In this document: positions 1 to 64,000 of the stretch, piece by piece
Layout of the letters: every line of letters starts with the position of its first letter
How positions within the stretch are numbered: the first letter of the stretch is position 1
Assembly (NCBI RefSeq): GCF_900105685.1
Contig: NZ_LT629781.1
Location: 2,046,001 to 2,110,000 of the forward strand
DNA: 64,000 bases
Direction: 5' to 3'
DNA from: Verrucomicrobium sp. GAS474
Lineage (GTDB): Bacteria > Verrucomicrobiota > Verrucomicrobiia > Methylacidiphilales > GAS474
Translations under genes and position numbers: made by a program
Notes under the pieces: generated by a model
The model's database searches: none
What the model saw: only the letters and a program-made list of their open reading frames with translations
Told to the model about the DNA's origin: nothing

Positions 1-856
1 CGACTCGATCACGGCGAACGGTTGGGCGACGAAGGGGGGTTACGTGCGGCTCGTCGTCGACGGATTGCAGAAGGAGGGAATCACCGTCACGCCGGTCCCG
101 GCGGGAGTGAGCGGCAACACATCACGGGACATGTTGGCCCGGCTCACGAAGGATGTCCTCCAGGCGAAGCCCGACTGGCTGACGGTGAGCTGCGGCGTGA
201 ACGACGTCTGGCACGGGGCCAAGGGCGTCGAGCTGCCCGCCTACCAGCAAAACATCGTCTCGATCATCGATCAGGCCCAGGCGGCCGGGATCAAGGTGAT
301 CCTCTTCACCGCAACTCCGATCGGCGAGGACGCGAATCCGAACAACGAGAAGCTGACGGCCTACAACGACTTCCTCCGCCAGTTGGCGAAGGACCGCAAT
401 CTGCCGCTCGCCGATCAGAACCGTGATTTCCGCGAAGCCCTCGGGAAGTTCCCGGAGCGGGCCTCCTCCCGCTATCTGACCGTCGACGGCGTCCACATGA
501 ACGCGGAGGGGAACGTGATCATGGCCAAGGGCTGCCTCCGTGCGATGGGCCTTCCGGCCGAGGAGACAGAGAAGATCGAGCAGGCGTGGCTGAACCAGCC
601 GGAGACGGCCTCATTCGCCGCCAAGATCGCCCTCCGGCAGGAGGCCGACCTCACCCTCGCGCAGTTCCGCGCGCTGGAGAAGTTGGCGCTAGGCCGGAGC
701 GAGGACGTGATGCAGACAGAGGGAACACTCTGGCTCCAAAGCCTCGGCGAAGTCCTGCAGGAGCATGCCAAAGAGCCCTCGCTCGACGCGGCGAAGATCG
801 ACCAGGAGACCCGGGAACGGCTGCTTCGGAAAATCGCGGACCTGCCTCCCGCCTAG
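1..856 (+). CDS. SGNH/GDSL-family hydrolase (5' partial)
   Basis: Secreted-type esterase of the SGNH superfamily, cut by the window edge. The reading frame is open from base 2 and begins with residues DSIT, which is the tail of the block I GDSI motif, so the catalytic Ser is the second visible residue and the true start lies upstream. The block III GxND motif (GVNDVW) is at about base 194-211 and the block V Asp-x-x-His pair (DGVH) at about base 485-496. Together these give the expected Ser, Asn, Asp and His. A helical C-terminal extension of roughly 100 residues follows. Members of this group often deacetylate plant polysaccharides such as rhamnogalacturonan, and the adjacent GH28 enzyme fits that, but the substrate is an inference. 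The stop codon overlaps that of the convergent GH28 gene. Confidence 0.88.
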   Translation, partial: DSITANGWATKGGYVRLVVDGLQKEGITVTPVPAGVSGNTSRDMLARLTKDVLQAKPDWLTVSCGVNDVWHGAKGVELPAYQQNIVSIIDQAQAAGIKVILFTATPIGEDANPNNEKLTAYNDFLRQLAKDRNLPLADQNRDFREALGKFPERASSRYLTVDGVHMNAEGNVIMAKGCLRAMGLPAEETEKIEQAWLNQPETASFAAKIALRQEADLTLAQFRALEKLALGRSEDVMQTEGTLWLQSLGEVLQEHAKEPSLDAAKIDQETRERLLRKIADLPPA

Positions 857-2268
857 GAGGAAGGTTCGGCGGCGTTCAATCCGGTGCAATCGAACGGGGA
901 GACGTTCTTGAGGAGGAAGGCGGGCCGCTTTTCCCCCTCGGCGGGAAGAATCGAGACGCGCGAGAACGCCAACCCTTCGATGTGTCGGCAGTAGAGGCCG
1001 TAGGAAGGAAGCTGTCTCCATACGGCGCTCGGGGGGAATTCCGTTTCCATTTCGGGCAGCTCGGCGAGAATGGCGGAGGAATCGACGGTCTCGTGCATCT
1101 GGATATCGACGTTCTTCAGGACGACGTTTTTGAGGGGCCGCTCTTTCAGGCCCATGAGGAGGCAGTTGCCGTGGGCGCGTTCGACGCGGACATTCTCGAA
1201 GACGATGTCCTCGATCCTGCCCGGTGTCTTCGTCTCCTGCTCCCGCCCCGCATTGGCCAGCCGGACCTGGATCGGGCCGAGGGAATCGGAGATGACGACG
1301 TCCCGGATCAGGACATTGCGGAGCGTGCCGCCGTCGACGATGCTCAGGCCGATCCCCGTCAGGGTCCACCATTTTCCGGCCTGCTCGATCGACGAATCGG
1401 CGAGGACGATGTTCTCGAAGTCGTCCTTCGTCTCGGTGCCGACGGTGAAACCATGGGTGGTCGAACGCAGGCGGCAGCCGCGCACGGTGATGTTGCGGGA
1501 GGGACGCCGCAGGCCCCAGGTGTTGGTATTCTTGAGGGCGATGGCGTCGTCTCCGGTGAAGATGTCGCAGTTCTCGACCAGGACGTCCCGGCAGGCGTCG
1601 AGGTCGATGCCGTCCGTATTGCTGCCGTGGAGCTCGCCGCGCAGGACGATGTCCCGGATCTCGACGGAGTCGCAGGCCAGGAGGTGGACCGTCCAAGCGG
1701 GGGAATTGCGGAGATGGACGCCCTCGATACGGACTTCCCTGCAATCGGCAAAAAGCACGAGGGCGCGGGGACGCGGGAGCGCCTGATACTCGAATCCTGG
1801 GATCCAGAGCGAGAGGGGCTTGCGGGCCTCGGCCCAGTCGGGCGCCGGAGTGCATTTCCGCCAGAACGCCTGGCCGCTCCCGTCGATGGTCCCTTCCCCC
1901 GTCAGAGCGATTCTTTCGGCCTTCTCCGCAAAGATCAGAGCAGTGGCCTCGCCTCCGTTGATTCGGGCGCCGAGGTGTCCTTCGCGCCGGAGGTAGTCCT
2001 TCACGTCGGTGCTGCCCGAGAGGATGGCGTCTTTCTCGAGATGGAGCGTGACGCCGCTCCTCAGGACAATCGTTCCCGAGCGATGGAGTCCCGGCTCGAG
2101 GACGACCTTGCCTTCGCCTTGCGCGGCGCAGGCGTCGATCGCCGCCTGGATCGCGCGCGTATGGGCGGGGTCGGTGGAGGCGGGGACGATGCGGACTCCG
2201 GAAGCACAGGGCGGCGCGGGGAGGGTCGCGGAACGTTCGGAATCGGGTTTGTCGAGGGGGGCCAGCAT
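853..2268 (-). CDS. Glycoside hydrolase family 28 (polygalacturonase-like)
   Basis: A 471-residue right-handed parallel beta-helix enzyme of family GH28, which hydrolyses galacturonic acid linkages in pectin. The family signature is clear: NTDGID at residues 217-222, GDD at 239-241 and a His-Gly pair at 272-273, supplying the catalytic Asp residues and the conserved His. Repeated short strand-turn units run from about residue 110 to 390. The ATG at 2268 is the chosen start. No hydrophobic signal peptide is visible, so the enzyme may act in the cytoplasm on imported oligogalacturonides, or the true start may differ. It lies just downstream of a LacI-type regulator on the same strand (55-base gap) and is probably controlled by it. 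Its stop codon shares bases 854-855 with the stop of the convergent esterase gene. Confidence 0.9.
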   Translation of the reverse strand: MLAPLDKPDSERSATLPAPPCASGVRIVPASTDPAHTRAIQAAIDACAAQGEGKVVLEPGLHRSGTIVLRSGVTLHLEKDAILSGSTDVKDYLRREGHLGARINGGEATALIFAEKAERIALTGEGTIDGSGQAFWRKCTPAPDWAEARKPLSLWIPGFEYQALPRPRALVLFADCREVRIEGVHLRNSPAWTVHLLACDSVEIRDIVLRGELHGSNTDGIDLDACRDVLVENCDIFTGDDAIALKNTNTWGLRRPSRNITVRGCRLRSTTHGFTVGTETKDDFENIVLADSSIEQAGKWWTLTGIGLSIVDGGTLRNVLIRDVVISDSLGPIQVRLANAGREQETKTPGRIEDIVFENVRVERAHGNCLLMGLKERPLKNVVLKNVDIQMHETVDSSAILAELPEMETEFPPSAVWRQLPSYGLYCRHIEGLAFSRVSILPAEGEKRPAFLLKNVSPFDCTGLNAAEPSS

Positions 2269-2323
2269 GCCCCAGAAGTAACTCTTGGCCTCTCACGAAG
2301 GCCAGAGCTTGGTTGCATGACAG

Positions 2324-3364
2324 TTAACTCCCCGTCACGTCCGACCGTATCCGCCGGACCGTGGGGCCCGGCTTCCACTCCGAGGTGACGTGGACCATGC
2401 GCGGATGGGTGGGCAAGCCGTACTGGTTCCCTTCGAGAAGGGAGATCAGTAGCTCGACGGCGACGGCCCCCATCTCCCCGCGGAGCTGGTCGATCCCCGC
2501 GTAAGGATCGCCGGGAAGGATGCGGTCGAGCGAGGCGTAGCCGATTTCCTTCGGAACCCGGAAGCCGGCGTCCCGGAGCAGGTGGAGGGGGTCCTCGATG
2601 TTGCTGACGATCACGTCGGGCTCGTGTTTCTCGATCCATTGCAGGGCCTTCGTCGGGCTCCATTTCGGAACGATGAGCGGCGGGACGCGGAGCGCGGCGG
2701 GCTGGCGCTGGTTGTGGAGCAGGAAGCGGGCGAGCCAGCCCTGGTTGCTCCGCTCGCTTTGGTCGACCAGGCTGGTGAAGCCGATCTTCCGGTAGCCGAG
2801 ATGGCGTAGCTCGTGGAGGAGCTGGGACATGCCCTGGAACTGGGAGTGGACGACGCGGTGAAGGTCGGGCTTCAGGAGAGTGCTGCCGGTGGTGACGGTG
2901 GCGAAGTGGGACCAATCGAGGGAGAAATGGCCCGAGGGGCGGGGAAGGGTGCTCAGGAGCAGTCCCCGGATGCCGCGGGTATAGAGGATCTTGGTCAGCC
3001 GTTTCGCGTTGAGCCCCGGCTCCTTCGCCCAGAATTCCTCGATCTCGTAGCCCAGCTCTTCCGCCCGGACGCAGGCGCGTTGAAACGCACTGGTGTCCTG
3101 GTGCCCTTTCCTCCAGCCGTCCCGCGTATCCCACAGGGTGAGGAAGGCGAGCTTCTCCGTGGCGCGATTGCGGCGGGTGGTCCGGAGCTGGGTCATCAGC
3201 GTCGAGACGAGAGGATCGCGGCTGTACCCGGATGCCGAGGCGAGGTCGACGATCTTCTTCCGCGTCGCCTCGGAGATGCGCGGATGGTTCCGCAGCGCCA
3301 GCGAGACGGTCGCATGGGAACATCCGGCCATCGCGGCCAGCTGGCGGGTGGTGATCGAGGCCAT
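2324..3364 (-). CDS. LacI-family transcriptional regulator
   Basis: A 346-residue DNA-binding regulator. The N-terminal helix-turn-helix (residues about 3-27, with ATVSLALRNHPRIS) and hinge-like region are typical of LacI regulators in Verrucomicrobia. A periplasmic-binding-protein-like effector domain follows from about residue 60. An in-frame TTG at 3382 would add six residues; the ATG at 3364 places the HTH at the usual distance from the N-terminus and is preferred. The gene is upstream of the GH28 gene on the same strand and divergent from the PEP-CTERM repeat protein. A GTTAAC-containing site lies in the divergent intergenic region and another overlaps its own stop codon, ahead of GH28. 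It may therefore control pectin degradation, the cassette to its right, or both; this is inferred from position only. Confidence 0.92.
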   Translation of the reverse strand: MASITTRQLAAMAGCSHATVSLALRNHPRISEATRKKIVDLASASGYSRDPLVSTLMTQLRTTRRNRATEKLAFLTLWDTRDGWRKGHQDTSAFQRACVRAEELGYEIEEFWAKEPGLNAKRLTKILYTRGIRGLLLSTLPRPSGHFSLDWSHFATVTTGSTLLKPDLHRVVHSQFQGMSQLLHELRHLGYRKIGFTSLVDQSERSNQGWLARFLLHNQRQPAALRVPPLIVPKWSPTKALQWIEKHEPDVIVSNIEDPLHLLRDAGFRVPKEIGYASLDRILPGDPYAGIDQLRGEMGAVAVELLISLLEGNQYGLPTHPRMVHVTSEWKPGPTVRRIRSDVTGS

Positions 3365-3395
3365 CGTCCACTCGTAAGGCAACGAGGGAAGGGCG

Positions 3396-3414
3396 TCAAC
3401 TGTTAACCGATTGG
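3396..3414. promoter_or_regulatory. Candidate LacI-type operator in divergent promoter region
   Basis: The stretch TCAACTGTTAACCGATTGG lies between the divergent LacI gene and the PEP-CTERM repeat gene. It has a GTTAAC core followed by an imperfect dyad centred on CG (AACCGATT), the layout typical of LacI-family half sites. A second core, CAGTTAACT at 2321-2329, overlaps the lacI stop and precedes GH28. Binding is not shown. Confidence 0.4.
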
Positions 3415-3469
3415 CCTGTTGGAGGACGGCGGGGTTTCAACTTAGTCTGGCCCAAGCAGATTGAATTTT

Positions 3470-5251
3470 ATGAAAATCCTCCTTCGCTGGCCCGTCTTGG
3501 CGCTCGTTCTGGTTTCCCTCACCTCGGCAGTGCCCGGCCTGCGCGCGGCGACGGTGACGTGGGATGCGACCTCCGGCACCACCGGCGCTCAGGACGGCAC
3601 GGGGGCGTGGAGCAGCAGTTCCACCGCCTTCTGGAACGGGAGCGCCGACGTGACGGCAGGCACCTCGGACACGGTGACCTTCGGTTCCGCCACATCGCTG
3701 GCGGCGGCCTATACGGTCACACTCGGAGGGAACGTGACGGTGGGGAACCTCGCCTTCAGCTACAGCGGGGCGAACAACTACACGATTGCCGGATCGACGT
3801 ACACGATCACGTTGGGCGGGGCGGGCGGGACCGGAGCCGCGACGATCACCGCCACCTCGGGGACGAGCACGGCCATCGCGCCGGTGATCAGCGCCAACCT
3901 GGCGAACAGCGGTGGGCTGAGCCTCGTCGGCGGATCGGCAACGCTCAATTCCTCGCTTACTTTTTCGGGAACCAACACCTTCTCCGGAGGTCTCACGCTC
4001 GGAGACGGGACGAACCTGATCCTCTTGACTGCGAACAGCCAAGCGGCTCTCGGAACGGGGGCGGTGACGATCAACCCGAACGCCACCCTCCGCCTCAACG
4101 GGAGTTTCATTACCTCATCGGCCCAGACGATCAGCCTCGCGGGAGGGACCGGCGACGGCGGGCGCGGCTTGATCGATCTCTATGGAAACGGCAGCGGCGT
4201 CGCCGGGACCGTCACGCTGACGGGGAACGCCTCCCGGATCCGGATCGACGTGCTGACCGGCACCATTTCCGGAAACATCGGGGAGAGCGGTGGCTCGCAG
4301 TCCCTGGAGTACTACGGGGGGACGGTGAACAATGTCCTCTCCATCACGGGGAACAACACCTACAGCGGCGGCACTCTCGTCACGGCGGGGTCGTCGGGGA
4401 AGTCCTTCACCGTCGCCGTCTCGGCCGACTCGGCTTTCGGTGCCGTCCCCGCCTCGGCCTCGACGAACCTCACCTTCGCGGGCACCGGCACGACGGTCCT
4501 CCAGGCGACGGGCTCGTTCACCCTCAACGCGAAACGCAACATCGTCCTCTCGAGCGCGGGACACACCTTCGACACGCAGGCCTACAACCTCACCATCGGC
4601 GGCGTCGTCTCGGGGACGACCCCGGTCTCGAAGATCGGCTCCGGAACGCTCACCCTCGCCGGGGCGAACACCTACACCGGGGCGACCTCCGTCAGCGCGG
4701 GCACCCTCTCCGTGACGGGGAGCCTCGCGAACACCGCCGTCTCCGTCGCCTCCGGGGCGACGCTGACCGGCACCGGGACGATCGCCGGGGCGACGACAGT
4801 GGCCTCCGGCGGCACGCTGGCGGCGGGGACGGCGACAGGCACCTCGCTCACCCTCGCCAATGGCCTGACGATGGCCTCGGGCTCGACGCTCGCCTTCGTC
4901 CTCGGCTCCGGCAACACCTCCTCGACCCTGACGCTGGGGGGAACGGCCTCCCTCGCCTCGACGTTGTACATCGATCTCCTGAACATCCAGGCCGGGACCT
5001 ACTCGAACATCATCACCGGACTCGCCTCCGATCCCGGCGAATCGGGCTGGACGCTGACCTCCGACGACAACGGGTACAGCGCCCAGTTCAGCTACAGCGC
5101 CGGAAACCTCAGCGTGACGGTCGTCGCCGTGCCGGAGCCGCCGGTCGCCGCTCTCCTCGGCGCGTTCGGGACGGTCTGGGGGGCGGGCGGCCTGCTCCGG
5201 CGCCGCCTTTTCCGGCGGAAAGGACGCCCGGACGCGGGAGCCATTCTGTAG
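3470..5251 (+). CDS. Autotransporter-associated beta-strand repeat protein with PEP-CTERM anchor
   Basis: A 593-residue exported surface protein. The ATG at 3470 begins a good signal peptide (MKILLRWPVLALVLVSLTS, cleavage near LRAA); an in-frame TTG three codons upstream is less likely. The body is rich in Gly, Thr and Ser, with alternating hydrophobic residues and repeated units such as LTLAGANTYTGATSVSAGTL, which match the autotransporter-associated beta-strand repeat. There is no C-terminal outer-membrane barrel. Instead the protein ends in VPEP, a hydrophobic stretch and an Arg-rich tail (RRRLFRRK), which is the PEP-CTERM sorting signal processed by exosortase-type enzymes. No exosortase gene is in the window. 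It sits directly upstream of the Verru_Chthon cassette in the same direction and is plausibly a structural or adhesive partner of it. Confidence 0.85.
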   Translation: MKILLRWPVLALVLVSLTSAVPGLRAATVTWDATSGTTGAQDGTGAWSSSSTAFWNGSADVTAGTSDTVTFGSATSLAAAYTVTLGGNVTVGNLAFSYSGANNYTIAGSTYTITLGGAGGTGAATITATSGTSTAIAPVISANLANSGGLSLVGGSATLNSSLTFSGTNTFSGGLTLGDGTNLILLTANSQAALGTGAVTINPNATLRLNGSFITSSAQTISLAGGTGDGGRGLIDLYGNGSGVAGTVTLTGNASRIRIDVLTGTISGNIGESGGSQSLEYYGGTVNNVLSITGNNTYSGGTLVTAGSSGKSFTVAVSADSAFGAVPASASTNLTFAGTGTTVLQATGSFTLNAKRNIVLSSAGHTFDTQAYNLTIGGVVSGTTPVSKIGSGTLTLAGANTYTGATSVSAGTLSVTGSLANTAVSVASGATLTGTGTIAGATTVASGGTLAAGTATGTSLTLANGLTMASGSTLAFVLGSGNTSSTLTLGGTASLASTLYIDLLNIQAGTYSNIITGLASDPGESGWTLTSDDNGYSAQFSYSAGNLSVTVVAVPEPPVAALLGAFGTVWGAGGLLRRRLFRRKGRPDAGAIL

Positions 5252-5304
5252 GGGACACTTCTTCCCGGCGGTGATAGCCTGGGAAGGAGAGTGCCGGCCA
5301 TTCT

Positions 5305-5802
5305 ATGACGCTCATCTGCCGCCAAACGAGGGACGTGGGGAAAGGAGACCTTGCCTTGCCTCCCAGGCCAGGCAAATTCGTCTCCCCTTGTTCTCGCGTC
5401 GCTCACGCGACGGCCTTCAGCCTGATCGAGGCGGTGATCGCGATCGGCATCGTCTCCCTCGCGATGGTCTCCCTCCTCGGCGTCATCCCGATCGGCCTGA
5501 AGACGTTCCGGTCGGCGGCGGCGACGTCGACCGAGGCCGAGGTGGTACGGGACGTCGTCAGCCGGGTCCTCGCCGCCGATGCCACGAACCTCGTCGCCCG
5601 GACCTATTACTTCACCGACGAAGGCCTTCCCGTCGCCTCGGCGGGCGATCCGCAGAGGGCCTTCACGGTCCTGGTCAGCGCGTCGAAGGTGTCCGGCGGC
5701 CTCCTGACGACGAACGCGAGCCAGGTCATCGTCTCGGTCGTGGGGCGGACGGCCACGGAGACCAACAGCTACTTCGCGATCGTCCCTTCGGCGGTCCGCT
5801 GA
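5305..5802 (+). CDS. Verru_Chthon cassette protein B-like pseudopilin
   Basis: A 165-residue protein with a type IV prepilin-like N-terminus: FSLIEAVIAIGIVSLAMVSL follows Ala, with Glu at position +5 and a hydrophobic helix. The cleavage-site residue is Ala rather than the usual Gly. The leader is long (37 residues) if the ATG at 5305 is used. An alternative TTG start at 5356 has an AAAGGAG ribosome binding site eight bases upstream and would give a more ordinary leader of about 20 residues. Size and position in a four-gene set match the family called Verru_Chthon cassette protein B. These cassettes are described only from sequence and their function is unknown. The ATG of the next gene follows the stop codon with two bases between. 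Confidence 0.75.
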   Translation: MTLICRQTRDVGKGDLALPPRPGKFVSPCSRVAHATAFSLIEAVIAIGIVSLAMVSLLGVIPIGLKTFRSAAATSTEAEVVRDVVSRVLAADATNLVARTYYFTDEGLPVASAGDPQRAFTVLVSASKVSGGLLTTNASQVIVSVVGRTATETNSYFAIVPSAVR

Positions 5803-5804
5803 CC

Positions 5805-6767
5805 ATGCCTCTGTCATCCCGCCTTCCGCTCTCTTTGCGCCGTGGCTTTACGCTCGTCGAGATTCTTTGCGCCGCCACGATCGCCCTCCTCGTGATGGCC
5901 GTCGTCCTCGGCGTCACCATCCAGGCGGCGAACGCCCAGCGGAGCACCGGCGCGAAGATCGGCTCCTTCCAACGGGCACGCGCCGCCTTCGACATCCTCG
6001 CGCAGACCCTCGGCCAGGCGACGCTCAACACGACGCTGGCCTACGACAACGCCGCCGCCCCCACGGCCCACATCCGCTCTTCCGACCTCCAGTTCATTTC
6101 CGGCAAAACTCTCGTCCCGAGCCAGGTCACCCACGCCGTCTTTTTCCAGGCCCCGCTCGGCTACTCCAGCCAATCCTCCTACGCCCTTCTCGGCGGGGCG
6201 CTCAACGCGTGCGGTTTCTTCATCCAGTACGGCCCGGACCCCTCCCGCCCCTCCTTCCTGGAGCGCCTTGGCGCAACGCGACCGGTCGTCGCCCGCCGCT
6301 TCCGCCTCATGCAGTTCCTCCAGCCGACGGAGAACTTCGCCCTCTACGACGCATCGGCGGCGGGGAACACCTCGTGGTTCTCCTCCGCGCTCGCGGCGAA
6401 CAGCCACGAGATCGCCGACGACATCATCGCGTTGGTGATCCTTCCCCGCGACCAGAGCGCCGCCCCTCTGGTCTCCGACTACGAATACGATTCCCGCGCG
6501 GGGGCGGCGGTCCGTCCCCAGCCGGTCACCGCTCACCAGCTCCCCCCCCTCGTGGAGATTGTCCTCGTCGCCCTCGACGAGACGAGCGCCCAGCAGCTCG
6601 GCGACACGAAGGAGGCTCCGGACGTCGGCCTCGCGGGGCTCTTTGTCTCGGCCTCGCGGCTGGAGGACGATCTTCGCGTCTTGGGGCTGCGGCTCGCGGA
6701 ACGCCATCTCACCTACCGCGTCTTCCGGACGACCCTCTCGCTGCCGGGGGCGAAGTGGAGCCTGTGA
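5805..6767 (+). CDS. Verru_Chthon cassette protein C-like pseudopilin
   Basis: A 320-residue prepilin-like protein. The start ATG at 5805 gives a short basic leader (MPLSSRLPLSLRRG) followed by FTLVEILCAATIALLVMAVV, a canonical Gly|Phe cleavage site with Glu at +5. The C-terminal domain resembles the large minor pseudopilins (GspJ-like) in size but has no motif I can name. It is the second gene of the cassette, two bases after gene B and four bases before gene A. Processing would need a prepilin peptidase, which is not in this window. Confidence 0.78.
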   Translation: MPLSSRLPLSLRRGFTLVEILCAATIALLVMAVVLGVTIQAANAQRSTGAKIGSFQRARAAFDILAQTLGQATLNTTLAYDNAAAPTAHIRSSDLQFISGKTLVPSQVTHAVFFQAPLGYSSQSSYALLGGALNACGFFIQYGPDPSRPSFLERLGATRPVVARRFRLMQFLQPTENFALYDASAAGNTSWFSSALAANSHEIADDIIALVILPRDQSAAPLVSDYEYDSRAGAAVRPQPVTAHQLPPLVEIVLVALDETSAQQLGDTKEAPDVGLAGLFVSASRLEDDLRVLGLRLAERHLTYRVFRTTLSLPGAKWSL

Positions 6768-6771
6768 CCCC

Positions 6772-9700
6772 ATGAGGACGCCGATACATTTGCGCCGCCG
6801 CCGGGGTTTCTCCCTCGTTATCGTCCTCGGCAGCCTGATCCTGATGGCCGGGCTCGTGGTGGTTTTCCTGGGCCGGGTGACGACGGAACTTCACGCCTCG
6901 AAGACCTATGCACAGGGGAGCTATTCCCGGCTCCTCGCCCAGTCGGCCCTCAATGTCGTCGTCAGCCAGATCACGGCGGGGACGAAGGGCGTCGCCCCGG
7001 ACGGCGGGACGCTGGCCTGGGCCTCCCAGCCCGGGATGATTCGGACGTACGACGCGGCGGGGGCACCGAGGCAGTATTTCAAGCTCTACTCCTCCGCTTC
7101 GCTCGCGGGAGACGGTGCCTTCGATCCCTCGGGCGACGCCGTCCCCGCGAAATGGTACCAGCAGCCGGCGCTCTGGACTGACCTCAACCAGCCCGTCCAG
7201 ATCAACGGCGCGAGCCGCTATCCGATCCTCGACGGGAACAGCCTGACGTTGAAGGCGACCGGCGTCGACGGTACGAAGGGCCTCACCTACGACGACGGCA
7301 GCGGGCAGGCTGCGGTCTCGGGATTCTACGTGAGCGCGGCCACGCCGACGGCGACGGGCTCGGGGAGCAACCCCGTCCCGATGCCTGTCCGGTGGCTCTA
7401 CGTCCTGGCCGACGGCACCCTCGTCTCGCCCAAAGGGACCTCGTCCTCGCTGGCGACGATACCGGGGGCGACGGCGGCGAACCCCGTCGTCGGGCGGATC
7501 GCCTTCTGGACCGACGACGAGACCTGCAAGGTGAATGTGAACACGGCCTCCGAGGGATCGTCTTGGGACTCTCCGCGCGTGGCGACGAAGGAGGACTTCA
7601 ACCTCGCCCTCTACCAGCCCGCCCGGAACGAATTCCAGCGCTATCCCGGCCATCCGGCCGGGGTGGCGCTCAGTTCGGTCTTCACCGGTCTCTCCTCCGA
7701 TCCGAAATTTCCCGAGGATTTCTATCCCGTCACGCCGCGCGTCGCCGCCGGAGGATCGAAGGGGGGGACCGTCGCCCCGAGCGCCTCCCTTTCGACGCGG
7801 ACCTCCCGCCTCTACGCCACGCCCGAGGACCTGATGTTCCAGCCCTCCCTCAGCGGCGGGACACGGGCGACGAATGCCGCGCTTTTGCAAGGGAAGGCGG
7901 CGGCGCAGTGGGCCCCTGCGGCGCTGGCGCGCAGCCGCTTCTTCGTCACCGCGGTCAGCCGCGCCCCCGACGTGAACCTCTTCAACCTGCCGCGGGTCTC
8001 GATCTGGCCCGTCACCCTGAATGCTTCCGGGACGCCGACCGTGACGCCGTTCGACGTCCGGGCCGCCTTTGCCGCGACGATGCGGACCGACCTCAAGGTC
8101 CCCTACCGCTACTACTTCGAGCGGCAGAACGCGAACGATCCCAACGTCGACCTCCCGACCGCGTCGTCGACCGGGGGGCTGGGCCGGAACCGGATGCTCC
8201 TCGAATACCTGCGCCGCCTCACCTCGGCGCAGATCCCCGGCTTCGGCGGGAGCTTCGCGGCGAAATATGTGGCCTCGAACCCCTCCGGCGGCGGGGGCAT
8301 CGAGCGGGACCAGATCCTCACCGAGATCTTCGATTATATTCGATGCACAAACCTGCGGGACAGCACCCTCTGGACGGGAACCTCCGGCGCGGCGGCGACG
8401 AATTGGACGGGGGCCTACAGCCAGATCATCGTCCCATCAACCGACACGCTGAATTACTCCCGGCTGGCGGGCCTCGGGCAGGTGGTGCCGATCGAAGACA
8501 CGACGACGGGAACGCGCGGCTTTGGTCGCTTCCCGACGGTGGCGGGCGCCTACCTCCAGTTCATCGGCGTGGCGAACAGCGCCACGACGGGGGTCACACC
8601 CGCCGTCGCCGCCGGGAACCTCCGGATCCAGGCGGGGTTCTTCCTCCAGATGTTCGACCCCTCGCAGGGCGTGCCGACGAACCGGCCGTGGTTCGGGGTG
8701 AAGGTCAGCGGACTCGGCTCGTTCCAGTGGAACGGGAACGCGATGGGCTTCCCTGCCGCGGGCGACGTTGGGTATCCGATGCACACCAACGCGTCGCTGA
8801 GCTCCCTGGCCTACTACGGCGGTGCCGTCGACCCCCGGATCTTCTTCTATGGCCGGGGCGCGGCCACGGCGACGCAGTACCCCCTCGTCAGCGGCACGAT
8901 CGATCTTCCGATCTCCACCGGGTCGTTCCCCTTCCAGGGCGGCGACGTGACGGTCGAGGTCTACTCCCTCGACGCCTCCGGCAACTCCTCGACGGTCCAG
9001 ACCGTGACGATGAATTTTCCCGCGGCCACCTTTCCCCTGCCCAGCGCCGTGGCCCCCTCCTCGATCACGCCGACCGGAAGCACGACGGCCTACGATTTTC
9101 GTTCCTTTTACGACGTCGTGAGCGGCAGCGCGACCACCAAGGGACGCTTCTCCGCCGACTCGCCGCTCCTGCCGGTCTCGAAGACCGACGTCGTCCGGAG
9201 CGTTGTTCCGGCGGCGGGGGATCCCCGCCTGATCGCGGCGATGAAGAAGGCCCCCGCGTCGCTCTTCACGTCCTTCGCGAGCTACTCCGACAAGACCATG
9301 CCGTTCGCCTTCAACGCGCGGGCTGGCATCGGCTACCCCTTCTACGGCTCGTCGATGGGCGGGCTGGTCTCCAGCGTGAGCTATCCCGGGACGACGGCCT
9401 TCGCCGGCACCTATTACAAGCAGAACGATCCCGCCATTACCGCCACCGGCGGTCTCTACTTCATCATCCCGAAGGACCCGCAGGTCCTCTCCCAGGCCTC
9501 GGTGACCCAGACGGGCGGCGTCGCCGCCGACTGGGACAATGGCCTGGCGAACCTCTCCGACGGTCCCTACATCAACAAGCCCGACGAAGGGGACGTGGGC
9601 AACACCACCTACAAGCCCTATTTTCAGCTCGATTACACCGGTACCTGGACCCTGCCGGGCAGCACCTATTTCTCCCCGAACCGGATCGTCCCCTCGGCCG

Positions 9701-10554
9701 CGATGTTCGGCTCCCTCCCGACGGGTGTCTTCGGCGGGAAGGCCTGGCAGACGCTTCTCTTCCGCCCGGGTCCGGCGAACCATCCCGGCCTGGGCGTGCC
9801 CGTCGCCGGACCTCCCTACACGGTTCCACCGGACCATCTCCTCCTCGATCTCTTCACGATGCCGGTCGTCGAGCCCTACCCGATCAGCGACCATCTCTCG
9901 ACGGCGGGCCGGGTTAACATGAACTACCAGATCGTTCCCTTCACTTACGTGAACCGGGACACGGCGGTGCGCGCCGCGCTGAAGGCGCAGAAGCTCCTCG
10001 CGATCCCGAGCACCGCGGCACAGACCTACAAGTATCCCGGCGTGATGGGCGGGGGCGGACCGACGAATGCCAGCCAGTATCGGATGACCCTCAACGCCGA
10101 CGCGACCCTGCTCCAGTTCCTGGCCCGCTTCGGTGCCGGGGACCTCTTCCGCTCGGCCTCGGAGATCTGCTCCGTCGACCTCGTCCCGAGCGATGGCCCC
10201 TCGAACCCGACCCGCGCCTCGATGGACGCCTATTGGTCGGCTCGCGCTCTCACCGGGGACAACTCGCGAGAGCGGCCCTACGCGAACCTCTATCCGCTCC
10301 TCACGACGAAATCGAACACCTTCACCGTCTACGTCCGCGTCCAGGCGCTGAAGAAGGCGGGGAACTCCGACCCGACGGTCTGGCGCGAGGGGACCGATCT
10401 CGTCACCGACGAGTACCGGGGATCGACAGTCGTCGAGCGCTATGTCGACCCGAACGACTCGAGTCTGCCCGACTTCGCCGACACCTCAACGAACACCCCC
10501 TTGAGCCGGTTCTACAAGATCCGGCTCTACAACCCGAAGTCGTTCTCTCCATGA
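6772..10554 (+). CDS. Verru_Chthon cassette protein A-like large exported protein
   Basis: A 1260-residue protein, the large member of the cassette. The ATG at 6772 gives a leader with RRRRG followed by FSLVIVLGSLILMAGLVVVF. This is a prepilin-like segment but with Val instead of Glu at +5, as in the GspK class that caps pseudopili. The remainder is a long, Thr/Ser/Gly-rich extracytoplasmic region without recognisable catalytic motifs. The segment FWTDDETCKVNVNTASEG near residue 245 recalls the GspK-type pattern in which N-N-T/E-A residues follow a short strand, so it may be a much enlarged GspK-like tip protein. That is an inference from the N-terminus and operon position. The stop codon overlaps the start of gene D (ATGA). 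Confidence 0.78.
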   Translation: MRTPIHLRRRRGFSLVIVLGSLILMAGLVVVFLGRVTTELHASKTYAQGSYSRLLAQSALNVVVSQITAGTKGVAPDGGTLAWASQPGMIRTYDAAGAPRQYFKLYSSASLAGDGAFDPSGDAVPAKWYQQPALWTDLNQPVQINGASRYPILDGNSLTLKATGVDGTKGLTYDDGSGQAAVSGFYVSAATPTATGSGSNPVPMPVRWLYVLADGTLVSPKGTSSSLATIPGATAANPVVGRIAFWTDDETCKVNVNTASEGSSWDSPRVATKEDFNLALYQPARNEFQRYPGHPAGVALSSVFTGLSSDPKFPEDFYPVTPRVAAGGSKGGTVAPSASLSTRTSRLYATPEDLMFQPSLSGGTRATNAALLQGKAAAQWAPAALARSRFFVTAVSRAPDVNLFNLPRVSIWPVTLNASGTPTVTPFDVRAAFAATMRTDLKVPYRYYFERQNANDPNVDLPTASSTGGLGRNRMLLEYLRRLTSAQIPGFGGSFAAKYVASNPSGGGGIERDQILTEIFDYIRCTNLRDSTLWTGTSGAAATNWTGAYSQIIVPSTDTLNYSRLAGLGQVVPIEDTTTGTRGFGRFPTVAGAYLQFIGVANSATTGVTPAVAAGNLRIQAGFFLQMFDPSQGVPTNRPWFGVKVSGLGSFQWNGNAMGFPAAGDVGYPMHTNASLSSLAYYGGAVDPRIFFYGRGAATATQYPLVSGTIDLPISTGSFPFQGGDVTVEVYSLDASGNSSTVQTVTMNFPAATFPLPSAVAPSSITPTGSTTAYDFRSFYDVVSGSATTKGRFSADSPLLPVSKTDVVRSVVPAAGDPRLIAAMKKAPASLFTSFASYSDKTMPFAFNARAGIGYPFYGSSMGGLVSSVSYPGTTAFAGTYYKQNDPAITATGGLYFIIPKDPQVLSQASVTQTGGVAADWDNGLANLSDGPYINKPDEGDVGNTTYKPYFQLDYTGTWTLPGSTYFSPNRIVPSAAMFGSLPTGVFGGKAWQTLLFRPGPANHPGLGVPVAGPPYTVPPDHLLLDLFTMPVVEPYPISDHLSTAGRVNMNYQIVPFTYVNRDTAVRAALKAQKLLAIPSTAAQTYKYPGVMGGGGPTNASQYRMTLNADATLLQFLARFGAGDLFRSASEICSVDLVPSDGPSNPTRASMDAYWSARALTGDNSRERPYANLYPLLTTKSNTFTVYVRVQALKKAGNSDPTVWREGTDLVTDEYRGSTVVERYVDPNDSSLPDFADTSTNTPLSRFYKIRLYNPKSFSP

Positions 10555-11189
10555 AGGCGGCGCATCCTTATGGGCGTCGAGCGTTCAGCCTCATCGAGCT
10601 GCTTCTTGCCCTCGCCATCATCTCCGTTCTGATCTCGCTGCCGATGATCGCCGTCCATTCCAGCGCGCGGAGCGTCGGCCTCACCGCCGCGGGCGAAATG
10701 GTAGCCGATCAGTTCAACCAGGCTCGCCAGACTGCCGTCGCGCGGAACCGGCCGGTGGAGGTCCGGATCTACAAGCTCCCCGCCTACGACGCCGGGAGGG
10801 GGGAGATCGAGCCCCGGGTCTTTCGCGCGCTCCAGGCTTTCGTGATCGATGATTCCGGGGACGTCCCCATCGCGCCGCCCTGCTACTTCTCCGCCCCCGT
10901 TGTCTGCTCCTCGCAGGAGGAGGAATCGGGGCTGCTGCGGCTGAAGGAAAAAGATCCTCCCACGGGCGCCCCGAAGTTGGGAAACCTCGGCCTCCATTAC
11001 CGCTATATCTCCTTCCAGTTCCGTCCGAACGGCTACGCCGCCACCTCGGACGACGAGGAGACCCTCACGATCGCGAATTCCTTCGTCACGCTGGTCCTCG
11101 GCGGCGATCGCACGCTCTCCGGCGGAGGCGATTACGCCATGATCCACCTCGATCCGATCACGGGCCGGACGCGGATCTATCGGCCCTAG
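10551..11189 (+). CDS. Verru_Chthon cassette protein D-like pseudopilin
   Basis: A 212-residue prepilin-like protein starting at the ATG that overlaps the stop of gene A, which implies translational coupling. The leader MKAAHPYGRRA precedes FSLIELLLALAIISVLISLP. Glu is at +5, but the residue before Phe is Ala, as in gene B. The mature part (AAGEMVADQFNQARQTAVARN) has the GspH-like pattern of a helix ending in an arginine-rich turn before a beta domain. It ends the cassette; the next gene is convergent. The family corresponds to Verru_Chthon cassette protein D. Confidence 0.78.
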   Translation: MKAAHPYGRRAFSLIELLLALAIISVLISLPMIAVHSSARSVGLTAAGEMVADQFNQARQTAVARNRPVEVRIYKLPAYDAGRGEIEPRVFRALQAFVIDDSGDVPIAPPCYFSAPVVCSSQEEESGLLRLKEKDPPTGAPKLGNLGLHYRYISFQFRPNGYAATSDDEETLTIANSFVTLVLGGDRTLSGGGDYAMIHLDPITGRTRIYRP

Positions 11190-11202
11190 GCGTGGAGTTG
11201 TC

Positions 11203-14025
11203 TTACTGGTTGAAGACCGCCCGGCCCCACCCTTTCCGCTCGGCCGAGTTCTTGTCCGTGCCGTTCCACATGAACTGGCGCTTCCGCGTCTTGCCGTCCT
11301 CCGAGTCGTCGATGCCCAGGTCGAACAGGGCCTCGTCACCCTGCTTCGGCGTGAAACCGAGGACGGAAAAGGGAATCGCGGCCTCGAGGATGTAGCCCTG
11401 GCCGTTCACGTTGGGCAGGACGGTCATGGGTATCGCGGGCTGCGGATCGCGCCCGGGGGCCAGGGAGCGGGGCTGGGTGCCGTCCGTATTGGCGGCGAGG
11501 AGGAACTGCCGATCGGAGGCCAGGGGCGCGCCCGGCTCGTTGAGCTGCGTGGGACCGAGGAAGAGCTCGACGCAATCTCCCTGCCAGAAGCGGGCGACGT
11601 CCTTCTGGGCCTTCATCGGCGTCGGATCGACGACGTTCACCAGGAGGTAGAGGTTGGCGTCGTCCCAGCAGACCTTGAACGTGGCATCGACGCCGCCGTC
11701 GTCGGCCCCCTGGACGAGACGCCGCCCGAGGCCTTCCGCCGGCGTGCCGGGCCAGTTCTCCGCGCCGCCGTCGAGCTTGATCGGGCCGAGGGCGCGGGGA
11801 ACCTTGACGATCTTGTTGCCGCCCTTCGCCATCTGGAACCGGGGATTGTCGTAGACGAACGGCTTCCGCTCCCCGAGGAGGACCGGGTAGATCTCGTGGT
11901 TCGTCTTCGCCATCTCGGCGATCATCTCCTTCCACGGGCGGTCGGCGACGGAGAAGAGTCCGATGTTGCCATTCTCCCCGTTGTACTTCGAGAACCAGCG
12001 CCCCGTGAGGGGCTGGTCGACGAGGGAGAACCACTCGATGCCGACGATGTAGCCGGTGGCGGCGGCCTGCTCGACGTAGTTGCGGTAGGCGAGGCCGCGC
12101 TCGACCTGGCTTCCCACGTCCTTCGCGCCGCCCGGCAGGCCGGAGTCCTTCGGCGAGTCCCAATGGAATTCGCTCAGGAACATCGGCTTCCCTCCGGCCC
12201 ATTTGTCGATCTGGTTGAGGAAATCGGTGTCGAGGACGTAGGTATAATAGTTGAAGGAGATGACGTCGAGGTACTTGCCCATGGCGCGGCAGAGAACCTC
12301 GTTGTTGATCGTCCCATGCTGGAGACGATTCCCGATGAGCATGTGGTTCGGATCGTACTGGCGGGCGGTGGAGCTCATCCAGCCGAAGTAGGCGTCGAAG
12401 TAGAGCTCCATGTAGGCCTTCATGTCGGCGTTCGCCTGGGGGGTCGAGACGGCGAGAGCCTGGTCGGCCAGCTCGTCGAACGTCTTCGCGGGGAGGTTCC
12501 AGGCGGCGGAGAAAGCCTCGACCGTCCCGTATTTCGTGCGAAGCATCTCGACGAGGCGCCGCTTGCAGGCGTTCTGGCTTCCCTTGAGGGTCGGGATCAC
12601 CCGGGGCAGGTCCTCGTAAAGGGGTTCGTTCTCCAGGTAGTAGCCGATGAGGAGCGGATCGGCGGCCTTCGCCGGAAGGGCCTCGGCGCAGAGCTTGTCG
12701 AACTTGGCGCGGGTCTCCTCGTCGAAGGGGTCGGGGATATGGGCCGTGCCCGGAATGCTCCGCAGCCCCTTGTTCGGCAGGCCCGAAACATAGGGGAAGG
12801 AAAGCTCCGCATGGGCCGGAGTGAAGGGGCTGAACGCGCCGCCCGAGTTGAAGCCGAACTGGCGGACGCGCCCGATCATACGCCGCGCGAAGTCGGCGTC
12901 CTCGACCGGCTTCCCGTATTTGCGGATCAGATTGGCCGAATGGAAGGAGAAGTTGTCGACCTCGTTGCCGTTGTGGAAAGCGCTCTGGTAGGGACCTTGG
13001 AGCGGCGGAAGCCATTCGTAGATCTCGCGGCGGCCCCCGACGTAGGTGTAATCGTGCGGCAGGAAGCTGCAGACGCCGAGGTGGAAGAAGGCGTTGCCGT
13101 CGGGATCGGCGAGGAACCATTTCCCGTTCTTCTGCTCCACGTGGAAGAAGCCGGTCTTCTTCAGACCGAACTTCTCCTGGCTGCCGGGCAGGCCCCCGAA
13201 GCGGTCGAGGGCGGGAGGCTTGAAGGAGGCATAATAAGCCTCGTCGGCGGCGATGTCGGCCTTGAGCTCGTCCTCCGACTTCAGCTTCCCGGGCCAGTCG
13301 AAGCGGGTGTTCTGGCCGAACGCGTCGACCTGCTTCGCCGGGGCGGTGGGCTTCGCCGCTCCGGGACCGTCGGCGGGCCGGACGGTGACGGTCAGGGGGG
13401 TGTTGGGATTCGGGAAGAAATTCCAACGCCACGCGAAGACCTTCCATCCCCAGGCCCGGTTGTCGGTCAGCTGGTTGTAGGCCGAAGAGGAGAAGGAGAG
13501 CGTGAGGCCGATCCCATCGCCCTGACGGAGGGTGAAGGAACCGGCCTGGCCCTGGTAAAGATGGGGCTTCTCGCCCTGTTCCGGAGGGAAGGGCGCCGCG
13601 GAGGCGTCGTCGAATCGCCACGTTCCGCCGTTGGTGAAATTGAAGCTGACGAGACTCAGGACGGAGGCCTGCTTTACCTCGGCGGGAAGGTTCGAGAAGG
13701 CGTAGCGGAGGGTGTGTTCGGGGGTGACGGAGATCTGGAGCGTGATGCCTCCCTCGTACTTGAGGAGCGCCTCGCCTCCCGAAGGGGCCGTTTCGAGGAG
13801 CTTGCGGATTTCCTTTCCGGCACCGTCGCAAAGCTTCGGATAATCGAGGCGGAACTGCAGCGTCCCGCCGCCGTCGACGAGCACGCCCTGATCTTGGGGC
13901 GTGATCGTCTGCGCGACGAAACCAAGGCCGGGAGCGGCGCAGAGCAGGAGGGAGAGAATCAACCGTCGCGCGCGACGAAAGGGCAAAGGGAAAGAACGAA
14001 GGCAGGGCATGTCGCGTTCCATCAT
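11203..14025 (-). CDS. Clan GH-A glycoside hydrolase (GH50/agarase-like) with C-terminal CBM9-like domain
   Basis: A 940-residue secreted glycosidase. It has an N-terminal signal peptide (LILSLLLCAAPGLG) and a beta-rich N-terminal domain to about residue 285. The TIM barrel that follows begins with GFFHVEQKNGKWFLADPDGN, the entry typical of beta-agarase-type families. The acid/base is probably Glu467 in ENEPL and the nucleophile Glu619 in LSEFHWDS, both at the ends of strands 4 and 7 as in clan GH-A. Residues from about 755 to the end form a domain like carbohydrate-binding module 9 (CWDDANLYLLVNVVDPTP and DCVELFLGP). Start codons at 14025, 14022 and 14010 are all possible. The exact substrate, whether agar, porphyran or another galactan, cannot be read from sequence. 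The gene is divergent from the GH26-like gene. Confidence 0.82.
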   Translation of the reverse strand: MMERDMPCLRSFPLPFRRARRLILSLLLCAAPGLGFVAQTITPQDQGVLVDGGGTLQFRLDYPKLCDGAGKEIRKLLETAPSGGEALLKYEGGITLQISVTPEHTLRYAFSNLPAEVKQASVLSLVSFNFTNGGTWRFDDASAAPFPPEQGEKPHLYQGQAGSFTLRQGDGIGLTLSFSSSAYNQLTDNRAWGWKVFAWRWNFFPNPNTPLTVTVRPADGPGAAKPTAPAKQVDAFGQNTRFDWPGKLKSEDELKADIAADEAYYASFKPPALDRFGGLPGSQEKFGLKKTGFFHVEQKNGKWFLADPDGNAFFHLGVCSFLPHDYTYVGGRREIYEWLPPLQGPYQSAFHNGNEVDNFSFHSANLIRKYGKPVEDADFARRMIGRVRQFGFNSGGAFSPFTPAHAELSFPYVSGLPNKGLRSIPGTAHIPDPFDEETRAKFDKLCAEALPAKAADPLLIGYYLENEPLYEDLPRVIPTLKGSQNACKRRLVEMLRTKYGTVEAFSAAWNLPAKTFDELADQALAVSTPQANADMKAYMELYFDAYFGWMSSTARQYDPNHMLIGNRLQHGTINNEVLCRAMGKYLDVISFNYYTYVLDTDFLNQIDKWAGGKPMFLSEFHWDSPKDSGLPGGAKDVGSQVERGLAYRNYVEQAAATGYIVGIEWFSLVDQPLTGRWFSKYNGENGNIGLFSVADRPWKEMIAEMAKTNHEIYPVLLGERKPFVYDNPRFQMAKGGNKIVKVPRALGPIKLDGGAENWPGTPAEGLGRRLVQGADDGGVDATFKVCWDDANLYLLVNVVDPTPMKAQKDVARFWQGDCVELFLGPTQLNEPGAPLASDRQFLLAANTDGTQPRSLAPGRDPQPAIPMTVLPNVNGQGYILEAAIPFSVLGFTPKQGDEALFDLGIDDSEDGKTRKRQFMWNGTDKNSAERKGWGRAVFNQ

Positions 14026-14064
14026 CGGGGCGGGAAAGGATTCGGCGACGCCTTTGTCGTTGAG

Positions 14065-14099
14065 CAGTTGACCGGCGCGTTGTCAGGCAGGGTTAACTG
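14065..14099. promoter_or_regulatory. Candidate operator region between divergent hydrolase genes
   Basis: CAGTTGACC at 14065-14073 and GGTTAACTG at 14091-14099 lie between the GH50-like and GH26-like genes. The second is the reverse complement of CAGTTAACC and matches the core seen near the LacI gene at 3.4 kb. The two divergent hydrolases could share this control region. Only similarity of short cores supports it. Confidence 0.3.
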
Positions 14100-14154
14100 G
14101 TAGATAGGGCTGCGATTGCCGCCTTCCTTCCGCCATCTTATGATTTTCGAGCAC

Positions 14155-15300
14155 ATGAACAAGCTTCCCCTCGTCCTTGCCCTTGCGGCATGGACGGCTT
14201 CCCTCGCCCTTTCCTCGGCTGCCGTCTTCGAGCAGCTCGGCGTCTTCGTCGGCAACCCCAATCCGGCCAATCCCGCCGCCCAGGCAGGATTCGATGCCCG
14301 CTACACCACCTTCATCCAATCGATGGGGCAGGAGCCCCGCTACACCGACGTCTTCGTCGATTACACCCAGCCCATTGCCGCCTGGCCCGGCAACGCCGGA
14401 TGGGGGTCCGGCGTGATGAAAGGCTCGGCCCAGGCCAACCTCATTCCCGTCGTCAGCATCGGCCTGGCCGATTCCTCCGTTTACGATCACGGGAAGCGGA
14501 ACGGAGACCGTGCCACCGCCATGATGAACGCCATCGGAGACGGCCAATACGACGACGTCTACAACAGCATCATCGAAGCCTTCAAGAAGCGCGGCTACAC
14601 CTCCATGTACTTCAGGATCGGCTGGGAAATGAATGGCGGCTGGGAACCCTGGTACGCCACGGGCAACGCCGCCTCGGCGGCCGCCTACGTTCATGCTTTC
14701 CAGCGCGTCGCCTCTTTGGCCCACCACGCCGCAGGCATCACCATCAAAACGGTCTGGTGCCCCTGTTTCCTCCAATGGAACGGCGTCGATCCGACGAGCA
14801 CCTACGCCGGCGACGACTCGGTCGACGTCGTCGGACCCGACATGTACAGCCCCGTATGGTGCGCCCAGCCCTACGACTGGACGAATCACTCTCCTTCTCC
14901 CAGCATCGCAGCCTGGGCCGCGAATCCCGCCAACCGGGAGCACTACTGGGACTATCCTTCCGGCACCCAATGGAAGCCGACCTCCGGATGGGGCCTCCCT
15001 GCCGCCCTCGCCTTCTGCAAGGAACACAAAAAGCCCTTCGCCCTATCCGAGACCGGCACGGGCGGCGACGACAAGAACAAAGGTCCCATCGACGACGACG
15101 CCTTTCCCGCCTATCTCGGCAAACGCCTCTCCGCCGCCGTCGCCGACGGCATTGCGATCGAATACATCATCATCTGGAACCTCAATCCGAGTGATGGCGC
15201 CTGGCTGTTCACCGATGGCAAAAAACCGAAGGCTGAAATCGCATGGAGAGAGTTCGTCAAGACCATGGCCGAGGCCCTCGCCACCCACGGCAAGTCTTGA
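14155..15300 (+). CDS. GH26-like glycoside hydrolase, secreted
   Basis: A 381-residue exported glycosidase. The ATG at 14155 gives a clear signal peptide (MNKLPLVLALAAWTASLALS); in-frame TTG and ATG codons upstream at 14116 and 14140 would place extra residues ahead of it. The motif FRIGWEMNGGWEPW (acid/base Glu158) and SETGTGG (nucleophile Glu299) have the spacing and context of family GH26, which includes beta-mannanases and related endo-glucanases; DVVGPDMYS at 225-232 is also typical. The substrate is not certain. It is transcribed away from the GH50-like gene across an intergenic region with GTTAAC cores. Confidence 0.82.
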   Translation: MNKLPLVLALAAWTASLALSSAAVFEQLGVFVGNPNPANPAAQAGFDARYTTFIQSMGQEPRYTDVFVDYTQPIAAWPGNAGWGSGVMKGSAQANLIPVVSIGLADSSVYDHGKRNGDRATAMMNAIGDGQYDDVYNSIIEAFKKRGYTSMYFRIGWEMNGGWEPWYATGNAASAAAYVHAFQRVASLAHHAAGITIKTVWCPCFLQWNGVDPTSTYAGDDSVDVVGPDMYSPVWCAQPYDWTNHSPSPSIAAWAANPANREHYWDYPSGTQWKPTSGWGLPAALAFCKEHKKPFALSETGTGGDDKNKGPIDDDAFPAYLGKRLSAAVADGIAIEYIIIWNLNPSDGAWLFTDGKKPKAEIAWREFVKTMAEALATHGKS

Positions 15301-15698
15301 TCTGAAGGAAGGGAAAGGAGAAGTTTCGCTGCGGCCGCGAAAGCTCTGGTATACTTGAGAACGTTTGCTCGAGGAGGAACTGCTTGGTTAAGCGGTGAGA
15401 AGCTTCAGGAATAGCGTTCAGACCCAGTCGTCAAGTCCTCTTCGGCCATCTATAAGGAAGCCAGTCTCCGCCAGTTCCCTTGATTTTAAAGGTTGATAAA
15501 TACTGAATTTCGATATCCAATTTGAACTGGGTACAGACCCTGTACAGGTGGATGTAATCTGCACGTGTTAGACGACGCAAGAGGGGCTTCGCCCCTCCTG
15601 GACCTCCCCGTCAGATGGGGCTGAACTGTTCTAGCCGTACCGCATTAGGCTGTCCGCTTCGGGGAGGAACGACGCTTCCAAAGGCTTTAAGAGCCGGG
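15301..15698. other. Intergenic region with partial repeat copy A
   Basis: No gene was found in this 398-base region. Its middle (15381-15530) is relatively AT-rich and without clear signal. From 15537 it contains a partial copy of the repeat also found near 20.5 and 33.0 kb. Bases 15537-15562 match 20545-20570 at 25 of 26 positions, followed after a divergent spacer by the hairpin GAGGGGC-TTC-GCCCCTC at 15581-15597. Past about 15610 similarity to the other copies fades. Confidence 0.7.
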
Positions 15699-16469
15699 CT
15701 ATCCCACCAAGTTCGCCTTAATATACTGGAAGCTGAGCCGGATCGAATCAAACGGATCGCCCGCGCAGCTGTCCTGCTCGACGATGAACCACTCGCAGCC
15801 GGAGGCCTCGGCGGCGGCGACGATCTCGGGCCAGTTCAGGTTGCCCTTGCCGATCTCGGCGAAGACCGGCTTGTCCGCGGTCGTGAAGGCGTAGTCCTTC
15901 ATGTGGAGGAGGGGGAGGCGGCCCTTCAGCTTCCGGCACCATGCGGCGGGATTGCCGCCGCCGTACTGGATCCAATAGGTGTCGATCTCGGCGAGAAGGT
16001 TTTGCGGGTCGGTCTGCGCGTAGAGGTAGTCGAGGGCGGTCTTCCCCGCAAAGGGGATCAGCTCGATGGCGTGATTGTGGTAGGTCAGCACCTGGCCCGC
16101 GGCGCGGAGGGCGGCCCCGGCCCGGTCGAGGTCGGCCGCCAGGCGGTCGAGGTGATCGGGCTGCGTCCAGTCGACCCCTGCCGGAAAGGGATAGGCGGTG
16201 TATTTGCAGTTCAGCTTGCGGAGTCGATCGACGATCTTCGCGGGCTCGGCCCGGATGAGGTCGCCGTTCTCGTGAGTGGCGCAGCAGACGAGGCCGTTTT
16301 TCTCCAGCAGCGCGTTCAATTCCTCCTCGGCGATCGGTCCCATGCCGCTGACCTGGACGGCTTGGTAGCCGATGGCGGCGACTTTCCGCAGGGTCTCGGC
16401 GATGTCGGCGGGGGTCTTGAGGAAATCGCGGAGCGTGTAGAGCTGGACGGCGACCTGGGAAAGTTTCAT
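15699..16469 (-). CDS. Sugar phosphate isomerase/epimerase family protein (xylose isomerase-like TIM barrel)
   Basis: A 256-residue cytoplasmic protein of the AP endonuclease 2/xylose isomerase-like TIM barrel superfamily. It starts MKLSQVAVQLYTLRD, the usual entry of this group. Probable metal ligands are Glu in LAEIDTYW, His in LLHMKDY and Glu near the C-terminus in FIVEQD, with a further His in TYHNHA. Members interconvert or epimerise sugars and cyclitols; the substrate here is unknown. The surrounding hydrolases and the CE7 esterase gene, divergent by about 105 bases, suggest a role in using released sugars. Confidence 0.85.
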   Translation of the reverse strand: MKLSQVAVQLYTLRDFLKTPADIAETLRKVAAIGYQAVQVSGMGPIAEEELNALLEKNGLVCCATHENGDLIRAEPAKIVDRLRKLNCKYTAYPFPAGVDWTQPDHLDRLAADLDRAGAALRAAGQVLTYHNHAIELIPFAGKTALDYLYAQTDPQNLLAEIDTYWIQYGGGNPAAWCRKLKGRLPLLHMKDYAFTTADKPVFAEIGKGNLNWPEIVAAAEASGCEWFIVEQDSCAGDPFDSIRLSFQYIKANLVG

Positions 16470-16574
16470 AGGGTTGGGAAGATGCCTCAGGATGCCATTT
16501 TTCCGGGCTTTCTTATAGGCATTCTTTAGGCGTTAAATGGTAGTTTTGGCGCATCCATCCATCCTTCCTTTCCC

Positions 16575-17519
16575 ATGCCTTTCACCCACTCCTTTTCCTT
16601 CGACCCGGCCTACGGTTACGACGAGGCGGCCCTGCGACGCGTTCCCGCCCCCGAGGGGCCGGGCGATTTCGACCCGTTCTGGCGGGCGACGCGGGAGGAG
16701 GCGCTGGCGGTGCCGCTGCGGATCGAGCGGCGGGCGGTGGCGAGTCCCGATCCCGCTTACGCCGTCGAGGAGGTCCATTTCGATTCCCTCGGCGGGGTGC
16801 GGATCGGGGCGTGGCTCTCGGTGCCGAGGGCGGTGCCGATCGAGCGGGCCGCCGTCGTCGGCCACGGCTATGGCGGACGGGACGAGCCCGCGTTCCGGCC
16901 CGCCGCGATCGCCCTCGCGGTCTGCGTCCGGGGCTTCGGCCTCTCGCGGAGCGGGGCGATCCCGGGGGAGGCGATGCGCCACGTCCTCCACGGGATCGAG
17001 ACGCGGGAGGGCTACGTGCTGCGCGGCTGCGTCGCCGACCTCTGGGCGGGGGCCTCGGTCTTGGAGGCGCTCTTTCCCAGGCTGAAGGGACGGATCGATT
17101 ACGACGGTTCGAGTTTCGGCGGCGGTCTCGGGGCGCTCGCCCTGCCGTGGGAACCGCGCTGGAGCCGCGCCCACCTCGACGTCCCGACCTTCGGCAATCA
17201 TCCCCTCCGCGTGACCCTCCACTGCGAGGGGAGCGGCCTGGCGGTGCGCGCCCGGTGGAAGCAGGATCCGGCGGTGCTCGACGTGCTCGGTTACTTCGAT
17301 GCGGCGACGGCGGCGAAGAGAATCGCGGTCCCGACGGTCGTCTCGGCGGCGTGCTTCGATCCGGCGGTGCCGCCTCCCGGCCAGTTCGCGGTCGCCAATG
17401 CGGTCCCGGCGGAGGTGGGGGAGGTCTTCGTCCGCGAGGCGGGCCATTACGACCATCCCGGCTTCGCCGCCGAGGAGGCGCGGCTGGCCGGGAGGCTCAG
17501 CCGTCTTTGGAAGCGGTGA
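16575..17519 (+). CDS. Acetylxylan esterase/cephalosporin-C deacetylase family (CE7)
   Basis: A 314-residue alpha/beta hydrolase that removes acetyl groups from short xylo-oligosaccharides and related esters. The nucleophile elbow is GSSFGG (Ser180), the acid is probably Asp262 in CFDPAVPP and the base His291 in AGHYDHPG, all in the order seen in CE7. The characteristic N-terminal segment GDFDPFWRATREEA (residues 30-43) and the strand RAAVVGHGYGG are present. The nucleophile motif has GSSFGG where most family members have GGSQGG. No signal peptide, which is normal for CE7, so it acts on imported oligomers. The gene begins a short plus-strand transcript divergent from the sugar isomerase. Confidence 0.87.
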   Translation: MPFTHSFSFDPAYGYDEAALRRVPAPEGPGDFDPFWRATREEALAVPLRIERRAVASPDPAYAVEEVHFDSLGGVRIGAWLSVPRAVPIERAAVVGHGYGGRDEPAFRPAAIALAVCVRGFGLSRSGAIPGEAMRHVLHGIETREGYVLRGCVADLWAGASVLEALFPRLKGRIDYDGSSFGGGLGALALPWEPRWSRAHLDVPTFGNHPLRVTLHCEGSGLAVRARWKQDPAVLDVLGYFDAATAAKRIAVPTVVSAACFDPAVPPPGQFAVANAVPAEVGEVFVREAGHYDHPGFAAEEARLAGRLSRLWKR

Positions 17520-17540
17520 GGGCTCGGTCCCTCCCGGAGC

Positions 17541-18173
17541 TTAGCTCTTCTTCAGCAGCTCGTCGGCTTCGGAGGCGAAGGGGCTGGTGCCGTACTTCGC
17601 CTTCAATTCCTGAAGGGCCTGCTTCGATCCGGCTGCGTCGCCCTTCACTTTCAGGAAGCGGCTGGTGAGGAGGAGGGCGAGGGGACGGCTCCCCTCGGTC
17701 CCCTTCTCGGTGACGAGGCGGCGGAGGAGGGCGACGGCCTCGTCGGGCTTGCCCTGTTCGGCGAGGGCCTGGGCGGCCCCGAGGAGGGCGGTGCCGAGGA
17801 GGGGGCCCTTCGCGTGCTCGGCGGCGAGGAGGTAGGCCTTCGCGGCGGCGACCGGCTCCCCGGTCTGGAGGAGGGTGGCGCCGAGGGGGAGGGCCTCGCC
17901 GACGACGGCGGGGAGGGATCCGTTCGCCTCGAGCAGGCCGAGCCGGGTGACGTTGTCCTTCGTCTGGACATAGGTGCCGAGGAAGGCCTCGGTCTTGGCC
18001 GCCGTCCGGGCTTCGGACCAGCGCCACCCGACGACGGCGACGCCGCCGAGGACGATCAGGGCGACGATCGTCCAGAGGACGACGGCCGGATTCCATTGCG
18101 CCTCCTCGGCGAAGAGGACGGGCGCGTCGTGATCGGGAGCGGGGGAGCCGGGGGCGGGGATGCGGGACGACAT
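17541..18173 (-). CDS. YfgM-like single-pass membrane protein with TPR-like domain
   Basis: A 210-residue protein using the ATG at 18173. It has a cytoplasmic Pro/Ala-rich N-terminus, one membrane helix (AVVLWTIVALIVLGGVAVVGW, about residues 31-51) and a helical repeat domain whose units (AKAYLLAAEHAKGP, AAQALAEQGKPDEAVALLRRL) read as TPR-like. The architecture is like YfgM, an ancillary protein of the Sec translocon and periplasmic chaperone network, though identity is low enough that only the general fold is claimed. It follows the KDO transferase gene on the same strand. Confidence 0.7.
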   Translation of the reverse strand: MSSRIPAPGSPAPDHDAPVLFAEEAQWNPAVVLWTIVALIVLGGVAVVGWRWSEARTAAKTEAFLGTYVQTKDNVTRLGLLEANGSLPAVVGEALPLGATLLQTGEPVAAAKAYLLAAEHAKGPLLGTALLGAAQALAEQGKPDEAVALLRRLVTEKGTEGSRPLALLLTSRFLKVKGDAAGSKQALQELKAKYGTSPFASEADELLKKS

Positions 18174-18228
18174 AAGAGGGGGTGGGTGGACGGTTGAAAA
18201 GGTGGGGGCTACAATGAAGGGGGAATGC

Positions 18229-19581
18229 CTATTTGGCAAGCGGGGTCAGTTTCTCCAGGTAGCCGTCGATGATCCGGGCGGAGGCCTTCCCGGCGCCGAG
18301 GTTGGTGGAGAAGATCTCCTGGGCGCGGCGGCCCAGCTCGGCCCGGCGCTCGGAGGAGCCGGCGAGTTCCCGGAGGCGCTGGGCGAGGGCGAATTCGTCG
18401 AGGACCTGGATGAGGCCGCCCTTGGAGAGGAACTCGACGGCGAGGAAGGAGAAGTTCTGCATGTTCGGCCCGACGATGACGGGGACGCCGACGCGGGCCG
18501 CCTCGATGAAGTTCTGGCCGCCCTTCGCGCGGAGGCTTTTTCCGATGAAGACGATGTCGGCCTGGCGGTAGGCGGAGCGGAGTTCCCCGGTGGTGTTCAG
18601 GATGAGGACCTGGGGGGGGAAGATGAAGGTCGCTTCCCGGCCCTTCTCCTCGCCACCTTCCTCGCCGAGCTCGCTGCGGAGGCGGGCGGTGAGGCCGAGG
18701 TTCTCGCAGAGGTCCCGGATCGAGGCCCCCCGCTCCGCATGGCGCGGGGCGATGACGAGGCGGAGGTGGGGGAATTCCTCCAGGAGCTTCTTGTAGATCC
18801 GGGCGAGGATGGCCTCCTCCCCGGCGTGGGTGCTCCCCCCGAGGAGGATGAGGTTCTCCTCGCCCCAGCCGATCTTCGGCCACCACTGGGAGGCGGGGTC
18901 GCTGTCGTCGGGGAGGTCGGCGACCTCGTACTTCAGGCTGCCGACGGGGAAGATCGCCTCGGAGGGGAACCCGGCGGAGACGAGGCGCTCGATCTCGCTC
19001 GGGTGCTGGGCGAAGACGAGATCGACGAGGCTCAGGACGGGGCGGGTGAAGTAGCGGAGGGCGCGGTAGCGGGCCTCGGTGCGGGGGGAGAGGCGGGCGT
19101 TGAGGAGGCAGACGGGGATGCCGCGCCGCTTCGCGCACCAGAGGTAGTTCGGCCAGATCTCCGACTCGACGAGGATCAGCATCTTCGGCCGGATGGTGTC
19201 GAAGGCGAGGGCGACGCTCCAGAGGAAGTCGGTCGGGTTGTAGAAGACAAACGTCCGCTCGTCCGACATCCGCTTCGCGAGGCGGTAGCCGGTCTGGGTG
19301 GTGGTGCTGAGGGCGACGCGGAGCTCGGGCCGGGTCTCGCGCATCTGCCGCAGGAGGACCGAGGCGAGCATGACCTCGCCGACGCTGACGGCGTGGATCC
19401 AGAGGTCGACGCCCTGGGGGCCGAAGCCGTCGCGGAGCGATTTCCCGTAGAGGCCGAGGCGGTGCCAGAAGTCGCGCCAGACGTGGCCGCGCTTCCGCAG
19501 CCGCCAGGCGAAGTAGGGCCACGTCACCGCGAAGGCGGCGATGAAGAGGACATTGTAGGCGACTTGCCGGAGGAAGGACAT
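18229..19581 (-). CDS. waaA: 3-deoxy-D-manno-octulosonic acid (KDO) transferase
   Basis: A 450-residue GT-B glycosyltransferase (GT30) that adds KDO to lipid IVA in lipopolysaccharide core synthesis at the inner membrane. Family features are a membrane-anchoring N-terminal helix (VAYNVLFIAAFAVTWPYFAWRL is split here as VAYNVLFIAAF), the acceptor-side motif HAVSVGEVMLA with its conserved Glu, ESEIWPN in the N-terminal domain, the P-loop-like GGSTHAGEE, and KGGQNFIEAA plus GPNMQNF in the nucleotide-sugar half. The ATG at 19581 is preferred over a GTG at 19623 that would overlap the upstream gene. Its presence implies a lipopolysaccharide-bearing outer membrane. Confidence 0.95.
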   Translation of the reverse strand: MSFLRQVAYNVLFIAAFAVTWPYFAWRLRKRGHVWRDFWHRLGLYGKSLRDGFGPQGVDLWIHAVSVGEVMLASVLLRQMRETRPELRVALSTTTQTGYRLAKRMSDERTFVFYNPTDFLWSVALAFDTIRPKMLILVESEIWPNYLWCAKRRGIPVCLLNARLSPRTEARYRALRYFTRPVLSLVDLVFAQHPSEIERLVSAGFPSEAIFPVGSLKYEVADLPDDSDPASQWWPKIGWGEENLILLGGSTHAGEEAILARIYKKLLEEFPHLRLVIAPRHAERGASIRDLCENLGLTARLRSELGEEGGEEKGREATFIFPPQVLILNTTGELRSAYRQADIVFIGKSLRAKGGQNFIEAARVGVPVIVGPNMQNFSFLAVEFLSKGGLIQVLDEFALAQRLRELAGSSERRAELGRRAQEIFSTNLGAGKASARIIDGYLEKLTPLAK

Positions 19582-19615
19582 CGCGGGGCGGTGGGGGGAG
19601 GAAGGAGGAACCCGA

Positions 19616-20416
19616 TCAGGCACCCATCGGATGTACGGCGATCGGCTTCGGGGGATTCTTCAGGGCATCGAGGGCCCACTTGCGGAAGTCGGAATAGGAG
19701 GGGAGGGCGACCTCCTGGCGGTAGAGGTTGTATTGGACGAGCTTGCCGTCCTTGATCACCGTCTCGCCGAAGAGCCAGACCTCGGCGGTGGCGAGCTTCG
19801 GGTCGCTCTTCCGCAGGGCGTCGGTCGCCTCCTTGTTGTAGGCGAGGAGGATGTGGCGGGTCATCCGGCCCTGGTCGTCGCGCTGGATCAGCTCCCAGGC
19901 GATCTGGGGGTCGGCCTTCGGGTCGAAGTATTCGTTGAGGTCGGTCTCGCCGGCCCCCTTGTCGAAGACCTTCTCGCGGGGGAAGGCCTTGTCGTCGGTG
20001 AGGCCGGGGATCGGCTTGCCCGAGTTGTGGAGGGCGTAGAGGGACTTCCGGTATTCCTCGACCCGGATGTCCCGGCCGAGCATCTGGTTCGCCTGGATGA
20101 GGAGGACGAGGTGCTTGTAGTCGTCGGGATCGATGGCGTGGAAGCGGTTGAGATAGTCGATCGCCTTCTCGGGCTGGTTCAGCTGGATCGCGATGAGGCC
20201 CGCGTAGTAGAGGGAGCCTTTCGCCTTCGGCTCGTCCTTGATGATGCTGTCGAAGATCGCGAGGGCCTCCTCGGGCTTCGCCTGCTCGGCCAGTTTCAGG
20301 CCCTGCATGAATTTCTCGTGAAGGGCCGCGACCTTGGCCGGGTCGGTCGTCTGGGCGTGGGCAGGGAGGGCGGCCAAAGTGAGGGCCGCAACGAGAAGAA
20401 GAAGGAAAGGCTTCAT
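19616..20416 (-). CDS. Secreted TPR-type protein of unknown function
   Basis: A 266-residue exported protein. The ATG at 20416 gives a signal peptide (MKPFLLLLVAALTLAALPAHAQ). Residues about 30-110 have TPR-like helices (GLKLAEQAKPEEALAIFDSI, LIAIQLNQPEKAIDYLNRF). The C-terminal half (about 140-266) is a beta-rich domain without a motif I recognise. It lies upstream of the KDO transferase gene on the same strand with 34 bases between stop and start, so the two may be co-transcribed. No function can be assigned. Confidence 0.75.
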   Translation of the reverse strand: MKPFLLLLVAALTLAALPAHAQTTDPAKVAALHEKFMQGLKLAEQAKPEEALAIFDSIIKDEPKAKGSLYYAGLIAIQLNQPEKAIDYLNRFHAIDPDDYKHLVLLIQANQMLGRDIRVEEYRKSLYALHNSGKPIPGLTDDKAFPREKVFDKGAGETDLNEYFDPKADPQIAWELIQRDDQGRMTRHILLAYNKEATDALRKSDPKLATAEVWLFGETVIKDGKLVQYNLYRQEVALPSYSDFRKWALDALKNPPKPIAVHPMGA

Positions 20417-20502
20417 CGGAAGCCTGAGTAAAGAGGGAGGCGGGGGGCGTTGCGAGTACATTTAGCGGGGTTGAATGGAGCCTGGAGGAGGGTTTTTCCG
20501 GG

Positions 20503-20815
20503 ATGCTTTGGGGGCGGGGCGGCCCTTCGGGGCATGCGCGGTCAACCCTGTACAGGTGGATGTAATCCGCTTTATAGCCCAAGAGGGGCTTTGCCCCTCC
20601 TGGAACTTGTCTCCCGACCCTGCAAGTTAGTTTCCCCTTTACGAGGTATTGCGCTATCGCGCAGGCAGTCCCCTTCGGAGGGCCTGAACTAGGCGGACGC
20701 GCTTTGGCGGCGCCTCGTCTCCTAACTGGATTAAAATCCGCTGCTTCCCTGGGCGTCCGAGGGTACGGACTGTAGGGAGAGATGGGGCCAATACGCCCTG
20801 ACTCCTATGGGAGGG
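20503..20815. repeat. Noncoding repeat, full-length copy B
   Basis: This fills the gene-free stretch between the TPR protein and mntR. Reverse complement copy C lies at about 32757-33018. The longest exact match I found is 40 bases (20689-20728 against 32854-32893), with other conserved blocks at 20523-20600 and 20735-20812. Copy B carries about 70 extra bases near 20611-20680. Hairpin GAGGGGC-TTT-GCCCCTC is at 20583-20599. No ORF, transposase or obvious target duplication is seen. Its right edge runs into the mntR stop codon. Confidence 0.85.
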
Positions 20816-21299
20816 GGTGCTGCTGAAGATGGGCTACCAGTTGCTTGAACCGGAGGAATGCGGCGTCGCTGATGTGGTGTTCCAATCCCTCGATGTCGGC
20901 CTGGAAGGCTTCGGGGTCGAGGCCCAGCTGCTGGAAGATATCGGTGAGGACGGCGTGGCGCTCCCGGATGGAGGAGGCGACTTTCTGGCCTTTCGGCGTC
21001 AGCACGAATCCCCGGTAGGGCTGCCGCTCCAGGTAGCCCTGGTCGGCCAGCCGCTTGATCATCAGGGAGACGCTGGGGCGGATCAGGCCGAGGGCGTCGG
21101 CGACGTCGGAGGCCGAGACGTAGCCGTGCCGGATCAGGAGATTGGAGATGCACTCCAGGTAATCCTCGGCGCTCTCGGTGAGCCCGCCGCGGTGGTGGGC
21201 GCTCCGCTTCGCGCGGCTCCCCTCCGTCCCGGCGGGAGCTTTCGCCTTCCCCTTGGCGGGGGTCGCTTTCTTCCGGGAGGACGGCGTCTTCGGAGGCAT
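20805..21299 (-). CDS. mntR: Manganese-responsive DtxR/MntR-family repressor
   Basis: A 164-residue metalloregulator that in this family represses manganese uptake genes when Mn(II) is bound. A winged-helix domain follows a Lys/Ala-rich N-terminal extension of about 35 residues. Probable metal ligands match the MntR set: Asp and Glu in EDYLE, His in RHAVLTD, and Glu-x-x-Glu-His in EGLEHH. The SH3-like domain of DtxR is absent, as in MntR. The ATG at 21299 is preferred; an upstream in-frame start at 21377 would overlap the putative operator. It is divergent from mntH. The last six codons and the stop lie in sequence shared with the adjacent repeat. Confidence 0.9.
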   Translation of the reverse strand: MPPKTPSSRKKATPAKGKAKAPAGTEGSRAKRSAHHRGGLTESAEDYLECISNLLIRHGYVSASDVADALGLIRPSVSLMIKRLADQGYLERQPYRGFVLTPKGQKVASSIRERHAVLTDIFQQLGLDPEAFQADIEGLEHHISDAAFLRFKQLVAHLQQHPLP

Positions 21300-21383
21300 C
21301 AGGGGGGACGGTAACCCTTTTTCGGCTGGGAAGCGACCCCAAAAAGCAATGCCGTCAAATAAAGTGGCTTTGGACAATCAAAG

Positions 21384-21397
21384 TTTGTCATGACAAA
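21384..21397. promoter_or_regulatory. Perfect 14-bp palindrome, candidate MntR operator
   Basis: TTTGTCATGACAAA is a perfect inverted repeat in the AT-rich region between mntR and mntH. The flanks partly extend the symmetry (AAG to the left, TTT to the right), and a further half-like element ACAATCAAAG lies just upstream. Position between a metal repressor and its expected target makes it a good operator candidate. No clear sigma-70 promoter could be fixed around it. Confidence 0.6.
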
Positions 21398-21442
21398 TTT
21401 AAAGTTGACTCGCGCCCTCCTTTGGGGCGAAGTACGGAGCCG

Positions 21443-22807
21443 ATGCACGATTCCTCGTCCTCCCTTCCCCGCGGCGTCGGCGCACCCGCCGGGGCGGGGT
21501 GGAATCATCCCCGGACGGCGCTCTCCCTCCCCGAGGTCCACGGCACCGTCCCGGTGCCGCAGACCCGCTCCTTCTGGAAGAAGCTGCTCGCCTTCGTCGG
21601 CCCCGGCTTCGTCGTCGCCGTCGGCTACATGGACCCGGGCAATTGGGCGACCGACCTGCAAGGGGGCGCCTCCTACGGCTACACCCTCCTCTCGGTGATC
21701 CTCCTCTCGAGCGTCATGGCGATGTTCCTCCAGCACCTCGCGGCGAAGCTCGGCATCGTCACCGGGCGCGATCTCGCGCAGGCCTGCCGGGACCATTACT
21801 CGAAGCCGGTCGCCATCTTCCTCTGGCTCCTGTGCGAGGTTGCCATCGCCGCGTGCGACCTGGCCGAGGTCGTCGGCATGGCCATCGGCCTCCAGCTCCT
21901 CTTCGGCATCCCCCTCGTCTGGGGCTGCCTCATCACCTGCCTCGACGTGATGATGGTCCTCTACCTCCAGAACAAGGGCTTCCGCTACCTGGAGGCCTTC
22001 ATCATGGCCCTGATCGGGACGATCGGCCTCTGCTTCGCCATCGAGCTCTGGCTGGCGAAGCCGAGCCTCGTCGGCGTCCTCGCCGGGTTCGCGCCGAGCC
22101 CCGAGATCCTCCGCAACCGGGAGATGCTCTACATCAGCATCGGGATCATCGGGGCGACGGTGATGCCCCACAACCTCTACCTCCATTCCTCGATCGCCCA
22201 GACGCGGCGGATCGAGCCGACGCCCCAGGCGACGCGCGAGGCGATCCGCTTCGCCACCATCGACTCGACCGTCGCCCTCTTCGGCGCGACCTTCGTCAAC
22301 GGCGCGATCCTCATCCTCGCGGCGACGGCCTTCCACACCTCGGGCCATCGCGACGTCGCCAACATCCAGGACGCCTACCAGCTCCTCAGCCCCCTCCTCG
22401 GCGTCGGCTTCGCCGGGGCGCTCTTCGCCGTCGCCCTCCTCGCCTCGGGGCAGAACTCGACCGTCACGGGGACCCTCGCCGGGCAGATCGTGATGGAGGG
22501 GTTTCTCAACCTCCGCCTCCGGCCCTGGCTCCGCCGCCTCATCACGCGGGGCATCGCCATCGTTCCCGCCGTCGTCGTCATCGGCCTCTACGGGGAAGGG
22601 GAGACGACGCGGCTCCTCGTCGGCAGCCAGGTCGTCCTCAGCCTCCAGCTCGGCTTCGCCGTCGTTCCCCTCGTCGCCTTCACCTCGTGCCGGAAGAAGA
22701 TGGGGGAATTCGCCAACGCCCCCTGGCTCCGGTGCCTCGCCTGGTTTTTCGCCGCCCTGATCGTCTTCCTGAATGTGAAGTTGGTTTTCGACGCGTTCTT
22801 CGGTTAG
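21443..22807 (+). CDS. mntH: Nramp-family divalent metal (Mn/Fe) transporter
   Basis: A 454-residue inner-membrane proton-coupled Mn(II)/Fe(II) importer. Signature metal-site motifs are DPGN (residues 64-67, GYMDPGNWATDL) in TM1 and MPHN in TM6, and about eleven hydrophobic segments follow. The ATG at 21443 has a GGAG ribosome binding site four bases upstream (21435-21438) and adds a roughly 40-residue cytoplasmic N-terminus before the first helix. It is divergent from mntR across a palindrome and is likely repressed by it under manganese excess. The next gene begins eleven bases after the stop, so a ClC protein is probably co-transcribed. Confidence 0.94.
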   Translation: MHDSSSSLPRGVGAPAGAGWNHPRTALSLPEVHGTVPVPQTRSFWKKLLAFVGPGFVVAVGYMDPGNWATDLQGGASYGYTLLSVILLSSVMAMFLQHLAAKLGIVTGRDLAQACRDHYSKPVAIFLWLLCEVAIAACDLAEVVGMAIGLQLLFGIPLVWGCLITCLDVMMVLYLQNKGFRYLEAFIMALIGTIGLCFAIELWLAKPSLVGVLAGFAPSPEILRNREMLYISIGIIGATVMPHNLYLHSSIAQTRRIEPTPQATREAIRFATIDSTVALFGATFVNGAILILAATAFHTSGHRDVANIQDAYQLLSPLLGVGFAGALFAVALLASGQNSTVTGTLAGQIVMEGFLNLRLRPWLRRLITRGIAIVPAVVVIGLYGEGETTRLLVGSQVVLSLQLGFAVVPLVAFTSCRKKMGEFANAPWLRCLAWFFAALIVFLNVKLVFDAFFG

Positions 22808-22817
22808 ACTCGCCGCA

Positions 22818-24617
22818 ATGACGTCGTCGCCCCCTCCCATGCGCCCCTCCTTCGGGGCGGGCTGGCGGCGGCTCCTGGCGTTCCGCCTCTGGCTCCAGGA
22901 GAAGACCGGCGGGAGCGAGGTCCACGCCACCCTCTTCGGGGCCGGTTTCGTCGGCCTCCTCGGCGGGCTCTCCTCGATCCTCTTCCGCCGGGCGATCGAG
23001 TTCTTCCAGCTCCACCTCGTCGGCGAGGGGGGGAACCTCGTCGTCGCCGCCGCGGGGCTCTCCTGGCAGATGCGGCTGGCGATTCCCGTCGTCGGCGGGG
23101 TCCTGGCGGGGTGCGTCCTCCATTACGGCCTCCGGCTGCTGAATTACAAAAGCTCCACCGATTACATGGAGGCGATCTCCCTCGGCAACGGCGTCGTCCG
23201 CGTCCGGGCGACGTTGATCAAGAGCCTCTCCTCCCTCTTCACCATCGCCTCCGGCGGGGCCATCGGGCGGGAGGGCCCGATGGTGCAGCTCTCCGCGATG
23301 CTCGCCTCGGTGACGGGGCGGCGCTTCGGCCTTCCCGTGCCGCGCCTCCGCCTCCTCGTCGCCTGCGGGGCGGCGGCGGGGATCGCCTCGACCTACAACG
23401 CCCCCATCGCCGGGGCGCTCTTCGTCGCCGAGATCGTCCTCGGCACCATCGCGATGGAGAGCTTCGGCCCCCTCGTCTTCGCCTCGGTCATCGCGACGGT
23501 GACGGTCCGGGAACTGTGGAACGGCGCGCCCGCCTACGCGATCCCGGGCTACCAGCTCGTCTCCATCTGGGAGCTCGCGCCCTACCTCCTCCTCGGCGTC
23601 GCCACGGGGCTGCTCGGGCCGGTCTTCCTCTCGATCCTGAAGACCGGGGAGCGGCTCTTCGCCACGCTCGGCGGGAACATCCCGCTCCGCATGGCGGTCG
23701 GCGGTTTCATCGTCGGCCTCCTCTCCCTCGCCGCCCCGGCGGTGTGGGGGAACGGGTACGACGTCGTCAGCGCGATCCTCCATCGGGAGCCGCTGGAGAG
23801 CGCCCTGCTGCCCCCCTCGGCGCTCTGGCAGGGGGTCTTCCTCCTCCTCGTGCTGAAGGTCGTCGCGACGGCGGCGACGGCGGGGTCCGGGGCGGTCGGC
23901 GGGATCTTCACGCCGACGATCTGCGTCGGCGCGGCCATCGGCTACCTCTTCGGCTATCCGGTCCACCTCCTCTGGCCGGCGACGACGGCCTCGGCCGACG
24001 CCTACGCCCTCGTCGGGATGGGGTGCTTTCTCGCGGCGACGACGCGGGCCCCGATCATGGCGATCCTCATGCTCTTCGAGATGACCCTCGACTACGCCAT
24101 CGTCCTCCCGCTGATGCTCGCCTGCGTCGCCGCCTTCTACGTCGCGCAGGGGACCGGCGGGGAGTCGATCTATGCCGAGGCGATGCGGCGGAAGAAGGCC
24201 CTCGCCCCCGATCCCCGCCTCGCCACCCTCCGCGTCGGCGACCTGATGAAGCCGAACCCGCCCCACATCGGGGAACGCTCCCACTTCGGCGACGCCGCCC
24301 GTTTCTTCGTCAGCAACCGCTTCAACTACCTCTACGTCACCGACGGGACGAACCGCTTCCGCGGCGCGATCTCCCTCCACGACATGAAGCCGTTCCTCCA
24401 CGACGCCGAGGTTGCCGAACTCGCCCTGGCCCTCGACGTGATGCAGGAGGAATTCCCCCTCCTGACGCCCGCCCACACGCTGAGCGAGGCGATGGAGCAC
24501 TTCGGCCGCCATGACGGGGAGCGACTGCCGGTGGTCTTCGCGGTCGACGATCCGGTCCTGCTCGGATCGCTCTCGAAGCGGGACCTCCTCCTGGCGATGG
24601 CCGACTATGCGAAGTAG
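22818..24617 (+). CDS. ClC-family chloride channel/antiporter with C-terminal CBS pair
   Basis: A 599-residue integral membrane protein moving chloride or similar anions, usually in exchange for protons. GREGP (residues 150-154) contains the gating glutamate, Glu152, and GSGAVGGIF provides the second anion-site motif. A glutamate in LFVAEIVLG is positioned like the proton glutamate of exchangers, which favours an antiporter. Residues from about 475 onward form two CBS domains, common in ClC proteins and able to bind nucleotides. It is the second gene of a likely mntH operon; the link between manganese uptake and this anion carrier is not obvious. Confidence 0.92.
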   Translation: MTSSPPPMRPSFGAGWRRLLAFRLWLQEKTGGSEVHATLFGAGFVGLLGGLSSILFRRAIEFFQLHLVGEGGNLVVAAAGLSWQMRLAIPVVGGVLAGCVLHYGLRLLNYKSSTDYMEAISLGNGVVRVRATLIKSLSSLFTIASGGAIGREGPMVQLSAMLASVTGRRFGLPVPRLRLLVACGAAAGIASTYNAPIAGALFVAEIVLGTIAMESFGPLVFASVIATVTVRELWNGAPAYAIPGYQLVSIWELAPYLLLGVATGLLGPVFLSILKTGERLFATLGGNIPLRMAVGGFIVGLLSLAAPAVWGNGYDVVSAILHREPLESALLPPSALWQGVFLLLVLKVVATAATAGSGAVGGIFTPTICVGAAIGYLFGYPVHLLWPATTASADAYALVGMGCFLAATTRAPIMAILMLFEMTLDYAIVLPLMLACVAAFYVAQGTGGESIYAEAMRRKKALAPDPRLATLRVGDLMKPNPPHIGERSHFGDAARFFVSNRFNYLYVTDGTNRFRGAISLHDMKPFLHDAEVAELALALDVMQEEFPLLTPAHTLSEAMEHFGRHDGERLPVVFAVDDPVLLGSLSKRDLLLAMADYAK

Positions 24618-24619
24618 GA

Positions 24620-24649
24620 TTGATTTATTTTCTTTGAGTTAACTATATG
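24620..24649 (+). promoter_or_regulatory. Candidate promoter for the HlyD gene, with embedded GTTAAC
   Basis: An AT-rich segment holds TTGATT at 24620-24625 and TATATG at 24644-24649, 18 bases apart, readable as a sigma-70 -35/-10 pair. A GTTAAC core at 24638-24643 sits between the two, a place where repressors act. The match to consensus is moderate. Confidence 0.35.
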
Positions 24650-24717
24650 TCGCATTAAGTGATTGGACAAAAAAGGACTCTGCGCTTAGCGTGGCTCCTC
24701 ATCTTTTTGTCCCGCCT

Positions 24718-25587
24718 ATGCACGACGCTCCCGCCACTCCCAAAGCCCGCCTCCTCCATCTCAAGGGCTGGGCGCAGGGGAAATTCGCCGACAGGCGGGT
24801 CAAGCTCGCCCTCGCCGTCCTCGCCGTCCTCGTGATCGGCGCGTGGCTCTACCAATCGTGGGCCCATGAGGAGACCGACGACGCGAACGTCGTCGGCCAC
24901 ATTCATTCGATTTCCCCCCGCGTCGCCGGGACCGTCGCCGAGGTCCTCGTCCAGGACAACGAGAAGGTCGCCGCCGGGCAGCCCCTGGTCCGCCTCGACA
25001 CCGCCGAATACCAGGTGAAGGTCGACCAGGCCCAGGCGACCTACGACCGGGCGAAGTCCGATTACGACCGCCTCCTCCCGCTCCAGGGCAACGAGGCGAT
25101 CTCCCAGCAGGATTCCGACACCTCGAAGGAAAAGGTGAAGGTCGCCGCCGCCCAACTCCAGGACGCGAAGAATCAGCTCGACTGGTGCACCCTCCGCGCG
25201 CCGACCGACGGCCGCGTCGGCCGGAAGCAGGTCGAGGCGGGGAACCGCGTCGCCCCCGGCAGCAGCCTCATGGCCGTCGTCGACGGGGCGTGGGTCGTCG
25301 CCAATTTCAAGGAGACGCAGATCGGCCGGATGCGCGTCGGCCAGCCCGTCTCGCTCAAGATCGACGGCATCCCCGGGCGGACCTTCCGGGGCCACATCGA
25401 GAGCTTCGCCCCCGGCACCGGTTCGACCTTCGCCCTCCTCCCGCCCGACAACGCGACGGGGAACTTCACGAAGGTCGTCCAGCGCGTCCCCGTGAAGATC
25501 GTCCTCGAGCCCGAGTCGATCCGGGGCGTCGAGGATCGCGTCCTCCCCGGCCTCTCCGCGATCCCGGTCGTCGACCTGACGAAATAA
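24718..25587 (+). CDS. HlyD-family membrane fusion protein (EmrA-like)
   Basis: A 289-residue periplasmic adaptor. The ATG at 24718 gives a cytoplasmic tail, one membrane helix (VKLALAVLAVLVIGAWLY) and then ETDDANVVGHIHSISPRVAG, the barrel-sandwich/lipoyl entry typical of EmrA-type adaptors. A helical hairpin spans about residues 100-165 and is followed by the second lipoyl half (LRAPTDGRVGR) and a beta-barrel with NFKETQIGRMRVGQPV. EmrA partners an MFS inner-membrane pump, which is not in this window. The stop codon is immediately followed by the ATG of an outer-membrane factor gene, so the two form one operon. Confidence 0.9.
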   Translation: MHDAPATPKARLLHLKGWAQGKFADRRVKLALAVLAVLVIGAWLYQSWAHEETDDANVVGHIHSISPRVAGTVAEVLVQDNEKVAAGQPLVRLDTAEYQVKVDQAQATYDRAKSDYDRLLPLQGNEAISQQDSDTSKEKVKVAAAQLQDAKNQLDWCTLRAPTDGRVGRKQVEAGNRVAPGSSLMAVVDGAWVVANFKETQIGRMRVGQPVSLKIDGIPGRTFRGHIESFAPGTGSTFALLPPDNATGNFTKVVQRVPVKIVLEPESIRGVEDRVLPGLSAIPVVDLTK

Positions 25588-27081
25588 ATGAAAGCAGCGC
25601 GGTTTCTCCTACTCCCCGCTCTCGCCTCGGCCCTGGCTCTGGCCGGGTGCGCCGTCGGCCCCGATTACAGGCAGCCCGACCTGGCCGCGCAGCTTCCCGC
25701 CGCGCCCTCTTCCTCGCCCTCCACGCCTTCCGCCTTCACCGACGCGAACGGCCAGGAGTGGCGGACCGCCGCCCCCGCCGACGAGGCCTCGCGCGGGCCG
25801 TGGTGGACCCGCTTCAACGACCCCGAGCTCGACCGGATCGAGGCCGAGGTCGTCGCCCGGAACCAGGACCTCCGCGCCGCCCTCGCCCGCGTCGACCAGG
25901 CCCGGGCGACGGCCCGGATGAAGGGGGCGGCCTTCCTCCCCGAGGTCGACGCGAACGGCAAGGCCGAGCGCGAGCGCCTCGGCGCGAACACGCCGCAGCT
26001 CCGCCAGTTCTCCTTCCCCGGCGTGACGGTGCCGTCGGCCACGCTCAATTCCTTCACGATGACCCTCGACCTCAGCTACGAGGTCGACCTCTGGGGCCGC
26101 GTCCGCCGCAGCTTCGAGTCGGCGCGGGCCCAGGCCCAGGCCTCCCAGGCCGACGCGCAGAACGTCCTCCTTTCCGTGACGACCGAGGCCGCCCTCGATT
26201 ACTTCGCCCTGCGGCGGGACGACGCCTCGGCGAAGCTCCTCCGGGAGACCCTCGACCTCCGCAAGCGGGGGGTCCAGATCGCCGCGACCCGCCTCCAGGC
26301 GGGCCGCGTCACCGCCCTCGACGTCGCCCAGGCGAAGACCGAGGAGGCCAACGCCGAGGCCGACCTCGCCGAGGTCCTCCAGTCCCGCGCCCAGAACCAG
26401 AACGCGATCGCCTACCTCAGCGGCAAGCCGGCGACCGACTTCGCCCTGGCCGAGAATCCGGCCCTCCCCGCCCCGCCCGAGGTCCCGGTCGGCCTTCCCT
26501 CCTCGCTCCTCGAGCGGCGGCCCGACGTCGCCCGGGCCGAGCGCCTCGTCATGGCGAAGAACGCCGAGATCGGCGTCGCCAAGGCCGCCTTCTTCCCCGC
26601 CCTCTCCCTCACCGGCCAGGGCGGCTACCTCAGCTACTCGACGAACAACCTCTTCACCTCGCCGAGCCAGATCTGGTCGATCGGCCCCTCGCTTTCCCTC
26701 CCGCTCTTCGCCGGGGGCCGGAACGCGGCGAACCTCCGCGACGCCAAGGCCGCCTGGGAGGAGGCGACGGCGACCTACCGGGGCGCCGTCCTCGGGGCCG
26801 TCCGCGACGTCGAGAACGCCCTCGTCGCGCGTCGCTACCTCGGCGACCGGATCGACGCCGTCGCCCGCGCGGCGGCCCAGGCCGACGAGGCGCTCCGCCT
26901 CACCGAGGCCCGCTACAAGAGCGGCGAGGTCTCCTACTTCGACGTCATCGAGGCCCAGCGCACCGCGTTGGGCGCGAAGCGGGGCGTCGCCGAAGTGAGC
27001 GCGTTGCGGCTCCAGGCCGCCGTCACCCTGATCAAGGCCCTCGGCGGCGGTTGGGGCGAGGATTCGGTCGCCGCCCGCTAG
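25588..27081 (+). CDS. NodT-family outer-membrane efflux lipoprotein (TolC-like)
   Basis: A 497-residue outer-membrane channel component of a tripartite efflux system. It has a lipoprotein signal with lipobox LAGC (Cys21), GPDYRQP just after it, and two OEP repeats with long helical segments. Conserved landmarks include WWTRFNDPELD (about residue 72) and LLERRPDVARAE (about 306), both standard for the NodT/OprM family. The gene abuts the HlyD-like adaptor gene with no intergenic base. The inner-membrane pump that should complete the complex is missing from this operon. Confidence 0.93.
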   Translation: MKAARFLLLPALASALALAGCAVGPDYRQPDLAAQLPAAPSSSPSTPSAFTDANGQEWRTAAPADEASRGPWWTRFNDPELDRIEAEVVARNQDLRAALARVDQARATARMKGAAFLPEVDANGKAERERLGANTPQLRQFSFPGVTVPSATLNSFTMTLDLSYEVDLWGRVRRSFESARAQAQASQADAQNVLLSVTTEAALDYFALRRDDASAKLLRETLDLRKRGVQIAATRLQAGRVTALDVAQAKTEEANAEADLAEVLQSRAQNQNAIAYLSGKPATDFALAENPALPAPPEVPVGLPSSLLERRPDVARAERLVMAKNAEIGVAKAAFFPALSLTGQGGYLSYSTNNLFTSPSQIWSIGPSLSLPLFAGGRNAANLRDAKAAWEEATATYRGAVLGAVRDVENALVARRYLGDRIDAVARAAAQADEALRLTEARYKSGEVSYFDVIEAQRTALGAKRGVAEVSALRLQAAVTLIKALGGGWGEDSVAAR

Positions 27082-27100
27082 GCTCTTTGCCGCAGGGGAG

Positions 27101-27136
27101 GGTTAACAGGTTGATAATCGGGAGAAACCCGTTATC
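27101..27136 (+). promoter_or_regulatory. Inverted repeat and GTTAAC core upstream of the chemoreceptor
   Basis: GGTTAACAG at 27101-27109 is followed by an imperfect inverted repeat, GATAATCGGG (27113-27122) and CCCGTTATC (27128-27136) around AGAAA. The right arm ends eight bases before the ATG at 27145, so it could act as an operator or as an RNA hairpin near the start. Confidence 0.35.
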
Positions 27137-27144
27137 ACTTTCGC

Positions 27145-29112
27145 ATGACCACCCGCTTTCAGCTCCATCATAAAGTTCTTTTGGCCGGGATCGTCGCCAC
27201 GCTGGGGTTGTGCGTGGCCAGCCTCGTCGGTCTCCGCGTCCTCTACCATCAGGCCGAAAAGGAGTCGTTCGAGAGCGCCGACAAGATCCGCCAAAACATC
27301 GCCTTCCAGCTCGAGACGAACGACACGGTCTACTCCCAGCTCGTCCTGTCGGCGATGAAGGTCCTGCAGGAGAAGGTCGAGGCCGCCGCCGTCCCCGCTC
27401 CCGCGCTGCTCCCGGCTCCCGCCGTGGCGGCCAAGCCGGGCGTTCCTGCTCCCGTCCCCGCCCCGGCCAAGGAAGCCGATCCCTACGCCGTCGTCGATCA
27501 GGTGAAGGCCCTGACCGGCAGCACCGCCACCCTCTTCGCGAAGAGCGGCGAGACCTTCACCCGCGTCAGCACGAACGTCCTGAAGCCCGACGGGACCCGG
27601 GCCGTCGGCACCCCCCTCGATCCGAACGGGGCCGCCTACGCCGCGCTGAGCCAGGGCAAGGCCTACTACGGCCTCGTCAACATCCTCGGCCAGCCCTACC
27701 TCACCGGCTACGAGCCGCAGCGCAACGCGGAGAACGTCGTGACCGGCGCGCTCTACGTCGGCTACCCGCTCACGACGATGACGAAGCTCCGCGAGCTGAT
27801 CGCGGGCGCCCGCATCCTCAACCACGGCTTCATCGCCCTCATCGACAACAAGGGGAAAGTCATCATGCAGTCGAGCCACATCGAGGCGGCCCAGGTCGAG
27901 AGCCTCCTCCAGCCCGGCGCGGGTGAGAAGGCGGGCTGGAACATCGTCCGGGATCGCTTCCCCGCCTGGAACTACGAGATCGTCTCCGGCGTCAACCTGC
28001 AGGACGCCCGCGCCCAGGCCGTCGGCCTCTCCCTGAAGGTCTTCGGCGTCATCGCCGTCGGCATCCTCCTCATCCTCGGCATCCTCGCCCTCTTCTACGC
28101 GGAGTCCCACTCCCTCACCAGCGGCCTGAAGCGGATCGGCGCGCAGCTCCACCATTCCTCCGACACCCTCAACGAGACCGCCGTCCAGGTCGCCGGGGCG
28201 AGCGAGTCGGTCGCCGCCACCGCCGTCCAGGAAGCCGCCGCCCTGGAGCAGAGCAGCGCCTCGATCGAGGAGATGTCCTCGATCTCCGCGAGCAACAGCA
28301 GCCGGATGGAGGCCGCCCAGCGCCATTCCTCCGACACCCGCCTCCTCGCCGAGACCGGCGTCGACGAGATGCGCCACATGCGCGACGAGGTGAAGGTCAT
28401 CCAGAACTCGGGCAGCGAGATGATCGGCGCGATGGAGGCGATCCGGCAGTCGAGCGCCTCGATCTCGAAGATCATGCGGACCATCGACGAGATCGCCTTC
28501 CAGACGAACATCCTCGCGTTGAACGCCGCCGTCGAGGCCGCCCGCGCGGGCGAGGCCGGGGCCGGGTTCGCCGTCGTTGCCGACGAGGTCCGGAACCTCG
28601 CCCAGCGGAGCGCCGACGCCTCCCAGGAGACGGCCCGCCTCATCGAGGACTCGATCGCGAAGAGCGCCAACGGGAGCCGCATCAGCAGCCGCGTCGCCGA
28701 GCAGCTGGAGAAGGTCATCAACCAGGCGGGCGCCGTCGACCGCCGCCTCCAGGAGATCGTCGGGAAGATGAACGAGACCGACGCCCTCATGCAGGAAGTC
28801 GGCACCGCCACCCGCGAGCAGAACATCGGCCTCCAGCAGGTCAGCACCGGCGTCCTCGAAATGTCGAAGCTGACCCAGTCGAACGTCGCCAACTCCCAGG
28901 AAACCGCCCGTGTCTCGCAGAACCTCCAGGAAGAGGCGGGCCAGCTCCACGCCGTCATCTCCGACCTCCTCCACATCATCGGGGGGAAGGAATCCCCCGC
29001 GGGATTGCCCCAGCGGACGACGTTGAAATCGGAACGGGTCGACCGGATGGCCTTGAAGGGCGGAACCGCGACGGCGAGGAAGCCGAAGGCGGTGGTGCCT
29101 CGGCTGAAGTAG
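27145..29112 (+). CDS. Methyl-accepting chemotaxis protein with Cache-type sensor
   Basis: A 655-residue inner-membrane chemoreceptor. TM1 is at about residues 10-30; the periplasmic region includes an Ala/Pro-rich insert (about 72-110) and a Cache domain similar to Cache3/Cache2 types. TM2 is at about 295-317. No clear HAMP domain follows; residues run directly into the helical signalling part. The highly conserved tip ([20 protein letters not shown]) binds CheA and CheW and is intact, with methylation-type helices on both sides. There is no C-terminal CheR-binding pentapeptide. No other chemotaxis gene is nearby, so it must signal to an array encoded elsewhere. The ligand is unknown. Confidence 0.93.
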
Positions 29113-29115
29113 GCC

Positions 29116-29568
29116 CTAGGGGCCTTGCGGCGTCGGCGGGGCGGCCGGGGTCTTCACCAGTTCTTCGATGACGAAATAGGTTTTGTAGACCGGAATCTCT
29201 TTTCCGAACTGCTCGAGGGTTCCGAACTTCCCGAAAGGATAGATCGCCATGACCATCCTGCGGGGGTCGGAGGGGGGCGATATGCCGTTCACCCAGCTCC
29301 AATTGCCGGTGATGATGAACGACGCGTTGCCCCACGATTGATCGGCTTCGACCCAGCGGCCTTCCACGGTGCGGCCCGATATCCCCAACGGCCGCTGCTT
29401 GAACGTCCCGTCCTTGGAGAAGGTGAAGAGCGAAGCCCCGTCGGAGATCGAGACGGTGCCGTGATCCTTGACGATCTGCGCGAAAAAGACCGTGGGCGGT
29501 TCGGTGTCGTCGGCGCGTGCGACGACGAGGGAGAGGACGACCAGGGCCAGGAGCCAATGAAGCTTCAT
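29116..29568 (-). CDS. Small exported protein of unknown function
   Basis: A 150-residue protein with a signal peptide (MKLHWLLALVVLSLVVARA). The mature part is beta-rich with several Trp and Gly residues (RTVEGRWVEADQSWGNASF) and a Pro-rich C-terminus. The pattern of a strand carrying GRW and a following conserved Trp is lipocalin-like only in a loose sense. It lies convergent to the chemoreceptor with three bases between stops and downstream of the SecD-head-like gene. No function can be given. Confidence 0.65.
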   Translation of the reverse strand: MKLHWLLALVVLSLVVARADDTEPPTVFFAQIVKDHGTVSISDGASLFTFSKDGTFKQRPLGISGRTVEGRWVEADQSWGNASFIITGNWSWVNGISPPSDPRRMVMAIYPFGKFGTLEQFGKEIPVYKTYFVIEELVKTPAAPPTPQGP

Positions 29569-29649
29569 TCCAGATTTCCGCCGTTCCCGGTTATTTTTTG
29601 CTGCCGAAAAAATCGTGGGCGATGGAGAGGATCAGATCGGCGGGCTGAC

Positions 29650-29955
29650 TCAACGTGAGCGTTTGCCCGTGATCGGGCTGTTGACCGTCGGTTCCGAGGC
29701 CACTTTTCCGTCGATGATGAAGCGGATTCGTTTTCCGCTGTTTTCGCGGGTGATCTTGGCGAGGTCGGCTTGCTTGGCGGGGGTCAGTGTCATCGTGAGG
29801 ATTCCCTCCGGCTGTTTCGGATCGATTTCGATGACCACCTTGGTGACGTCTTCGCGGGTGATGGAGAGCGTTGGAAGATCAGCCTGGGCCATGGCGGGGT
29901 CATATGTAGCCATCAGGGCCAGCGCGAAAACCAGGATGAGATGGGCCCGTTTCAT
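29650..29955 (-). CDS. Small exported protein resembling the SecD P1-head domain
   Basis: A 101-residue protein. The ATG at 29955 gives a signal peptide (MKRAHLILVFALALMATYDP). The C-terminal part NSGKRIRFIIDGKVASEPTV matches the segment of SecD in which a strand carrying a Leu/Ile-Asp-Gly turn is followed by Val-x-Ser-x-Pro and a Pro-Ile-Thr-Gly ending. In SecD this belongs to the P1 head subdomain that contacts substrate outside the membrane. Here it stands alone without any transmembrane Sec part. It starts eight bases after the stop of the Rrf2 regulator and is probably co-transcribed with it. The role is unknown. Confidence 0.65.
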   Translation of the reverse strand: MKRAHLILVFALALMATYDPAMAQADLPTLSITREDVTKVVIEIDPKQPEGILTMTLTPAKQADLAKITRENSGKRIRFIIDGKVASEPTVNSPITGKRSR

Positions 29956-29963
29956 GGCAGGGC

Positions 29964-30425
29964 TCAAATATCGAAGTGAAGCGTCTTCTTCGTCTCGGCG
30001 TCGAGGGCGGTGGAGCGGTCGAGGGCGTCCTGGAGGCTGGTGCCGTCGAGGATCTTCGAGCTGGCGTCGCGGACGTCGCGCATGACGATGCGGATCATGC
30101 AGGTGTCGACGGTGGGGCAGTCGGAGCACGGCGCGTAGGCCGTCTGGCTGGCGCAGGGGATCGGGGCGAGGGGGCCGTCGATGGTGCGGATGACGTCGCC
30201 GAGGGAGATGCGGGTGGTCGGCTGGGCGAGGAGGTAGCCGCCGCCCTTGCCCATCTTGCTCTGGAGGATCCCCTCGTTGCGGAGGTCGCGGAGGATCGCC
30301 TCGAGGAACTTCTTCGGGATCTGTTCCTGCTCGGCGATTTCCTGGATGAGGATGGGGCCGCGGTCGCGGTGGCGGCCGAGGTAGAGGACGGCCCGGAGGG
30401 CGTATTTACCACGTTTAGTCAACAT
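29964..30425 (-). CDS. Rrf2-family transcriptional regulator
   Basis: A 153-residue winged-helix regulator beginning MLTKRGKYALRAVLYLGRH, the standard entry of the Rrf2 family (IscR, NsrR, CymR). KKFLEAILRDLRNEGILQS is the recognition helix region and GKGGGYLLAQP the wing. Four cysteines (Cys91, 100, 103, 109) lie where IscR and NsrR hold their iron-sulfur cluster, but the spacing differs from the IscR set of three. The neighbouring cysteine synthase gene points to a role like CymR in cysteine metabolism; a cluster-sensing role is equally possible. A transcription terminator separates it from the upstream cysK gene. Confidence 0.9.
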   Translation of the reverse strand: MLTKRGKYALRAVLYLGRHRDRGPILIQEIAEQEQIPKKFLEAILRDLRNEGILQSKMGKGGGYLLAQPTTRISLGDVIRTIDGPLAPIPCASQTAYAPCSDCPTVDTCMIRIVMRDVRDASSKILDGTSLQDALDRSTALDAETKKTLHFDI

Positions 30426-30471
30426 AGTCGGTGGGGAATGATCCTACGAAGGGTACGATACGACAATAAGA

Positions 30472-30503
30472 AAGGGGTGCCTGCGGCATGGCAGGCACCC
30501 CTT
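30472..30503 (-). terminator. Intrinsic terminator downstream of cysK
   Basis: A perfect 13-base stem (AAGGGGTGCCTGC with GCAGGCACCCCTT) and six-base loop, followed on the minus strand by TTTCTTATTG. It lies just after the cysK stop and before the Rrf2 gene, so these minus-strand genes are probably separate transcripts. Confidence 0.85.
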
Positions 30504-30513
30504 CCCGTTGCGA

Positions 30514-31476
30514 CTAGGCGCCGACGGCCTTCTTGGCTTCTTCCGCGAGGGCGGTGGAGAGGTAACGCTCCCCGGTGCTGCAGCCGACGGTGACGATCAG
30601 CTTGCCCTTGTTCTCGGGCTTCTTGGCGAGCTGGATCGCGGCCCAGACGTTGGCTCCGGTCGAGATGCCGACGAGGATCCCTTCCTCCTTGGCGAGGCGC
30701 TGGGCGGTGTGGATGGCGTCCTCGTTGCTGACGGTGACGACGTCGTCGACGATGGCGAGGTTGAGGTTCTTCGGGACGAAGCCGGCGCCGGTGCCCTGGA
30801 TCTTGTGGGGGCCGGGCTTCACGGGCTGGCCGGAGCGGGTCTGGGTGATGACGGGGGAGTCCTTCGGCTCGACGGCGACGGCCTGGAAGCCCTTCTTCCG
30901 TTCCTTGATGACTTCGGAGACGCCGGTGATGGTGCCGCCGGTGCCGACGGCGGAGACGAAGATGTCGATCTTGCCGTCGGTGTCGGTCCAGATTTCCTCG
31001 GCGGTGGTGGCGCGGTGGATGGCGGGATTGGCGGGGTTGTTGAACTGCTGGGGGATCCACGAGTTCGGGATTTCCTTGTTCAGGGCCTCGGCCTTGGCGA
31101 TCGCGCCCTTCATCCCCTCGGCGGCGGGGGTGAGGACGAGCTGCGCGCCGAGGAGGGCGAGGAGGGTGCGGCGCTCGAGGCTCATGCTCTCGGGCATGGT
31201 GAGGATCAGCTTGTAGCCCTTGGCGGCGGCGACGAAGGCCAGCGCGATGCCGGTGTTGCCGGAGGTCGGCTCGATGATCGTGGTACCGGGGGTGAGGATC
31301 CCTTCCTTCTCGGCGGCGGCGACCATGGCGTTGCCGATCCGGTCCTTCACGCTGCCCAGGGGATTGAAGAACTCGCCCTTCACGGCGATGGTCGCGTCGA
31401 GGCCTTCGGTGATGCGGTTGAGTTTGATGAGGGGCGTGTGCCCGACGGTGCTGACGATGTTCTGATGGATCGGCAT
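30514..31476 (-). CDS. cysK: Cysteine synthase A (O-acetylserine sulfhydrylase)
   Basis: A 320-residue PLP enzyme that makes cysteine from O-acetylserine and sulfide. The PLP lysine is Lys44 in NPLGSVKDR; substrate loop TSGNTG is at 71-76 and the phosphate-binding GTGGT at 178-182. Length matches the family. An open frame runs 55 codons further upstream, but the ATG at 31476 gives the standard N-terminus ([19 protein letters not shown]). Upstream at 31533-31541 is TCCGATAGG, a box also found ahead of yezD. It is flanked by an Rrf2 regulator and sulfur-related small genes. Confidence 0.96.
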
Positions 31477-31532
31477 GGGTTGGTCTGTGGTGGTGTGTTG
31501 GGTAAAAGGAGGAATCGGGTAAGAACTACATA

Positions 31533-31541
31533 TCCGATAGG
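31533..31541 (-). promoter_or_regulatory. Candidate Rrf2-type box upstream of cysK
   Basis: TCCGATAGG on the plus strand (CCTATCGGA on the coding strand) lies 57 bases upstream of the cysK start in an AT-rich segment. It differs at one base from TCCTATAGG at 32640-32648 upstream of yezD. The nearby Rrf2 regulator is the natural candidate to bind it. Confidence 0.4.
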
Positions 31542-31573
31542 GGAATAAAAAGGCTACGACGGAATCGGCTCTT

Positions 31574-32389
31574 TTACAAGTTTTCCCGGAAGGAAAGGAA
31601 GGTCCGGTATTCCCGCAGCAAGGCCCCGAGGAGGCGGGCAAGGTTCCGGCCCGGGTCGGCCGGGAGGGGGTAGTTGATCCGGATTTCGGAGGGAAACGGG
31701 GTCAATACGGTCCCGATGTCGGCCCCGGCGGCGTTTTGAAGGAAGGAATCGCCTTCCTTCCAGCCGGTGAGGGCGATTTCCTGGCCGCTCAGCCGCTCCA
31801 GCACGGGCTGGAGCACCTCCTCGGTGATGACACGGCTGGAGGCCGAAATCGAGGCCGGTTCGGCGGGGTTGGCCGAGAGGAGGAAGAGGAGCTGGAAGCG
31901 TTGCACGCCGAGTTCGCGCTTCAGGTAGTAGGTGTCGGCCCGTTCCTCGGCCCGCCAGAGGCGGCGGCGGAGGGTCTGGCCGGGCAGCGATTGCCAGGAG
32001 CCGGTGAAGGCGAGGGGATTGGCGATGGGATAGAGGCGGAGGGAGAGTTCCTTCAGGAGGAGCGGGTATTCGGCCCGGAGGATGTCGGGGAGGTTCCCGA
32101 GGCGGGTGAGGGTCCCGGCCGGTTCGAGGTCGAAGCCGCCGAAGATGCCGACGCGGAGGAGGTCTTTCCCTTCGCCGCCGAGGGAGAGGCGGGGGAAGAC
32201 GGCCTCCTGGCAGCCGAAGGAGGTGAAGACCGGTTCCCCCTCCTGTCGGAGGAGCCGGTCGAGGATGATGGCGACCTCGGGCGGATATTCCCGCCACAGG
32301 GCGTCGATCTGCGAGGAGAAGACGCGGAGGGAGGTATCGAACGCCTTCGGACGGAAGGCGGGAGCGGTGCGGGCGAGGGGGGTAGTCAT
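31574..32389 (-). CDS. M14-like protein with degenerate zinc site
   Basis: A 271-residue protein that reads like a diverged member of the M14 carboxypeptidase/succinylglutamate desuccinylase group. [14 protein letters not shown] (residues 79-92) aligns with the family GGxHGxEPAG zinc motif, but the His ligand is replaced by Phe while the Glu is kept. PIANPLAF (121-128) aligns with the usual Asn-Pro-x-Gly-Phe block and LRRRLW (140-145) with the DLNRxFW block, where the Asp and Asn are lost. If this reading is right, the protein has probably lost peptidase activity. It lies between cysK and yezD on the same strand, with 15 bases to yezD. The family assignment is tentative. Confidence 0.5.
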
Positions 32390-32404
32390 GGCGGGCCGGG
32401 AAGG

Positions 32405-32602
32405 TTACGAGGGGGGGATTTCGAGCGGATGACGGAAACGGGTCTTCCGGTTCCGCTCGATCTGGACGACGCGGGAATCGTGGATGACGATCTCGACCGA
32501 GCCATAATCGATCCCCGCGAGAGAGCGTTGGATTTGGAGCAACAATTCCGAGGAGACAGAGGCCGGAACAGTCGGTTCGGGATGAGAAAGGGTTTCGGAC
32601 AT
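32405..32602 (-). CDS. yezD: YezD-family small protein (DUF2292)
   Basis: A 65-residue protein. The core IDYGSVEIVIHDSRVVQIER matches the DUF2292 signature of Gly-x-Val-x-Ile-x-Ile-His-Asp-x-Arg-Val-Val-Gln-Ile-Glu followed by a basic stretch. Members are regularly found in sulfur assimilation clusters, and its place near cysK fits. The biochemical role is not established. It heads a two-gene minus-strand unit with the M14-like gene, preceded by a palindromic TCCTATAGGA. Confidence 0.8.
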   Translation of the reverse strand: MSETLSHPEPTVPASVSSELLLQIQRSLAGIDYGSVEIVIHDSRVVQIERNRKTRFRHPLEIPPS

Positions 32603-32639
32603 GGTGGTGCTTCCGGTAAGGGTTAAAGATTGGATATTG

Positions 32640-32649
32640 TCCTATAGGA
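32640..32649 (-). promoter_or_regulatory. Palindromic box upstream of yezD
   Basis: TCCTATAGGA is a perfect 10-base palindrome, 38 bases before the yezD ATG in an AT-rich segment that would hold its promoter. It shares TCCnATAGG with the box ahead of cysK and resembles boxes of Rrf2/CymR-type regulators. Confidence 0.45.
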
Positions 32650-32756
32650 TTAGTATATTTTATGAAAAGAGCAAGGCTTTGTTTCAAAAAAAGAAAACAA
32701 ACCGAAGAGCCCCAACCCGCTTCGGCGCCGCCAGCGCCAGGACGCGTGCTTCCTCC

Positions 32757-33018
32757 CAAGCGTTCCTCTCCCGATAGGAGTCTAGGCGTATTGGCCCTGT
32801 CTCTCCCTATCGCTCGTACCCTCGGGCGCTCCAGGAAGCAGCGGATTTTAAAACAGTTAGGAGACGAGGCGCCGCCAAAGCGCGTCCGCCTAGCTAAGGC
32901 CCTCAGAGGGGGAGGTTCGAGGAGGGGCGAAGCCCCTCTTGGGCTATAAAGCGGATCGCCTCCAGCTGTACAGGGTCGACCGCGCAAGCCCCGAAGGGCG
33001 CTCCGCCCCCCGACATCC
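32757..33018. repeat. Noncoding repeat, full-length copy C (inverted relative to copy B)
   Basis: This occupies most of the 432-base gene-free stretch between yezD and manA. It is the reverse complement of copy B, with an exact 40-base match (32854-32893) and several further blocks of high identity. It lacks about 70 bases present in the middle of copy B. Hairpin GAGGGGC-GAA-GCCCCTC lies at 32922-32938. The remaining part, 32650-32756, holds no gene I can support. Confidence 0.85.
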
Positions 33019-33034
33019 AAAGAGGACCACCCCC

Positions 33035-34021
33035 CTACCTCGGAAACGAAACCGTCACCAACTCCACCATCTCCTCCTGATCCCCCCCCTTCCCCGCCTG
33101 CGCGACGACGTCGTACTGCGGTGCCGAGGCAGGAAGGAGGAACCCATCCCCCGGCTTGAAGCTCCGCTCTCCGATCTTCACCGTCCCGCGGGCGACGAAG
33201 TGGTAGTTGAAGCTCTGCTTGTTCGGGTTGTAGGTGCGGAACTCGCCCGGATAGAGGAAGACGCGGTGGGTGGCGAAGTAGGCCGATTCGACGACCCGCT
33301 CCCCGTGGGGCTGCGCGAAGAGGGGCTCGAAGTCGCCGTAGTCGATCGAGAGCTTCGACTCCTCGATGTGGAGGGCGCGGGGCTTGCCGTCCTTGTCGAT
33401 CCGGCCCCAGTCGTCGACGCGGTAGGTGGTGTCGGAGTTCTGCTGGATTTCGAGGATGAGGTTTCCCGCGCCGATGGCGTGGACGCGTCCGGAGGGGAGG
33501 AACATCGCCTCGCCCGGCTCGGTCGGCAGCTCGTGGAGGAGGGCGGCGAGGCCGGGGGTGCCGATGGCGGCCTTGAAGGCATCGGCGGTGACGCCCTTCT
33601 TCAGCCCGGCGTAGATCTTCGCGCCCGGTTCCGTGTGGAGGAAGTACCACATCTCGGTCTTCGGCTCGCCCTTGAGCTGGGGGGCGATCGCGGCGGGGGG
33701 ATGGACCTGGATGCTGAGGGTCTCGCGGCAGTCGAGGAGCTTGATGAGGATCGGGAAACGCTCGGCCTTCGGAGCGCGCTCGCCGAAGACCTCGGCGCGG
33801 GACGAGGTCCAGAGGTCGTGAAGGGTCCCCTTCGCCTCGGGAGCCTGATCGGGGTTCTCGGTGAGCGCGAAGAGGGGGCTGACGGCCTCGGGCCGGTCGA
33901 CGACTTCCCAGCTCTCGCCGATGCGGTCGGGCGCGGGGAGGGTCCGTCCGTAGAGGCTGGCGAGGGCGGAGCCGCCCCAGATCCGTTCCTGGTAGATCGG
34001 GCCGAAGGTGTAAATCGTCAT
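33035..34021 (-). CDS. manA: Mannose-6-phosphate isomerase, class I
   Basis: A 328-residue zinc cupin enzyme interconverting fructose-6-phosphate and mannose-6-phosphate, feeding GDP-mannose and exopolysaccharide pathways. Zinc ligands are Gln105 and His107 in IQVHPP, Glu123 in KTEMWYF and His181 in GRVHAIG. The length is in the short, bacterial class I range. The catalytic arginine region TTYRVDDWGR is conserved. It is preceded on its strand by the AsmA-like gene with a 50-base gap. Confidence 0.95.
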   Translation of the reverse strand: MTIYTFGPIYQERIWGGSALASLYGRTLPAPDRIGESWEVVDRPEAVSPLFALTENPDQAPEAKGTLHDLWTSSRAEVFGERAPKAERFPILIKLLDCRETLSIQVHPPAAIAPQLKGEPKTEMWYFLHTEPGAKIYAGLKKGVTADAFKAAIGTPGLAALLHELPTEPGEAMFLPSGRVHAIGAGNLILEIQQNSDTTYRVDDWGRIDKDGKPRALHIEESKLSIDYGDFEPLFAQPHGERVVESAYFATHRVFLYPGEFRTYNPNKQSFNYHFVARGTVKIGERSFKPGDGFLLPASAPQYDVVAQAGKGGDQEEMVELVTVSFPR

Positions 34022-34071
34022 CCCGTCTTGCTAGGCGGAAATGTCGCGCAGGGCAAGTCGGAGGAAGCGCC

Positions 34072-35493
34072 TTACTTGAAGAGGTTGTTCAGGACTTTCT
34101 GGGCTCCGTCGATGACGGTCCCGGCGTTTTTCTGGACGGTTTCCTGGACCGAGTTGAAGGCGGCCCCGGTGAGGCGCGGGGTCAGGTCTTCCTTCACGTC
34201 GGAGACGGTGCCGCCGATCTGGACGACGGTCCAGACGTAGTCCCCGCGCTCCTCGGTGAAGACCTGGGTGCGGGCGCCGGGGATGAGGGAAAGGTTCCCC
34301 GGGGGGACGCCGAGCTTCAGCGTGCCGGAGAGGGCGTCGGTCGGCGGGCCGAGGACGTCGTCGCCGATCTGGCCGTCCTCGACGCGGATGCAGCCCTGCG
34401 ATTCGATGATGATGTTCCGCGCCTCGCGCCGGGCCGGGGTGAGGGTGAAGTCGAGGGAGACGGTCTGGAATTTCAGGTTCTTGTAGCGGGCGTCCTGGGT
34501 TCCCATCGCGATGTAGGTCTGGGCGGGAAGGCCCTGGAGGGAGGCCCCGGCGAGGCTCGCCTTGCCCTCGATCTTCCACGGGGCGTTCGGCGTCGCGGCG
34601 CGGGTGAGGCGGAAGGCGCTGTCGAGGTCGCCGACCAGCTTCGGCTTCCAATCCTCGGGGAGGAGGGGGGTGAGGGGGAAGGCGGCGACGTTGAACTGGA
34701 GGTCGAGGTCGGGATAGTCCCCGAGGCCGACCTCGCCCGAGGCGGTGACGGCCCCCTTCACGCCGTTGCTCCCGTTGCGGAACTCCGACCGGGTGATGTA
34801 GAGGCGGCCCGAGTTGATGCGGAGGGTGAACTCGGTGACCTTCAGCTGGGGTAGGAGGGCGATGCCGAGGGTGCCGCCCTTCGCGTCGACGTTCCAGTTC
34901 GTGTTCGTCTGGTTGTCTCCGCTCTTCAGGATGACCTGGAGGTCGGAGAGGCTGCCGCCGCCGCCCAGTTCCTTCGGCCACGTCATGTTGAGGGTGGCGA
35001 CCTTGATCGTGCCGAGACGGACCTGGCCGGAGGAGGCGTCCGCGGTCTTGGAAGCCGCGGCGGGAGTGGGCGCGGCCGCGGCGAGGGGGGCGTCGGGGAC
35101 GGCGGCGGAGGGGACCGAGGCGGGGACTTCCTTCAGGCTGAGGAGGACCTGGCCGATTTCGAGCATCGGGATCTCGAGCTTCCCGTGGAGGGCGGCGGAG
35201 AAGCCGATGTCCGCATGGATCTCGCGCAGGGAGAGGCGGTCGACCGAGGAGGCGGCCGGGCCGGTGGCGGTGAAGCCGGGGGTGTAGACGGAGAGGCCCT
35301 GCCAGCGGAAGGGCTCGAACTGGCCCTTCACGCCGAGGGCGTCGGAGACTCCCTGGGAGACCTTCGTCCGGAATTCCTCCCCCGCCAGGTAGCGGTTCAG
35401 CCAGACATAGCCGGTGATGCCGACGCCGACGAAGAGGACCATGACGAGGACGACGCCGATGAGGAGCCATTTAGCGGACTTGCCGAGCTTCAT
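34072..35493 (-). CDS. AsmA-like membrane-anchored protein
   Basis: A 473-residue protein starting at the ATG at 35493. One N-terminal membrane helix (WLLIGVVLVMVLFVGVGITG) is followed by a long periplasmic beta-rich region with the repeating short strands typical of AsmA-type proteins, which are bridge-like lipid-transfer candidates in the envelope. A Pro/Ala-rich linker lies at about 128-150, and an amphipathic C-terminal tail ends with VIDGAQKVLNNLFK. The assignment rests on architecture rather than a strict motif. Confidence 0.6.
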   Translation of the reverse strand: MKLGKSAKWLLIGVVLVMVLFVGVGITGYVWLNRYLAGEEFRTKVSQGVSDALGVKGQFEPFRWQGLSVYTPGFTATGPAASSVDRLSLREIHADIGFSAALHGKLEIPMLEIGQVLLSLKEVPASVPSAAVPDAPLAAAAPTPAAASKTADASSGQVRLGTIKVATLNMTWPKELGGGGSLSDLQVILKSGDNQTNTNWNVDAKGGTLGIALLPQLKVTEFTLRINSGRLYITRSEFRNGSNGVKGAVTASGEVGLGDYPDLDLQFNVAAFPLTPLLPEDWKPKLVGDLDSAFRLTRAATPNAPWKIEGKASLAGASLQGLPAQTYIAMGTQDARYKNLKFQTVSLDFTLTPARREARNIIIESQGCIRVEDGQIGDDVLGPPTDALSGTLKLGVPPGNLSLIPGARTQVFTEERGDYVWTVVQIGGTVSDVKEDLTPRLTGAAFNSVQETVQKNAGTVIDGAQKVLNNLFK

Positions 35494-35674
35494 AGAAAAA
35501 ATGGGGGGAGTGGGGAAATATAGACCAGGATGGGAAAGGACGAAGGCCCTATTTTCCACAAGGCGGGGGAAAAGGAAAGAATCGCCTTTTCGTTATGCTT
35601 TACTCTTATCTTTCCGCCTCGGAGGCTGCTTAGAAGGTTGACTCCCGCTGGCGGGCGGGACATCGTAGAATGTA

Positions 35675-37663
35675 ATGGCTGCAAAGACGCCTTCGCGGGT
35701 TTTAACGGTTTTGGTTGCCTGCTGCGTCTCCGGTTTGTTCCCGGGGTTCACGGCGGGTTTGAGCTCGGCCCAGGCCCAGTCGACCTGGAATCCCGGCAGC
35801 GGCGGCGGCATGGGAGCCAATCCCCAGCCCGCTCCGCAGCCCCAGCCCTTCGCGACGAGCTCCAACTCGAATCAGGGCGGCGGGAACTCGAATTCGGGTT
35901 CCAACAATAACAGCAAGCAGTCGAACAGCGACATCCCGATGTTCGATCCCGGGAGCGATGTGATGGCCTGGAACGGCCAGCACTGGAACGTGAACAACAA
36001 CCGGATATTCCGCGCCCGGCTGGAGAAGTTCCTCAACGCCCCGGAACAGAGCCAGGAGGAATACGCCGCCTACCAGGGCTACATCAAGCAGATCATCGAG
36101 CTGATGTCGCCGCAGAACGCCTCTTCGGCGAACATGGACAAGGCCTGGGCTCTCCTCCACAAGGCCTCCGATTACTCGATCGACGCGAACCTCTGCGACG
36201 GCCTCGCCGCGGCGATCCAGGCCGTCTGGCAGACGCAGAACCAGCAGGACCGCCTCGACGCCTCGGCCTCGGCTCTGGAGGAGCAGCGGAAGCAGCTCGA
36301 ATGGAACGCGAACGCGACGCTCAGCGACGCCGGTTCCTTCCAGTTCGCCCGGAACAAGGAGCAGCTGGAGGCGGTGAAGGAGGAGCGCCAGCGCCTCGCC
36401 CTCCCCTACGTCCAGCGCCTCGCCGAGGTCAACGCGCAGATGACCTTGAACAAGGCGAAGGGGGAACTGAGCGGGGCCGTCGCCCGCGTCCAGATGCAGT
36501 CCCTCCTGGTCCAGCTCTTCATGCAGCGCCGCTTCCAGCACGTGATCATCGGCGACCTCTTCTACCGCCAGCTCTTCCCGGACGGCGAGGGGAAGCTCCA
36601 GCTCTCGAAGGACGCCGAGTCGCTATTTTCCCAGGGCTCCGGGCTCCCCTCCGGGATGTCCCCGACGGTCTCGACCCTCGACACCCTCGCCCGCGAGGCG
36701 ATCCGCGACGTGAAGGAAGGGGTCCAGGCCTTCACCTTCCTCCTGGAGAAGAAGGAACTGGCGAGCGCCTCGGAGCGCCTCGCCGAGGTCTTCGCCGAGG
36801 GCGAGTACATGCCCGAGGTCCGGAACATCTCCCGCGACCAGAAACGGCAGACCCTCACCTTCGTCCAGAAGCAGAACGAGCTCCTCTCCGCGATCGACGT
36901 TAAGGATTTCACCCGCGCCGAGGCGCTGACGAACGACCTCACCGCGATGGCCGCCGACTTCGATTCCTCCAAGCCGATGGCGGTGATCCAGACCTCGAAG
37001 ACCGTCGCCGGGATGCACCTCGCGAAGGCGAAGGCGGCGGCGGCGGGCGGCGACCGGGCGACCGTCGAGGCCGAGCTGAAGGAGGCGACCGAGATCTGGC
37101 CGCGCAATCCCGACCTCGCCTCGGTCTCGAAGCGGATCTTCGACGGGGCCGACGTCCAGCTGCAGGCCCTCAGCGACCTCGACCGGCTCCTGAGCCAGCA
37201 CAACTACCGCCAGATCTTCGACGACCGCGGGAAGTACATCGCCGTCACCGCCCTCTATCCCGACAAGCAGCCCCAGCTCCAGAAGGTGCTGGAGGAGGTC
37301 CAGACGATCGAGATGGCCATCGTCCGCTCGACCGAGGTCGAGAAGCGCGGCGACTACGTCGGCGCGTGGGAGGGGGTCGAGAAGACGGCCGAGCAATACA
37401 AGACCGATCCGAAGCTCAACCAGTTCCGCGCGCAGCTGACGACCGAGGCGGCCGACTTCGTCCGCACCGTGCGGACGGCCCAGGACCTCGAGAAGAAGGG
37501 GCAGATCGGTTCCTCCCTCGCCTGGTACCTGAAGGCGCAGAAGCTTTATCCGCCGAGCGAGTTCGCCCAGGACGGCATCGCCCGGCTCTCGCACAAGATC
37601 CTTCCCGAGAGCGCGAACGGCGGGGACGCCGCCGCCGTCGATTCCGGGGCTCCCTCCTCCTGA
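35675..37663 (+). CDS. Large exported helical protein of unknown function
   Basis: A 662-residue protein with a signal peptide ending near SSAQAQ. Residues about 40-85 are low-complexity, rich in Gly, Asn, Ser and Gln. From about residue 100 the protein is strongly alpha-helical with many Gln and Glu residues (such as LEEQRKQLEWNANATL and LVQLFMQRRFQHVIIGDLFY). The C-terminal 250 residues contain TPR-like pairs (LTNDLTAMAADFDSS, AWEGVEKTAEQYKTD). No catalytic motif is visible. It starts a run of six plus-strand genes that ends with a periplasmic binding protein. Confidence 0.75.
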   Translation: MAAKTPSRVLTVLVACCVSGLFPGFTAGLSSAQAQSTWNPGSGGGMGANPQPAPQPQPFATSSNSNQGGGNSNSGSNNNSKQSNSDIPMFDPGSDVMAWNGQHWNVNNNRIFRARLEKFLNAPEQSQEEYAAYQGYIKQIIELMSPQNASSANMDKAWALLHKASDYSIDANLCDGLAAAIQAVWQTQNQQDRLDASASALEEQRKQLEWNANATLSDAGSFQFARNKEQLEAVKEERQRLALPYVQRLAEVNAQMTLNKAKGELSGAVARVQMQSLLVQLFMQRRFQHVIIGDLFYRQLFPDGEGKLQLSKDAESLFSQGSGLPSGMSPTVSTLDTLAREAIRDVKEGVQAFTFLLEKKELASASERLAEVFAEGEYMPEVRNISRDQKRQTLTFVQKQNELLSAIDVKDFTRAEALTNDLTAMAADFDSSKPMAVIQTSKTVAGMHLAKAKAAAAGGDRATVEAELKEATEIWPRNPDLASVSKRIFDGADVQLQALSDLDRLLSQHNYRQIFDDRGKYIAVTALYPDKQPQLQKVLEEVQTIEMAIVRSTEVEKRGDYVGAWEGVEKTAEQYKTDPKLNQFRAQLTTEAADFVRTVRTAQDLEKKGQIGSSLAWYLKAQKLYPPSEFAQDGIARLSHKILPESANGGDAAAVDSGAPSS

Positions 37664-37677
37664 GCATGGCCTGAAGC

Positions 37678-38253
37678 ATGAAAAATCGTCTTCCCCTCCG
37701 AGCCGCCTTGCTGGCGCTCTCCCTGCCGCTCTTCCCGGCCTCCTCGGTCCGCGCCGACGACTCGACGATCGCCCCGGCCCCGCCGCGCTGGCTCTGGACG
37801 GCGAACCTTCCCGGCGGAACGGTGAAGGTCCATGTGCAGCGGATCATCTCGGTCAGCTTCTCCCGCTACACCGTCGAGGGGGGCTTCCGGGTGACGGAAC
37901 TCGTCGTCGACACCTACGGGAACAATTCGATCCGCATCTACGCCGTCGAGAACGGCGTCGAGGCGTCGAGCCCCAACGGGATGGCGAAGACCGCCGTCGG
38001 GGCGCTGCAGGACAAGGTCGAGGCGGCGGCGAACCACGCGGCGGCGGCGGTCGGCGGCGGCGACACCCTCTCCGACCTCACCTCGACGATGGTGATGAAG
38101 AAGTATCCCGAGGCGACCCACGCCCACACCGTCGAATACCGCGTCTCCAAGCCGAAGGAAGTCTACGACATCTATCGCAGCGCCGACAGCGCGTGGGAAT
38201 CGGGCCAGGGCGGCACCTACACCACGGAATCGGGCCCGCTGGTGATCCAGTAG
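37678..38253 (+). CDS. Exported protein of unknown function
   Basis: A 191-residue protein with a signal peptide (LLALSLPLFPASSVRA). The mature part contains a beta-rich stretch (VKVHVQRIISVSFSRYTVEG, VDTYGNNSIRIYAVENG), then an Ala-rich helix (KVEAAANHAAAAVGG) and a further beta part. It starts fourteen bases after the stop of the helical protein and is likely in the same operon. I do not recognise the family. Confidence 0.7.
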   Translation: MKNRLPLRAALLALSLPLFPASSVRADDSTIAPAPPRWLWTANLPGGTVKVHVQRIISVSFSRYTVEGGFRVTELVVDTYGNNSIRIYAVENGVEASSPNGMAKTAVGALQDKVEAAANHAAAAVGGGDTLSDLTSTMVMKKYPEATHAHTVEYRVSKPKEVYDIYRSADSAWESGQGGTYTTESGPLVIQ

Positions 38254-38305
38254 CCCATAGCCCATAGGCCGCAAGCAAGAGCGCCCCGTCCGCCCCGTTT
38301 TTTCC

Positions 38306-39220
38306 ATGCTCGAACTGCGCGACGTATCGATCGAGATCGAGGGGGACGACGGCCCGCGCCGCCTCCTCGACAGCGTCTCGGCGAAGTTCCGTCCCGGCGA
38401 GTTCTGGGCCGTGATCGGCCCCTCGGGCTGCGGGAAGAGCACCCTCATCAAGACCGTCGCCGGGCTGCTGGAGAACACCGGCGGGGCCGTCTTCTGGCAG
38501 GGGCGCGACCTCGACAAGGAGGGGGACTTCGCCGTCGGCGAGCTCGCCTACGTCCCCCAGTTCAGCATCGCCCACGAGTCCCTCACCGTCGACGAGAGCA
38601 TCGCCTACGCCATCCGCCTCCGCGTCGCCGGGCTCTCCTCGGCGCAGCGCGCCCAGCGGAAGGAGCGGGTGTTGCGGGAGACCGGCCTCACCCCCTTCTC
38701 CGACCGTCCCGTCCGGGTCCTCTCCGGCGGGCAGCGCCGCCGCCTCGCCCTCGCCCTCGAGTTGATCAGCGATCCGGCGATCCTCCTCTGCGACGAGGTG
38801 ACGAGCGGCCTCGATCCCCGTTCCGAGGACGAGATCGTGGCGCTCCTCGCGGGCCTCGCCCATGGCTCCGGCGGCGGCGGGGCCGACCGCCTCGTCCTCA
38901 GCGTCACCCACAGCCTCCGGCAGGCGGAGCTCTACGACGGCGTCGCGGTCCTCTTCCAGGGGCGGGTCGTCTTCCTGGGGAAGGGGACTCTCCTGACCGA
39001 ATACTTCGGCATCGCCCACCACGAGGGGGTCTTCAACCGCCTCTCCGATTACGAGCCCGAGCAGTGGGCCGAAGGCTGGCGCCGTTACGCGGCCGAGGTC
39101 GCCGCGGCGCTGGAGGGGATGGGCGAGGTGCAGCAGGTGCCGCCCTCCGTCTCCGCGGCATCCGAAGCCGACGCGCCTCTCCCCGATAATCCCGACGGCG
39201 AAACGAAGGAGATCGCATGA
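38306..39220 (+). CDS. ABC transporter ATP-binding protein (ABCG-like)
   Basis: A 304-residue nucleotide-binding subunit. Walker A is GPSGCGKST (38-46), the signature LSGGQRRR (139-146) and Walker B ILLCDE with the downstream D-loop TSGLD (160-170). Its order and the ABC2-type permease that follows are those of the ABCG group, which mostly exports lipids, polymers or drugs. The C-terminal 60 residues are an extra acidic extension. The stop overlaps the permease start (ATGA). Confidence 0.9.
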   Translation: MLELRDVSIEIEGDDGPRRLLDSVSAKFRPGEFWAVIGPSGCGKSTLIKTVAGLLENTGGAVFWQGRDLDKEGDFAVGELAYVPQFSIAHESLTVDESIAYAIRLRVAGLSSAQRAQRKERVLRETGLTPFSDRPVRVLSGGQRRRLALALELISDPAILLCDEVTSGLDPRSEDEIVALLAGLAHGSGGGGADRLVLSVTHSLRQAELYDGVAVLFQGRVVFLGKGTLLTEYFGIAHHEGVFNRLSDYEPEQWAEGWRRYAAEVAAALEGMGEVQQVPPSVSAASEADAPLPDNPDGETKEIA

Positions 39221-40215
39221 GCGACGACGCCGTTCCTTCATCTTCTCCGGCACCCGAGTCGGCACCCGAACCGGTGGCCCAGCCTAAATCGAAGCCGCCG
39301 AAGGCCCCGGCCAAGGCCAAAACCAAGGCTCCCGCCAAGGCCCCGGCGATCCGCCGTCCCGATGCGGTCACCCAATTCGTCTTCGTCCTCCTCCGGCGGA
39401 TCGTGATCTTCTTCAAGGTCCCGTCCCAGTGCTGGCTCCAGCTGGCGCTCATCCTCGCCTTCCCCCTCCTCGTCGTCCTCTTCGTCTGGAACGGCCTCCC
39501 CCAGACCCAGAACATGAGCATGACGTCGGGGAACGACATGCTGACGCAGCTGAAGGAAGCCGCCGGCTACACCGAGGAGGCGGCCCGCATCGGCGGCCTC
39601 GTCTCCGGCCTCGTCATGATCCAGGTGGTGCTGCTGGGGCTGATGGGCTCGAACAACGGCGCGCGGGAAGTCGCCGGGGAGCGGCTCCTCTTCGAGAAGG
39701 AGAAGCTGGCCGGGCTCCGTCCGGGGAGCTACCTGCTGGCGAAATCGACCTTCGTCTTCACCCTCGCCTTCGTCCAGTCGGTCTGGATGACGATCTTCGT
39801 CTACTTCGTCGGCCAGTTCCCGGGCGACCTCCTCTCCCAGTTCGTCTCCCTCTTCCTGACCAACGCGGCGATCAGCTCCGTCTGCCTTGCGATCTCGTGC
39901 TGGGCCCCGACGGCGGAGCAGGCCTCGATGATCTCGATCTACCTCGTCGGCTTCCAGCTCCCGCTCTCGGGGGCCGTCCTCGCGCTGCCGGAGCCGCTCG
40001 GCTCGATGGTCCGCCCCTTCATCGCCTCCTACTGGGGCTGGTCCTCCTACCTCCAGACGATCCAGGATACCCGCTTCTACGACATGGTGAAGGCCGTCGC
40101 CCAGACGCCGCTCTCCTCCTCCTCGCTCTGCTGGTGGATGTTGCTCGGCCACATCGCCGTGGGGCAGATCTTCGCCTGGCTCGGCTGCGTCCGCAGCCGC
40201 TGGAGCGACGGCTAG
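39217..40215 (+). CDS. ABC-2 type transporter permease
   Basis: A 332-residue inner-membrane subunit. The first 50 residues are rich in Pro, Ala and Lys and likely cytoplasmic. A membrane helix at about residues 68-90 is followed by five more hydrophobic segments with the ABC-2 permease pattern, including NNGAREVAGERLLFEKEK, which matches the intracellular coupling segment of ABCG permeases, and CWAPTAEQASMISIYLVGFQ. It pairs with the preceding ATPase through a four-base overlap. Substrate unknown. Confidence 0.87.
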   Translation: MSDDAVPSSSPAPESAPEPVAQPKSKPPKAPAKAKTKAPAKAPAIRRPDAVTQFVFVLLRRIVIFFKVPSQCWLQLALILAFPLLVVLFVWNGLPQTQNMSMTSGNDMLTQLKEAAGYTEEAARIGGLVSGLVMIQVVLLGLMGSNNGAREVAGERLLFEKEKLAGLRPGSYLLAKSTFVFTLAFVQSVWMTIFVYFVGQFPGDLLSQFVSLFLTNAAISSVCLAISCWAPTAEQASMISIYLVGFQLPLSGAVLALPEPLGSMVRPFIASYWGWSSYLQTIQDTRFYDMVKAVAQTPLSSSSLCWWMLLGHIAVGQIFAWLGCVRSRWSDG

Positions 40216-40286
40216 ATCATGGCCCGATTCCGAGTTCTGTCTTGTGGCCGGTCTTTCCCGCCACTACCCTCCTAAGACCCGCTTCT

Positions 40287-40682
40287 ATGGCACGCAAGGC
40301 TCGCTCGAAGATTTCCGTCAGCACCCTGATCCTCGTCGTCATCCTCGTCGCCGCCGGGATGGGCGGCGGGGCCTACGTCTTCAAGCAGACCAGCGATCCC
40401 TACCGGACGATCTCCCCGCTCGACCTCCCCGCCTACCTCGACAACGCGAACAGCCTCCGGGGGAACAGCTACAAGGTCGAGGGGACCGTCGAGAACTCCC
40501 TCGCCTGGTCGCCGACGAAGGGCCGCCTCATCTCGGTCATCGTCGGGGACAACGGCGTCGTCGCGATCTTCGTCCCGGCCAAGTTCAACTACCTCAATCT
40601 CCAGAAGGGCCAGCGTTACCAGTTCAAGGTCGAGATCGGCAAGGACGGCGTGATCGAGGTCACCGACATGAGAAAGGTCTAA
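40287..40682 (+). CDS. Small membrane-anchored OB-fold-like protein
   Basis: A 131-residue protein starting at the ATG at 40287. An N-terminal membrane helix (VSTLILVVILVAAGMGGGAYVF) is followed by a short exported domain. Segments YKVEGTVENSLAW, VAIFVPAKFNYLNLQKGQRY and FKVEIGKDGVIEVTDMRKV have the strand pattern of an OB fold, reminiscent of CcmE-type or related small periplasmic proteins, but the CcmE haem His is not present. It begins 71 bases after the permease stop and ends four bases before the binding-protein gene. Confidence 0.6.
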   Translation: MARKARSKISVSTLILVVILVAAGMGGGAYVFKQTSDPYRTISPLDLPAYLDNANSLRGNSYKVEGTVENSLAWSPTKGRLISVIVGDNGVVAIFVPAKFNYLNLQKGQRYQFKVEIGKDGVIEVTDMRKV

Positions 40683-40686
40683 TCCC

Positions 40687-41754
40687 GTGGCCCGTCCCGG
40701 TTTCCTTCTCGCCCGCGCGGTCGTCCTTGCCCTTGCCCTCCTCGGTTCTGCCCCCTTCCTCCCCGCCGCCGGGGCCGCCCCCGTCCACGTCGCCCTCGTC
40801 CCCATCCATGCCGGGGAGTATGCCGACGCCCTGCTGGCCGGGGCGCAGAAGGCGGCGAAGGACCTCGCCGGGACGGGAGGGGAGGCTCCGACCGTCGAGG
40901 TCTTCCTCCCTGCGACGGCCGACGTGGCCGGGCAGACGCAGGCCATTTTGAAGGGGGCTTCCGCCGGTTGCGCCGGGATGATCCTCTCCCCGGTCGGCGG
41001 CGCGCGGAGCCCCAATTTCCTCGGCCGGATCGAGGAGGCCTTCCGCAGCGGCTGTACCGGCATCGTCGTCGACGCCCCCTTTTCCTCCCCCTACATCGCG
41101 GGATTGGTCGGGACCGGTTTCTACCAGTCGGGGCAGGAGGCCGGGGCCTTCCTGGCGAAGCGGATCGGCGGGGACGGCGGCGTCCTCATCGTCGGCGATC
41201 CGAAGGCTTCCCTCGGCGTCTCCCAATTTGAAAAGGGGATGATCGAGGGGCTCCGGCTCTATCCCAACGCGCTCGCGATCACCTCCGGCGACCTCGCCCA
41301 GGGGATCCCCGGCGTGGCGGCGAGCGAGGTCGGGCCGATCCTGAAGCGGCTCGGCGGGAAGGTCGCGGCCCTCTGCGTCGCCGATCCCGAGGCGTGGCCC
41401 GAGGTCGCCCGCGCGTTGAAAGAGGCCGCCGCTGCCGCCTCCAACGGCGGGAACGGGGCGAAGCCGGTGGTCATGGTCTACGGCAACCGGAAGGAGACCC
41501 TCGCCGCCCTCGGCGCGGGGGAGATCGACTCGGTCATCGCCGATTGTCCCTACCTCATCGGCTACCACGCGATGAAGGGGGCGGTCGCCGGGGCGCGGGG
41601 GAAGCCCGTCGCCGCCCAGCGCAATGTGGCGACGAAGATCATCACGACCGACAAGCTGGCCGATCCGAAGATTGCAGAGTTCCTCAATCCCGAGGTTTCC
41701 GGGGTCGGCCTGCAGGAAGAGCGGGCGGCGCGGCCGATCCTGCTCGATCCGTAA
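40687..41754 (+). CDS. Periplasmic sugar-binding-type protein (PBP1 fold)
   Basis: A 355-residue exported protein of the RbsB-like periplasmic binding group. The GTG at 40687 gives a signal peptide (LLARAVVLALALLGSAPFLPA-type). The two-domain fold is marked by HVALVPIHAGEYADALLAGA, CAGMILSPVGGA, GIVVDAPFSSPYIAGLVGTG and KPVVMVYGNRKE. Such proteins usually deliver sugars to an ABC importer or to a sensor. No importer permease is next to it; the nearby ABC pair looks like an exporter. Its ligand is unknown. The T2SS gspF gene ends convergently four bases away. Confidence 0.8.
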   Translation: MARPGFLLARAVVLALALLGSAPFLPAAGAAPVHVALVPIHAGEYADALLAGAQKAAKDLAGTGGEAPTVEVFLPATADVAGQTQAILKGASAGCAGMILSPVGGARSPNFLGRIEEAFRSGCTGIVVDAPFSSPYIAGLVGTGFYQSGQEAGAFLAKRIGGDGGVLIVGDPKASLGVSQFEKGMIEGLRLYPNALAITSGDLAQGIPGVAASEVGPILKRLGGKVAALCVADPEAWPEVARALKEAAAAASNGGNGAKPVVMVYGNRKETLAALGAGEIDSVIADCPYLIGYHAMKGAVAGARGKPVAAQRNVATKIITTDKLADPKIAEFLNPEVSGVGLQEERAARPILLDP

Positions 41755-41757
41755 GCC

Positions 41758-43020
41758 TTAGTGGGCCTTGAGGCCCGAGACGGCGGAAAAGATGCCGGTG
41801 ATCATCGAGAAGGCGACGACGCCGACGACGAGCGCCATCACGAGAACGATCGTCGGCTGGATGATGGCGGTGAGGCGCTGGATCTTGATGTTCAATTCCT
41901 TGTCGTAGCGGGTGCCGATTTTCTCCAGCGAGGTCGAGAGATCGCCGGTCTGTTCCCCGACGGCGACCATGTCGATCAGCGTCGGCGGGAATTCGCCGAC
42001 GCGCTGGAAGGCCCGGGAGAGGGTTCCCCCTTCGCTGACCATCGCCACGACGCGGGAGAGCTGCCCGCGCAGATGGGTGTTCCCCGTCGCCGCCTCCATG
42101 AGGCGGAGGGCATTGAGGAGGGGGATGCCGCTCCCGACCATCGTCGCCAGCGTCTGGGAGAGCTGGACGTAGTAGCGGGAGGAGATGACGGCGCCGACGA
42201 GGGGGAGGCGGAGCTGGGCGCGGTCCCACCAGGCGCGGCCCTCGGTCGTCTGGATATAGCTCCAGAAGCCGAAGGCGAGGCCGCCCGCGGCGAGGGCGAC
42301 GGCCCACCACCACGTGGCGATGAAGTTGCTGGAGAGGATCAGGAGCCGGGTGAGGAGCGGCTGCTCGGTCCCGGTCTTCGAGAAAAGCATGGTGAGGTTC
42401 GGGACGAGGACGACCATGAAGACGACCATGAGCCCGGCCCCCGCGAGGGTCATGAAGGCCGGATAGATGAGGGCCTGGATGACGCGGCTGCGGAGTTCCT
42501 GCATGGCGGCGAGGAAGCGCGACTGCCGCCGGAGGATCTGCGGGAGCGCGCCGCTCAACTCGCCCGCCTCGGCGAGGCGGCAGTAGAGCTCGCCGAAGCT
42601 GGCCGAGGTCCGCCGCAGGGCGACGGAGAAGCTGACGCCGTCCCGGATCTCCTCGCGGAGCCGGGCGACGACGCCCTTCAGCTTCGTCAGCTCGCTCCGC
42701 TGGGACATGAGGCGGAGGGCGGGCTCGAGCTGGAGCCCGGCGTCGAGGAGGTCGCTGATCTCGTCGGTGAAGTGGACGATCTGGGTGGCGTTCAGCGCGA
42801 GGGAACCGGCCTCGGCGAAGGACGAGGCGGGATTGCGGTCGGGATCGTCGGCGGCGGTCCCTGCGCCTGCGCCGGTCCCGAGGGGCTTCGGACGGACGGA
42901 GATCGGCTGGAGGCGTCCGGCCTCGAGCTTGTGGAGGGCGTCGCCCCGGGACTTCGCCTCGATCTCGCCCGAGGTGCGGGCGCCGCGCGCGTCGACGGCC
43001 TGGTAGACGAATAGGCTCAT
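41758..43020 (-). CDS. gspF: Type II secretion system inner-membrane protein GspF
   Basis: A 420-residue inner-membrane platform protein. Two T2SSF domains (residues about 80-205 and 285-405) each carry the conserved FTDEISDLLDAG-type and LSQTLATMVGSGIPLLNAL-type segments, and three membrane helices lie near residues 185-210, 235-255 and 390-415. An AGAGAGT-type linker at about residue 55 precedes the first domain. It is co-transcribed behind gspE with 21 bases between and has an AGAGGA ribosome binding site. Confidence 0.93.
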   Translation of the reverse strand: MSLFVYQAVDARGARTSGEIEAKSRGDALHKLEAGRLQPISVRPKPLGTGAGAGTAADDPDRNPASSFAEAGSLALNATQIVHFTDEISDLLDAGLQLEPALRLMSQRSELTKLKGVVARLREEIRDGVSFSVALRRTSASFGELYCRLAEAGELSGALPQILRRQSRFLAAMQELRSRVIQALIYPAFMTLAGAGLMVVFMVVLVPNLTMLFSKTGTEQPLLTRLLILSSNFIATWWWAVALAAGGLAFGFWSYIQTTEGRAWWDRAQLRLPLVGAVISSRYYVQLSQTLATMVGSGIPLLNALRLMEAATGNTHLRGQLSRVVAMVSEGGTLSRAFQRVGEFPPTLIDMVAVGEQTGDLSTSLEKIGTRYDKELNIKIQRLTAIIQPTIVLVMALVVGVVAFSMITGIFSAVSGLKAH

Positions 43021-43041
43021 CGGTTCCTCTTGCCGTTCATC

Positions 43042-44814
43042 CTATTCGTCGGCCAGCGCCGCGTCGGCGGAGGTGACGCGGAGGACTTCCTCGATGGTCG
43101 TCTTCCCGGCGGCGACCTGCCTCCAGCCGTATTGGCGGAGGCTGATCATCCCCTCCTCGGTCGCCTTCGCGCGGAGGACGTTGGCCGATTTCCGCTGGGT
43201 GATGAGGTCCTGGATGGCGGGGGAGATCTCGCAGATCTCGAGGAGGGCCATCCGGCCCTGGTAGCCGGTGCGGCGGCAGGCCTCGCAGCCGACCGACTTG
43301 AAGATGGTCCCGCCCGCGTGGGCGGGATAGCCGATCTCGGCGAGCTTCGCGACCGATTCCTCCGCCGGTTTCTTGCACCGGGGGCAGAGGACGCGGACGA
43401 GGCGCTGGGCGAGGAAGGCGCGGACCGAGGAGGAGACGAGGTAGGGATCGATCCCCATGTCGACGAGGCGGACGATGCCGCCGATCGAGTCGTTCGTGTG
43501 GAGGGTGCTGAAGACGAGGTGGCCGGTGAGGGAGGCGCGGATGGCGATCTCGGCGGTCTCGACGTCGCGCATTTCGCCGATCATCACGACGTTCGGATCG
43601 CCGCGGAGGATGCTGCGGAGGCCGGTGGCGAAGGTGAGGCCGATCTCGGGCTTCACGGCGATCTGGATGACGCCGGGGAGCTTGTACTCGACGGGGTCCT
43701 CGATGGTGACGATGCGGCGGGCCTGGGTGTTGATCGTCGAGAGGCAGGTGTAGAGCGTCGTCGACTTGCCGGAGCCGGTGGGGCCGGTGACGAGGACGAT
43801 GCCGTTGGGCTGCTTCAGCAGGCGCTCGACGATGGCGAGGGTCTCGGGCTCGAGCTGGAGGCGCTCGAAGTTGAACTGCTCCTGGCCGAGGAGGCGGAGG
43901 CTGACCGATTCCCCGAGGACCGAGGGGATCGTGGCGACGCGGACGTCGATCGGGCGGCCTTCGAGCTCGAGGTTGATGCGCCCGTCCTGGGGGAGCCGCC
44001 GCTCGGCGATGTCGAGGTGGGCCATGATCTTCAGCCGGGAGATGACCGAGTCCTGGAGGAGCCGGATCTGGGTCGGGACGGGGGTGGCGTGGAGGACGCC
44101 GTCGACGCGGTAGCGGATGCGGAGGTCGTCCTCCAGGGGCTCGATGTGGATGTCGGTCGCCCGCTCGCGGAGGGCCTCGCGGATGATCTGGTTGACGAAG
44201 CGGACGACGGAGGCCTCGGAGTCCTCGGCGTCGAGGACGGTCGTCTCCTGCTTGAGGTTCGAGAGGGCCTCGTCGATGTCGCGCCCCTCGAGGATCATGT
44301 CGAAGATCTCGGCCCCGACGCCGTAGCTCTGGCGGAGGCCTTCCTCGATCTTCGTCCGCGAGGCGAGGACCCACTGGACCGGTTCCCCGAGGGCCTGGGC
44401 GAGGCTCTGCCGGGCGATCCGGTTATAGGGATCGTGGGTCAGGAGCTTCAGCGGGCCGTCGTCCTCCTGGACGGGGAAGAGGCGGTGCTGGACGGCGAGG
44501 CGGACGGGGATCTTTTCCCGGAGCGGGGCGGGGATCGGCGGGAGGATGTCGCCCCACCAGGGGATATAGAGATGGGTGGCGAGGGACTGGAGGAAGGCGG
44601 CCTCGTCGACGATCTTCGCGTCGAGGAGGGCGTCGATGACCGAGTGCTGGCGGGTGGCGGCGTCGAGGCAGACCTCGGCGATCTTTTCCCGGCTTCCCGC
44701 TCCGCCGAGGGCGGCGGCGATCTCGACGATCTCGGCGAGGCTGGCCGTCATCCGCCGTCTGGGGGCCGGAGCCGGGGCGGACGCGGCGGGGATTTCAAGG
44801 GGGGTGGCGGACAT
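43042..44814 (-). CDS. gspE: Type II secretion system ATPase GspE
   Basis: A 590-residue hexameric ATPase that powers pseudopilus assembly. N-terminal GspE-type domain to about residue 170; Walker A GPTGSGKST (344-352), Asp box IEDPVEY (371-377), Walker B MIGEMRD (411-417) and His box STLHTND (436-442). A zinc-binding tetracysteine set, C-x-x-C near 477-480 and another in CEACRRTGY, is present as in GspE. It begins the leftward gspE-gspF unit and is divergent from the pseudopilin operon across 117 AT-richer bases that probably hold both promoters. Confidence 0.95.
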   Translation of the reverse strand: MSATPLEIPAASAPAPAPRRRMTASLAEIVEIAAALGGAGSREKIAEVCLDAATRQHSVIDALLDAKIVDEAAFLQSLATHLYIPWWGDILPPIPAPLREKIPVRLAVQHRLFPVQEDDGPLKLLTHDPYNRIARQSLAQALGEPVQWVLASRTKIEEGLRQSYGVGAEIFDMILEGRDIDEALSNLKQETTVLDAEDSEASVVRFVNQIIREALRERATDIHIEPLEDDLRIRYRVDGVLHATPVPTQIRLLQDSVISRLKIMAHLDIAERRLPQDGRINLELEGRPIDVRVATIPSVLGESVSLRLLGQEQFNFERLQLEPETLAIVERLLKQPNGIVLVTGPTGSGKSTTLYTCLSTINTQARRIVTIEDPVEYKLPGVIQIAVKPEIGLTFATGLRSILRGDPNVVMIGEMRDVETAEIAIRASLTGHLVFSTLHTNDSIGGIVRLVDMGIDPYLVSSSVRAFLAQRLVRVLCPRCKKPAEESVAKLAEIGYPAHAGGTIFKSVGCEACRRTGYQGRMALLEICEISPAIQDLITQRKSANVLRAKATEEGMISLRQYGWRQVAAGKTTIEEVLRVTSADAALADE

Positions 44815-44931
44815 GGACGGGGAGGTCTCTCTCTAGATAGCCCCTGTTTCCCTCCGAATTCAAATTGAAATGTCATTGCGATAATTTCTTTGTAACTCAC
44901 ACTCTTTTGGCGAGTCTTTCAATTGATCGGT

Positions 44932-45939
44932 ATGTTCCTGTTTGGTGAAAAGTTTCGTTTCGGTGTTTATCTCGTCGCCCTGGCTTGCGCCGGGGTGGGG
45001 ATGGGGCGTGCCGAGGGGGTTTCCCCCGCCTTCACCTTCGAGCCGGGCAAGACGGCGTTCTTCCCCGAATGGCTCCAGCCGGTGGGGACGGCGAGCGAGC
45101 TCGACACCACCGTCAGCCGGACCAGCTTCGACGTCTCCCCTCCCTCCGGGACGGGAAACCTCATCCTGACCGTCGTCTTCGACTCGGGCGAGGGCCGCTT
45201 CCTCCGGGTCTATACCCAGAGCCTCGACGGGAGTCGGGCCGAGACCCTGGCGGAGAACCTCGACGAGAGGACCGGCTTCGCGGGTTCCCGCACCCTCCTG
45301 ATCCCGTTCTCGGGGATGACCCGGATCGTCTTCCAGTCGAACGCCGGGGACGGCGTCGCCTCGATCCGGCGGCTGGTGTGGGAGTGGGCCGATGTCCGCT
45401 CCCTCCCCGTGGTCGCCCTCCCGGGCCAGATCGGCGATGCGGCGGCGGGCGCGTTGCGGGGGAGCGTCGTCTTCCCCCTTTCGGACGTCGACGGCAGCCC
45501 CTCCCTCTCGCCCGCCGCCCTGGTGACCTCCGGGATGACCCGGACCGCCCTCCTCGACCGCCCGACCCGGTTCGGCACCGACGATCCGGCGACGTTCGAC
45601 GCGGTGATCGACCGCCTTCCCTCGGCGGCGCGGCTCTCGGGGAAGGTCCTCGGCCTCCCGCCCGAGCAGGAACTCGAATGCCGGATCAACGGCGTCCGCG
45701 TCGGGACCTTCTCCGCGCCGGCCCCGGCGCTCGACGATCCGGGCTACCTGCCCGGGACCGGGACCCTGGCCGCCTGGCGCGCCGGGGCCGTCTATCTTCC
45801 GGCCCGTTTCCTCCACGCGGGGGAGAATGTGATCGAGCTCGTCCCCGCCGGGACCGACGCGGGCGGCAGCGTCCCCTTCGCCTTGAAAGACCTCTCCCTC
45901 GAATGTGCCTACGCGCCGACCGGGACCGCGGCCCCCTGA
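44932..45939 (+). CDS. Exported protein of unknown function, T2SS-linked
   Basis: A 335-residue protein using the ATG at 44932 (an in-frame TTG lies at 44923). It has a signal-peptide-like N-terminus (FGVYLVALACAGVGMGRAEG). The mature protein is beta-rich, with two segments that read as jelly-roll-like (RTSFDVSPPSGTGNLILTVV and GSVVFPLSDVDGSPSLSP); the C-terminal part (ENVIELVPAGTD) also fits a beta-sandwich. It precedes gspG by 35 bases in the same direction and is likely the first gene of the operon. Not a known T2SS subunit; it could be a substrate or accessory. Confidence 0.7.
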   Translation: MFLFGEKFRFGVYLVALACAGVGMGRAEGVSPAFTFEPGKTAFFPEWLQPVGTASELDTTVSRTSFDVSPPSGTGNLILTVVFDSGEGRFLRVYTQSLDGSRAETLAENLDERTGFAGSRTLLIPFSGMTRIVFQSNAGDGVASIRRLVWEWADVRSLPVVALPGQIGDAAAGALRGSVVFPLSDVDGSPSLSPAALVTSGMTRTALLDRPTRFGTDDPATFDAVIDRLPSAARLSGKVLGLPPEQELECRINGVRVGTFSAPAPALDDPGYLPGTGTLAAWRAGAVYLPARFLHAGENVIELVPAGTDAGGSVPFALKDLSLECAYAPTGTAAP

Positions 45940-45974
45940 CCCTTTCCGATCCTCACCCCACACCCTCCTCCATC

Positions 45975-46418
45975 ATGAAAACACCCCTCCATCGCTCCCC
46001 TGTCGCCCGCTCCAACCGGCGCGGCTACACCCTGGTTGAAATCATGCTCGTCCTCGCGATCATCGCGGTGCTGGTCGGCGCGGGCATCTACAAGTTGAGC
46101 GGCAACCTCGACGTCGCGAAGGCGACCCGGGTCGACGCCGACATCAGCACGATCACGACGCAGCTGAAGACCTACGAGATGCAGGCCCTCAACCTCCCGA
46201 CGACCGAGCAGGGCCTCGACGCCCTCGTCCACCAGCCGACCTCCGATCCGATCCCGGCCCGCTGGACCCAGCTCTTCGAGTCGGTCCCCGTCGACCCCTG
46301 GAACCGCCCCTACCAGTACAAGAACCCCGGCGTCCACAACCCGAACGGCTTCGACATCTATTCCCTCGGGCCGAAGGGGAAGGAGGGGGATGACAATCTC
46401 GGCAACTGGAAGCAGTAG
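45975..46418 (+). CDS. gspG: Major pseudopilin GspG
   Basis: A 147-residue major pseudopilin. The leader MKTPLHRSPVARSNRRG precedes YTLVEIMLVLAIIAVLVGAG, with Glu at +5. The C-terminal motifs LPTTEQGLDALV, VPVDPWNRPYQYKNPG and GFDIYSLGPKGKEGDDN are the GspG signature, including the calcium-binding loop. It differs from canonical GspG only in having Tyr rather than Phe at +1. The next gene starts 29 bases before its stop. Confidence 0.96.
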   Translation: MKTPLHRSPVARSNRRGYTLVEIMLVLAIIAVLVGAGIYKLSGNLDVAKATRVDADISTITTQLKTYEMQALNLPTTEQGLDALVHQPTSDPIPARWTQLFESVPVDPWNRPYQYKNPGVHNPNGFDIYSLGPKGKEGDDNLGNWKQ

Positions 46419-46926
46419 GAGCCGCCCAAGCTGCTGCCGCCGCCGCCGGGGCTTCACCCTGCTGGAGATCTGCATCTCCCTCGCCGTCATCGCCGTCCTC
46501 GTCGGCCTCTCGATCCCGGCCTTCTCCGGCTGGATGAGCGAGCAGAAACTCCGCGACCCCGCCCGCCACATGGAAGAACTCGCCCGCACCGCCCGGAACC
46601 GGGCGATCGACACGCAGCGGAGCTGGGCGGTCCTCATCCGCCCCGCCGAGCTCGTCCTCACCCTTCAGCCGGGCGAGGACTTCACTGACGACCAACACCA
46701 GGCCTTCCCCGACCTCTCCCTCCCCGTCGCCGACGGGGTGAAGGTCGAGACGAAGGCGTGGGCCGAGGAGACCTTCTCCGCTCCCGCCGAGGTCCGGTGG
46801 ATCTTCCGCCCGAACGGCCTCTGCGAGCCGCTCACCGTCCGCTTCACGCAGGGGGAGTCGCAGATCGCGCTCCGCTTCGATCCCTTGACCGCCGAGGTGG
46901 CGGAGGAAACCTATGCGTTCCACTAG
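46390..46926 (+). CDS. gspH: Minor pseudopilin GspH
   Basis: A 178-residue minor pseudopilin. The only suitable start is the ATG at 46390, inside gspG, giving an Arg/Cys-rich leader before G|FTLLEICISLAVIAVLVGL. The helix is followed by the beta domain typical of GspH with a C-terminal segment (EVRWIFRPNGLCEPLTVRF) that matches the family ending. Overlaps both neighbours. Confidence 0.88.
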   Translation: MTISATGSSRSRPSCCRRRRGFTLLEICISLAVIAVLVGLSIPAFSGWMSEQKLRDPARHMEELARTARNRAIDTQRSWAVLIRPAELVLTLQPGEDFTDDQHQAFPDLSLPVADGVKVETKAWAEETFSAPAEVRWIFRPNGLCEPLTVRFTQGESQIALRFDPLTAEVAEETYAFH

Positions 46927-47317
46927 GACTTCCACTGCCTCCCGCCGCGGCATCATCCTCCTCGAGGTGATGCTCGCGGTGGCGATCTTCTGCCTCGTCT
47001 GCCTCGGTCTGGCGCGGGCCGCGACCCTCGCGGCCGATTCCCTCGTGCAGGGGAACCGGGAGACGGCGATCCGCCTCGCCCTCGACGGGGAGATCGCCCA
47101 GGCGATGACCGACCCCCTCGTCGTCGGCCTCCAGCCGACGCGGACGACCGACGACGGCGTCGCCTTCGAGCGGGAGTGGGCGTCCCTCCCGCTGAGTTCC
47201 TCCGACAAGACCATCCTCTCCGACCTCTACACCCTCACCGTCCGCGCCCGCTGGACGGCGAACGGCAAGGAGCAGGTCGAGGAGGCGAGCCTCACCGTCT
47301 ACCACCCGCAGTCGTGA
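46913..47317 (+). CDS. gspI: Minor pseudopilin GspI
   Basis: A 134-residue minor pseudopilin. The leader MRSTRTSTASRRG precedes IILLEVMLAVAIFCLVCLGL, with Glu at +5 but Ile instead of Phe at +1. The short C-terminal domain (REWASLPLSSSDKTILSDLYT) fits the GspI size class. It overlaps gspH by fourteen bases and precedes gspJ by fifteen. Confidence 0.82.
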   Translation: MRSTRTSTASRRGIILLEVMLAVAIFCLVCLGLARAATLAADSLVQGNRETAIRLALDGEIAQAMTDPLVVGLQPTRTTDDGVAFEREWASLPLSSSDKTILSDLYTLTVRARWTANGKEQVEEASLTVYHPQS

Positions 47318-47332
47318 GCGGAATGTAATGCA

Positions 47333-48139
47333 ATGAAACGGACGGCATCCCATCTCCGGCGCGGGTTCACGCTTCTCGAAGTGATGCTCGCCCTTGCCGT
47401 CTTCGCGGTCGTGGCGGGCGGCCTCTTCGGGACGATCCGCGGGATGATGAAGGCGACGGCGACCCTCCGCGAGGCCCAGCGGGACGCCAACGGGATCTAC
47501 GGCGTCTTCGAGCTCTGCCGCCGGACCTTCGCCGCTCTCCCGTCGGCGGCGACGATCCTCTCCACCGCCACCGACGGGGCGACGCCGCTCCCCTACGAGC
47601 TGGTCCTGGAGAACGCCTCCTCGGCCTTCATCTTCGGCGACCGCGCCTTCTTTTATGGGGAGATCGCGATGACGGCGCACACCGAGGGGGACGGGACCCT
47701 GACCCTCGGCGTCGAATACCGGCGGATCGACACCACCACCGGCCTCGCCATGCCGAACCCGCTCTGGCTTCCCCTCCTCACGAATCTCAAGGAAATGCAG
47801 TGGCACTATTACGACGCCACGGCGGAGAGCTGGGAGGACACGTGGACCGAGACGACCCGCCCCGCCCTCGTCCAGCTGACCCTGATGCACGGCGACGACC
47901 CGCGCGAGTGGACCCAGACCTTCTGGCTCCCGACCCTCGCCGCCCAGCCGAGCTTCTCCGCTTCCGCGGGCGGCGGCGGGGGGGGCGGCAATGCGAACCG
48001 TTCCGGCGCGGGCGGCTCCAATGCCGGAGGGCAGGGGAACCGCAACGGCGGCAATGGGAACGCCAATGGCAATGGGAACGGTGGAACCGGCGGACGCCAG
48101 AACGGCGGCGGCGGCGGCAACCGGGGAGGGGGACGATGA
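47333..48139 (+). CDS. gspJ: Minor pseudopilin GspJ with Gly/Asn-rich tail
   Basis: A 268-residue minor pseudopilin. The leader MKRTASHLRRG precedes FTLLEVMLALAVFAVVAGGL, with Glu at +5. The core to about residue 205 (including RRTFAALPSAATILS and PLLTNLKEMQWHYYD) fits GspJ. The last 60 residues are a nearly pure Gly/Asn tract with short Arg and Ser insertions, not present in typical GspJ. The stop overlaps the gspK start (ATGA). Confidence 0.85.
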   Translation: MKRTASHLRRGFTLLEVMLALAVFAVVAGGLFGTIRGMMKATATLREAQRDANGIYGVFELCRRTFAALPSAATILSTATDGATPLPYELVLENASSAFIFGDRAFFYGEIAMTAHTEGDGTLTLGVEYRRIDTTTGLAMPNPLWLPLLTNLKEMQWHYYDATAESWEDTWTETTRPALVQLTLMHGDDPREWTQTFWLPTLAAQPSFSASAGGGGGGGNANRSGAGGSNAGGQGNRNGGNGNANGNGNGGTGGRQNGGGGGNRGGGR

Positions 48140-49122
48140 AACGGCCCGCTTCTCAATTCCGCTCTTCCGCGCGGCGCGGCTTCGCCCTGCTGACGGTGAT
48201 GTGGTGCGTCGGCATCATGATGGTGACGCTCATGGGCTTCCTAGCCTATGTCTCCCTCCAGCTGACCGAGGATACCTCCCGCTCGAAGGATGCGCGGGCG
48301 CGGACGATCGCCCTCTCCGGCCTCGCCCTCGGCCTCCATCCCCAGATGCCCCGAAACGACGACCTCCTGGCGCAGGACTTCGGCGGCGGAAGCTTCCGCG
48401 TGACGGTGGTGAGCGAGGGCTCCCGCCTCAACCTGAACCGCCTCCTCGTCCAGGGGCGGACCGACGTCCTCCTCCGGCTCTGGGTGCTGTGGGGCCTCTC
48501 CCCCGACGCGGGCCAGGCGGTCAACGACGCCCTCCAGGACTGGATCGAGACGGGCGACACGAAGCGGCTCAACGGCGCGAAGCAGGCCGACTACGCCGCC
48601 CTCGGCTTCCCCGACTTCCCTCCCGGTCGCCCCTTCCAGAGCCTCGACGAGCTGCCCCAGGTGATCGGCTTCGACAAGATCATCGCCCTGAAGCCCGATT
48701 GGCGGAATTACTTCACCCTCTGGAGCAACGGCACCCTCGACCTCAACGAGGCCCCGCCCGACCTCATCGCCGCCGTCTGCAACGTCGGCATCGACATGGC
48801 CCAGTCGTTCGTCTCCGCGCGCGATCCCGACGGCGTCGTCGGCTCGGTCAACAGCGTCCGATGGTCGAGCGTCTCCGACGCCTGCTCGGCCCTCGGGATG
48901 CCGCAGGGGCTGGTCCGGACGGTCTCCTCGCTCCTTTCGGTCTCCAGCACGATCTGGAGGATTGAGAGCGAGGGGATTCTCGGCGATCATCACCACACGA
49001 TTCAGGTGGTCGCCACCCGGGCCGTCGGCACCTCGGGCAACGCCAGCACCGGGACGACGACGAGCACCTCGACCACCGGAACCGGAACGGCTCCGACTTA
49101 TTATTTATGGCAGGAATTCTAA
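48136..49122 (+). CDS. gspK: Minor pseudopilin GspK
   Basis: A 328-residue pseudopilus tip protein. The leader MKRPASQFRSSARRG precedes FALLTVMWCVGIMMVTLMGF; Glu at +5 is absent, as in GspK generally. VSEGSRLNLNRLL and WIETGDTKRLNGAKQADYAALGFPDFPPGRPFQSLDEL (here cited as separate short parts WIETGDTKRL and FQSLDELPQV) match the GspK helical domain, and LDLNEAPPDLI follows. The C-terminus ends in a Thr/Ser/Gly-rich stretch. It overlaps gspJ and gspL. Confidence 0.88.
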   Translation: MKRPASQFRSSARRGFALLTVMWCVGIMMVTLMGFLAYVSLQLTEDTSRSKDARARTIALSGLALGLHPQMPRNDDLLAQDFGGGSFRVTVVSEGSRLNLNRLLVQGRTDVLLRLWVLWGLSPDAGQAVNDALQDWIETGDTKRLNGAKQADYAALGFPDFPPGRPFQSLDELPQVIGFDKIIALKPDWRNYFTLWSNGTLDLNEAPPDLIAAVCNVGIDMAQSFVSARDPDGVVGSVNSVRWSSVSDACSALGMPQGLVRTVSSLLSVSSTIWRIESEGILGDHHHTIQVVATRAVGTSGNASTGTTTSTSTTGTGTAPTYYLWQEF

Positions 49123-50417
49123 CCGCTCCCGCTCCCGCCTCCGCTGCGGCTCCCTCCTCCAAGGGGGAGCGGAAGCGCGGCTCCTTTACCGGCGTCCTCT
49201 GCCTGCCGGGCGAGGGGGAGGGCCAGTACCGTCTCGTCCCCGCCTCTTCCCTTTCCGGGAAGGGCGGCGAGTCGGCTGCCTGGGCCGAGGCCGACCTCGC
49301 CGACCTTCCCTCCTCGGCCCGGATCGGCCTCCCCGCCCGCCATCTCCTCGTCGTCCCCCTGTGGCTCCAGACGACGGAGCGGGAGGTCCTGCGGGAACTC
49401 GCCCAGGCGCAGCTGGAGCGGCGTGCCCTCGTGCGGGGCGACGGCACCTCGGCGTGGGAACTCCTCCCCCTCGTCGAAGAGGACGGCCGGACCCTCGTCA
49501 CCGCCTACCTCGTCGACCCGGAGCTCCCCCCGGCGCTTCTCCTTCCCCACGTCGCCGACTTCGACGCGGCGGTCCGCTTCCATGCGCTCCCCCCGGAGGC
49601 CTTCGTCTTCTGGCGGGAAGAGGGCGGCATCGCCCTCGCCTACGGGAAGGGGAGCGAGGGGGAGGCGGCGCTCGTCCAATTCTTCCCGGGCGCCGCGCAG
49701 CTCGACGCCGTCGCCGCCGAGGTCGCCCTCCTCGCCCGCTCCCTCGCGTGGGAGGGGATCGCGGCCGAACGGCCCGCCGTCCACCTCTGGGGCTCCTTCA
49801 CCCCCGCCGACGCCGCCGTCGCCGAGGCCCTCTTCGGGGCTCCTCCCGCCGTCACCGCCGACGGCTTCCGCCGTTCCCTCCGGATTCCCGCGCGGAGCCT
49901 CTCCCTCGTCCCCGCGCCGGTGCGGGACGAGCGGCGGGCCGCCCGGGAGAAGAGCCGCCGGGGCCGCTTGCTGAAGGTCGCGGCCGTCGTCTACCTCCTC
50001 GCCGTCGCCGGGCTCGGCGGATGGTTCGGCTGGATGAAGTGGGAGGAACGCCGCCTCGCCGCCCAGGTCGCGCAGGATGCCCCCACCGTCGCCGCCCTCA
50101 GCCGGACGGCCGACCTGTGGAAGGCCCTCGCCCCGGCGGTCGATCCCTCCTCCTATCCGATGGAGCCCCTTCTTTCCGTGGTGAAGGTCCTCCCCGCCGA
50201 GATGCGGCTGACGAAGTTCGAGGCCTCGCCCGTCACCGGGAAGCTCCTCCTCGTCGGCGAGGGGAAGGACGCCGCCTCGGCCTTCGCCTTCCTGCGCGAG
50301 GTGCGGAAGGACGATTTCCTGAAACGGTGGACGTGGACCATGCCGCAGCCGAAGGTGCTGCCGAACAACCACGCGCAATTCCAACTGGAGGGTACCCGTG
50401 TCGGCGTCGCCCAATAA
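49107..50417 (+). CDS. gspL: GspL-like assembly protein
   Basis: A 436-residue bitopic inner-membrane protein. The cytoplasmic part to about residue 285 reads as an actin-like GspL/PilM-type domain (WLQTTEREVLRELAQAQLER; EALFGAPPAVTAD). One membrane helix (LLKVAAVVYLLAVAGLGGWF, about 287-306) is followed by a coiled segment and a small ferredoxin-like periplasmic domain (FEASPVTGKLLLVGEG), as in GspL/PilN. Sequence conservation is weak and the call rests mainly on order and topology. The start overlaps the gspK stop by 16 bases. Confidence 0.7.
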   Translation: MAGILTAPAPASAAAPSSKGERKRGSFTGVLCLPGEGEGQYRLVPASSLSGKGGESAAWAEADLADLPSSARIGLPARHLLVVPLWLQTTEREVLRELAQAQLERRALVRGDGTSAWELLPLVEEDGRTLVTAYLVDPELPPALLLPHVADFDAAVRFHALPPEAFVFWREEGGIALAYGKGSEGEAALVQFFPGAAQLDAVAAEVALLARSLAWEGIAAERPAVHLWGSFTPADAAVAEALFGAPPAVTADGFRRSLRIPARSLSLVPAPVRDERRAAREKSRRGRLLKVAAVVYLLAVAGLGGWFGWMKWEERRLAAQVAQDAPTVAALSRTADLWKALAPAVDPSSYPMEPLLSVVKVLPAEMRLTKFEASPVTGKLLLVGEGKDAASAFAFLREVRKDDFLKRWTWTMPQPKVLPNNHAQFQLEGTRVGVAQ

Positions 50418-50952
50418 AAAAGGCCTCAGCAAGGGGGAGAAGCAGAAGCTCTTCGTCTTCCTGATCGTCCTCTTTGCGCTGGCGAACATCTTCGCCTTCA
50501 GCCTCGTGCAGGAGAAGTTCCAGGACACCGCGCGGAACCTCAAGAAGCTCCGCGCCGACCTCTCCTATTCCCGGATCTGGATCGGCGACCGCGCCCTCTG
50601 GACCCAGCGCGAGGCGTGGCTCGCCAAGACCCAGCCGAAGCTCAGCGAGGTCGGCGACGCCGGGCAGGGGAGCGCCCGCCTCCTCGAGTCGCTCCAGCAG
50701 GCGGCGAAGAAGAACAACCTCGCCATCGTCTCGCAGAGCCTCCAGGAACCCCGCGGCACCCCGTTCTACCGGGAAGTCTCGGTCCAGCTCTCCGTCACGG
50801 GATCGCTCGAGTCGCTCTGCCGCTGGCTCTCCGAGGTCGAGCAGCCCGACCTCTTCCAGGCCATCAGCCGTTTCTCCCTGAAATGCGACGGCCCCGACGG
50901 GTCGAAGATGCGGTGCGAGATGACGGTGGCCCGCTGGTATTCCCTGAAATAG
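50398..50952 (+). CDS. gspM: GspM/PilO-like assembly protein
   Basis: A 184-residue protein. It begins with a GTG overlapping gspL by 20 bases. A single membrane helix (KLFVFLIVLFALANIFAFSL, about 17-36) is followed by a coiled-coil stretch (FQDTARNLKKLRADLSYSR) and a ferredoxin-like domain (REVSVQLSVTGSLESLCRWL). This matches the topology of GspM or PilO, partners of GspL/PilN. Weak sequence identity; position supports the call. Confidence 0.7.
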   Translation: MSASPNKKGLSKGEKQKLFVFLIVLFALANIFAFSLVQEKFQDTARNLKKLRADLSYSRIWIGDRALWTQREAWLAKTQPKLSEVGDAGQGSARLLESLQQAAKKNNLAIVSQSLQEPRGTPFYREVSVQLSVTGSLESLCRWLSEVEQPDLFQAISRFSLKCDGPDGSKMRCEMTVARWYSLK

Positions 50953-50960
50953 AAAACACG

Positions 50961-51605
50961 ATGAAACCTTTTTTTCCTCTCCTCCTTCTTTTCGGGACGC
51001 TCCTGCCGATGGGTCTCCGGGCCGCCGAGGCCGTCATTCCCCAGAACGCCGCCCCCGACCGCTACCGCGCCGTCTGGGAGAAATCGCCCTTCGGCGTCGC
51101 CTCGACCGACGAGGTGCCGAAGGCGACGTGGGTCCTCGTCGGGATGACCGAGAGCGAGACCGATCCGATCCTCTACCTGATGAACCAGGACACGAAGGAC
51201 CGAATGGTCGTCACGAAGGAGCCCAACGCCCAGGGCTATGCCGTCGAGAGCGTCCACTACGACGCGAACCCCCTCCGCTCCAGCGCGAAGCTGAAGGGGC
51301 CGGGCGATGCGAAGAACCTCGTCGTCCGCTACGATCCCCTCCTCCTCGTCGTCAACAATCCCGCCCCCGCCGGAAAGGTCGAGCCCGGTGCCGCGAATGC
51401 GGCCACCGGCGACAACGCCAGCGCCAACGCGAATGCGAATGGCGAGGACGGCGGACGGCGCCGCCGCTTCCGCCGGACCCAGATTCCGAACCCCAGCGAG
51501 GCGGCGACGCCTGCCGTCGCCCCTGCTCCTGCCCCTGCCGCCGCTCCCGCGGCGGCTCCGGCCAATCCCAATCCCGCTCCCGAATCCGCCCCTCCCACCC
51601 CATGA
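50961..51605 (+). CDS. Exported GspC/PilP-like protein
   Basis: A 214-residue protein starting at the ATG at 50961 with signal peptide (MKPFFPLLLLFGTLLPMGLRA). YRAVWEKSPFGVAS and ATWVLVGMTESETDPILYLMNQ look like the HR-type beta domain of GspC or PilP, which contacts the secretin periplasmic domains. The last 80 residues are an Ala/Pro/Asn-rich tail with an Arg-rich patch (GGRRRRFRRTQ). It has no membrane anchor like GspC. The stop overlaps the gspD start, which also supports a role linked to the secretin. Confidence 0.55.
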   Translation: MKPFFPLLLLFGTLLPMGLRAAEAVIPQNAAPDRYRAVWEKSPFGVASTDEVPKATWVLVGMTESETDPILYLMNQDTKDRMVVTKEPNAQGYAVESVHYDANPLRSSAKLKGPGDAKNLVVRYDPLLLVVNNPAPAGKVEPGAANAATGDNASANANANGEDGGRRRRFRRTQIPNPSEAATPAVAPAPAPAAAPAAAPANPNPAPESAPPTP

Positions 51606-53938
51606 ACACCCGCCTCCTCATCGTCCTCCTTTCGATCCTCGGCCTCGTCCCGCTCTCCTCCCCGGCGCAGGAGGCCCCTGCGGCGGCCCCGACTCCCGCC
51701 CCCGCCACGCCTCCCGCCGGAGGGGGCGGCGGCGGCGGTTTCGGGGGCCGCTTCGGCCGTCCCGGGCAGGGGCCCGGCGGCGATAGCAACGTTCCCGTCG
51801 CCGACAAGGAAGACAAGGTCGCCCTCCAGTTCCCGAACAATCCGGCGACCGATCTCCTCGCCGCCTACGAGAGCCTCAGCGGGAAGACCGTCATCCGCGA
51901 CGCCACCCTCGCCGGGCCGAGCTTGACCCTCGTCACCGCGAAGCGGATCCCCCGGATCGAGGCCCTCCGCCTCATCGAGAGCACCCTCCTGCTCAACGGC
52001 TACTCCCTCATTCCCGGCGCGAACAACACGATGAAGATCGTCAACATCGCCGGGAAAAATCCCCGCTCCGAGGGGGTCCCCCTCCTGACCCGGCCCGAGG
52101 AGCTTCCCGCCGGGGACCAGGTCGTCAGCTTCTACCTCCCGCTCGAGTTCATCTCGACGAACGACGCCCTCTCCGTCTTCCAGTCCTCCGTCACCCTCCA
52201 CAGCTACGGCGCCATCGTCGCCGTCCCCACGGCCCACGCCATCGTCATCACCGAGAGCAGCGGGACGATCCGCGAGATGCTGAAGCTGAAGGTCCTCATC
52301 GACGTCCCGCCGACGAAGATCGTCAGCGAGTTCGTCCTCCTCCGCCGCGCCGACGCGCAGAAGGTCGCCGACGCCCTGAACAAGCTCCTCGACAGCGAGA
52401 AGACGGCGGCCAACGCCGGGGCGAACAACATCAACGGCGGGGGCGGCGGCTTCCAGCCCGGCGGCAACCCGCAGCAGGCCTTCCAGGCGATCGCCCGGGC
52501 GATGAGCGCCGCCCAGAGCTCCGCCGCGTCGAACGTCGCCGCGAACCCGCTCGCCTCGTCGAACACCCGCTTCGTCCCCGACGTGCGGACGAACCGGATC
52601 CTCGTCGTCACCGAGCCCTACAACTTCGCCCCCATGAAGGCCCTCGTCGAGGGCTTCGACCTCTCCGCCGACGTCATGGACCCCTACTCCCGCCCCCTCC
52701 GCTACATCAAGGCGGTCGATGTCCTCTGGACCCTCGCGAACCTCATTTCCGAGACGAAGGACGACGCGAGGGACGCCAGCAGCTCCGCCAGCAGCGCCGC
52801 GAACCTGAAGAGCCCCTCGGGCAACTCGACCGGGACCTCGAATTCCTCCAGCTCCGCCAGCGGCCTCTCGCAGGTCCTGACGGGAGACCCGACGAACATC
52901 CCCCCCGCCGCTATCCTCGTCGGCACCACCCGCCTCATCGCCGACAACAGCACCAACTCGATCATCGTCATCGGGCCGCCCGAGAGCGTGACGAAGGTGA
53001 AGGGGATCCTGGACAAGCTCGACGTCCGCCCGAAGCAGATCTACCTCGCCACCGTCATCGGGAAGATGAACCTGACCAACGACGCCGAGATCAGCGTGAA
53101 CATCCTCCAGAACTACCGGAACGTCTCCGGCAACAACGGCCTGGCCACCAGCTCGATGAACGCGGGGACCTCGACGCTCAGCTCGTTCCCGACGCCGAGC
53201 ACGCTGAACTCCGCCGGGGCCTTCTCCTTCTTCAACGGCCTGACCCTCTACGGGAGCCTCGGGAACGCGATGAACTATTACGTCCAGGCCCTCGAGAGCA
53301 CCGGGCGCTTCACCATCCTCTCCCGCCCCTCCGTCTACACGGCGAACAACAAGAAGGCCTACATTTCCTCCGGCCAGCAGGTGCCGATCCCGCAGAGCAC
53401 CCTCAGCACCCTCGACACGACGAGCAACAACTCGGTGACCCAGTCGTCGACGATCACCTACAAGAACGCCGCGCTCCTCTTGGAGGTGATCCCGCTCATC
53501 AACTCGGAGAAGGAGGTGACCCTCCAGATCGCCGTCCAGAACGACAGCCTCAACGGGTCGAGCACGATCTCCGGGAACACCATCCCGATCATCGCCTCCG
53601 ATTCGCTGAAGACGACGATCACCGTCGTCAACAAGGCGACCATCGTCCTCGGCGGGCTGATCCGCAACCAGGAGACGAAGAACCGGACCGGCGTGCCGTT
53701 GTTGAAGGACATCCCCGTCCTCGGCGCGCTCTTCCGCAGCGACACCAACGCCCGGGACCGCGACGAGCTCGTCGTCCTCCTCCAGCCGACCGTCGTCGAG
53801 ACCCCGGAGGAGGAGGCCGCGCTCGAAAAGGCCGAAAGCAGCAGCTCCGGCGTCGGCCCCCGCGCCAAGCACTACACCTCCGACCCAAACAAGGAGATCC
53901 CGGAGAAGGCGACCGTGCTGGAGTCGATCACGCACTGA
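51602..53938 (+). CDS. gspD: Type II secretion system secretin GspD
   Basis: A 778-residue outer-membrane channel. Signal peptide MNTRLLIVLLSILGLVPLSS and a Pro/Gly-rich linker (to about residue 65) precede N0 (about 70-145, FPNNPATDLLAAYESLSGKT), N1 to N3 domains and the secretin domain. Landmarks are TRFVPDVRTNRILVV, VDVLWTLANLISE and the C-terminal secretin signature GVPLLKDIPVLGALFRS. The segment with NNNINGGGGGF-type Gly/Asn insertions lies within N2. It is the last gene of the operon. No pilotin gene is recognised here. Confidence 0.94.
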   Translation: MNTRLLIVLLSILGLVPLSSPAQEAPAAAPTPAPATPPAGGGGGGGFGGRFGRPGQGPGGDSNVPVADKEDKVALQFPNNPATDLLAAYESLSGKTVIRDATLAGPSLTLVTAKRIPRIEALRLIESTLLLNGYSLIPGANNTMKIVNIAGKNPRSEGVPLLTRPEELPAGDQVVSFYLPLEFISTNDALSVFQSSVTLHSYGAIVAVPTAHAIVITESSGTIREMLKLKVLIDVPPTKIVSEFVLLRRADAQKVADALNKLLDSEKTAANAGANNINGGGGGFQPGGNPQQAFQAIARAMSAAQSSAASNVAANPLASSNTRFVPDVRTNRILVVTEPYNFAPMKALVEGFDLSADVMDPYSRPLRYIKAVDVLWTLANLISETKDDARDASSSASSAANLKSPSGNSTGTSNSSSSASGLSQVLTGDPTNIPPAAILVGTTRLIADNSTNSIIVIGPPESVTKVKGILDKLDVRPKQIYLATVIGKMNLTNDAEISVNILQNYRNVSGNNGLATSSMNAGTSTLSSFPTPSTLNSAGAFSFFNGLTLYGSLGNAMNYYVQALESTGRFTILSRPSVYTANNKKAYISSGQQVPIPQSTLSTLDTTSNNSVTQSSTITYKNAALLLEVIPLINSEKEVTLQIAVQNDSLNGSSTISGNTIPIIASDSLKTTITVVNKATIVLGGLIRNQETKNRTGVPLLKDIPVLGALFRSDTNARDRDELVVLLQPTVVETPEEEAALEKAESSSSGVGPRAKHYTSDPNKEIPEKATVLESITH

Positions 53939-53943
53939 TAAAG

Positions 53944-54041
53944 CACCCCGAAGGGGTGGCAGCCGGTCGCCGAGGGTGTCGCTCCGCTCGACCCCCGGCT
54001 ACCGGCTTCGATCCCTTGGGGATCGGGAGGGAAAAGGACCC
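53944..54041. repeat. Cluster of four hairpins after gspD
   Basis: Between the convergent gspD and DUF1844 stops lie, in order: CACCCC-GAA-GGGGTG (53944-53958); a long imperfect hairpin with AGCCGGT and ACCGGCT arms (about 53961-54007) enclosing GGGTGTCG and CGACCCCC; CGATCCC-TTG-GGGATCG (about 54009-54025); and GAGGG with CCCTC (about 54027-54043). The long one looks like a palindromic repeat unit. It may serve as a bidirectional terminator; no T tract follows. Confidence 0.6.
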
Positions 54042-54051
54042 TCCGATAGAC

Positions 54052-54576
54052 CTAGCCGTAGCTCTTGAAATACTTCTTCTCCTTCTCCGGCTCCTTCGGG
54101 GCGGCGGGTTCGGGAGCGGGCGCTTTCGCGGGAGCGGGCTTCGGAGCCGCTTCGGGCTCCTCCTGGCGCGCCAGGAACGGCGGGGGCTCGCTCGCGTCGG
54201 CCTCGTCGCCGGGGAGGGGGTCCTCCTCCATCTGGGCGTAGGGGTCGCCGGCGCCGTAGGCGGCGGAGTGGTGGCCGGGCATCATCGAGGCGGGGGTGCC
54301 GCCGCTCGCCTCGACGAAGGCGAGGCGGATCTCGGTGAGGACCTTGGCGACGAGTTTTTCCTCCTGCGGGATGAGGTTGCCCTTCGTCTTGATCTGGAGC
54401 GCCTCGAGCTGGTCGATCAGCATCTTCGCCTCGGGGAGCTGCGGCGGGATGGGGCGGCCGCTGTTGTCGGGGATGCGGCCCAGGAGGTAGAGGGCGTTCT
54501 GCGCCTGCATCATCACCATCTGGGCGAAGATCTGCGAGACTTCGTGGGGAGCCAGGGAGGATTCGGGTTCGGACAT
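54052..54576 (-). CDS. DUF1844-family protein
   Basis: A 174-residue cytoplasmic protein. Residues 1-90 match DUF1844: VSQIFAQMVMMQAQNALYLL, then LPEAKMLIDQLEALQIKTKG and NLIPQEEKLVAKVLTEIRLA, with the conserved Ile-Asp-x-Leu and Lys-Thr-Lys-Gly-Asn. The rest is an acidic then Ala/Pro/Lys-rich tail ending KKYFKSYG. The function of DUF1844 is unknown. The ATG at 54576 is chosen because it removes an unlikely 17-residue Pro-rich extension. It follows the M16 peptidase gene by 25 bases, so probably one operon. Confidence 0.82.
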   Translation of the reverse strand: MSEPESSLAPHEVSQIFAQMVMMQAQNALYLLGRIPDNSGRPIPPQLPEAKMLIDQLEALQIKTKGNLIPQEEKLVAKVLTEIRLAFVEASGGTPASMMPGHHSAAYGAGDPYAQMEEDPLPGDEADASEPPPFLARQEEPEAAPKPAPAKAPAPEPAAPKEPEKEKKYFKSYG

Positions 54577-54601
54577 AGGAAGGGGAGGGGTTGGGGTGAT
54601 C

Positions 54602-57208
54602 TTACTCCGGGCCGACGGAGGCGACAACGTATTCCTGACGGTCGAGGTAGCGGCGGACGACGCTGTTCAGCTCGTCGAGGGTCATCGAGGCGACGCGCTG
54701 GCGGCGGACCTCGGACCAGTCGTAGCCGAGGCCGAGGTGGGCGTCGAGGGCGGCGGTGGCGGCGACCCCGCCCGGGTTCTGGGAATCGATCTTTTCCTCG
54801 CTGATCATCTTCGCGCGGGCGCGCTCGAATTCCTGCGCGGTGAGGCCGCCCTGCGCCATCTTCCCGATCTCGTCGAGCATGGCGGCCTCGACGGCGAGGC
54901 GCTTCTTCGGATCGGTCCCGGCGTAGAAGCAGAAGTAGCCCGCGTCGGTCCCGAGGAAGCGGGTGGCGCTGACGAAGTAGGCGAGGCCCATCTGTTCCCG
55001 GATGCGGACGAAGAGCCGGGTGCCGAGGTCGGAGAGGGCCTCGGCGAGCACGGCGAGGGCGATCTGGTCCGGGTGGACGATGGGGACGGTGGGGAAGGCG
55101 ATCTGGAGGACGGCCTGCTCCTTCCTCATCGTCCGCTCGACCCGGACGGGGCCCTTCAGGACGGGGAACGGCGCGGAGGTCCGCGGCGCGTCGCCGGGCG
55201 CGAAGGCCGGAGAGGTGAGGCGCTGCCGTACCTCGTCCTGCCAGGCCTCGGGCGAGACGGGACCGGCCGAGGCGAGGACGAGGCTCTGCCGCCGGAAGAC
55301 GTTCTGGAAGACGGAGCGGACGTCGTCGAGGCCGATGGCGTTGACGCTCTCGGCGGTGCCGAGGAGGTTCCGCGCGTAGGGGTGCCCGGCGTAGAGGGTC
55401 TGGCGGACGAGGTCGCGGGCGAGGGCCATCGGCTGGTCCTGGTCGAGGGCGATGGCGGCGAGGTGCTTCCGCCTCTCGGTCTCCAGTTCCTTCCCGTCGA
55501 CGACGGCGCTCGTGAGGACGTCGAGGAAGAGGTCGAGGCCCTGCTTCCAGTCCTGCGCCAGGAGCTCCAGGTGGAGGCTGGCGCTGTTGTTCCCCGAGTC
55601 GGAGGCGAGGACGCCGCCGAGGTTCTCGATCTCGGTGGCGATCGCCTTCGCGTTCCGCTTGTGGGTCCCCTTGAGGAGGAGCTGGCTGGCGAGGCGGCTG
55701 AGGCCGGTCTTCCCCTCGGGCTCGGTCAGGAGGCCGCCGGGGAGGATGCCGCGCAGGGTGAAGAGCGGGAGGCGGTTGTTCCGCAGGTGATAGGCCCGGA
55801 TCGGCCCGAGGGCGGGGACCGGCGCGGGGACGGGGAGGGCGGCGATGGCCTCGGCGGCCGGGGCCGCGGGCTCCGTCTTCGCCGCCGCGGAGGCGGGGAC
55901 GAGCTCGACGAGGGACTCGTTCTCCGGCCGGAGGTGGGCCTGCAGGGCGCGGTCGCAATCGGCGAGGGTCACGGCCTGGAGCCGGGCGAGGAACGACTGG
56001 TGGAAGCGGGGATCGCGGGCGGCGAGCCAGCCGCCGCCGATGAGGGAGGCCTTCCCCGACATCGTCTTCAGCTGGTGGATCTGGTGGGTGAGGCAGAGGC
56101 GTTTCGCCCGGTCGAGGTCTTCCTCCGTGCGGCGCGCGGGGAAGGCGGCGAGCTCCTCGCGGAGGCGGGCGATCAGCTTCGGGAGATTGTCGGGGTGGCA
56201 GCGGGCATCGAGGCCGAAGAGGCCGGTCTTCCCCGGCGCATAGACGAAGGCGTCGACCTCCTCGGCGAGGCCCTCCTCCTCGACCATCTTGTGCCACAGG
56301 AGGGAGGCCCGTCCGCCGCCGAGCATTGTGGCGACGATCTGGAGGGCGGGGAGGTCGGGATGATGGAGGCCGGGCGCGGGGTGGAGGAGGGCGACGCGGG
56401 CGACCTCGGTGGGGAAGGGGCGGCGCGCCTGGCGGGCGGAGAGTTGGGCCGGTTCCTCGGGGACGGGGACGTCGGGGAGGAAGCGCCGGGGCTCGTGCGC
56501 CCAGAGGCGGGCCGCCTCGTCGGCGAGGGCGCGGGCGTCGACCGCGCCGCAGACGACGAGGGTCAGGTTCTGCGGGGCGTAGCGTTCCCGGTAGTAGGCG
56601 ACGACATCGTCCCGGGTCAGCTTGTTGAAGAGGTCGATGTGGCCGATCACCGGCTGCCGGTAGGGATGGGCGGTGAAGACGGTGCGGAAGGCGAGCTTCG
56701 TGAGGACCGAGTCGGGATTGTCGTCGCCCATCGCGAACTCGCGGCGGATGACCTCCTTCTCCGGCTCGAATTCCTCGGCGGGGATCGACGAGTTCTGGAC
56801 CGCGTCGGTCAGGATCGCGAGGGCCTGCTTCCAGTTCTCGGCGGGGAGGTCGATGTGGTAGACCGTCCGCTCGAAGGAGGTGTAGGCGTTGATGTGGCCG
56901 CCGAGGTCCTGGACCTCCTGCGCGAGGGCCGAGTTCCCCCGCGTCGGCGTCCCCTTGAAGAGGAGATGCTCCAGCAGGTGGGAGAGGCCGCCGCCGAGCC
57001 ACTTCCCCTCATGGACGCTGCCCGTGGCGCACCAATATTGGATCGAGACCACGGGCGCGCTCTCGTCCTGCGCGGCGAGGATCTGGAGGCCGTTCGGCAG
57101 CTCTTCCGAAAGGATCTCCGGGAAAAGGGACGAATCGGAAAGGAGCGAGGGATCGGCCTGGCCCGGAAGGGCCTCGGTGCCGGAAGTAAGGGCGACGGTG
57201 GTGGACAT
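54602..57208 (-). CDS. M16 family zinc metallopeptidase, double-length
   Basis: An 868-residue peptidase with four M16 lobes. The inverted zinc motif HLLEH (His77, Glu80, His81) is in the first lobe, and the third ligand is probably a Glu in the EKEVIRREF segment at about 151-159. The second half repeats the fold without the zinc motif (LSRLASQLLLKG in its place), with FVRIREQMGLAYFVSA near residue 735, the R/Y region that binds substrate. Active plus inactive halves in one chain are usual for the pitrilysin-like type. No signal peptide, so likely cytoplasmic. The ATG at 57208 is preferred to a TTG upstream. Confidence 0.92.
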   Translation of the reverse strand: MSTTVALTSGTEALPGQADPSLLSDSSLFPEILSEELPNGLQILAAQDESAPVVSIQYWCATGSVHEGKWLGGGLSHLLEHLLFKGTPTRGNSALAQEVQDLGGHINAYTSFERTVYHIDLPAENWKQALAILTDAVQNSSIPAEEFEPEKEVIRREFAMGDDNPDSVLTKLAFRTVFTAHPYRQPVIGHIDLFNKLTRDDVVAYYRERYAPQNLTLVVCGAVDARALADEAARLWAHEPRRFLPDVPVPEEPAQLSARQARRPFPTEVARVALLHPAPGLHHPDLPALQIVATMLGGGRASLLWHKMVEEEGLAEEVDAFVYAPGKTGLFGLDARCHPDNLPKLIARLREELAAFPARRTEEDLDRAKRLCLTHQIHQLKTMSGKASLIGGGWLAARDPRFHQSFLARLQAVTLADCDRALQAHLRPENESLVELVPASAAAKTEPAAPAAEAIAALPVPAPVPALGPIRAYHLRNNRLPLFTLRGILPGGLLTEPEGKTGLSRLASQLLLKGTHKRNAKAIATEIENLGGVLASDSGNNSASLHLELLAQDWKQGLDLFLDVLTSAVVDGKELETERRKHLAAIALDQDQPMALARDLVRQTLYAGHPYARNLLGTAESVNAIGLDDVRSVFQNVFRRQSLVLASAGPVSPEAWQDEVRQRLTSPAFAPGDAPRTSAPFPVLKGPVRVERTMRKEQAVLQIAFPTVPIVHPDQIALAVLAEALSDLGTRLFVRIREQMGLAYFVSATRFLGTDAGYFCFYAGTDPKKRLAVEAAMLDEIGKMAQGGLTAQEFERARAKMISEEKIDSQNPGGVAATAALDAHLGLGYDWSEVRRQRVASMTLDELNSVVRRYLDRQEYVVASVGPE

Positions 57209-57359
57209 GCGGGGGTCCAGTACGATACGCCGAAGAGGGGAGGGAGACAAGTGCCGATCAGGTTGGGGAAGGGTCGAGATATTTTCGGAAATTGGTCGAA
57301 TTCGAGGTGGAGGCTATTGGGAGATTTCTATTTAGAGAATTAACTGCTATCAAGGCCGA

Positions 57360-57740
57360 ATGTGGCCTTTCATCTCTCTTCGTCGTTGGCTCGACGCAGA
57401 GTGCAAGGTTATGAGCACCAAAGGCTGGCGGGTCCTAACGATTAGTCCTCGTAGAGCAGGCTTTTTTGGTTCTTTTGCTGGAACCTTAGCTCTTCCTCTA
57501 GTTCTCATCATTGGCGTGTGCTTTGGTGTTGGCCCCGTTCCCAGTTCAACCTCGCAGGAGGTGTGCGTATCTATTTTCTTAGTCTCGTGGCCGATCTCTC
57601 TTGTCGGTCTGATATGCTCTACTTTCTATTGTCGCAAAAAGGAACCTAAGTTGGCCTTGTTTGGAAAACGCACCCTATGGTCTCTACTTGCTTTTCTCGT
57701 TTTCGTTTGCGTGCTGGGAATGCTTTTTCCAAAAATGTAA
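57360..57740 (+). CDS. Small multi-pass membrane protein, AT-rich
   Basis: A 126-residue ORF whose codon usage and base composition differ clearly from neighbours, being much richer in A and T. Three hydrophobic segments (about residues 35-57, 70-88 and 104-122) suggest a polytopic membrane protein with a basic N-terminus. No family is recognised. The ATG has no strong ribosome binding site. Composition suggests recent acquisition, or that this stretch is not a translated gene. It ends just before a terminator-like hairpin. Confidence 0.45.
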   Translation: MWPFISLRRWLDAECKVMSTKGWRVLTISPRRAGFFGSFAGTLALPLVLIIGVCFGVGPVPSSTSQEVCVSIFLVSWPISLVGLICSTFYCRKKEPKLALFGKRTLWSLLAFLVFVCVLGMLFPKM

Positions 57741-57752
57741 CTCCATAAAAAA

Positions 57753-57780
57753 CCCCCGAAACCTGGATCAGGCTCGGGGG
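57753..57780 (-). terminator. Intrinsic terminator after the Minf_1886 gene
   Basis: CCCCCGA (57753-57759) pairs with TCGGGGG (57774-57780) with an inner CCTG/CAGG stem. On the minus strand it is followed by TTTTTTATGG, a good U tract. It can also act on the plus strand for the small membrane ORF, where CTTT follows. Confidence 0.85.
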
Positions 57781-57798
57781 CTTTAAAGCAGCGAAGGG

Positions 57799-58332
57799 TT
57801 AGAGGCCCTTCTGGCTCTCGGGCTTCTTCGTCGGGGCGGGCTTGGTCTTGCGGGGGGCCTTGGCGCGGGGGGAGGAGGCTTCGCCGGTGGCGGCGGAGTC
57901 GTTCTCCTCGGCTTGGGGGCGGAAGGGCTTCACGAAGGCGTCGTGGAAGCTGAAGCCTTGCTTGAAGTCGCTGAGGCTGTCGCTGTCGGTCTTGCCGAGG
58001 ACGCCGTATTTGACGAGGTTGAAGACGATGTCGCCGAAGTCCTCGCACTTCTTGATGCCCCATTCGTTGAGGACGGTCTTGCTCATCGGGCCGAACTCGC
58101 GGAGGGCGTAGTCCCGGATGCCGTGGAGGAGTTCCTGGCCGCTGACGTGGCCGCGGAGGGCGGGGGCCGAGGCGGAGGAGCCGCCGGCGCTGCTGCCGGA
58201 ATTGGAGTTCCGGCGGAGGTGCTTCAGGGTGTAATCGAGGCCTTCGCGGATGAAGGTGTAGCTTTCGATGGCGTAGCGCGGGTCGGCTTGGAAGATTTCC
58301 TGAACCACTTCGGAAAAGTCGCGCTTCGGCAT
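57799..58332 (-). CDS. Minf_1886-type protein (Verrucomicrobia/Planctomycetes-restricted family)
   Basis: A 177-residue protein. Residues 1-135 match the family called Minf_1886: DPRYAIESYTFIREGLDYTL, then VSGQELLHGIRDYALREFGP and KTVLNEWGIKKCEDFGDIVF, NLVKYGVLGKTDSDSLSDF. The tail is Lys/Pro/Ala-rich. A Ser/Gly linker at about 42-55 interrupts the first part. Function unknown; the family is a phylum-level marker. It follows leuS and a 56-residue ORF on the same strand. Confidence 0.85.
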   Translation of the reverse strand: MPKRDFSEVVQEIFQADPRYAIESYTFIREGLDYTLKHLRRNSNSGSSAGGSSASAPALRGHVSGQELLHGIRDYALREFGPMSKTVLNEWGIKKCEDFGDIVFNLVKYGVLGKTDSDSLSDFKQGFSFHDAFVKPFRPQAEENDSAATGEASSPRAKAPRKTKPAPTKKPESQKGL

Positions 58333-58338
58333 AGCTTC

Positions 58339-58509
58339 TTATTTTGGGGATTCGGACTCGTTGGCGGGGGCGTTGGTCGTCGTCTCTGGGGGCGGGACCG
58401 TTCCGTGCCCCCTTACGCTGTAAACGATGCCACCCAATAGGAGGAGCGCAAGGAGAAAGAGGAGGAAGCCCTGCTCCCGGCGGGTGAGCCAGAGGTCGGG
58501 TCCCTTCAC
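58339..58509 (-). CDS. 56-residue single-pass membrane protein
   Basis: A short ORF starting at a GTG at 58509, with AGAGAGGA just upstream as ribosome binding site. It encodes a basic N-terminus (MKGPDLWLTRREQG), a strong hydrophobic helix (FLLFLLALLLLGGIVYSV) and a Pro/Thr/Asn-rich polar tail. It lies in the 210-base gap between leuS and the Minf_1886 gene and ends six bases before the latter's start, so translation of the three is likely linked. The N-terminus resembles the short membrane segment ahead of ComEA-type proteins, but no helix-hairpin-helix follows. Function unknown. Confidence 0.6.
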   Translation of the reverse strand: MKGPDLWLTRREQGFLLFLLALLLLGGIVYSVRGHGTVPPPETTTNAPANESESPK

Positions 58510-58542
58510 GGATTCCTCTCTTATGGGGCGTTCTTCGGCGCT

Positions 58543-61173
58543 TTAGCGGACGACGAAGTTGATCAGCTTCTTCGGGACGAAGACGACCTTCACCGTCTCC
58601 TTCCCCTCGAGCCAGGGACGGACGCTTTCCTCGGCGCGGGCGGCGGCCTCGACGGCTTCCTTCCCGGCCTCGACGGGGAGGACGACCTTGCCGCGCAGCT
58701 TCCCGCCGACCTGGACGACGATGGAGGCGTCGGTCTGCTCCAGGTAACGCTCCTCGAAGCGGGGCCACGGGGCGCGGGCGAGGGAATCGGCGTGGCCGAG
58801 GCGGCTCCAGAGTTCCTCCGCCGTGTGGGGGGCGAAGGGGGCGAGGAGGAGGACGAGGGGCTCGACGACGGCGCGGGGGCGCTCCTCTTCCTTCGTCAGG
58901 TCGTTCACCAGGATCATCATCTGGGAGATCGCGGTGTTGAACTGGAGGCGGGCGACGTCGTCGGTGACTTTCTTGATCGTCTCGTGGAGGCGGCGGAGGA
59001 GGGCCTCGGAGGGGGCGGCGTCGGTGAGCTTCGCGTTGGCGATCCACTCGCCTTCCGGGTTCTCCTCGGCGACGAGGCGCCAGACGCGGCCGAGGAAGCG
59101 GTAGAGGCCCTCGACGCCCTGGGTCGACCACGGCTTCATCTGCTCCAGCGGCCCCATGAACATCTCGAAGAGGCGGACGGCGTCGGCGCCGTACTCGGCG
59201 ACGATGTCCTCGGGGTTGACGACGTTGCCGATCGACTTCGACATCTTCTGGTTGTCCTCGCCGAGGATGAGGCCCTGGTTGACGAGCTTGTGGAACGGCT
59301 CCGGGGTCGAGACGACGCCGATGTCGAAGAGGATCTTGTGCCAGAAGCGGGCGTAGAGGAGGTGGAGGACGGCGTGCTCGGCCCCGCCGATGTAGAGGTC
59401 GACGCCGTTCTGGCCCATCCAGTATTTCTCGGCGTCGGGGCCGACGGGGGCATGGCCGTTCAGCGGGTCGCAGAAGCGGAGGTAGTACCAGCAGGAACCG
59501 GCCCACTGGGGCATGGTGTTCGTCTCGCGGGTCGAGCCGTCGGGGAGCTCGAGCCACTCCTTCGCCTTCGTGAGGGGGGCGAGGCCCTCGGGGCTCGGCT
59601 TGTAGTCGTCGAGTTCCGGGGGGAGGAGGGGGAGGTCGGTGGCGTCGAGGGGGGAATGGACGCCGTCCTTCCACTTGATCGGGAAGGGCTCGCCCCAATA
59701 GCGCTGGCGGGAGAAGAGCCAGTCGCGGAGCTTGTACTGGATGCGACCGGTGCCGTGGCCGTTTTCCTCGAGCCACGCGATCATCTTCTTCTTCGCCTCG
59801 GCGGTGGGGAGGCCGTTGAGGAAGTGGGAGTTGACGGCGGTCCCTTCGCCCGGGAAGCAGGCGCCGACTTCCTGGTGCTCCGAGGAGAGGACGACCTTGA
59901 CGTTCGGCAGGCGGAAGAGGCGGGCGAACTCGTGGTCCCGCTCGTCGTGGGCGGGGACGGCCATGATCGCGCCGGTGCCGTAGCCCGCGAGGACGTAGTC
60001 GGCGATCCAGACGGGGATCAGCTCTCCGGTGACGGGGTGGAGGGCGTGGCCGCCGGTGAAGACGCCGGTCTTCTCCTTCGCGAGGTCGGTCCGCTCCAGG
60101 TCGCTCTTCGTCGAGACGGTGCGGCGGTAGTTCTCGACGGCCTCGCGCTGGGCGGGGGTGGTGAGGGTGTCGACGAGGTAGTGCTCCGGCGCGAGGACGA
60201 GGTAGGTGGCGCCGAAGAGGGTGTCGGGCCGCGTGGTGAAGACGCGGATCTCCCCGCCGCAATCGGAGGGGACGGCGCTGACCCGGCCCGGCGCTTCCTG
60301 GTCCCGGCTGATGAGGATGGGGCGGCCGTCGGGGCCGACCTCGAACTTGAGGTTCAGCCGGGCGGCGGTGCCGCTGGTGGGGAGGAACGATTCGCTCTCT
60401 CCGGCGGCGGCCCGCGCGGCGGGGGTGACCTTCGCGATCTTGAACGCGACCTCGGCCCCCTCGCTGCGGCCGATCCAGTTCCGCTGCATCTCCTTCAGCG
60501 ACTCGGGCCAGTCGAGGCCGTCGAGGTCGGCGAGGAGGCGGTCGGCATAGGCCGTGATGCGGAGCATCCACTGGCGGAGGGGGCGGCGCTCCACGGGATG
60601 GCTGCCGCGCTCGGAGCGGGGCCCCTCGGGGGTCTGGAGGATCTCCTCGTTGGCGAGGACGGTTCCGAGGGCGGGGCAATACCAAACGGGCGCCTCGGAG
60701 ACGTAGGCGAGGTCCTTCTTGTAAAGCTGGAGGAAGATCCACTGGGTCCACCGGAAGTAGCCGGGATCGGTCGTGTTGATCTCGCGGCTCCAGTCGTAGG
60801 AGAAGCCCATCGCCTTGATCTGGCGGATGAAGTTGTCGATGTTCTTCCGCGTCGTCTCGCGGGGATGGGTCCCGGTCTGGATGGCGTGCTGCTCGGCGGG
60901 AAGGCCGAAGGCGTCCCAGCCCATCGGATGGAGGACGTTGAAGCCCTGCATCCGCTTCGCGCGCGCGACGATGTCGGTCGCCGTATAGCCCTCGAGGTGG
61001 CCGACGTGGAGGCCCGCCCCCGAGGGGTAGGGGAACATGTCGAGGACGTAGTACTTCGGCAGCTCGGAGCCCGCTTCCCCCGGATTGGCGGAACGGAAGG
61101 AAGCCCGTTCCTCCCAGAACTGCTGCCATTTGGGTTCAAATTCGGCGAAGGGATATTGTTTGCGGACTTGCAT
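58543..61173 (-). CDS. leuS: Leucyl-tRNA synthetase
   Basis: An 876-residue class I aminoacyl-tRNA synthetase that charges tRNA-Leu. The HIGH motif is HVGH (56-59) in [18 protein letters not shown] is at about residues 643-647 ([14 protein letters not shown]). The editing domain is marked by [20 protein letters not shown] and [12 protein letters not shown]. Size fits the bacterial enzyme with a slightly extended editing region ([13 protein letters not shown]). The start ATG at 61173 leaves a 28-base gap to divergent rdgB. Confidence 0.97.
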
Positions 61174-61201
61174 CGGGAGACTACCGAGTTATCAGGAATA
61201 G

Positions 61202-61846
61202 ATGCCTCTTCAATCTAAAACGCCCCCCCTGCTCCTCGTTGCGACAAATAATGCCGGGAAGGCCCGCGAGTTCGCTGAATTACTTGGACAAACGTGGAGA
61301 GTAGAAACACTTAGGGACCATCCGAATCTCGTTGAGGGAGTCGAGGACGGGGCCACTTTCGAGGCGAACGCGGCGAAAAAGGCGCTCGCGATCGGAAAAC
61401 AACTCGGCCCCGAAATATTGGTGCTCGCCGACGACTCGGGCCTCGAGGTCGACGCGTTGCAGGGCGCGCCCGGCGTCTACTCCGCCCGCTATGCCGGGGA
61501 GAGCGATCCGAAGCTCCGCGACGGGAAGAACAACGAGAAGCTCCTCGGCGCGTTGAAGGATCTGCCGCTGGAAAAACGGGGGGCGCAGTTCCGCTGTTCC
61601 CTCTGCCTCGTCCGGGGGGAGGAGATCATCGCCACGGCCGACGGGATTTGCCGGGGCGCGCTCCTCGACGGGCCGCGCGGGGCCGACGGATTCGGCTACG
61701 ATCCGCTCTTCGTCCCGGTGCTCGAGGGTGGGGCGCTTTCGGCGAAGACTTTCGCCGAGATGAACTCCGACGCGAAGCACGCGCTCAGCCATCGCGGGAA
61801 GGCGATGGCGCTGATGGCGGGGAAGATGCGGGGGATGGTGCTTTAG
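61202..61846 (+). CDS. rdgB: XTP/dITP diphosphatase (RdgB/HAM1 family)
   Basis: A 214-residue nucleotide house-cleaning enzyme that hydrolyses non-canonical purine triphosphates. Family marks are ATNNAGKAREF near the N-terminus (substrate loop), ADDSGLEVDALQGAPGVYSA with the catalytic Asp, GFGYDPLFVP and MNSDAKHALSHRGKA. Divergent from leuS; the stop overlaps that of the convergent unknown gene by four bases. Confidence 0.96.
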   Translation: MPLQSKTPPLLLVATNNAGKAREFAELLGQTWRVETLRDHPNLVEGVEDGATFEANAAKKALAIGKQLGPEILVLADDSGLEVDALQGAPGVYSARYAGESDPKLRDGKNNEKLLGALKDLPLEKRGAQFRCSLCLVRGEEIIATADGICRGALLDGPRGADGFGYDPLFVPVLEGGALSAKTFAEMNSDAKHALSHRGKAMALMAGKMRGMVL

Positions 61847-62397
61847 GGGGACTTCGCTTCGAGGGGCATGGCGGCGGGAATTCTTCCCGCAGCGAGATCC
61901 TGCTCGAGAATGTTGAATGCATCCTTGCGGTCATATAAATGGGCTTCGCCGTCCTTCGTGATGATGGCGACATGATAGCGAGGGAATTTCGACTTGGTGA
62001 TGAGGAAGACGGTTTTGGGCGGATCGTCGGGGGAAATGCGGAACAGAGTGAATCCGATGAATCGATCGGAGAGAGCGATCCCGGGCGGCACGGCGGGAAT
62101 TCCGGGGATGGAAAGGAGCTTTCGATCCTCTTCGCTCAGGAGGCCGTCTTTCACTAAGTAGTTGAGATAAGCCACCGCCGTGGTGCCGGGAGGGAACTCG
62201 GACGGATAGCGCGGGCGGTGTCCCTCTTTTTCATGGAGCAGAAAGGCGATCTGTTTGCCGTTGAATACCGCTTTCATGGCGACGGCTTTATTGTACTGCT
62301 CGCCAGGCCACGTATAGGGGTGAGCGAAATAGACGATGCCGACGACCGCGGCGACGACAACGCTCCACTTGAAGACGGACTTCCAAGGCGAACGCAT
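61843..62397 (-). CDS. Membrane-anchored protein of unknown function
   Basis: A 184-residue protein with one N-terminal membrane helix (VFKWSVVVAAVVGIVYFAHP) and an exported domain. The sequence MKAVFNGKQIAFLLHEKEG and LNYLVKDGLLSEEDRKLLSI recalls the exported part of pseudopilin-like proteins common in Planctomycetes and Verrucomicrobia, where such a block follows a prepilin helix, but there is no Gly-Phe-Thr-Leu-Val-Glu cleavage site. Base composition is less GC-rich than the neighbours. Function unknown. Confidence 0.65.
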   Translation of the reverse strand: MRSPWKSVFKWSVVVAAVVGIVYFAHPYTWPGEQYNKAVAMKAVFNGKQIAFLLHEKEGHRPRYPSEFPPGTTAVAYLNYLVKDGLLSEEDRKLLSIPGIPAVPPGIALSDRFIGFTLFRISPDDPPKTVFLITKSKFPRYHVAIITKDGEAHLYDRKDAFNILEQDLAAGRIPAAMPLEAKSP

Positions 62398-62447
62398 AGG
62401 ATCAGCCTAGGATGATGTGCCCCATTCGGGCAATATCTGTCTTGGCC

Positions 62448-63371
62448 CTAGCTATGCAGGAACCGCTCCGCGTCGATCGCCGCAGCACACCCCATCCCCG
62501 CCGCCGTGATCGCCTGGCGGTAGACGGAGTCGGCGCAGTCGCCTGCGGCGAAGACGCCTTCGACGTTCGTCCGGCTCCCGTTCTTCAGCTGGACGTAGCC
62601 CGCCTCGTCGAGGTCGATCTGGCCTTTGAAGAGGGCGGTGTTCGGGATGTGGCCGATGGCGATGAAGACGCCGGCGCAATCGAGGTTGCGGGTCTCGCCG
62701 GTCACGGTGTCCTTCAGGCGGACGCCGGTGACTTTGCCTTCACCCTGGCCGAGGACTTCCTCGACGGCGGCGTTCCAGATCGGCTTGATCTTCGGGTTCG
62801 CGAGGGTGCGGTCGGCCATGATCTGCGAGGCGCGGAGGCTGTCGCGGCGATGGACGAGGTAGACCTCGGAGGCGAAGTTCGTGAGGTAGGTCGCCTCCTC
62901 GCAGGCGGAGTCGCCGCCGCCGACGACGACGAGGGGCTTGTTGCGGAAGATCGGGAGCGCGCCGTCGCAGGTGGCGCAGTAGGTGACGCCCTTGTTCTCC
63001 AGCTCGTGCTCGCCGGGGACGCCGAGGTGGCGGTGGCCCGCGCCGACGGAGATGATGACCGACTTCGCCTCGATCACGTCGCCGTCGACGGTGATCTTGA
63101 AGGGGCGGGAGGAGAAATCGACGCTGTCGACGACGCTCATGTACTGGACGTTCGTCCCGAAACGCTTCGCCTGTTCCTGGAGGGCGACCATGAGGTCGTT
63201 CCCGTCGATGCCCTGGGGGAAGCCGGGGTAGTTCTCGACGATCGTCGTCGTCGTGAGGAGGCCGCCGGGCTGCTGGCCGGTGACGAGGAGGGGCTTCAGG
63301 TTGGCGCGGGCGGCGTAGATGGCGGCGGTCCATCCGGCGGGGCCGGAACCGATGATGACGAGGTTTTCCAT
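62448..63371 (-). CDS. trxB: Thioredoxin reductase
   Basis: A 307-residue FAD/NADPH flavoenzyme that reduces thioredoxin. FAD motif GSGPAG (8-13), redox pair CATC (132-135, VTYCATCDG), NADPH-binding GGGDSACEEA and the C-terminal GDCAD FAD motif are all present. Start at the ATG at 63371, as a 15-residue upstream extension is Pro/Phe-rich and unlikely. It lies behind the AhpC gene on the same strand but with a terminator between them. Confidence 0.96.
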   Translation of the reverse strand: MENLVIIGSGPAGWTAAIYAARANLKPLLVTGQQPGGLLTTTTIVENYPGFPQGIDGNDLMVALQEQAKRFGTNVQYMSVVDSVDFSSRPFKITVDGDVIEAKSVIISVGAGHRHLGVPGEHELENKGVTYCATCDGALPIFRNKPLVVVGGGDSACEEATYLTNFASEVYLVHRRDSLRASQIMADRTLANPKIKPIWNAAVEEVLGQGEGKVTGVRLKDTVTGETRNLDCAGVFIAIGHIPNTALFKGQIDLDEAGYVQLKNGSRTNVEGVFAAGDCADSVYRQAITAAGMGCAAAIDAERFLHS

Positions 63372-63401
63372 GGAAGTGGGGGAAGAAAAGATAAAGGGAA
63401 A

Positions 63402-63431
63402 GGGCGGGAACGGCAAGGACCGTCCCCGCCC
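63402..63431 (-). terminator. Intrinsic terminator between ahpC and trxB
   Basis: A twelve-base stem (GGGCGGGGACGG with CCGTTCCCGCCC on the minus strand, one G-U pair) and a six-base loop, followed by TTTCCCTTTATCTTTTC. It would end ahpC transcripts or allow partial readthrough into trxB. Confidence 0.75.
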
Positions 63432-63452
63432 GCGAGGCGGCGATCGCCGGGC

Positions 63453-63992
63453 CTAGCCGACGGTCAGCGGCTGCTGGCCGGGACGCCACGCGCAGGGCAT
63501 GAGGCCGCCGTGCTGGAGGGCGTCGAGGACGCGGAGGACTTCCTTCGGCTCGCGGCCGACGTTGAGGTCGGTGATGTAGACGAAGCGGATGATCCCCTCG
63601 GGATCGATGATGTAGGTGGCGCGCTGGGCGACGCCCTCGACGGGGTCGAGGATGTTCAGGGCGGCGCAGAGCTCGCGCTTGATGTCGGCGAGCATCGGGA
63701 AGGGGAGGTCCTTCAGCTCGGGATGGTGGGTCCGCCAGGCGAGGTGGACGAACTCGGAATCGGTGCTTGCGCCGAGGAGCTGCGCGTCGCGCTCGGCGAA
63801 TTCCTTGTCGAGGGCGCCGAAGGCGGCGATCTCCGTCGGGCAGACGAAGGTGAAGTCCTTCGGCCAGAAGAAGAGGACCTGCCACTTGCCCTTGTAGCTC
63901 TGGTCCGTGATCTGGACGAAGGCGTGGTTGATATCGGTGGAGACGGTGGCCTTCAGGCTGAAGGCGGGGAGTTTGAGTCCGACGCTGGGCAT
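63453..63992 (-). CDS. ahpC: Peroxiredoxin (AhpC-type 2-Cys)
   Basis: A 179-residue peroxide-reducing enzyme. The peroxidatic Cys51 lies in FVCPTEI with the conserved Thr and the preceding PKDFTF; the resolving Cys167 is in LMPCAWRPG near the C-terminus, as in AhpC. ASTDSEFVHLAWR and PFPMLADIKRELC are family blocks. It is complete, with the ATG at 63990-63992 close to the window edge. The neighbouring thioredoxin reductase suggests that it is recycled through thioredoxin or a similar carrier rather than AhpF, though that is inferred from context. Confidence 0.93.
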   Translation of the reverse strand: MPSVGLKLPAFSLKATVSTDINHAFVQITDQSYKGKWQVLFFWPKDFTFVCPTEIAAFGALDKEFAERDAQLLGASTDSEFVHLAWRTHHPELKDLPFPMLADIKRELCAALNILDPVEGVAQRATYIIDPEGIIRFVYITDLNVGREPKEVLRVLDALQHGGLMPCAWRPGQQPLTVG

Positions 63993-64000
63993 GGTGGTGT

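Follow-up and report, generated by a model that had tools for sequence, protein, structure and literature searches.

What role could four tightly packed prepilin-like genes, one of them giant, play directly behind a gene for a beta-strand-repeat protein? The question arises from a 64-kb stretch of DNA, hereafter the window, which covers positions 2,046,001-2,110,000 of the 3.76-Mb single-contig genome of Verrucomicrobium sp. GAS474. A previous sequence-only reading had recognized such a quartet there, with a GspK-like giant among its members, linked to a PEP-CTERM protein and a LacI regulator, and had proposed a dedicated pseudopilus that handles the repeat protein or a surface structure.

A prepilin-like quartet in a carbohydrate-utilization locus

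The cassette comprises four forward-strand genes in the order B-C-A-D, which span positions 5305-11189 of the window. Protein B (5305-5802, start codon uncertain) scores 68.5 bits against TIGR02598, above the NCBIfam cut-off of 51.4. Protein C (5805-6767, 320 aa) reaches 248.0 bits against TIGR02599, 8.5 bits short of the cut-off of 256.5, in a match that covers the full profile with an E-value of 1.7e-73, and it was aligned with 45 cassette C homologues at 31-58% identity. The giant protein A (6772-10554, 1260 aa) scores 964.9 bits against TIGR02600 (cut-off 332.3), and protein D (10551-11189, 212 aa) scores 91.9 bits against TIGR02596 (cut-off 70). Thus, A, B and D, in one group of adjacent genes, each lie above curated Verru_Chthon cut-offs, and the family matches do not arise by chance, since their E-values are as low as 1e-290. 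These matches bear out the existence of a prepilin-like quartet next to the repeat protein, from whose gene B is separated by 53 nt on the same strand; only 2 nt lie between B and C and 4 nt between C and A, and A and D overlap by 4 nt.

The upstream gene (3470-5251, forward strand) encodes a protein of 593 aa with a signal peptide, TIGR02601/PF12951 (PATR) repeats and a PEP-CTERM-like tail. The PEP-CTERM HMM gives it 12.6 bits, below the cut-off of 16, and the label therefore rests on the C-terminal motif visible by eye, VPEPP followed by a hydrophobic stretch and RRRLFRRK. Divergently from it runs the gene of a LacI-family regulator of 346 aa (2327-3364, reverse strand; PF00356, 33.7 bits), followed on the same strand by a GH28 enzyme (853-2268; PF00295, 85.3 bits). 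On the other side of the cassette, a reverse-strand gene (11203-14025) encodes a GH50 beta-agarase-like enzyme (beta-agarase 4bq2, E 1.5e-47) with a C-terminal CBM9 (PF06452). A GDSL esterase, a GH26 enzyme, a polysaccharide deacetylase, a GH3 enzyme and an SSF symporter are encoded at the left edge of the window or just beyond it. Clustered glycoside hydrolases, a transporter and a sugar regulator, the hallmarks of a polysaccharide utilization locus, are thus all present around the cassette (GH50-CBM9, GH28, GH26, GH3, deacetylase, GDSL, SSF and LacI), which sits within a carbohydrate-utilization locus.

Identity of the cassette proteins

The identity of the quartet as a minor-pseudopilin tip set is well supported, with B as the GspI-like, C as the GspJ-like, A as the GspK-like and D as the GspH-like member. 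When residue 5 of the mature N-terminus was surveyed in 69 other-genome cassettes of class 1, Glu5 was present in 61 of 61 B, 63 of 64 C and 58 of 58 D homologues, the lone C exception looking like a register error of the script, and it was absent from all 69 A homologues, as it is from the window A protein. Subunits lacking Glu5 are known in GspK and in its type IV pilus counterpart PilX (PMC7541494). The cassettes thus show the prepilin-signal pattern of a GspHIJK set, with Glu5 in the H-, I- and J-like proteins but not in the K-like one.

Structure prediction, which had been proposed as a check of the relation to pseudopilins, was positive for protein C. Its AlphaFold model (pLDDT 91.5) is predicted to have the GspJ fold: Foldseek against the PDB returned 9a1f_S as the best match (E 3e-4), followed by XcpW and EpsJ chains, with probabilities of about 1.0, and the top matches were almost all GspJ, although a single type IV-like pilin (5g23) also appeared there. 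Protein A matches the GspK model at its N-terminus only (19.3 bits). The model of an A homologue with 43% identity (pLDDT 86, pTM 0.89) shows a long N-terminal pilin-type helix, and its Foldseek search against the PDB gave no significant match, with GspK (3ci0_K) at rank 22 (E=1.1). No carbohydrate-binding fold was recognized in A in that PDB fold search, and profile searches of A and of its class-2 counterpart A' against PDB sequences found no match. When A is compared with the GspK encoded elsewhere in the window, only the N-terminus aligns; N-x-N motifs in A (DDETCKVNVNTA, GRVNMNY) recall those of that GspK, a likeness that may be taken as a hint only. Protein A is therefore called GspK-like because of its N-terminus, its lack of Glu5 and the gene order, its body having no such match, and in this sense the prediction of a GspK-like giant held.

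For the remaining members, D matches GspH with 31 bits (E 2e-7), below the cut-off, and among the class-2 proteins C' matches GspJ below the cut-off and B' matches PilV weakly; the assignments of D to GspH and of B to GspI, which come from sub-threshold matches and gene order, are accordingly putative. A search of a viral collection gave two partial relatives.

Seventeen cassettes, their neighbors and their candidate operators

The GAS474 genome carries 17 cassettes, of which seven belong to class 1 (TIGR02600) and ten to a second class. A TIGR02600 search of the genome returned the class-1 cassettes together with short N-terminal matches in giant ORFs; the reading of giant-ORF loci then gave eight class-2 cassettes, and the remaining prepilin loci another two. 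Class-2 cassettes (L016-L023, L195 and L196) contain three or four prepilin genes each, and their A-like giant, of 1059-1411 aa and with a C-terminal motif like VEGERRYWLHIAIDRYTGK, is matched by no Pfam family, and by no NCBIfam family over the full length; hhalign aligns A with A' over the first 62 residues only. Counted by position, 47 of the 55 prepilin-motif (N_methyl) matches in the genome fall within the 17 cassettes.

Gene orders within GAS474 come from a first gene caller, and those of the other named loci from a caller trained on each A gene. Several class-2 cassettes run D'-B'-C'-A', which corresponds to the H-I-J-K order of the T2SS operon, and class-1 cassettes mostly show BCAD, BCDA, ABCD or DBCA, the last of which (H-I-J-K) occurs in 4 of 69. 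Distances among A, B, C and D are correlated over 57 cassettes (Mantel r 0.63-0.76). Among the seven class-1 cassettes of GAS474, the A-C correlation rises to r=0.93, a value that species history cannot explain within a single genome; the correlation was r 0.48-0.61 in another genome with nine cassettes, and weak or absent in one with five.

Several further genes were observed at these loci. The cassette A gene of L015 (G000 1230900-1233994) is apparently split between two frames. An orphan D-like prepilin gene (L194:3547-4383) lies beside a GH1-like gene, both recognized by eye. Other giants of 1134-2016 aa stand at the side of cassettes (L009:14849-18988, L019:11561-17611 and L023:123-3527), and two of the three begin, by eye, like filamentous-haemagglutinin-type exoproteins.

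Scoring of the three best candidates from each of 194 sampled genomes of the phylum gave TIGR02600 matches above the cut-off in only four genomes. A culturable relative, Chthoniobacter flavus Ellin428, has at least five loci above this cut-off. At E<=0.001, TIGR02600 matches in 109 of the 194 genomes (e.g., G045, G170 and G186), nearly always at the N-terminus only and mostly in giant ORFs, which suggests that further giant K-like classes may exist in the phylum. The class-2 model matches only three of the 194 genomes at E<1e-20, and the other giant matches would therefore be further classes or other proteins. An exosortase was found in 144 of these genomes, so widely that a phylum profile with the exosortase does not discriminate; GAS474 has a single copy.

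The company kept by the cassettes was studied in GAS474 through circular-shift tests. A PEP-CTERM gene above the HMM cut-off lies within 10 kb of 12 of the 17 cassettes (2.26 expected, p=0.001), and of the 13 LacI regulators, 10 have a cassette within 10 kb (1.5 expected, p=0.002), so that the link to both kinds of protein, first noticed in the window, extends to the whole genome. The PEP-CTERM proteins and enzymes differ among the 17 loci. In other genomes, 42 of 698 neighboring genes are PEP-CTERM-like by a motif rule, versus 4 of 469 in random control stretches, which came from GAS474 and a few other genomes and not from those that carry these cassettes (p=2e-6). The proposed co-occurrence with beta-strand-repeat PEP-CTERM proteins stood in part: a PEP-CTERM-like gene occurs within about 10 kb of 31 of the 69 other-genome cassettes, that is, fewer than half, and PATR-like genes are concentrated at the cassette (9 of 125 adjacent genes versus 3 of 573 further out, p=2e-5), but only 12 neighboring genes of all 69 cassettes contain at least two PATR-like repeats. 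Among the 119 nearest neighbors, the leading Pfam families were the LacI-type sensor (7), acetyl xylan esterase (AXE1, 5), GH2 (4) and PATR (4), with CBM4_9 and SASA also found, and none of these six ranks among the 25 most frequent families in a control set of 119 proteins. The wider constant beside the cassettes is a carbohydrate-utilization locus, and not only repeat proteins.

A regulatory connection is suggested by short words in the promoter gaps. In the window, CWGTTAAC was noticed as common to two gaps and then searched for, post hoc, which gave four occurrences versus 0.42 expected. Genome-wide there are 18, four of them in the 14-kb locus of the window cassette, where each lies in a promoter gap: GH26/GDSL; upstream of the GH28 gene (CAGTTAAC, 2321-2328, forward strand); the divergent gap between LacI and the repeat protein (CTGTTAAC, 3400-3407, forward strand); and 5' of the GH50 gene (CAGTTAAC, 14092-14099, reverse strand). 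A fifth match in the neighborhood (27102-27109) precedes a 655-aa gene (27145-29112) unrelated to the locus. The case for these candidate operators is weaker than that of a second locus, L012, where a word search in other cassette loci found a common core in five of seven gaps, including those upstream of LacI and of a PEP-CTERM gene and the one that immediately precedes cassette gene A. With at most three mismatches, the L012 consensus AATCWAATTCGGATKWGATTTT matches the genome nine times at six places, all within 16 kb, and its reversed control gave no match in the genome. The sites are palindromic and of LacI type (L012:5089, 6398, 9034, 18216 and further ones; G000 3616083-3631941). As the motif was derived from its own sites, its presence there is by construction, and what the search shows is that it is confined to the locus. 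Of the six places, two had played no part in building the motif, and a single one of the five original sites diverges too far to be matched. Other common words, unlike this one, occur in the gaps of L021 and L011, uncorrected for multiple testing. Thus, at least one cassette has a private candidate operator in common with its regulator and PEP-CTERM gene, and several cassettes probably do; LacI regulators would bind these predicted sites.

A proposed shared chassis, its possible tips and known systems

The machinery that the cassette lacks, namely a major pseudopilin, an ATPase, a platform protein and a secretin, is found 30 kb away, in a T2SS operon of the same window (41758-53938) that has its own H-I-J-K genes. 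GspF and GspE (41758-44751, reverse strand) score 342 bits against TIGR02120 and 580 bits against TIGR02533, both below the curated cut-offs. The major pseudopilin GspG and the operon's own tip, GspH, I, J and K, follow on the forward strand (45975-49122); GspG (TIGR01710, 125 bits) is the only one of the eight matched models (GspF, E, G, H, I, J, K and M) above its curated cut-off, GspK reaching 87.6 bits and GspH, I and J less, all below theirs. The rest of the operon (49107-53938, forward strand) holds GspM (50398-50952, 42.3 bits) and L-, C- and D-like genes assigned by position only. PilB-, PilC- and PilT-type genes, which include the assembly and retraction ATPases of type IVa pili (T4aP), are also encoded in the genome, so that from sequence the chassis could be a T2SS or a T4aP.

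Given a single T2SS equipped with its own H-I-J-K, and 17 machine-less sets in or beside sugar loci, the simplest reading is that the cassettes provide substrate-specific, exchangeable minor-pseudopilin tips for one shared T2SS chassis, a hypothesis to which we give about even chances. Each of the 17 sets sits in, and probably belongs to, one substrate-specific carbohydrate-utilization locus, whose regulator would sense its sugar and allow the cassette, the PEP-CTERM surface protein and the glycoside hydrolases to be made together. The four cassette pseudopilins would form the tip, and the shaft (GspG), the motor (GspE/F) and the secretin would come from the single shared T2SS. At this tip, the very large A subunit would recognize the exoproteins of its own locus, which the tip would carry through the outer membrane, the PEP-CTERM proteins being then handled by the single exosortase. 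We infer the assembly with the T2SS, the choice of chassis, the recognition of cargo, the direction of transport and the mechanism itself from this arrangement of genes. In Pseudomonas, the T2SS tip complex is reported to bind substrates and to be critical for their recognition (PMC6211770).

The cassettes could instead be minor-pilin tips of T4aP acting as locus-specific adhesins, where the giant A attaches to a polysaccharide or a particle and the cell is kept there by the pilus. PilX shares with GspK the absence of Glu5, three minor-pilin clusters serve a single T4aP machine in Myxococcus (PMC7541494), Pil-type genes occur in GAS474, and the length of A, 1260 aa versus 328 aa in the T2SS GspK, is that expected of a fused adhesin. 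However, the model of C is closest above all to solved T2SS GspJ structures, A and A' match the GspK model at the N-terminus with no PilX model among the reported matches, and in reading the gene lists we noticed no PilY1 next to the cassettes. We regard the adhesin explanation as rather unlikely.

Less probable still are outward-facing tips that would capture polysaccharide and draw it up to or across the outer membrane, a role in which the pilus would be the counterpart of SusCD in Bacteroidota. The presence of one tip set per carbohydrate locus, together with sugar-type regulators, would suit such a role, as would the gold-labelled dextran seen on pili-like fibres at crateriform structures of Planctomycetes (PMC5394234); nevertheless, no carbohydrate-binding fold was recognized in A, and import by T2SS pseudopili is not known. 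An alginate-induced pseudopilin of a relative (PMC13274419), among the few induced genes outside its alginate clusters, fits export through tips, T4aP adhesins and capture alike. In a form that embraces export or capture, a plug-in system with one type II (or IV) chassis and one giant-tipped set per polysaccharide, induced with the matching enzymes and surface proteins and playing for Verrucomicrobiota the role that SusCD pairs have in Bacteroidota, is possible, and we propose it tentatively.

A pseudopilus dedicated to the adjacent repeat protein or to a surface layer seems quite improbable, even with that protein directly upstream in the same direction and PATR-like proteins enriched among immediate neighbors, because the cassette has no pseudopilus chassis, most cassettes have no PATR neighbor and the 17 loci differ in their PEP-CTERM proteins and enzymes. 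A pseudopilus of its own was rejected on account of the chassis genes lying outside the cassette, in the T2SS operon, and a role for the repeat protein alone on account of the few PATR neighbors and the varied carbohydrate genes at the cassettes. Finally, it is very improbable that the quartets are hitch-hiking duplicates moving with carbohydrate loci and lacking a locus-specific role, as the many copies per genome, the permuted gene orders and the frameshifted look of one A gene might suggest, when the four genes are kept and co-diverge in 57 cassettes, the Glu5 pattern is constant and a candidate operator directly precedes a cassette.

The way in which a T2SS recognizes folded cargo is a long-standing question. 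If exchangeable tips on a shared T2SS prove true, one chassis with 17 natural tip sets beside their likely cargo would allow the specificity of tip sets to be tested by swapping; four families known from sequence alone, and a second giant family as yet without a name, would gain a function, and a way in which Verrucomicrobiota handle polysaccharides at their surface would be suggested.

Among known systems, the Verru_Chthon families TIGR02598, TIGR02599, TIGR02600 and TIGR02596 are those to which the window quartet belongs, its genes lying together and matching full-length or nearly so. No function is attached to these families, which are named in none of the papers found in a literature search mostly outside subscription journals; proposed H-I-J-K roles, a putative shared T2SS chassis and a locus context are added here, together with a second class of ten cassettes whose giant subunit falls outside TIGR02600. 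The cassettes resemble the GspH-I-J-K tip of the Xcp and Eps T2SS in their four prepilin-type proteins, with Glu5 missing only in the K-like one, in the predicted GspJ fold of C and in the H-I-J-K order of several cassettes, but they differ in having no accompanying machine, in a K-like subunit about four times larger and in their number, 17 sets next to a single T2SS that already has a set. Minor-pilin/PilY1 clusters 1-3 of Myxococcus xanthus (PMC7541494) likewise represent several complete tip sets for one chassis, although there they are three, serve T4aP with a separate PilY1 and are not described as tied to carbohydrates, whereas in GAS474 each set is found in a sugar locus and no PilY1 was noticed in the gene lists. 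The pulG-like family of Verruconatronum alginivorum (PMC13274419) is also a case of multiplied verrucomicrobial pseudopilin genes, present in an alginate cluster, but its 67 homologues are single genes and form no quartet with a K-type giant. Compared with known minor-(pseudo)pilin clusters, the cassettes of GAS474 represent a variant of unusual scale.
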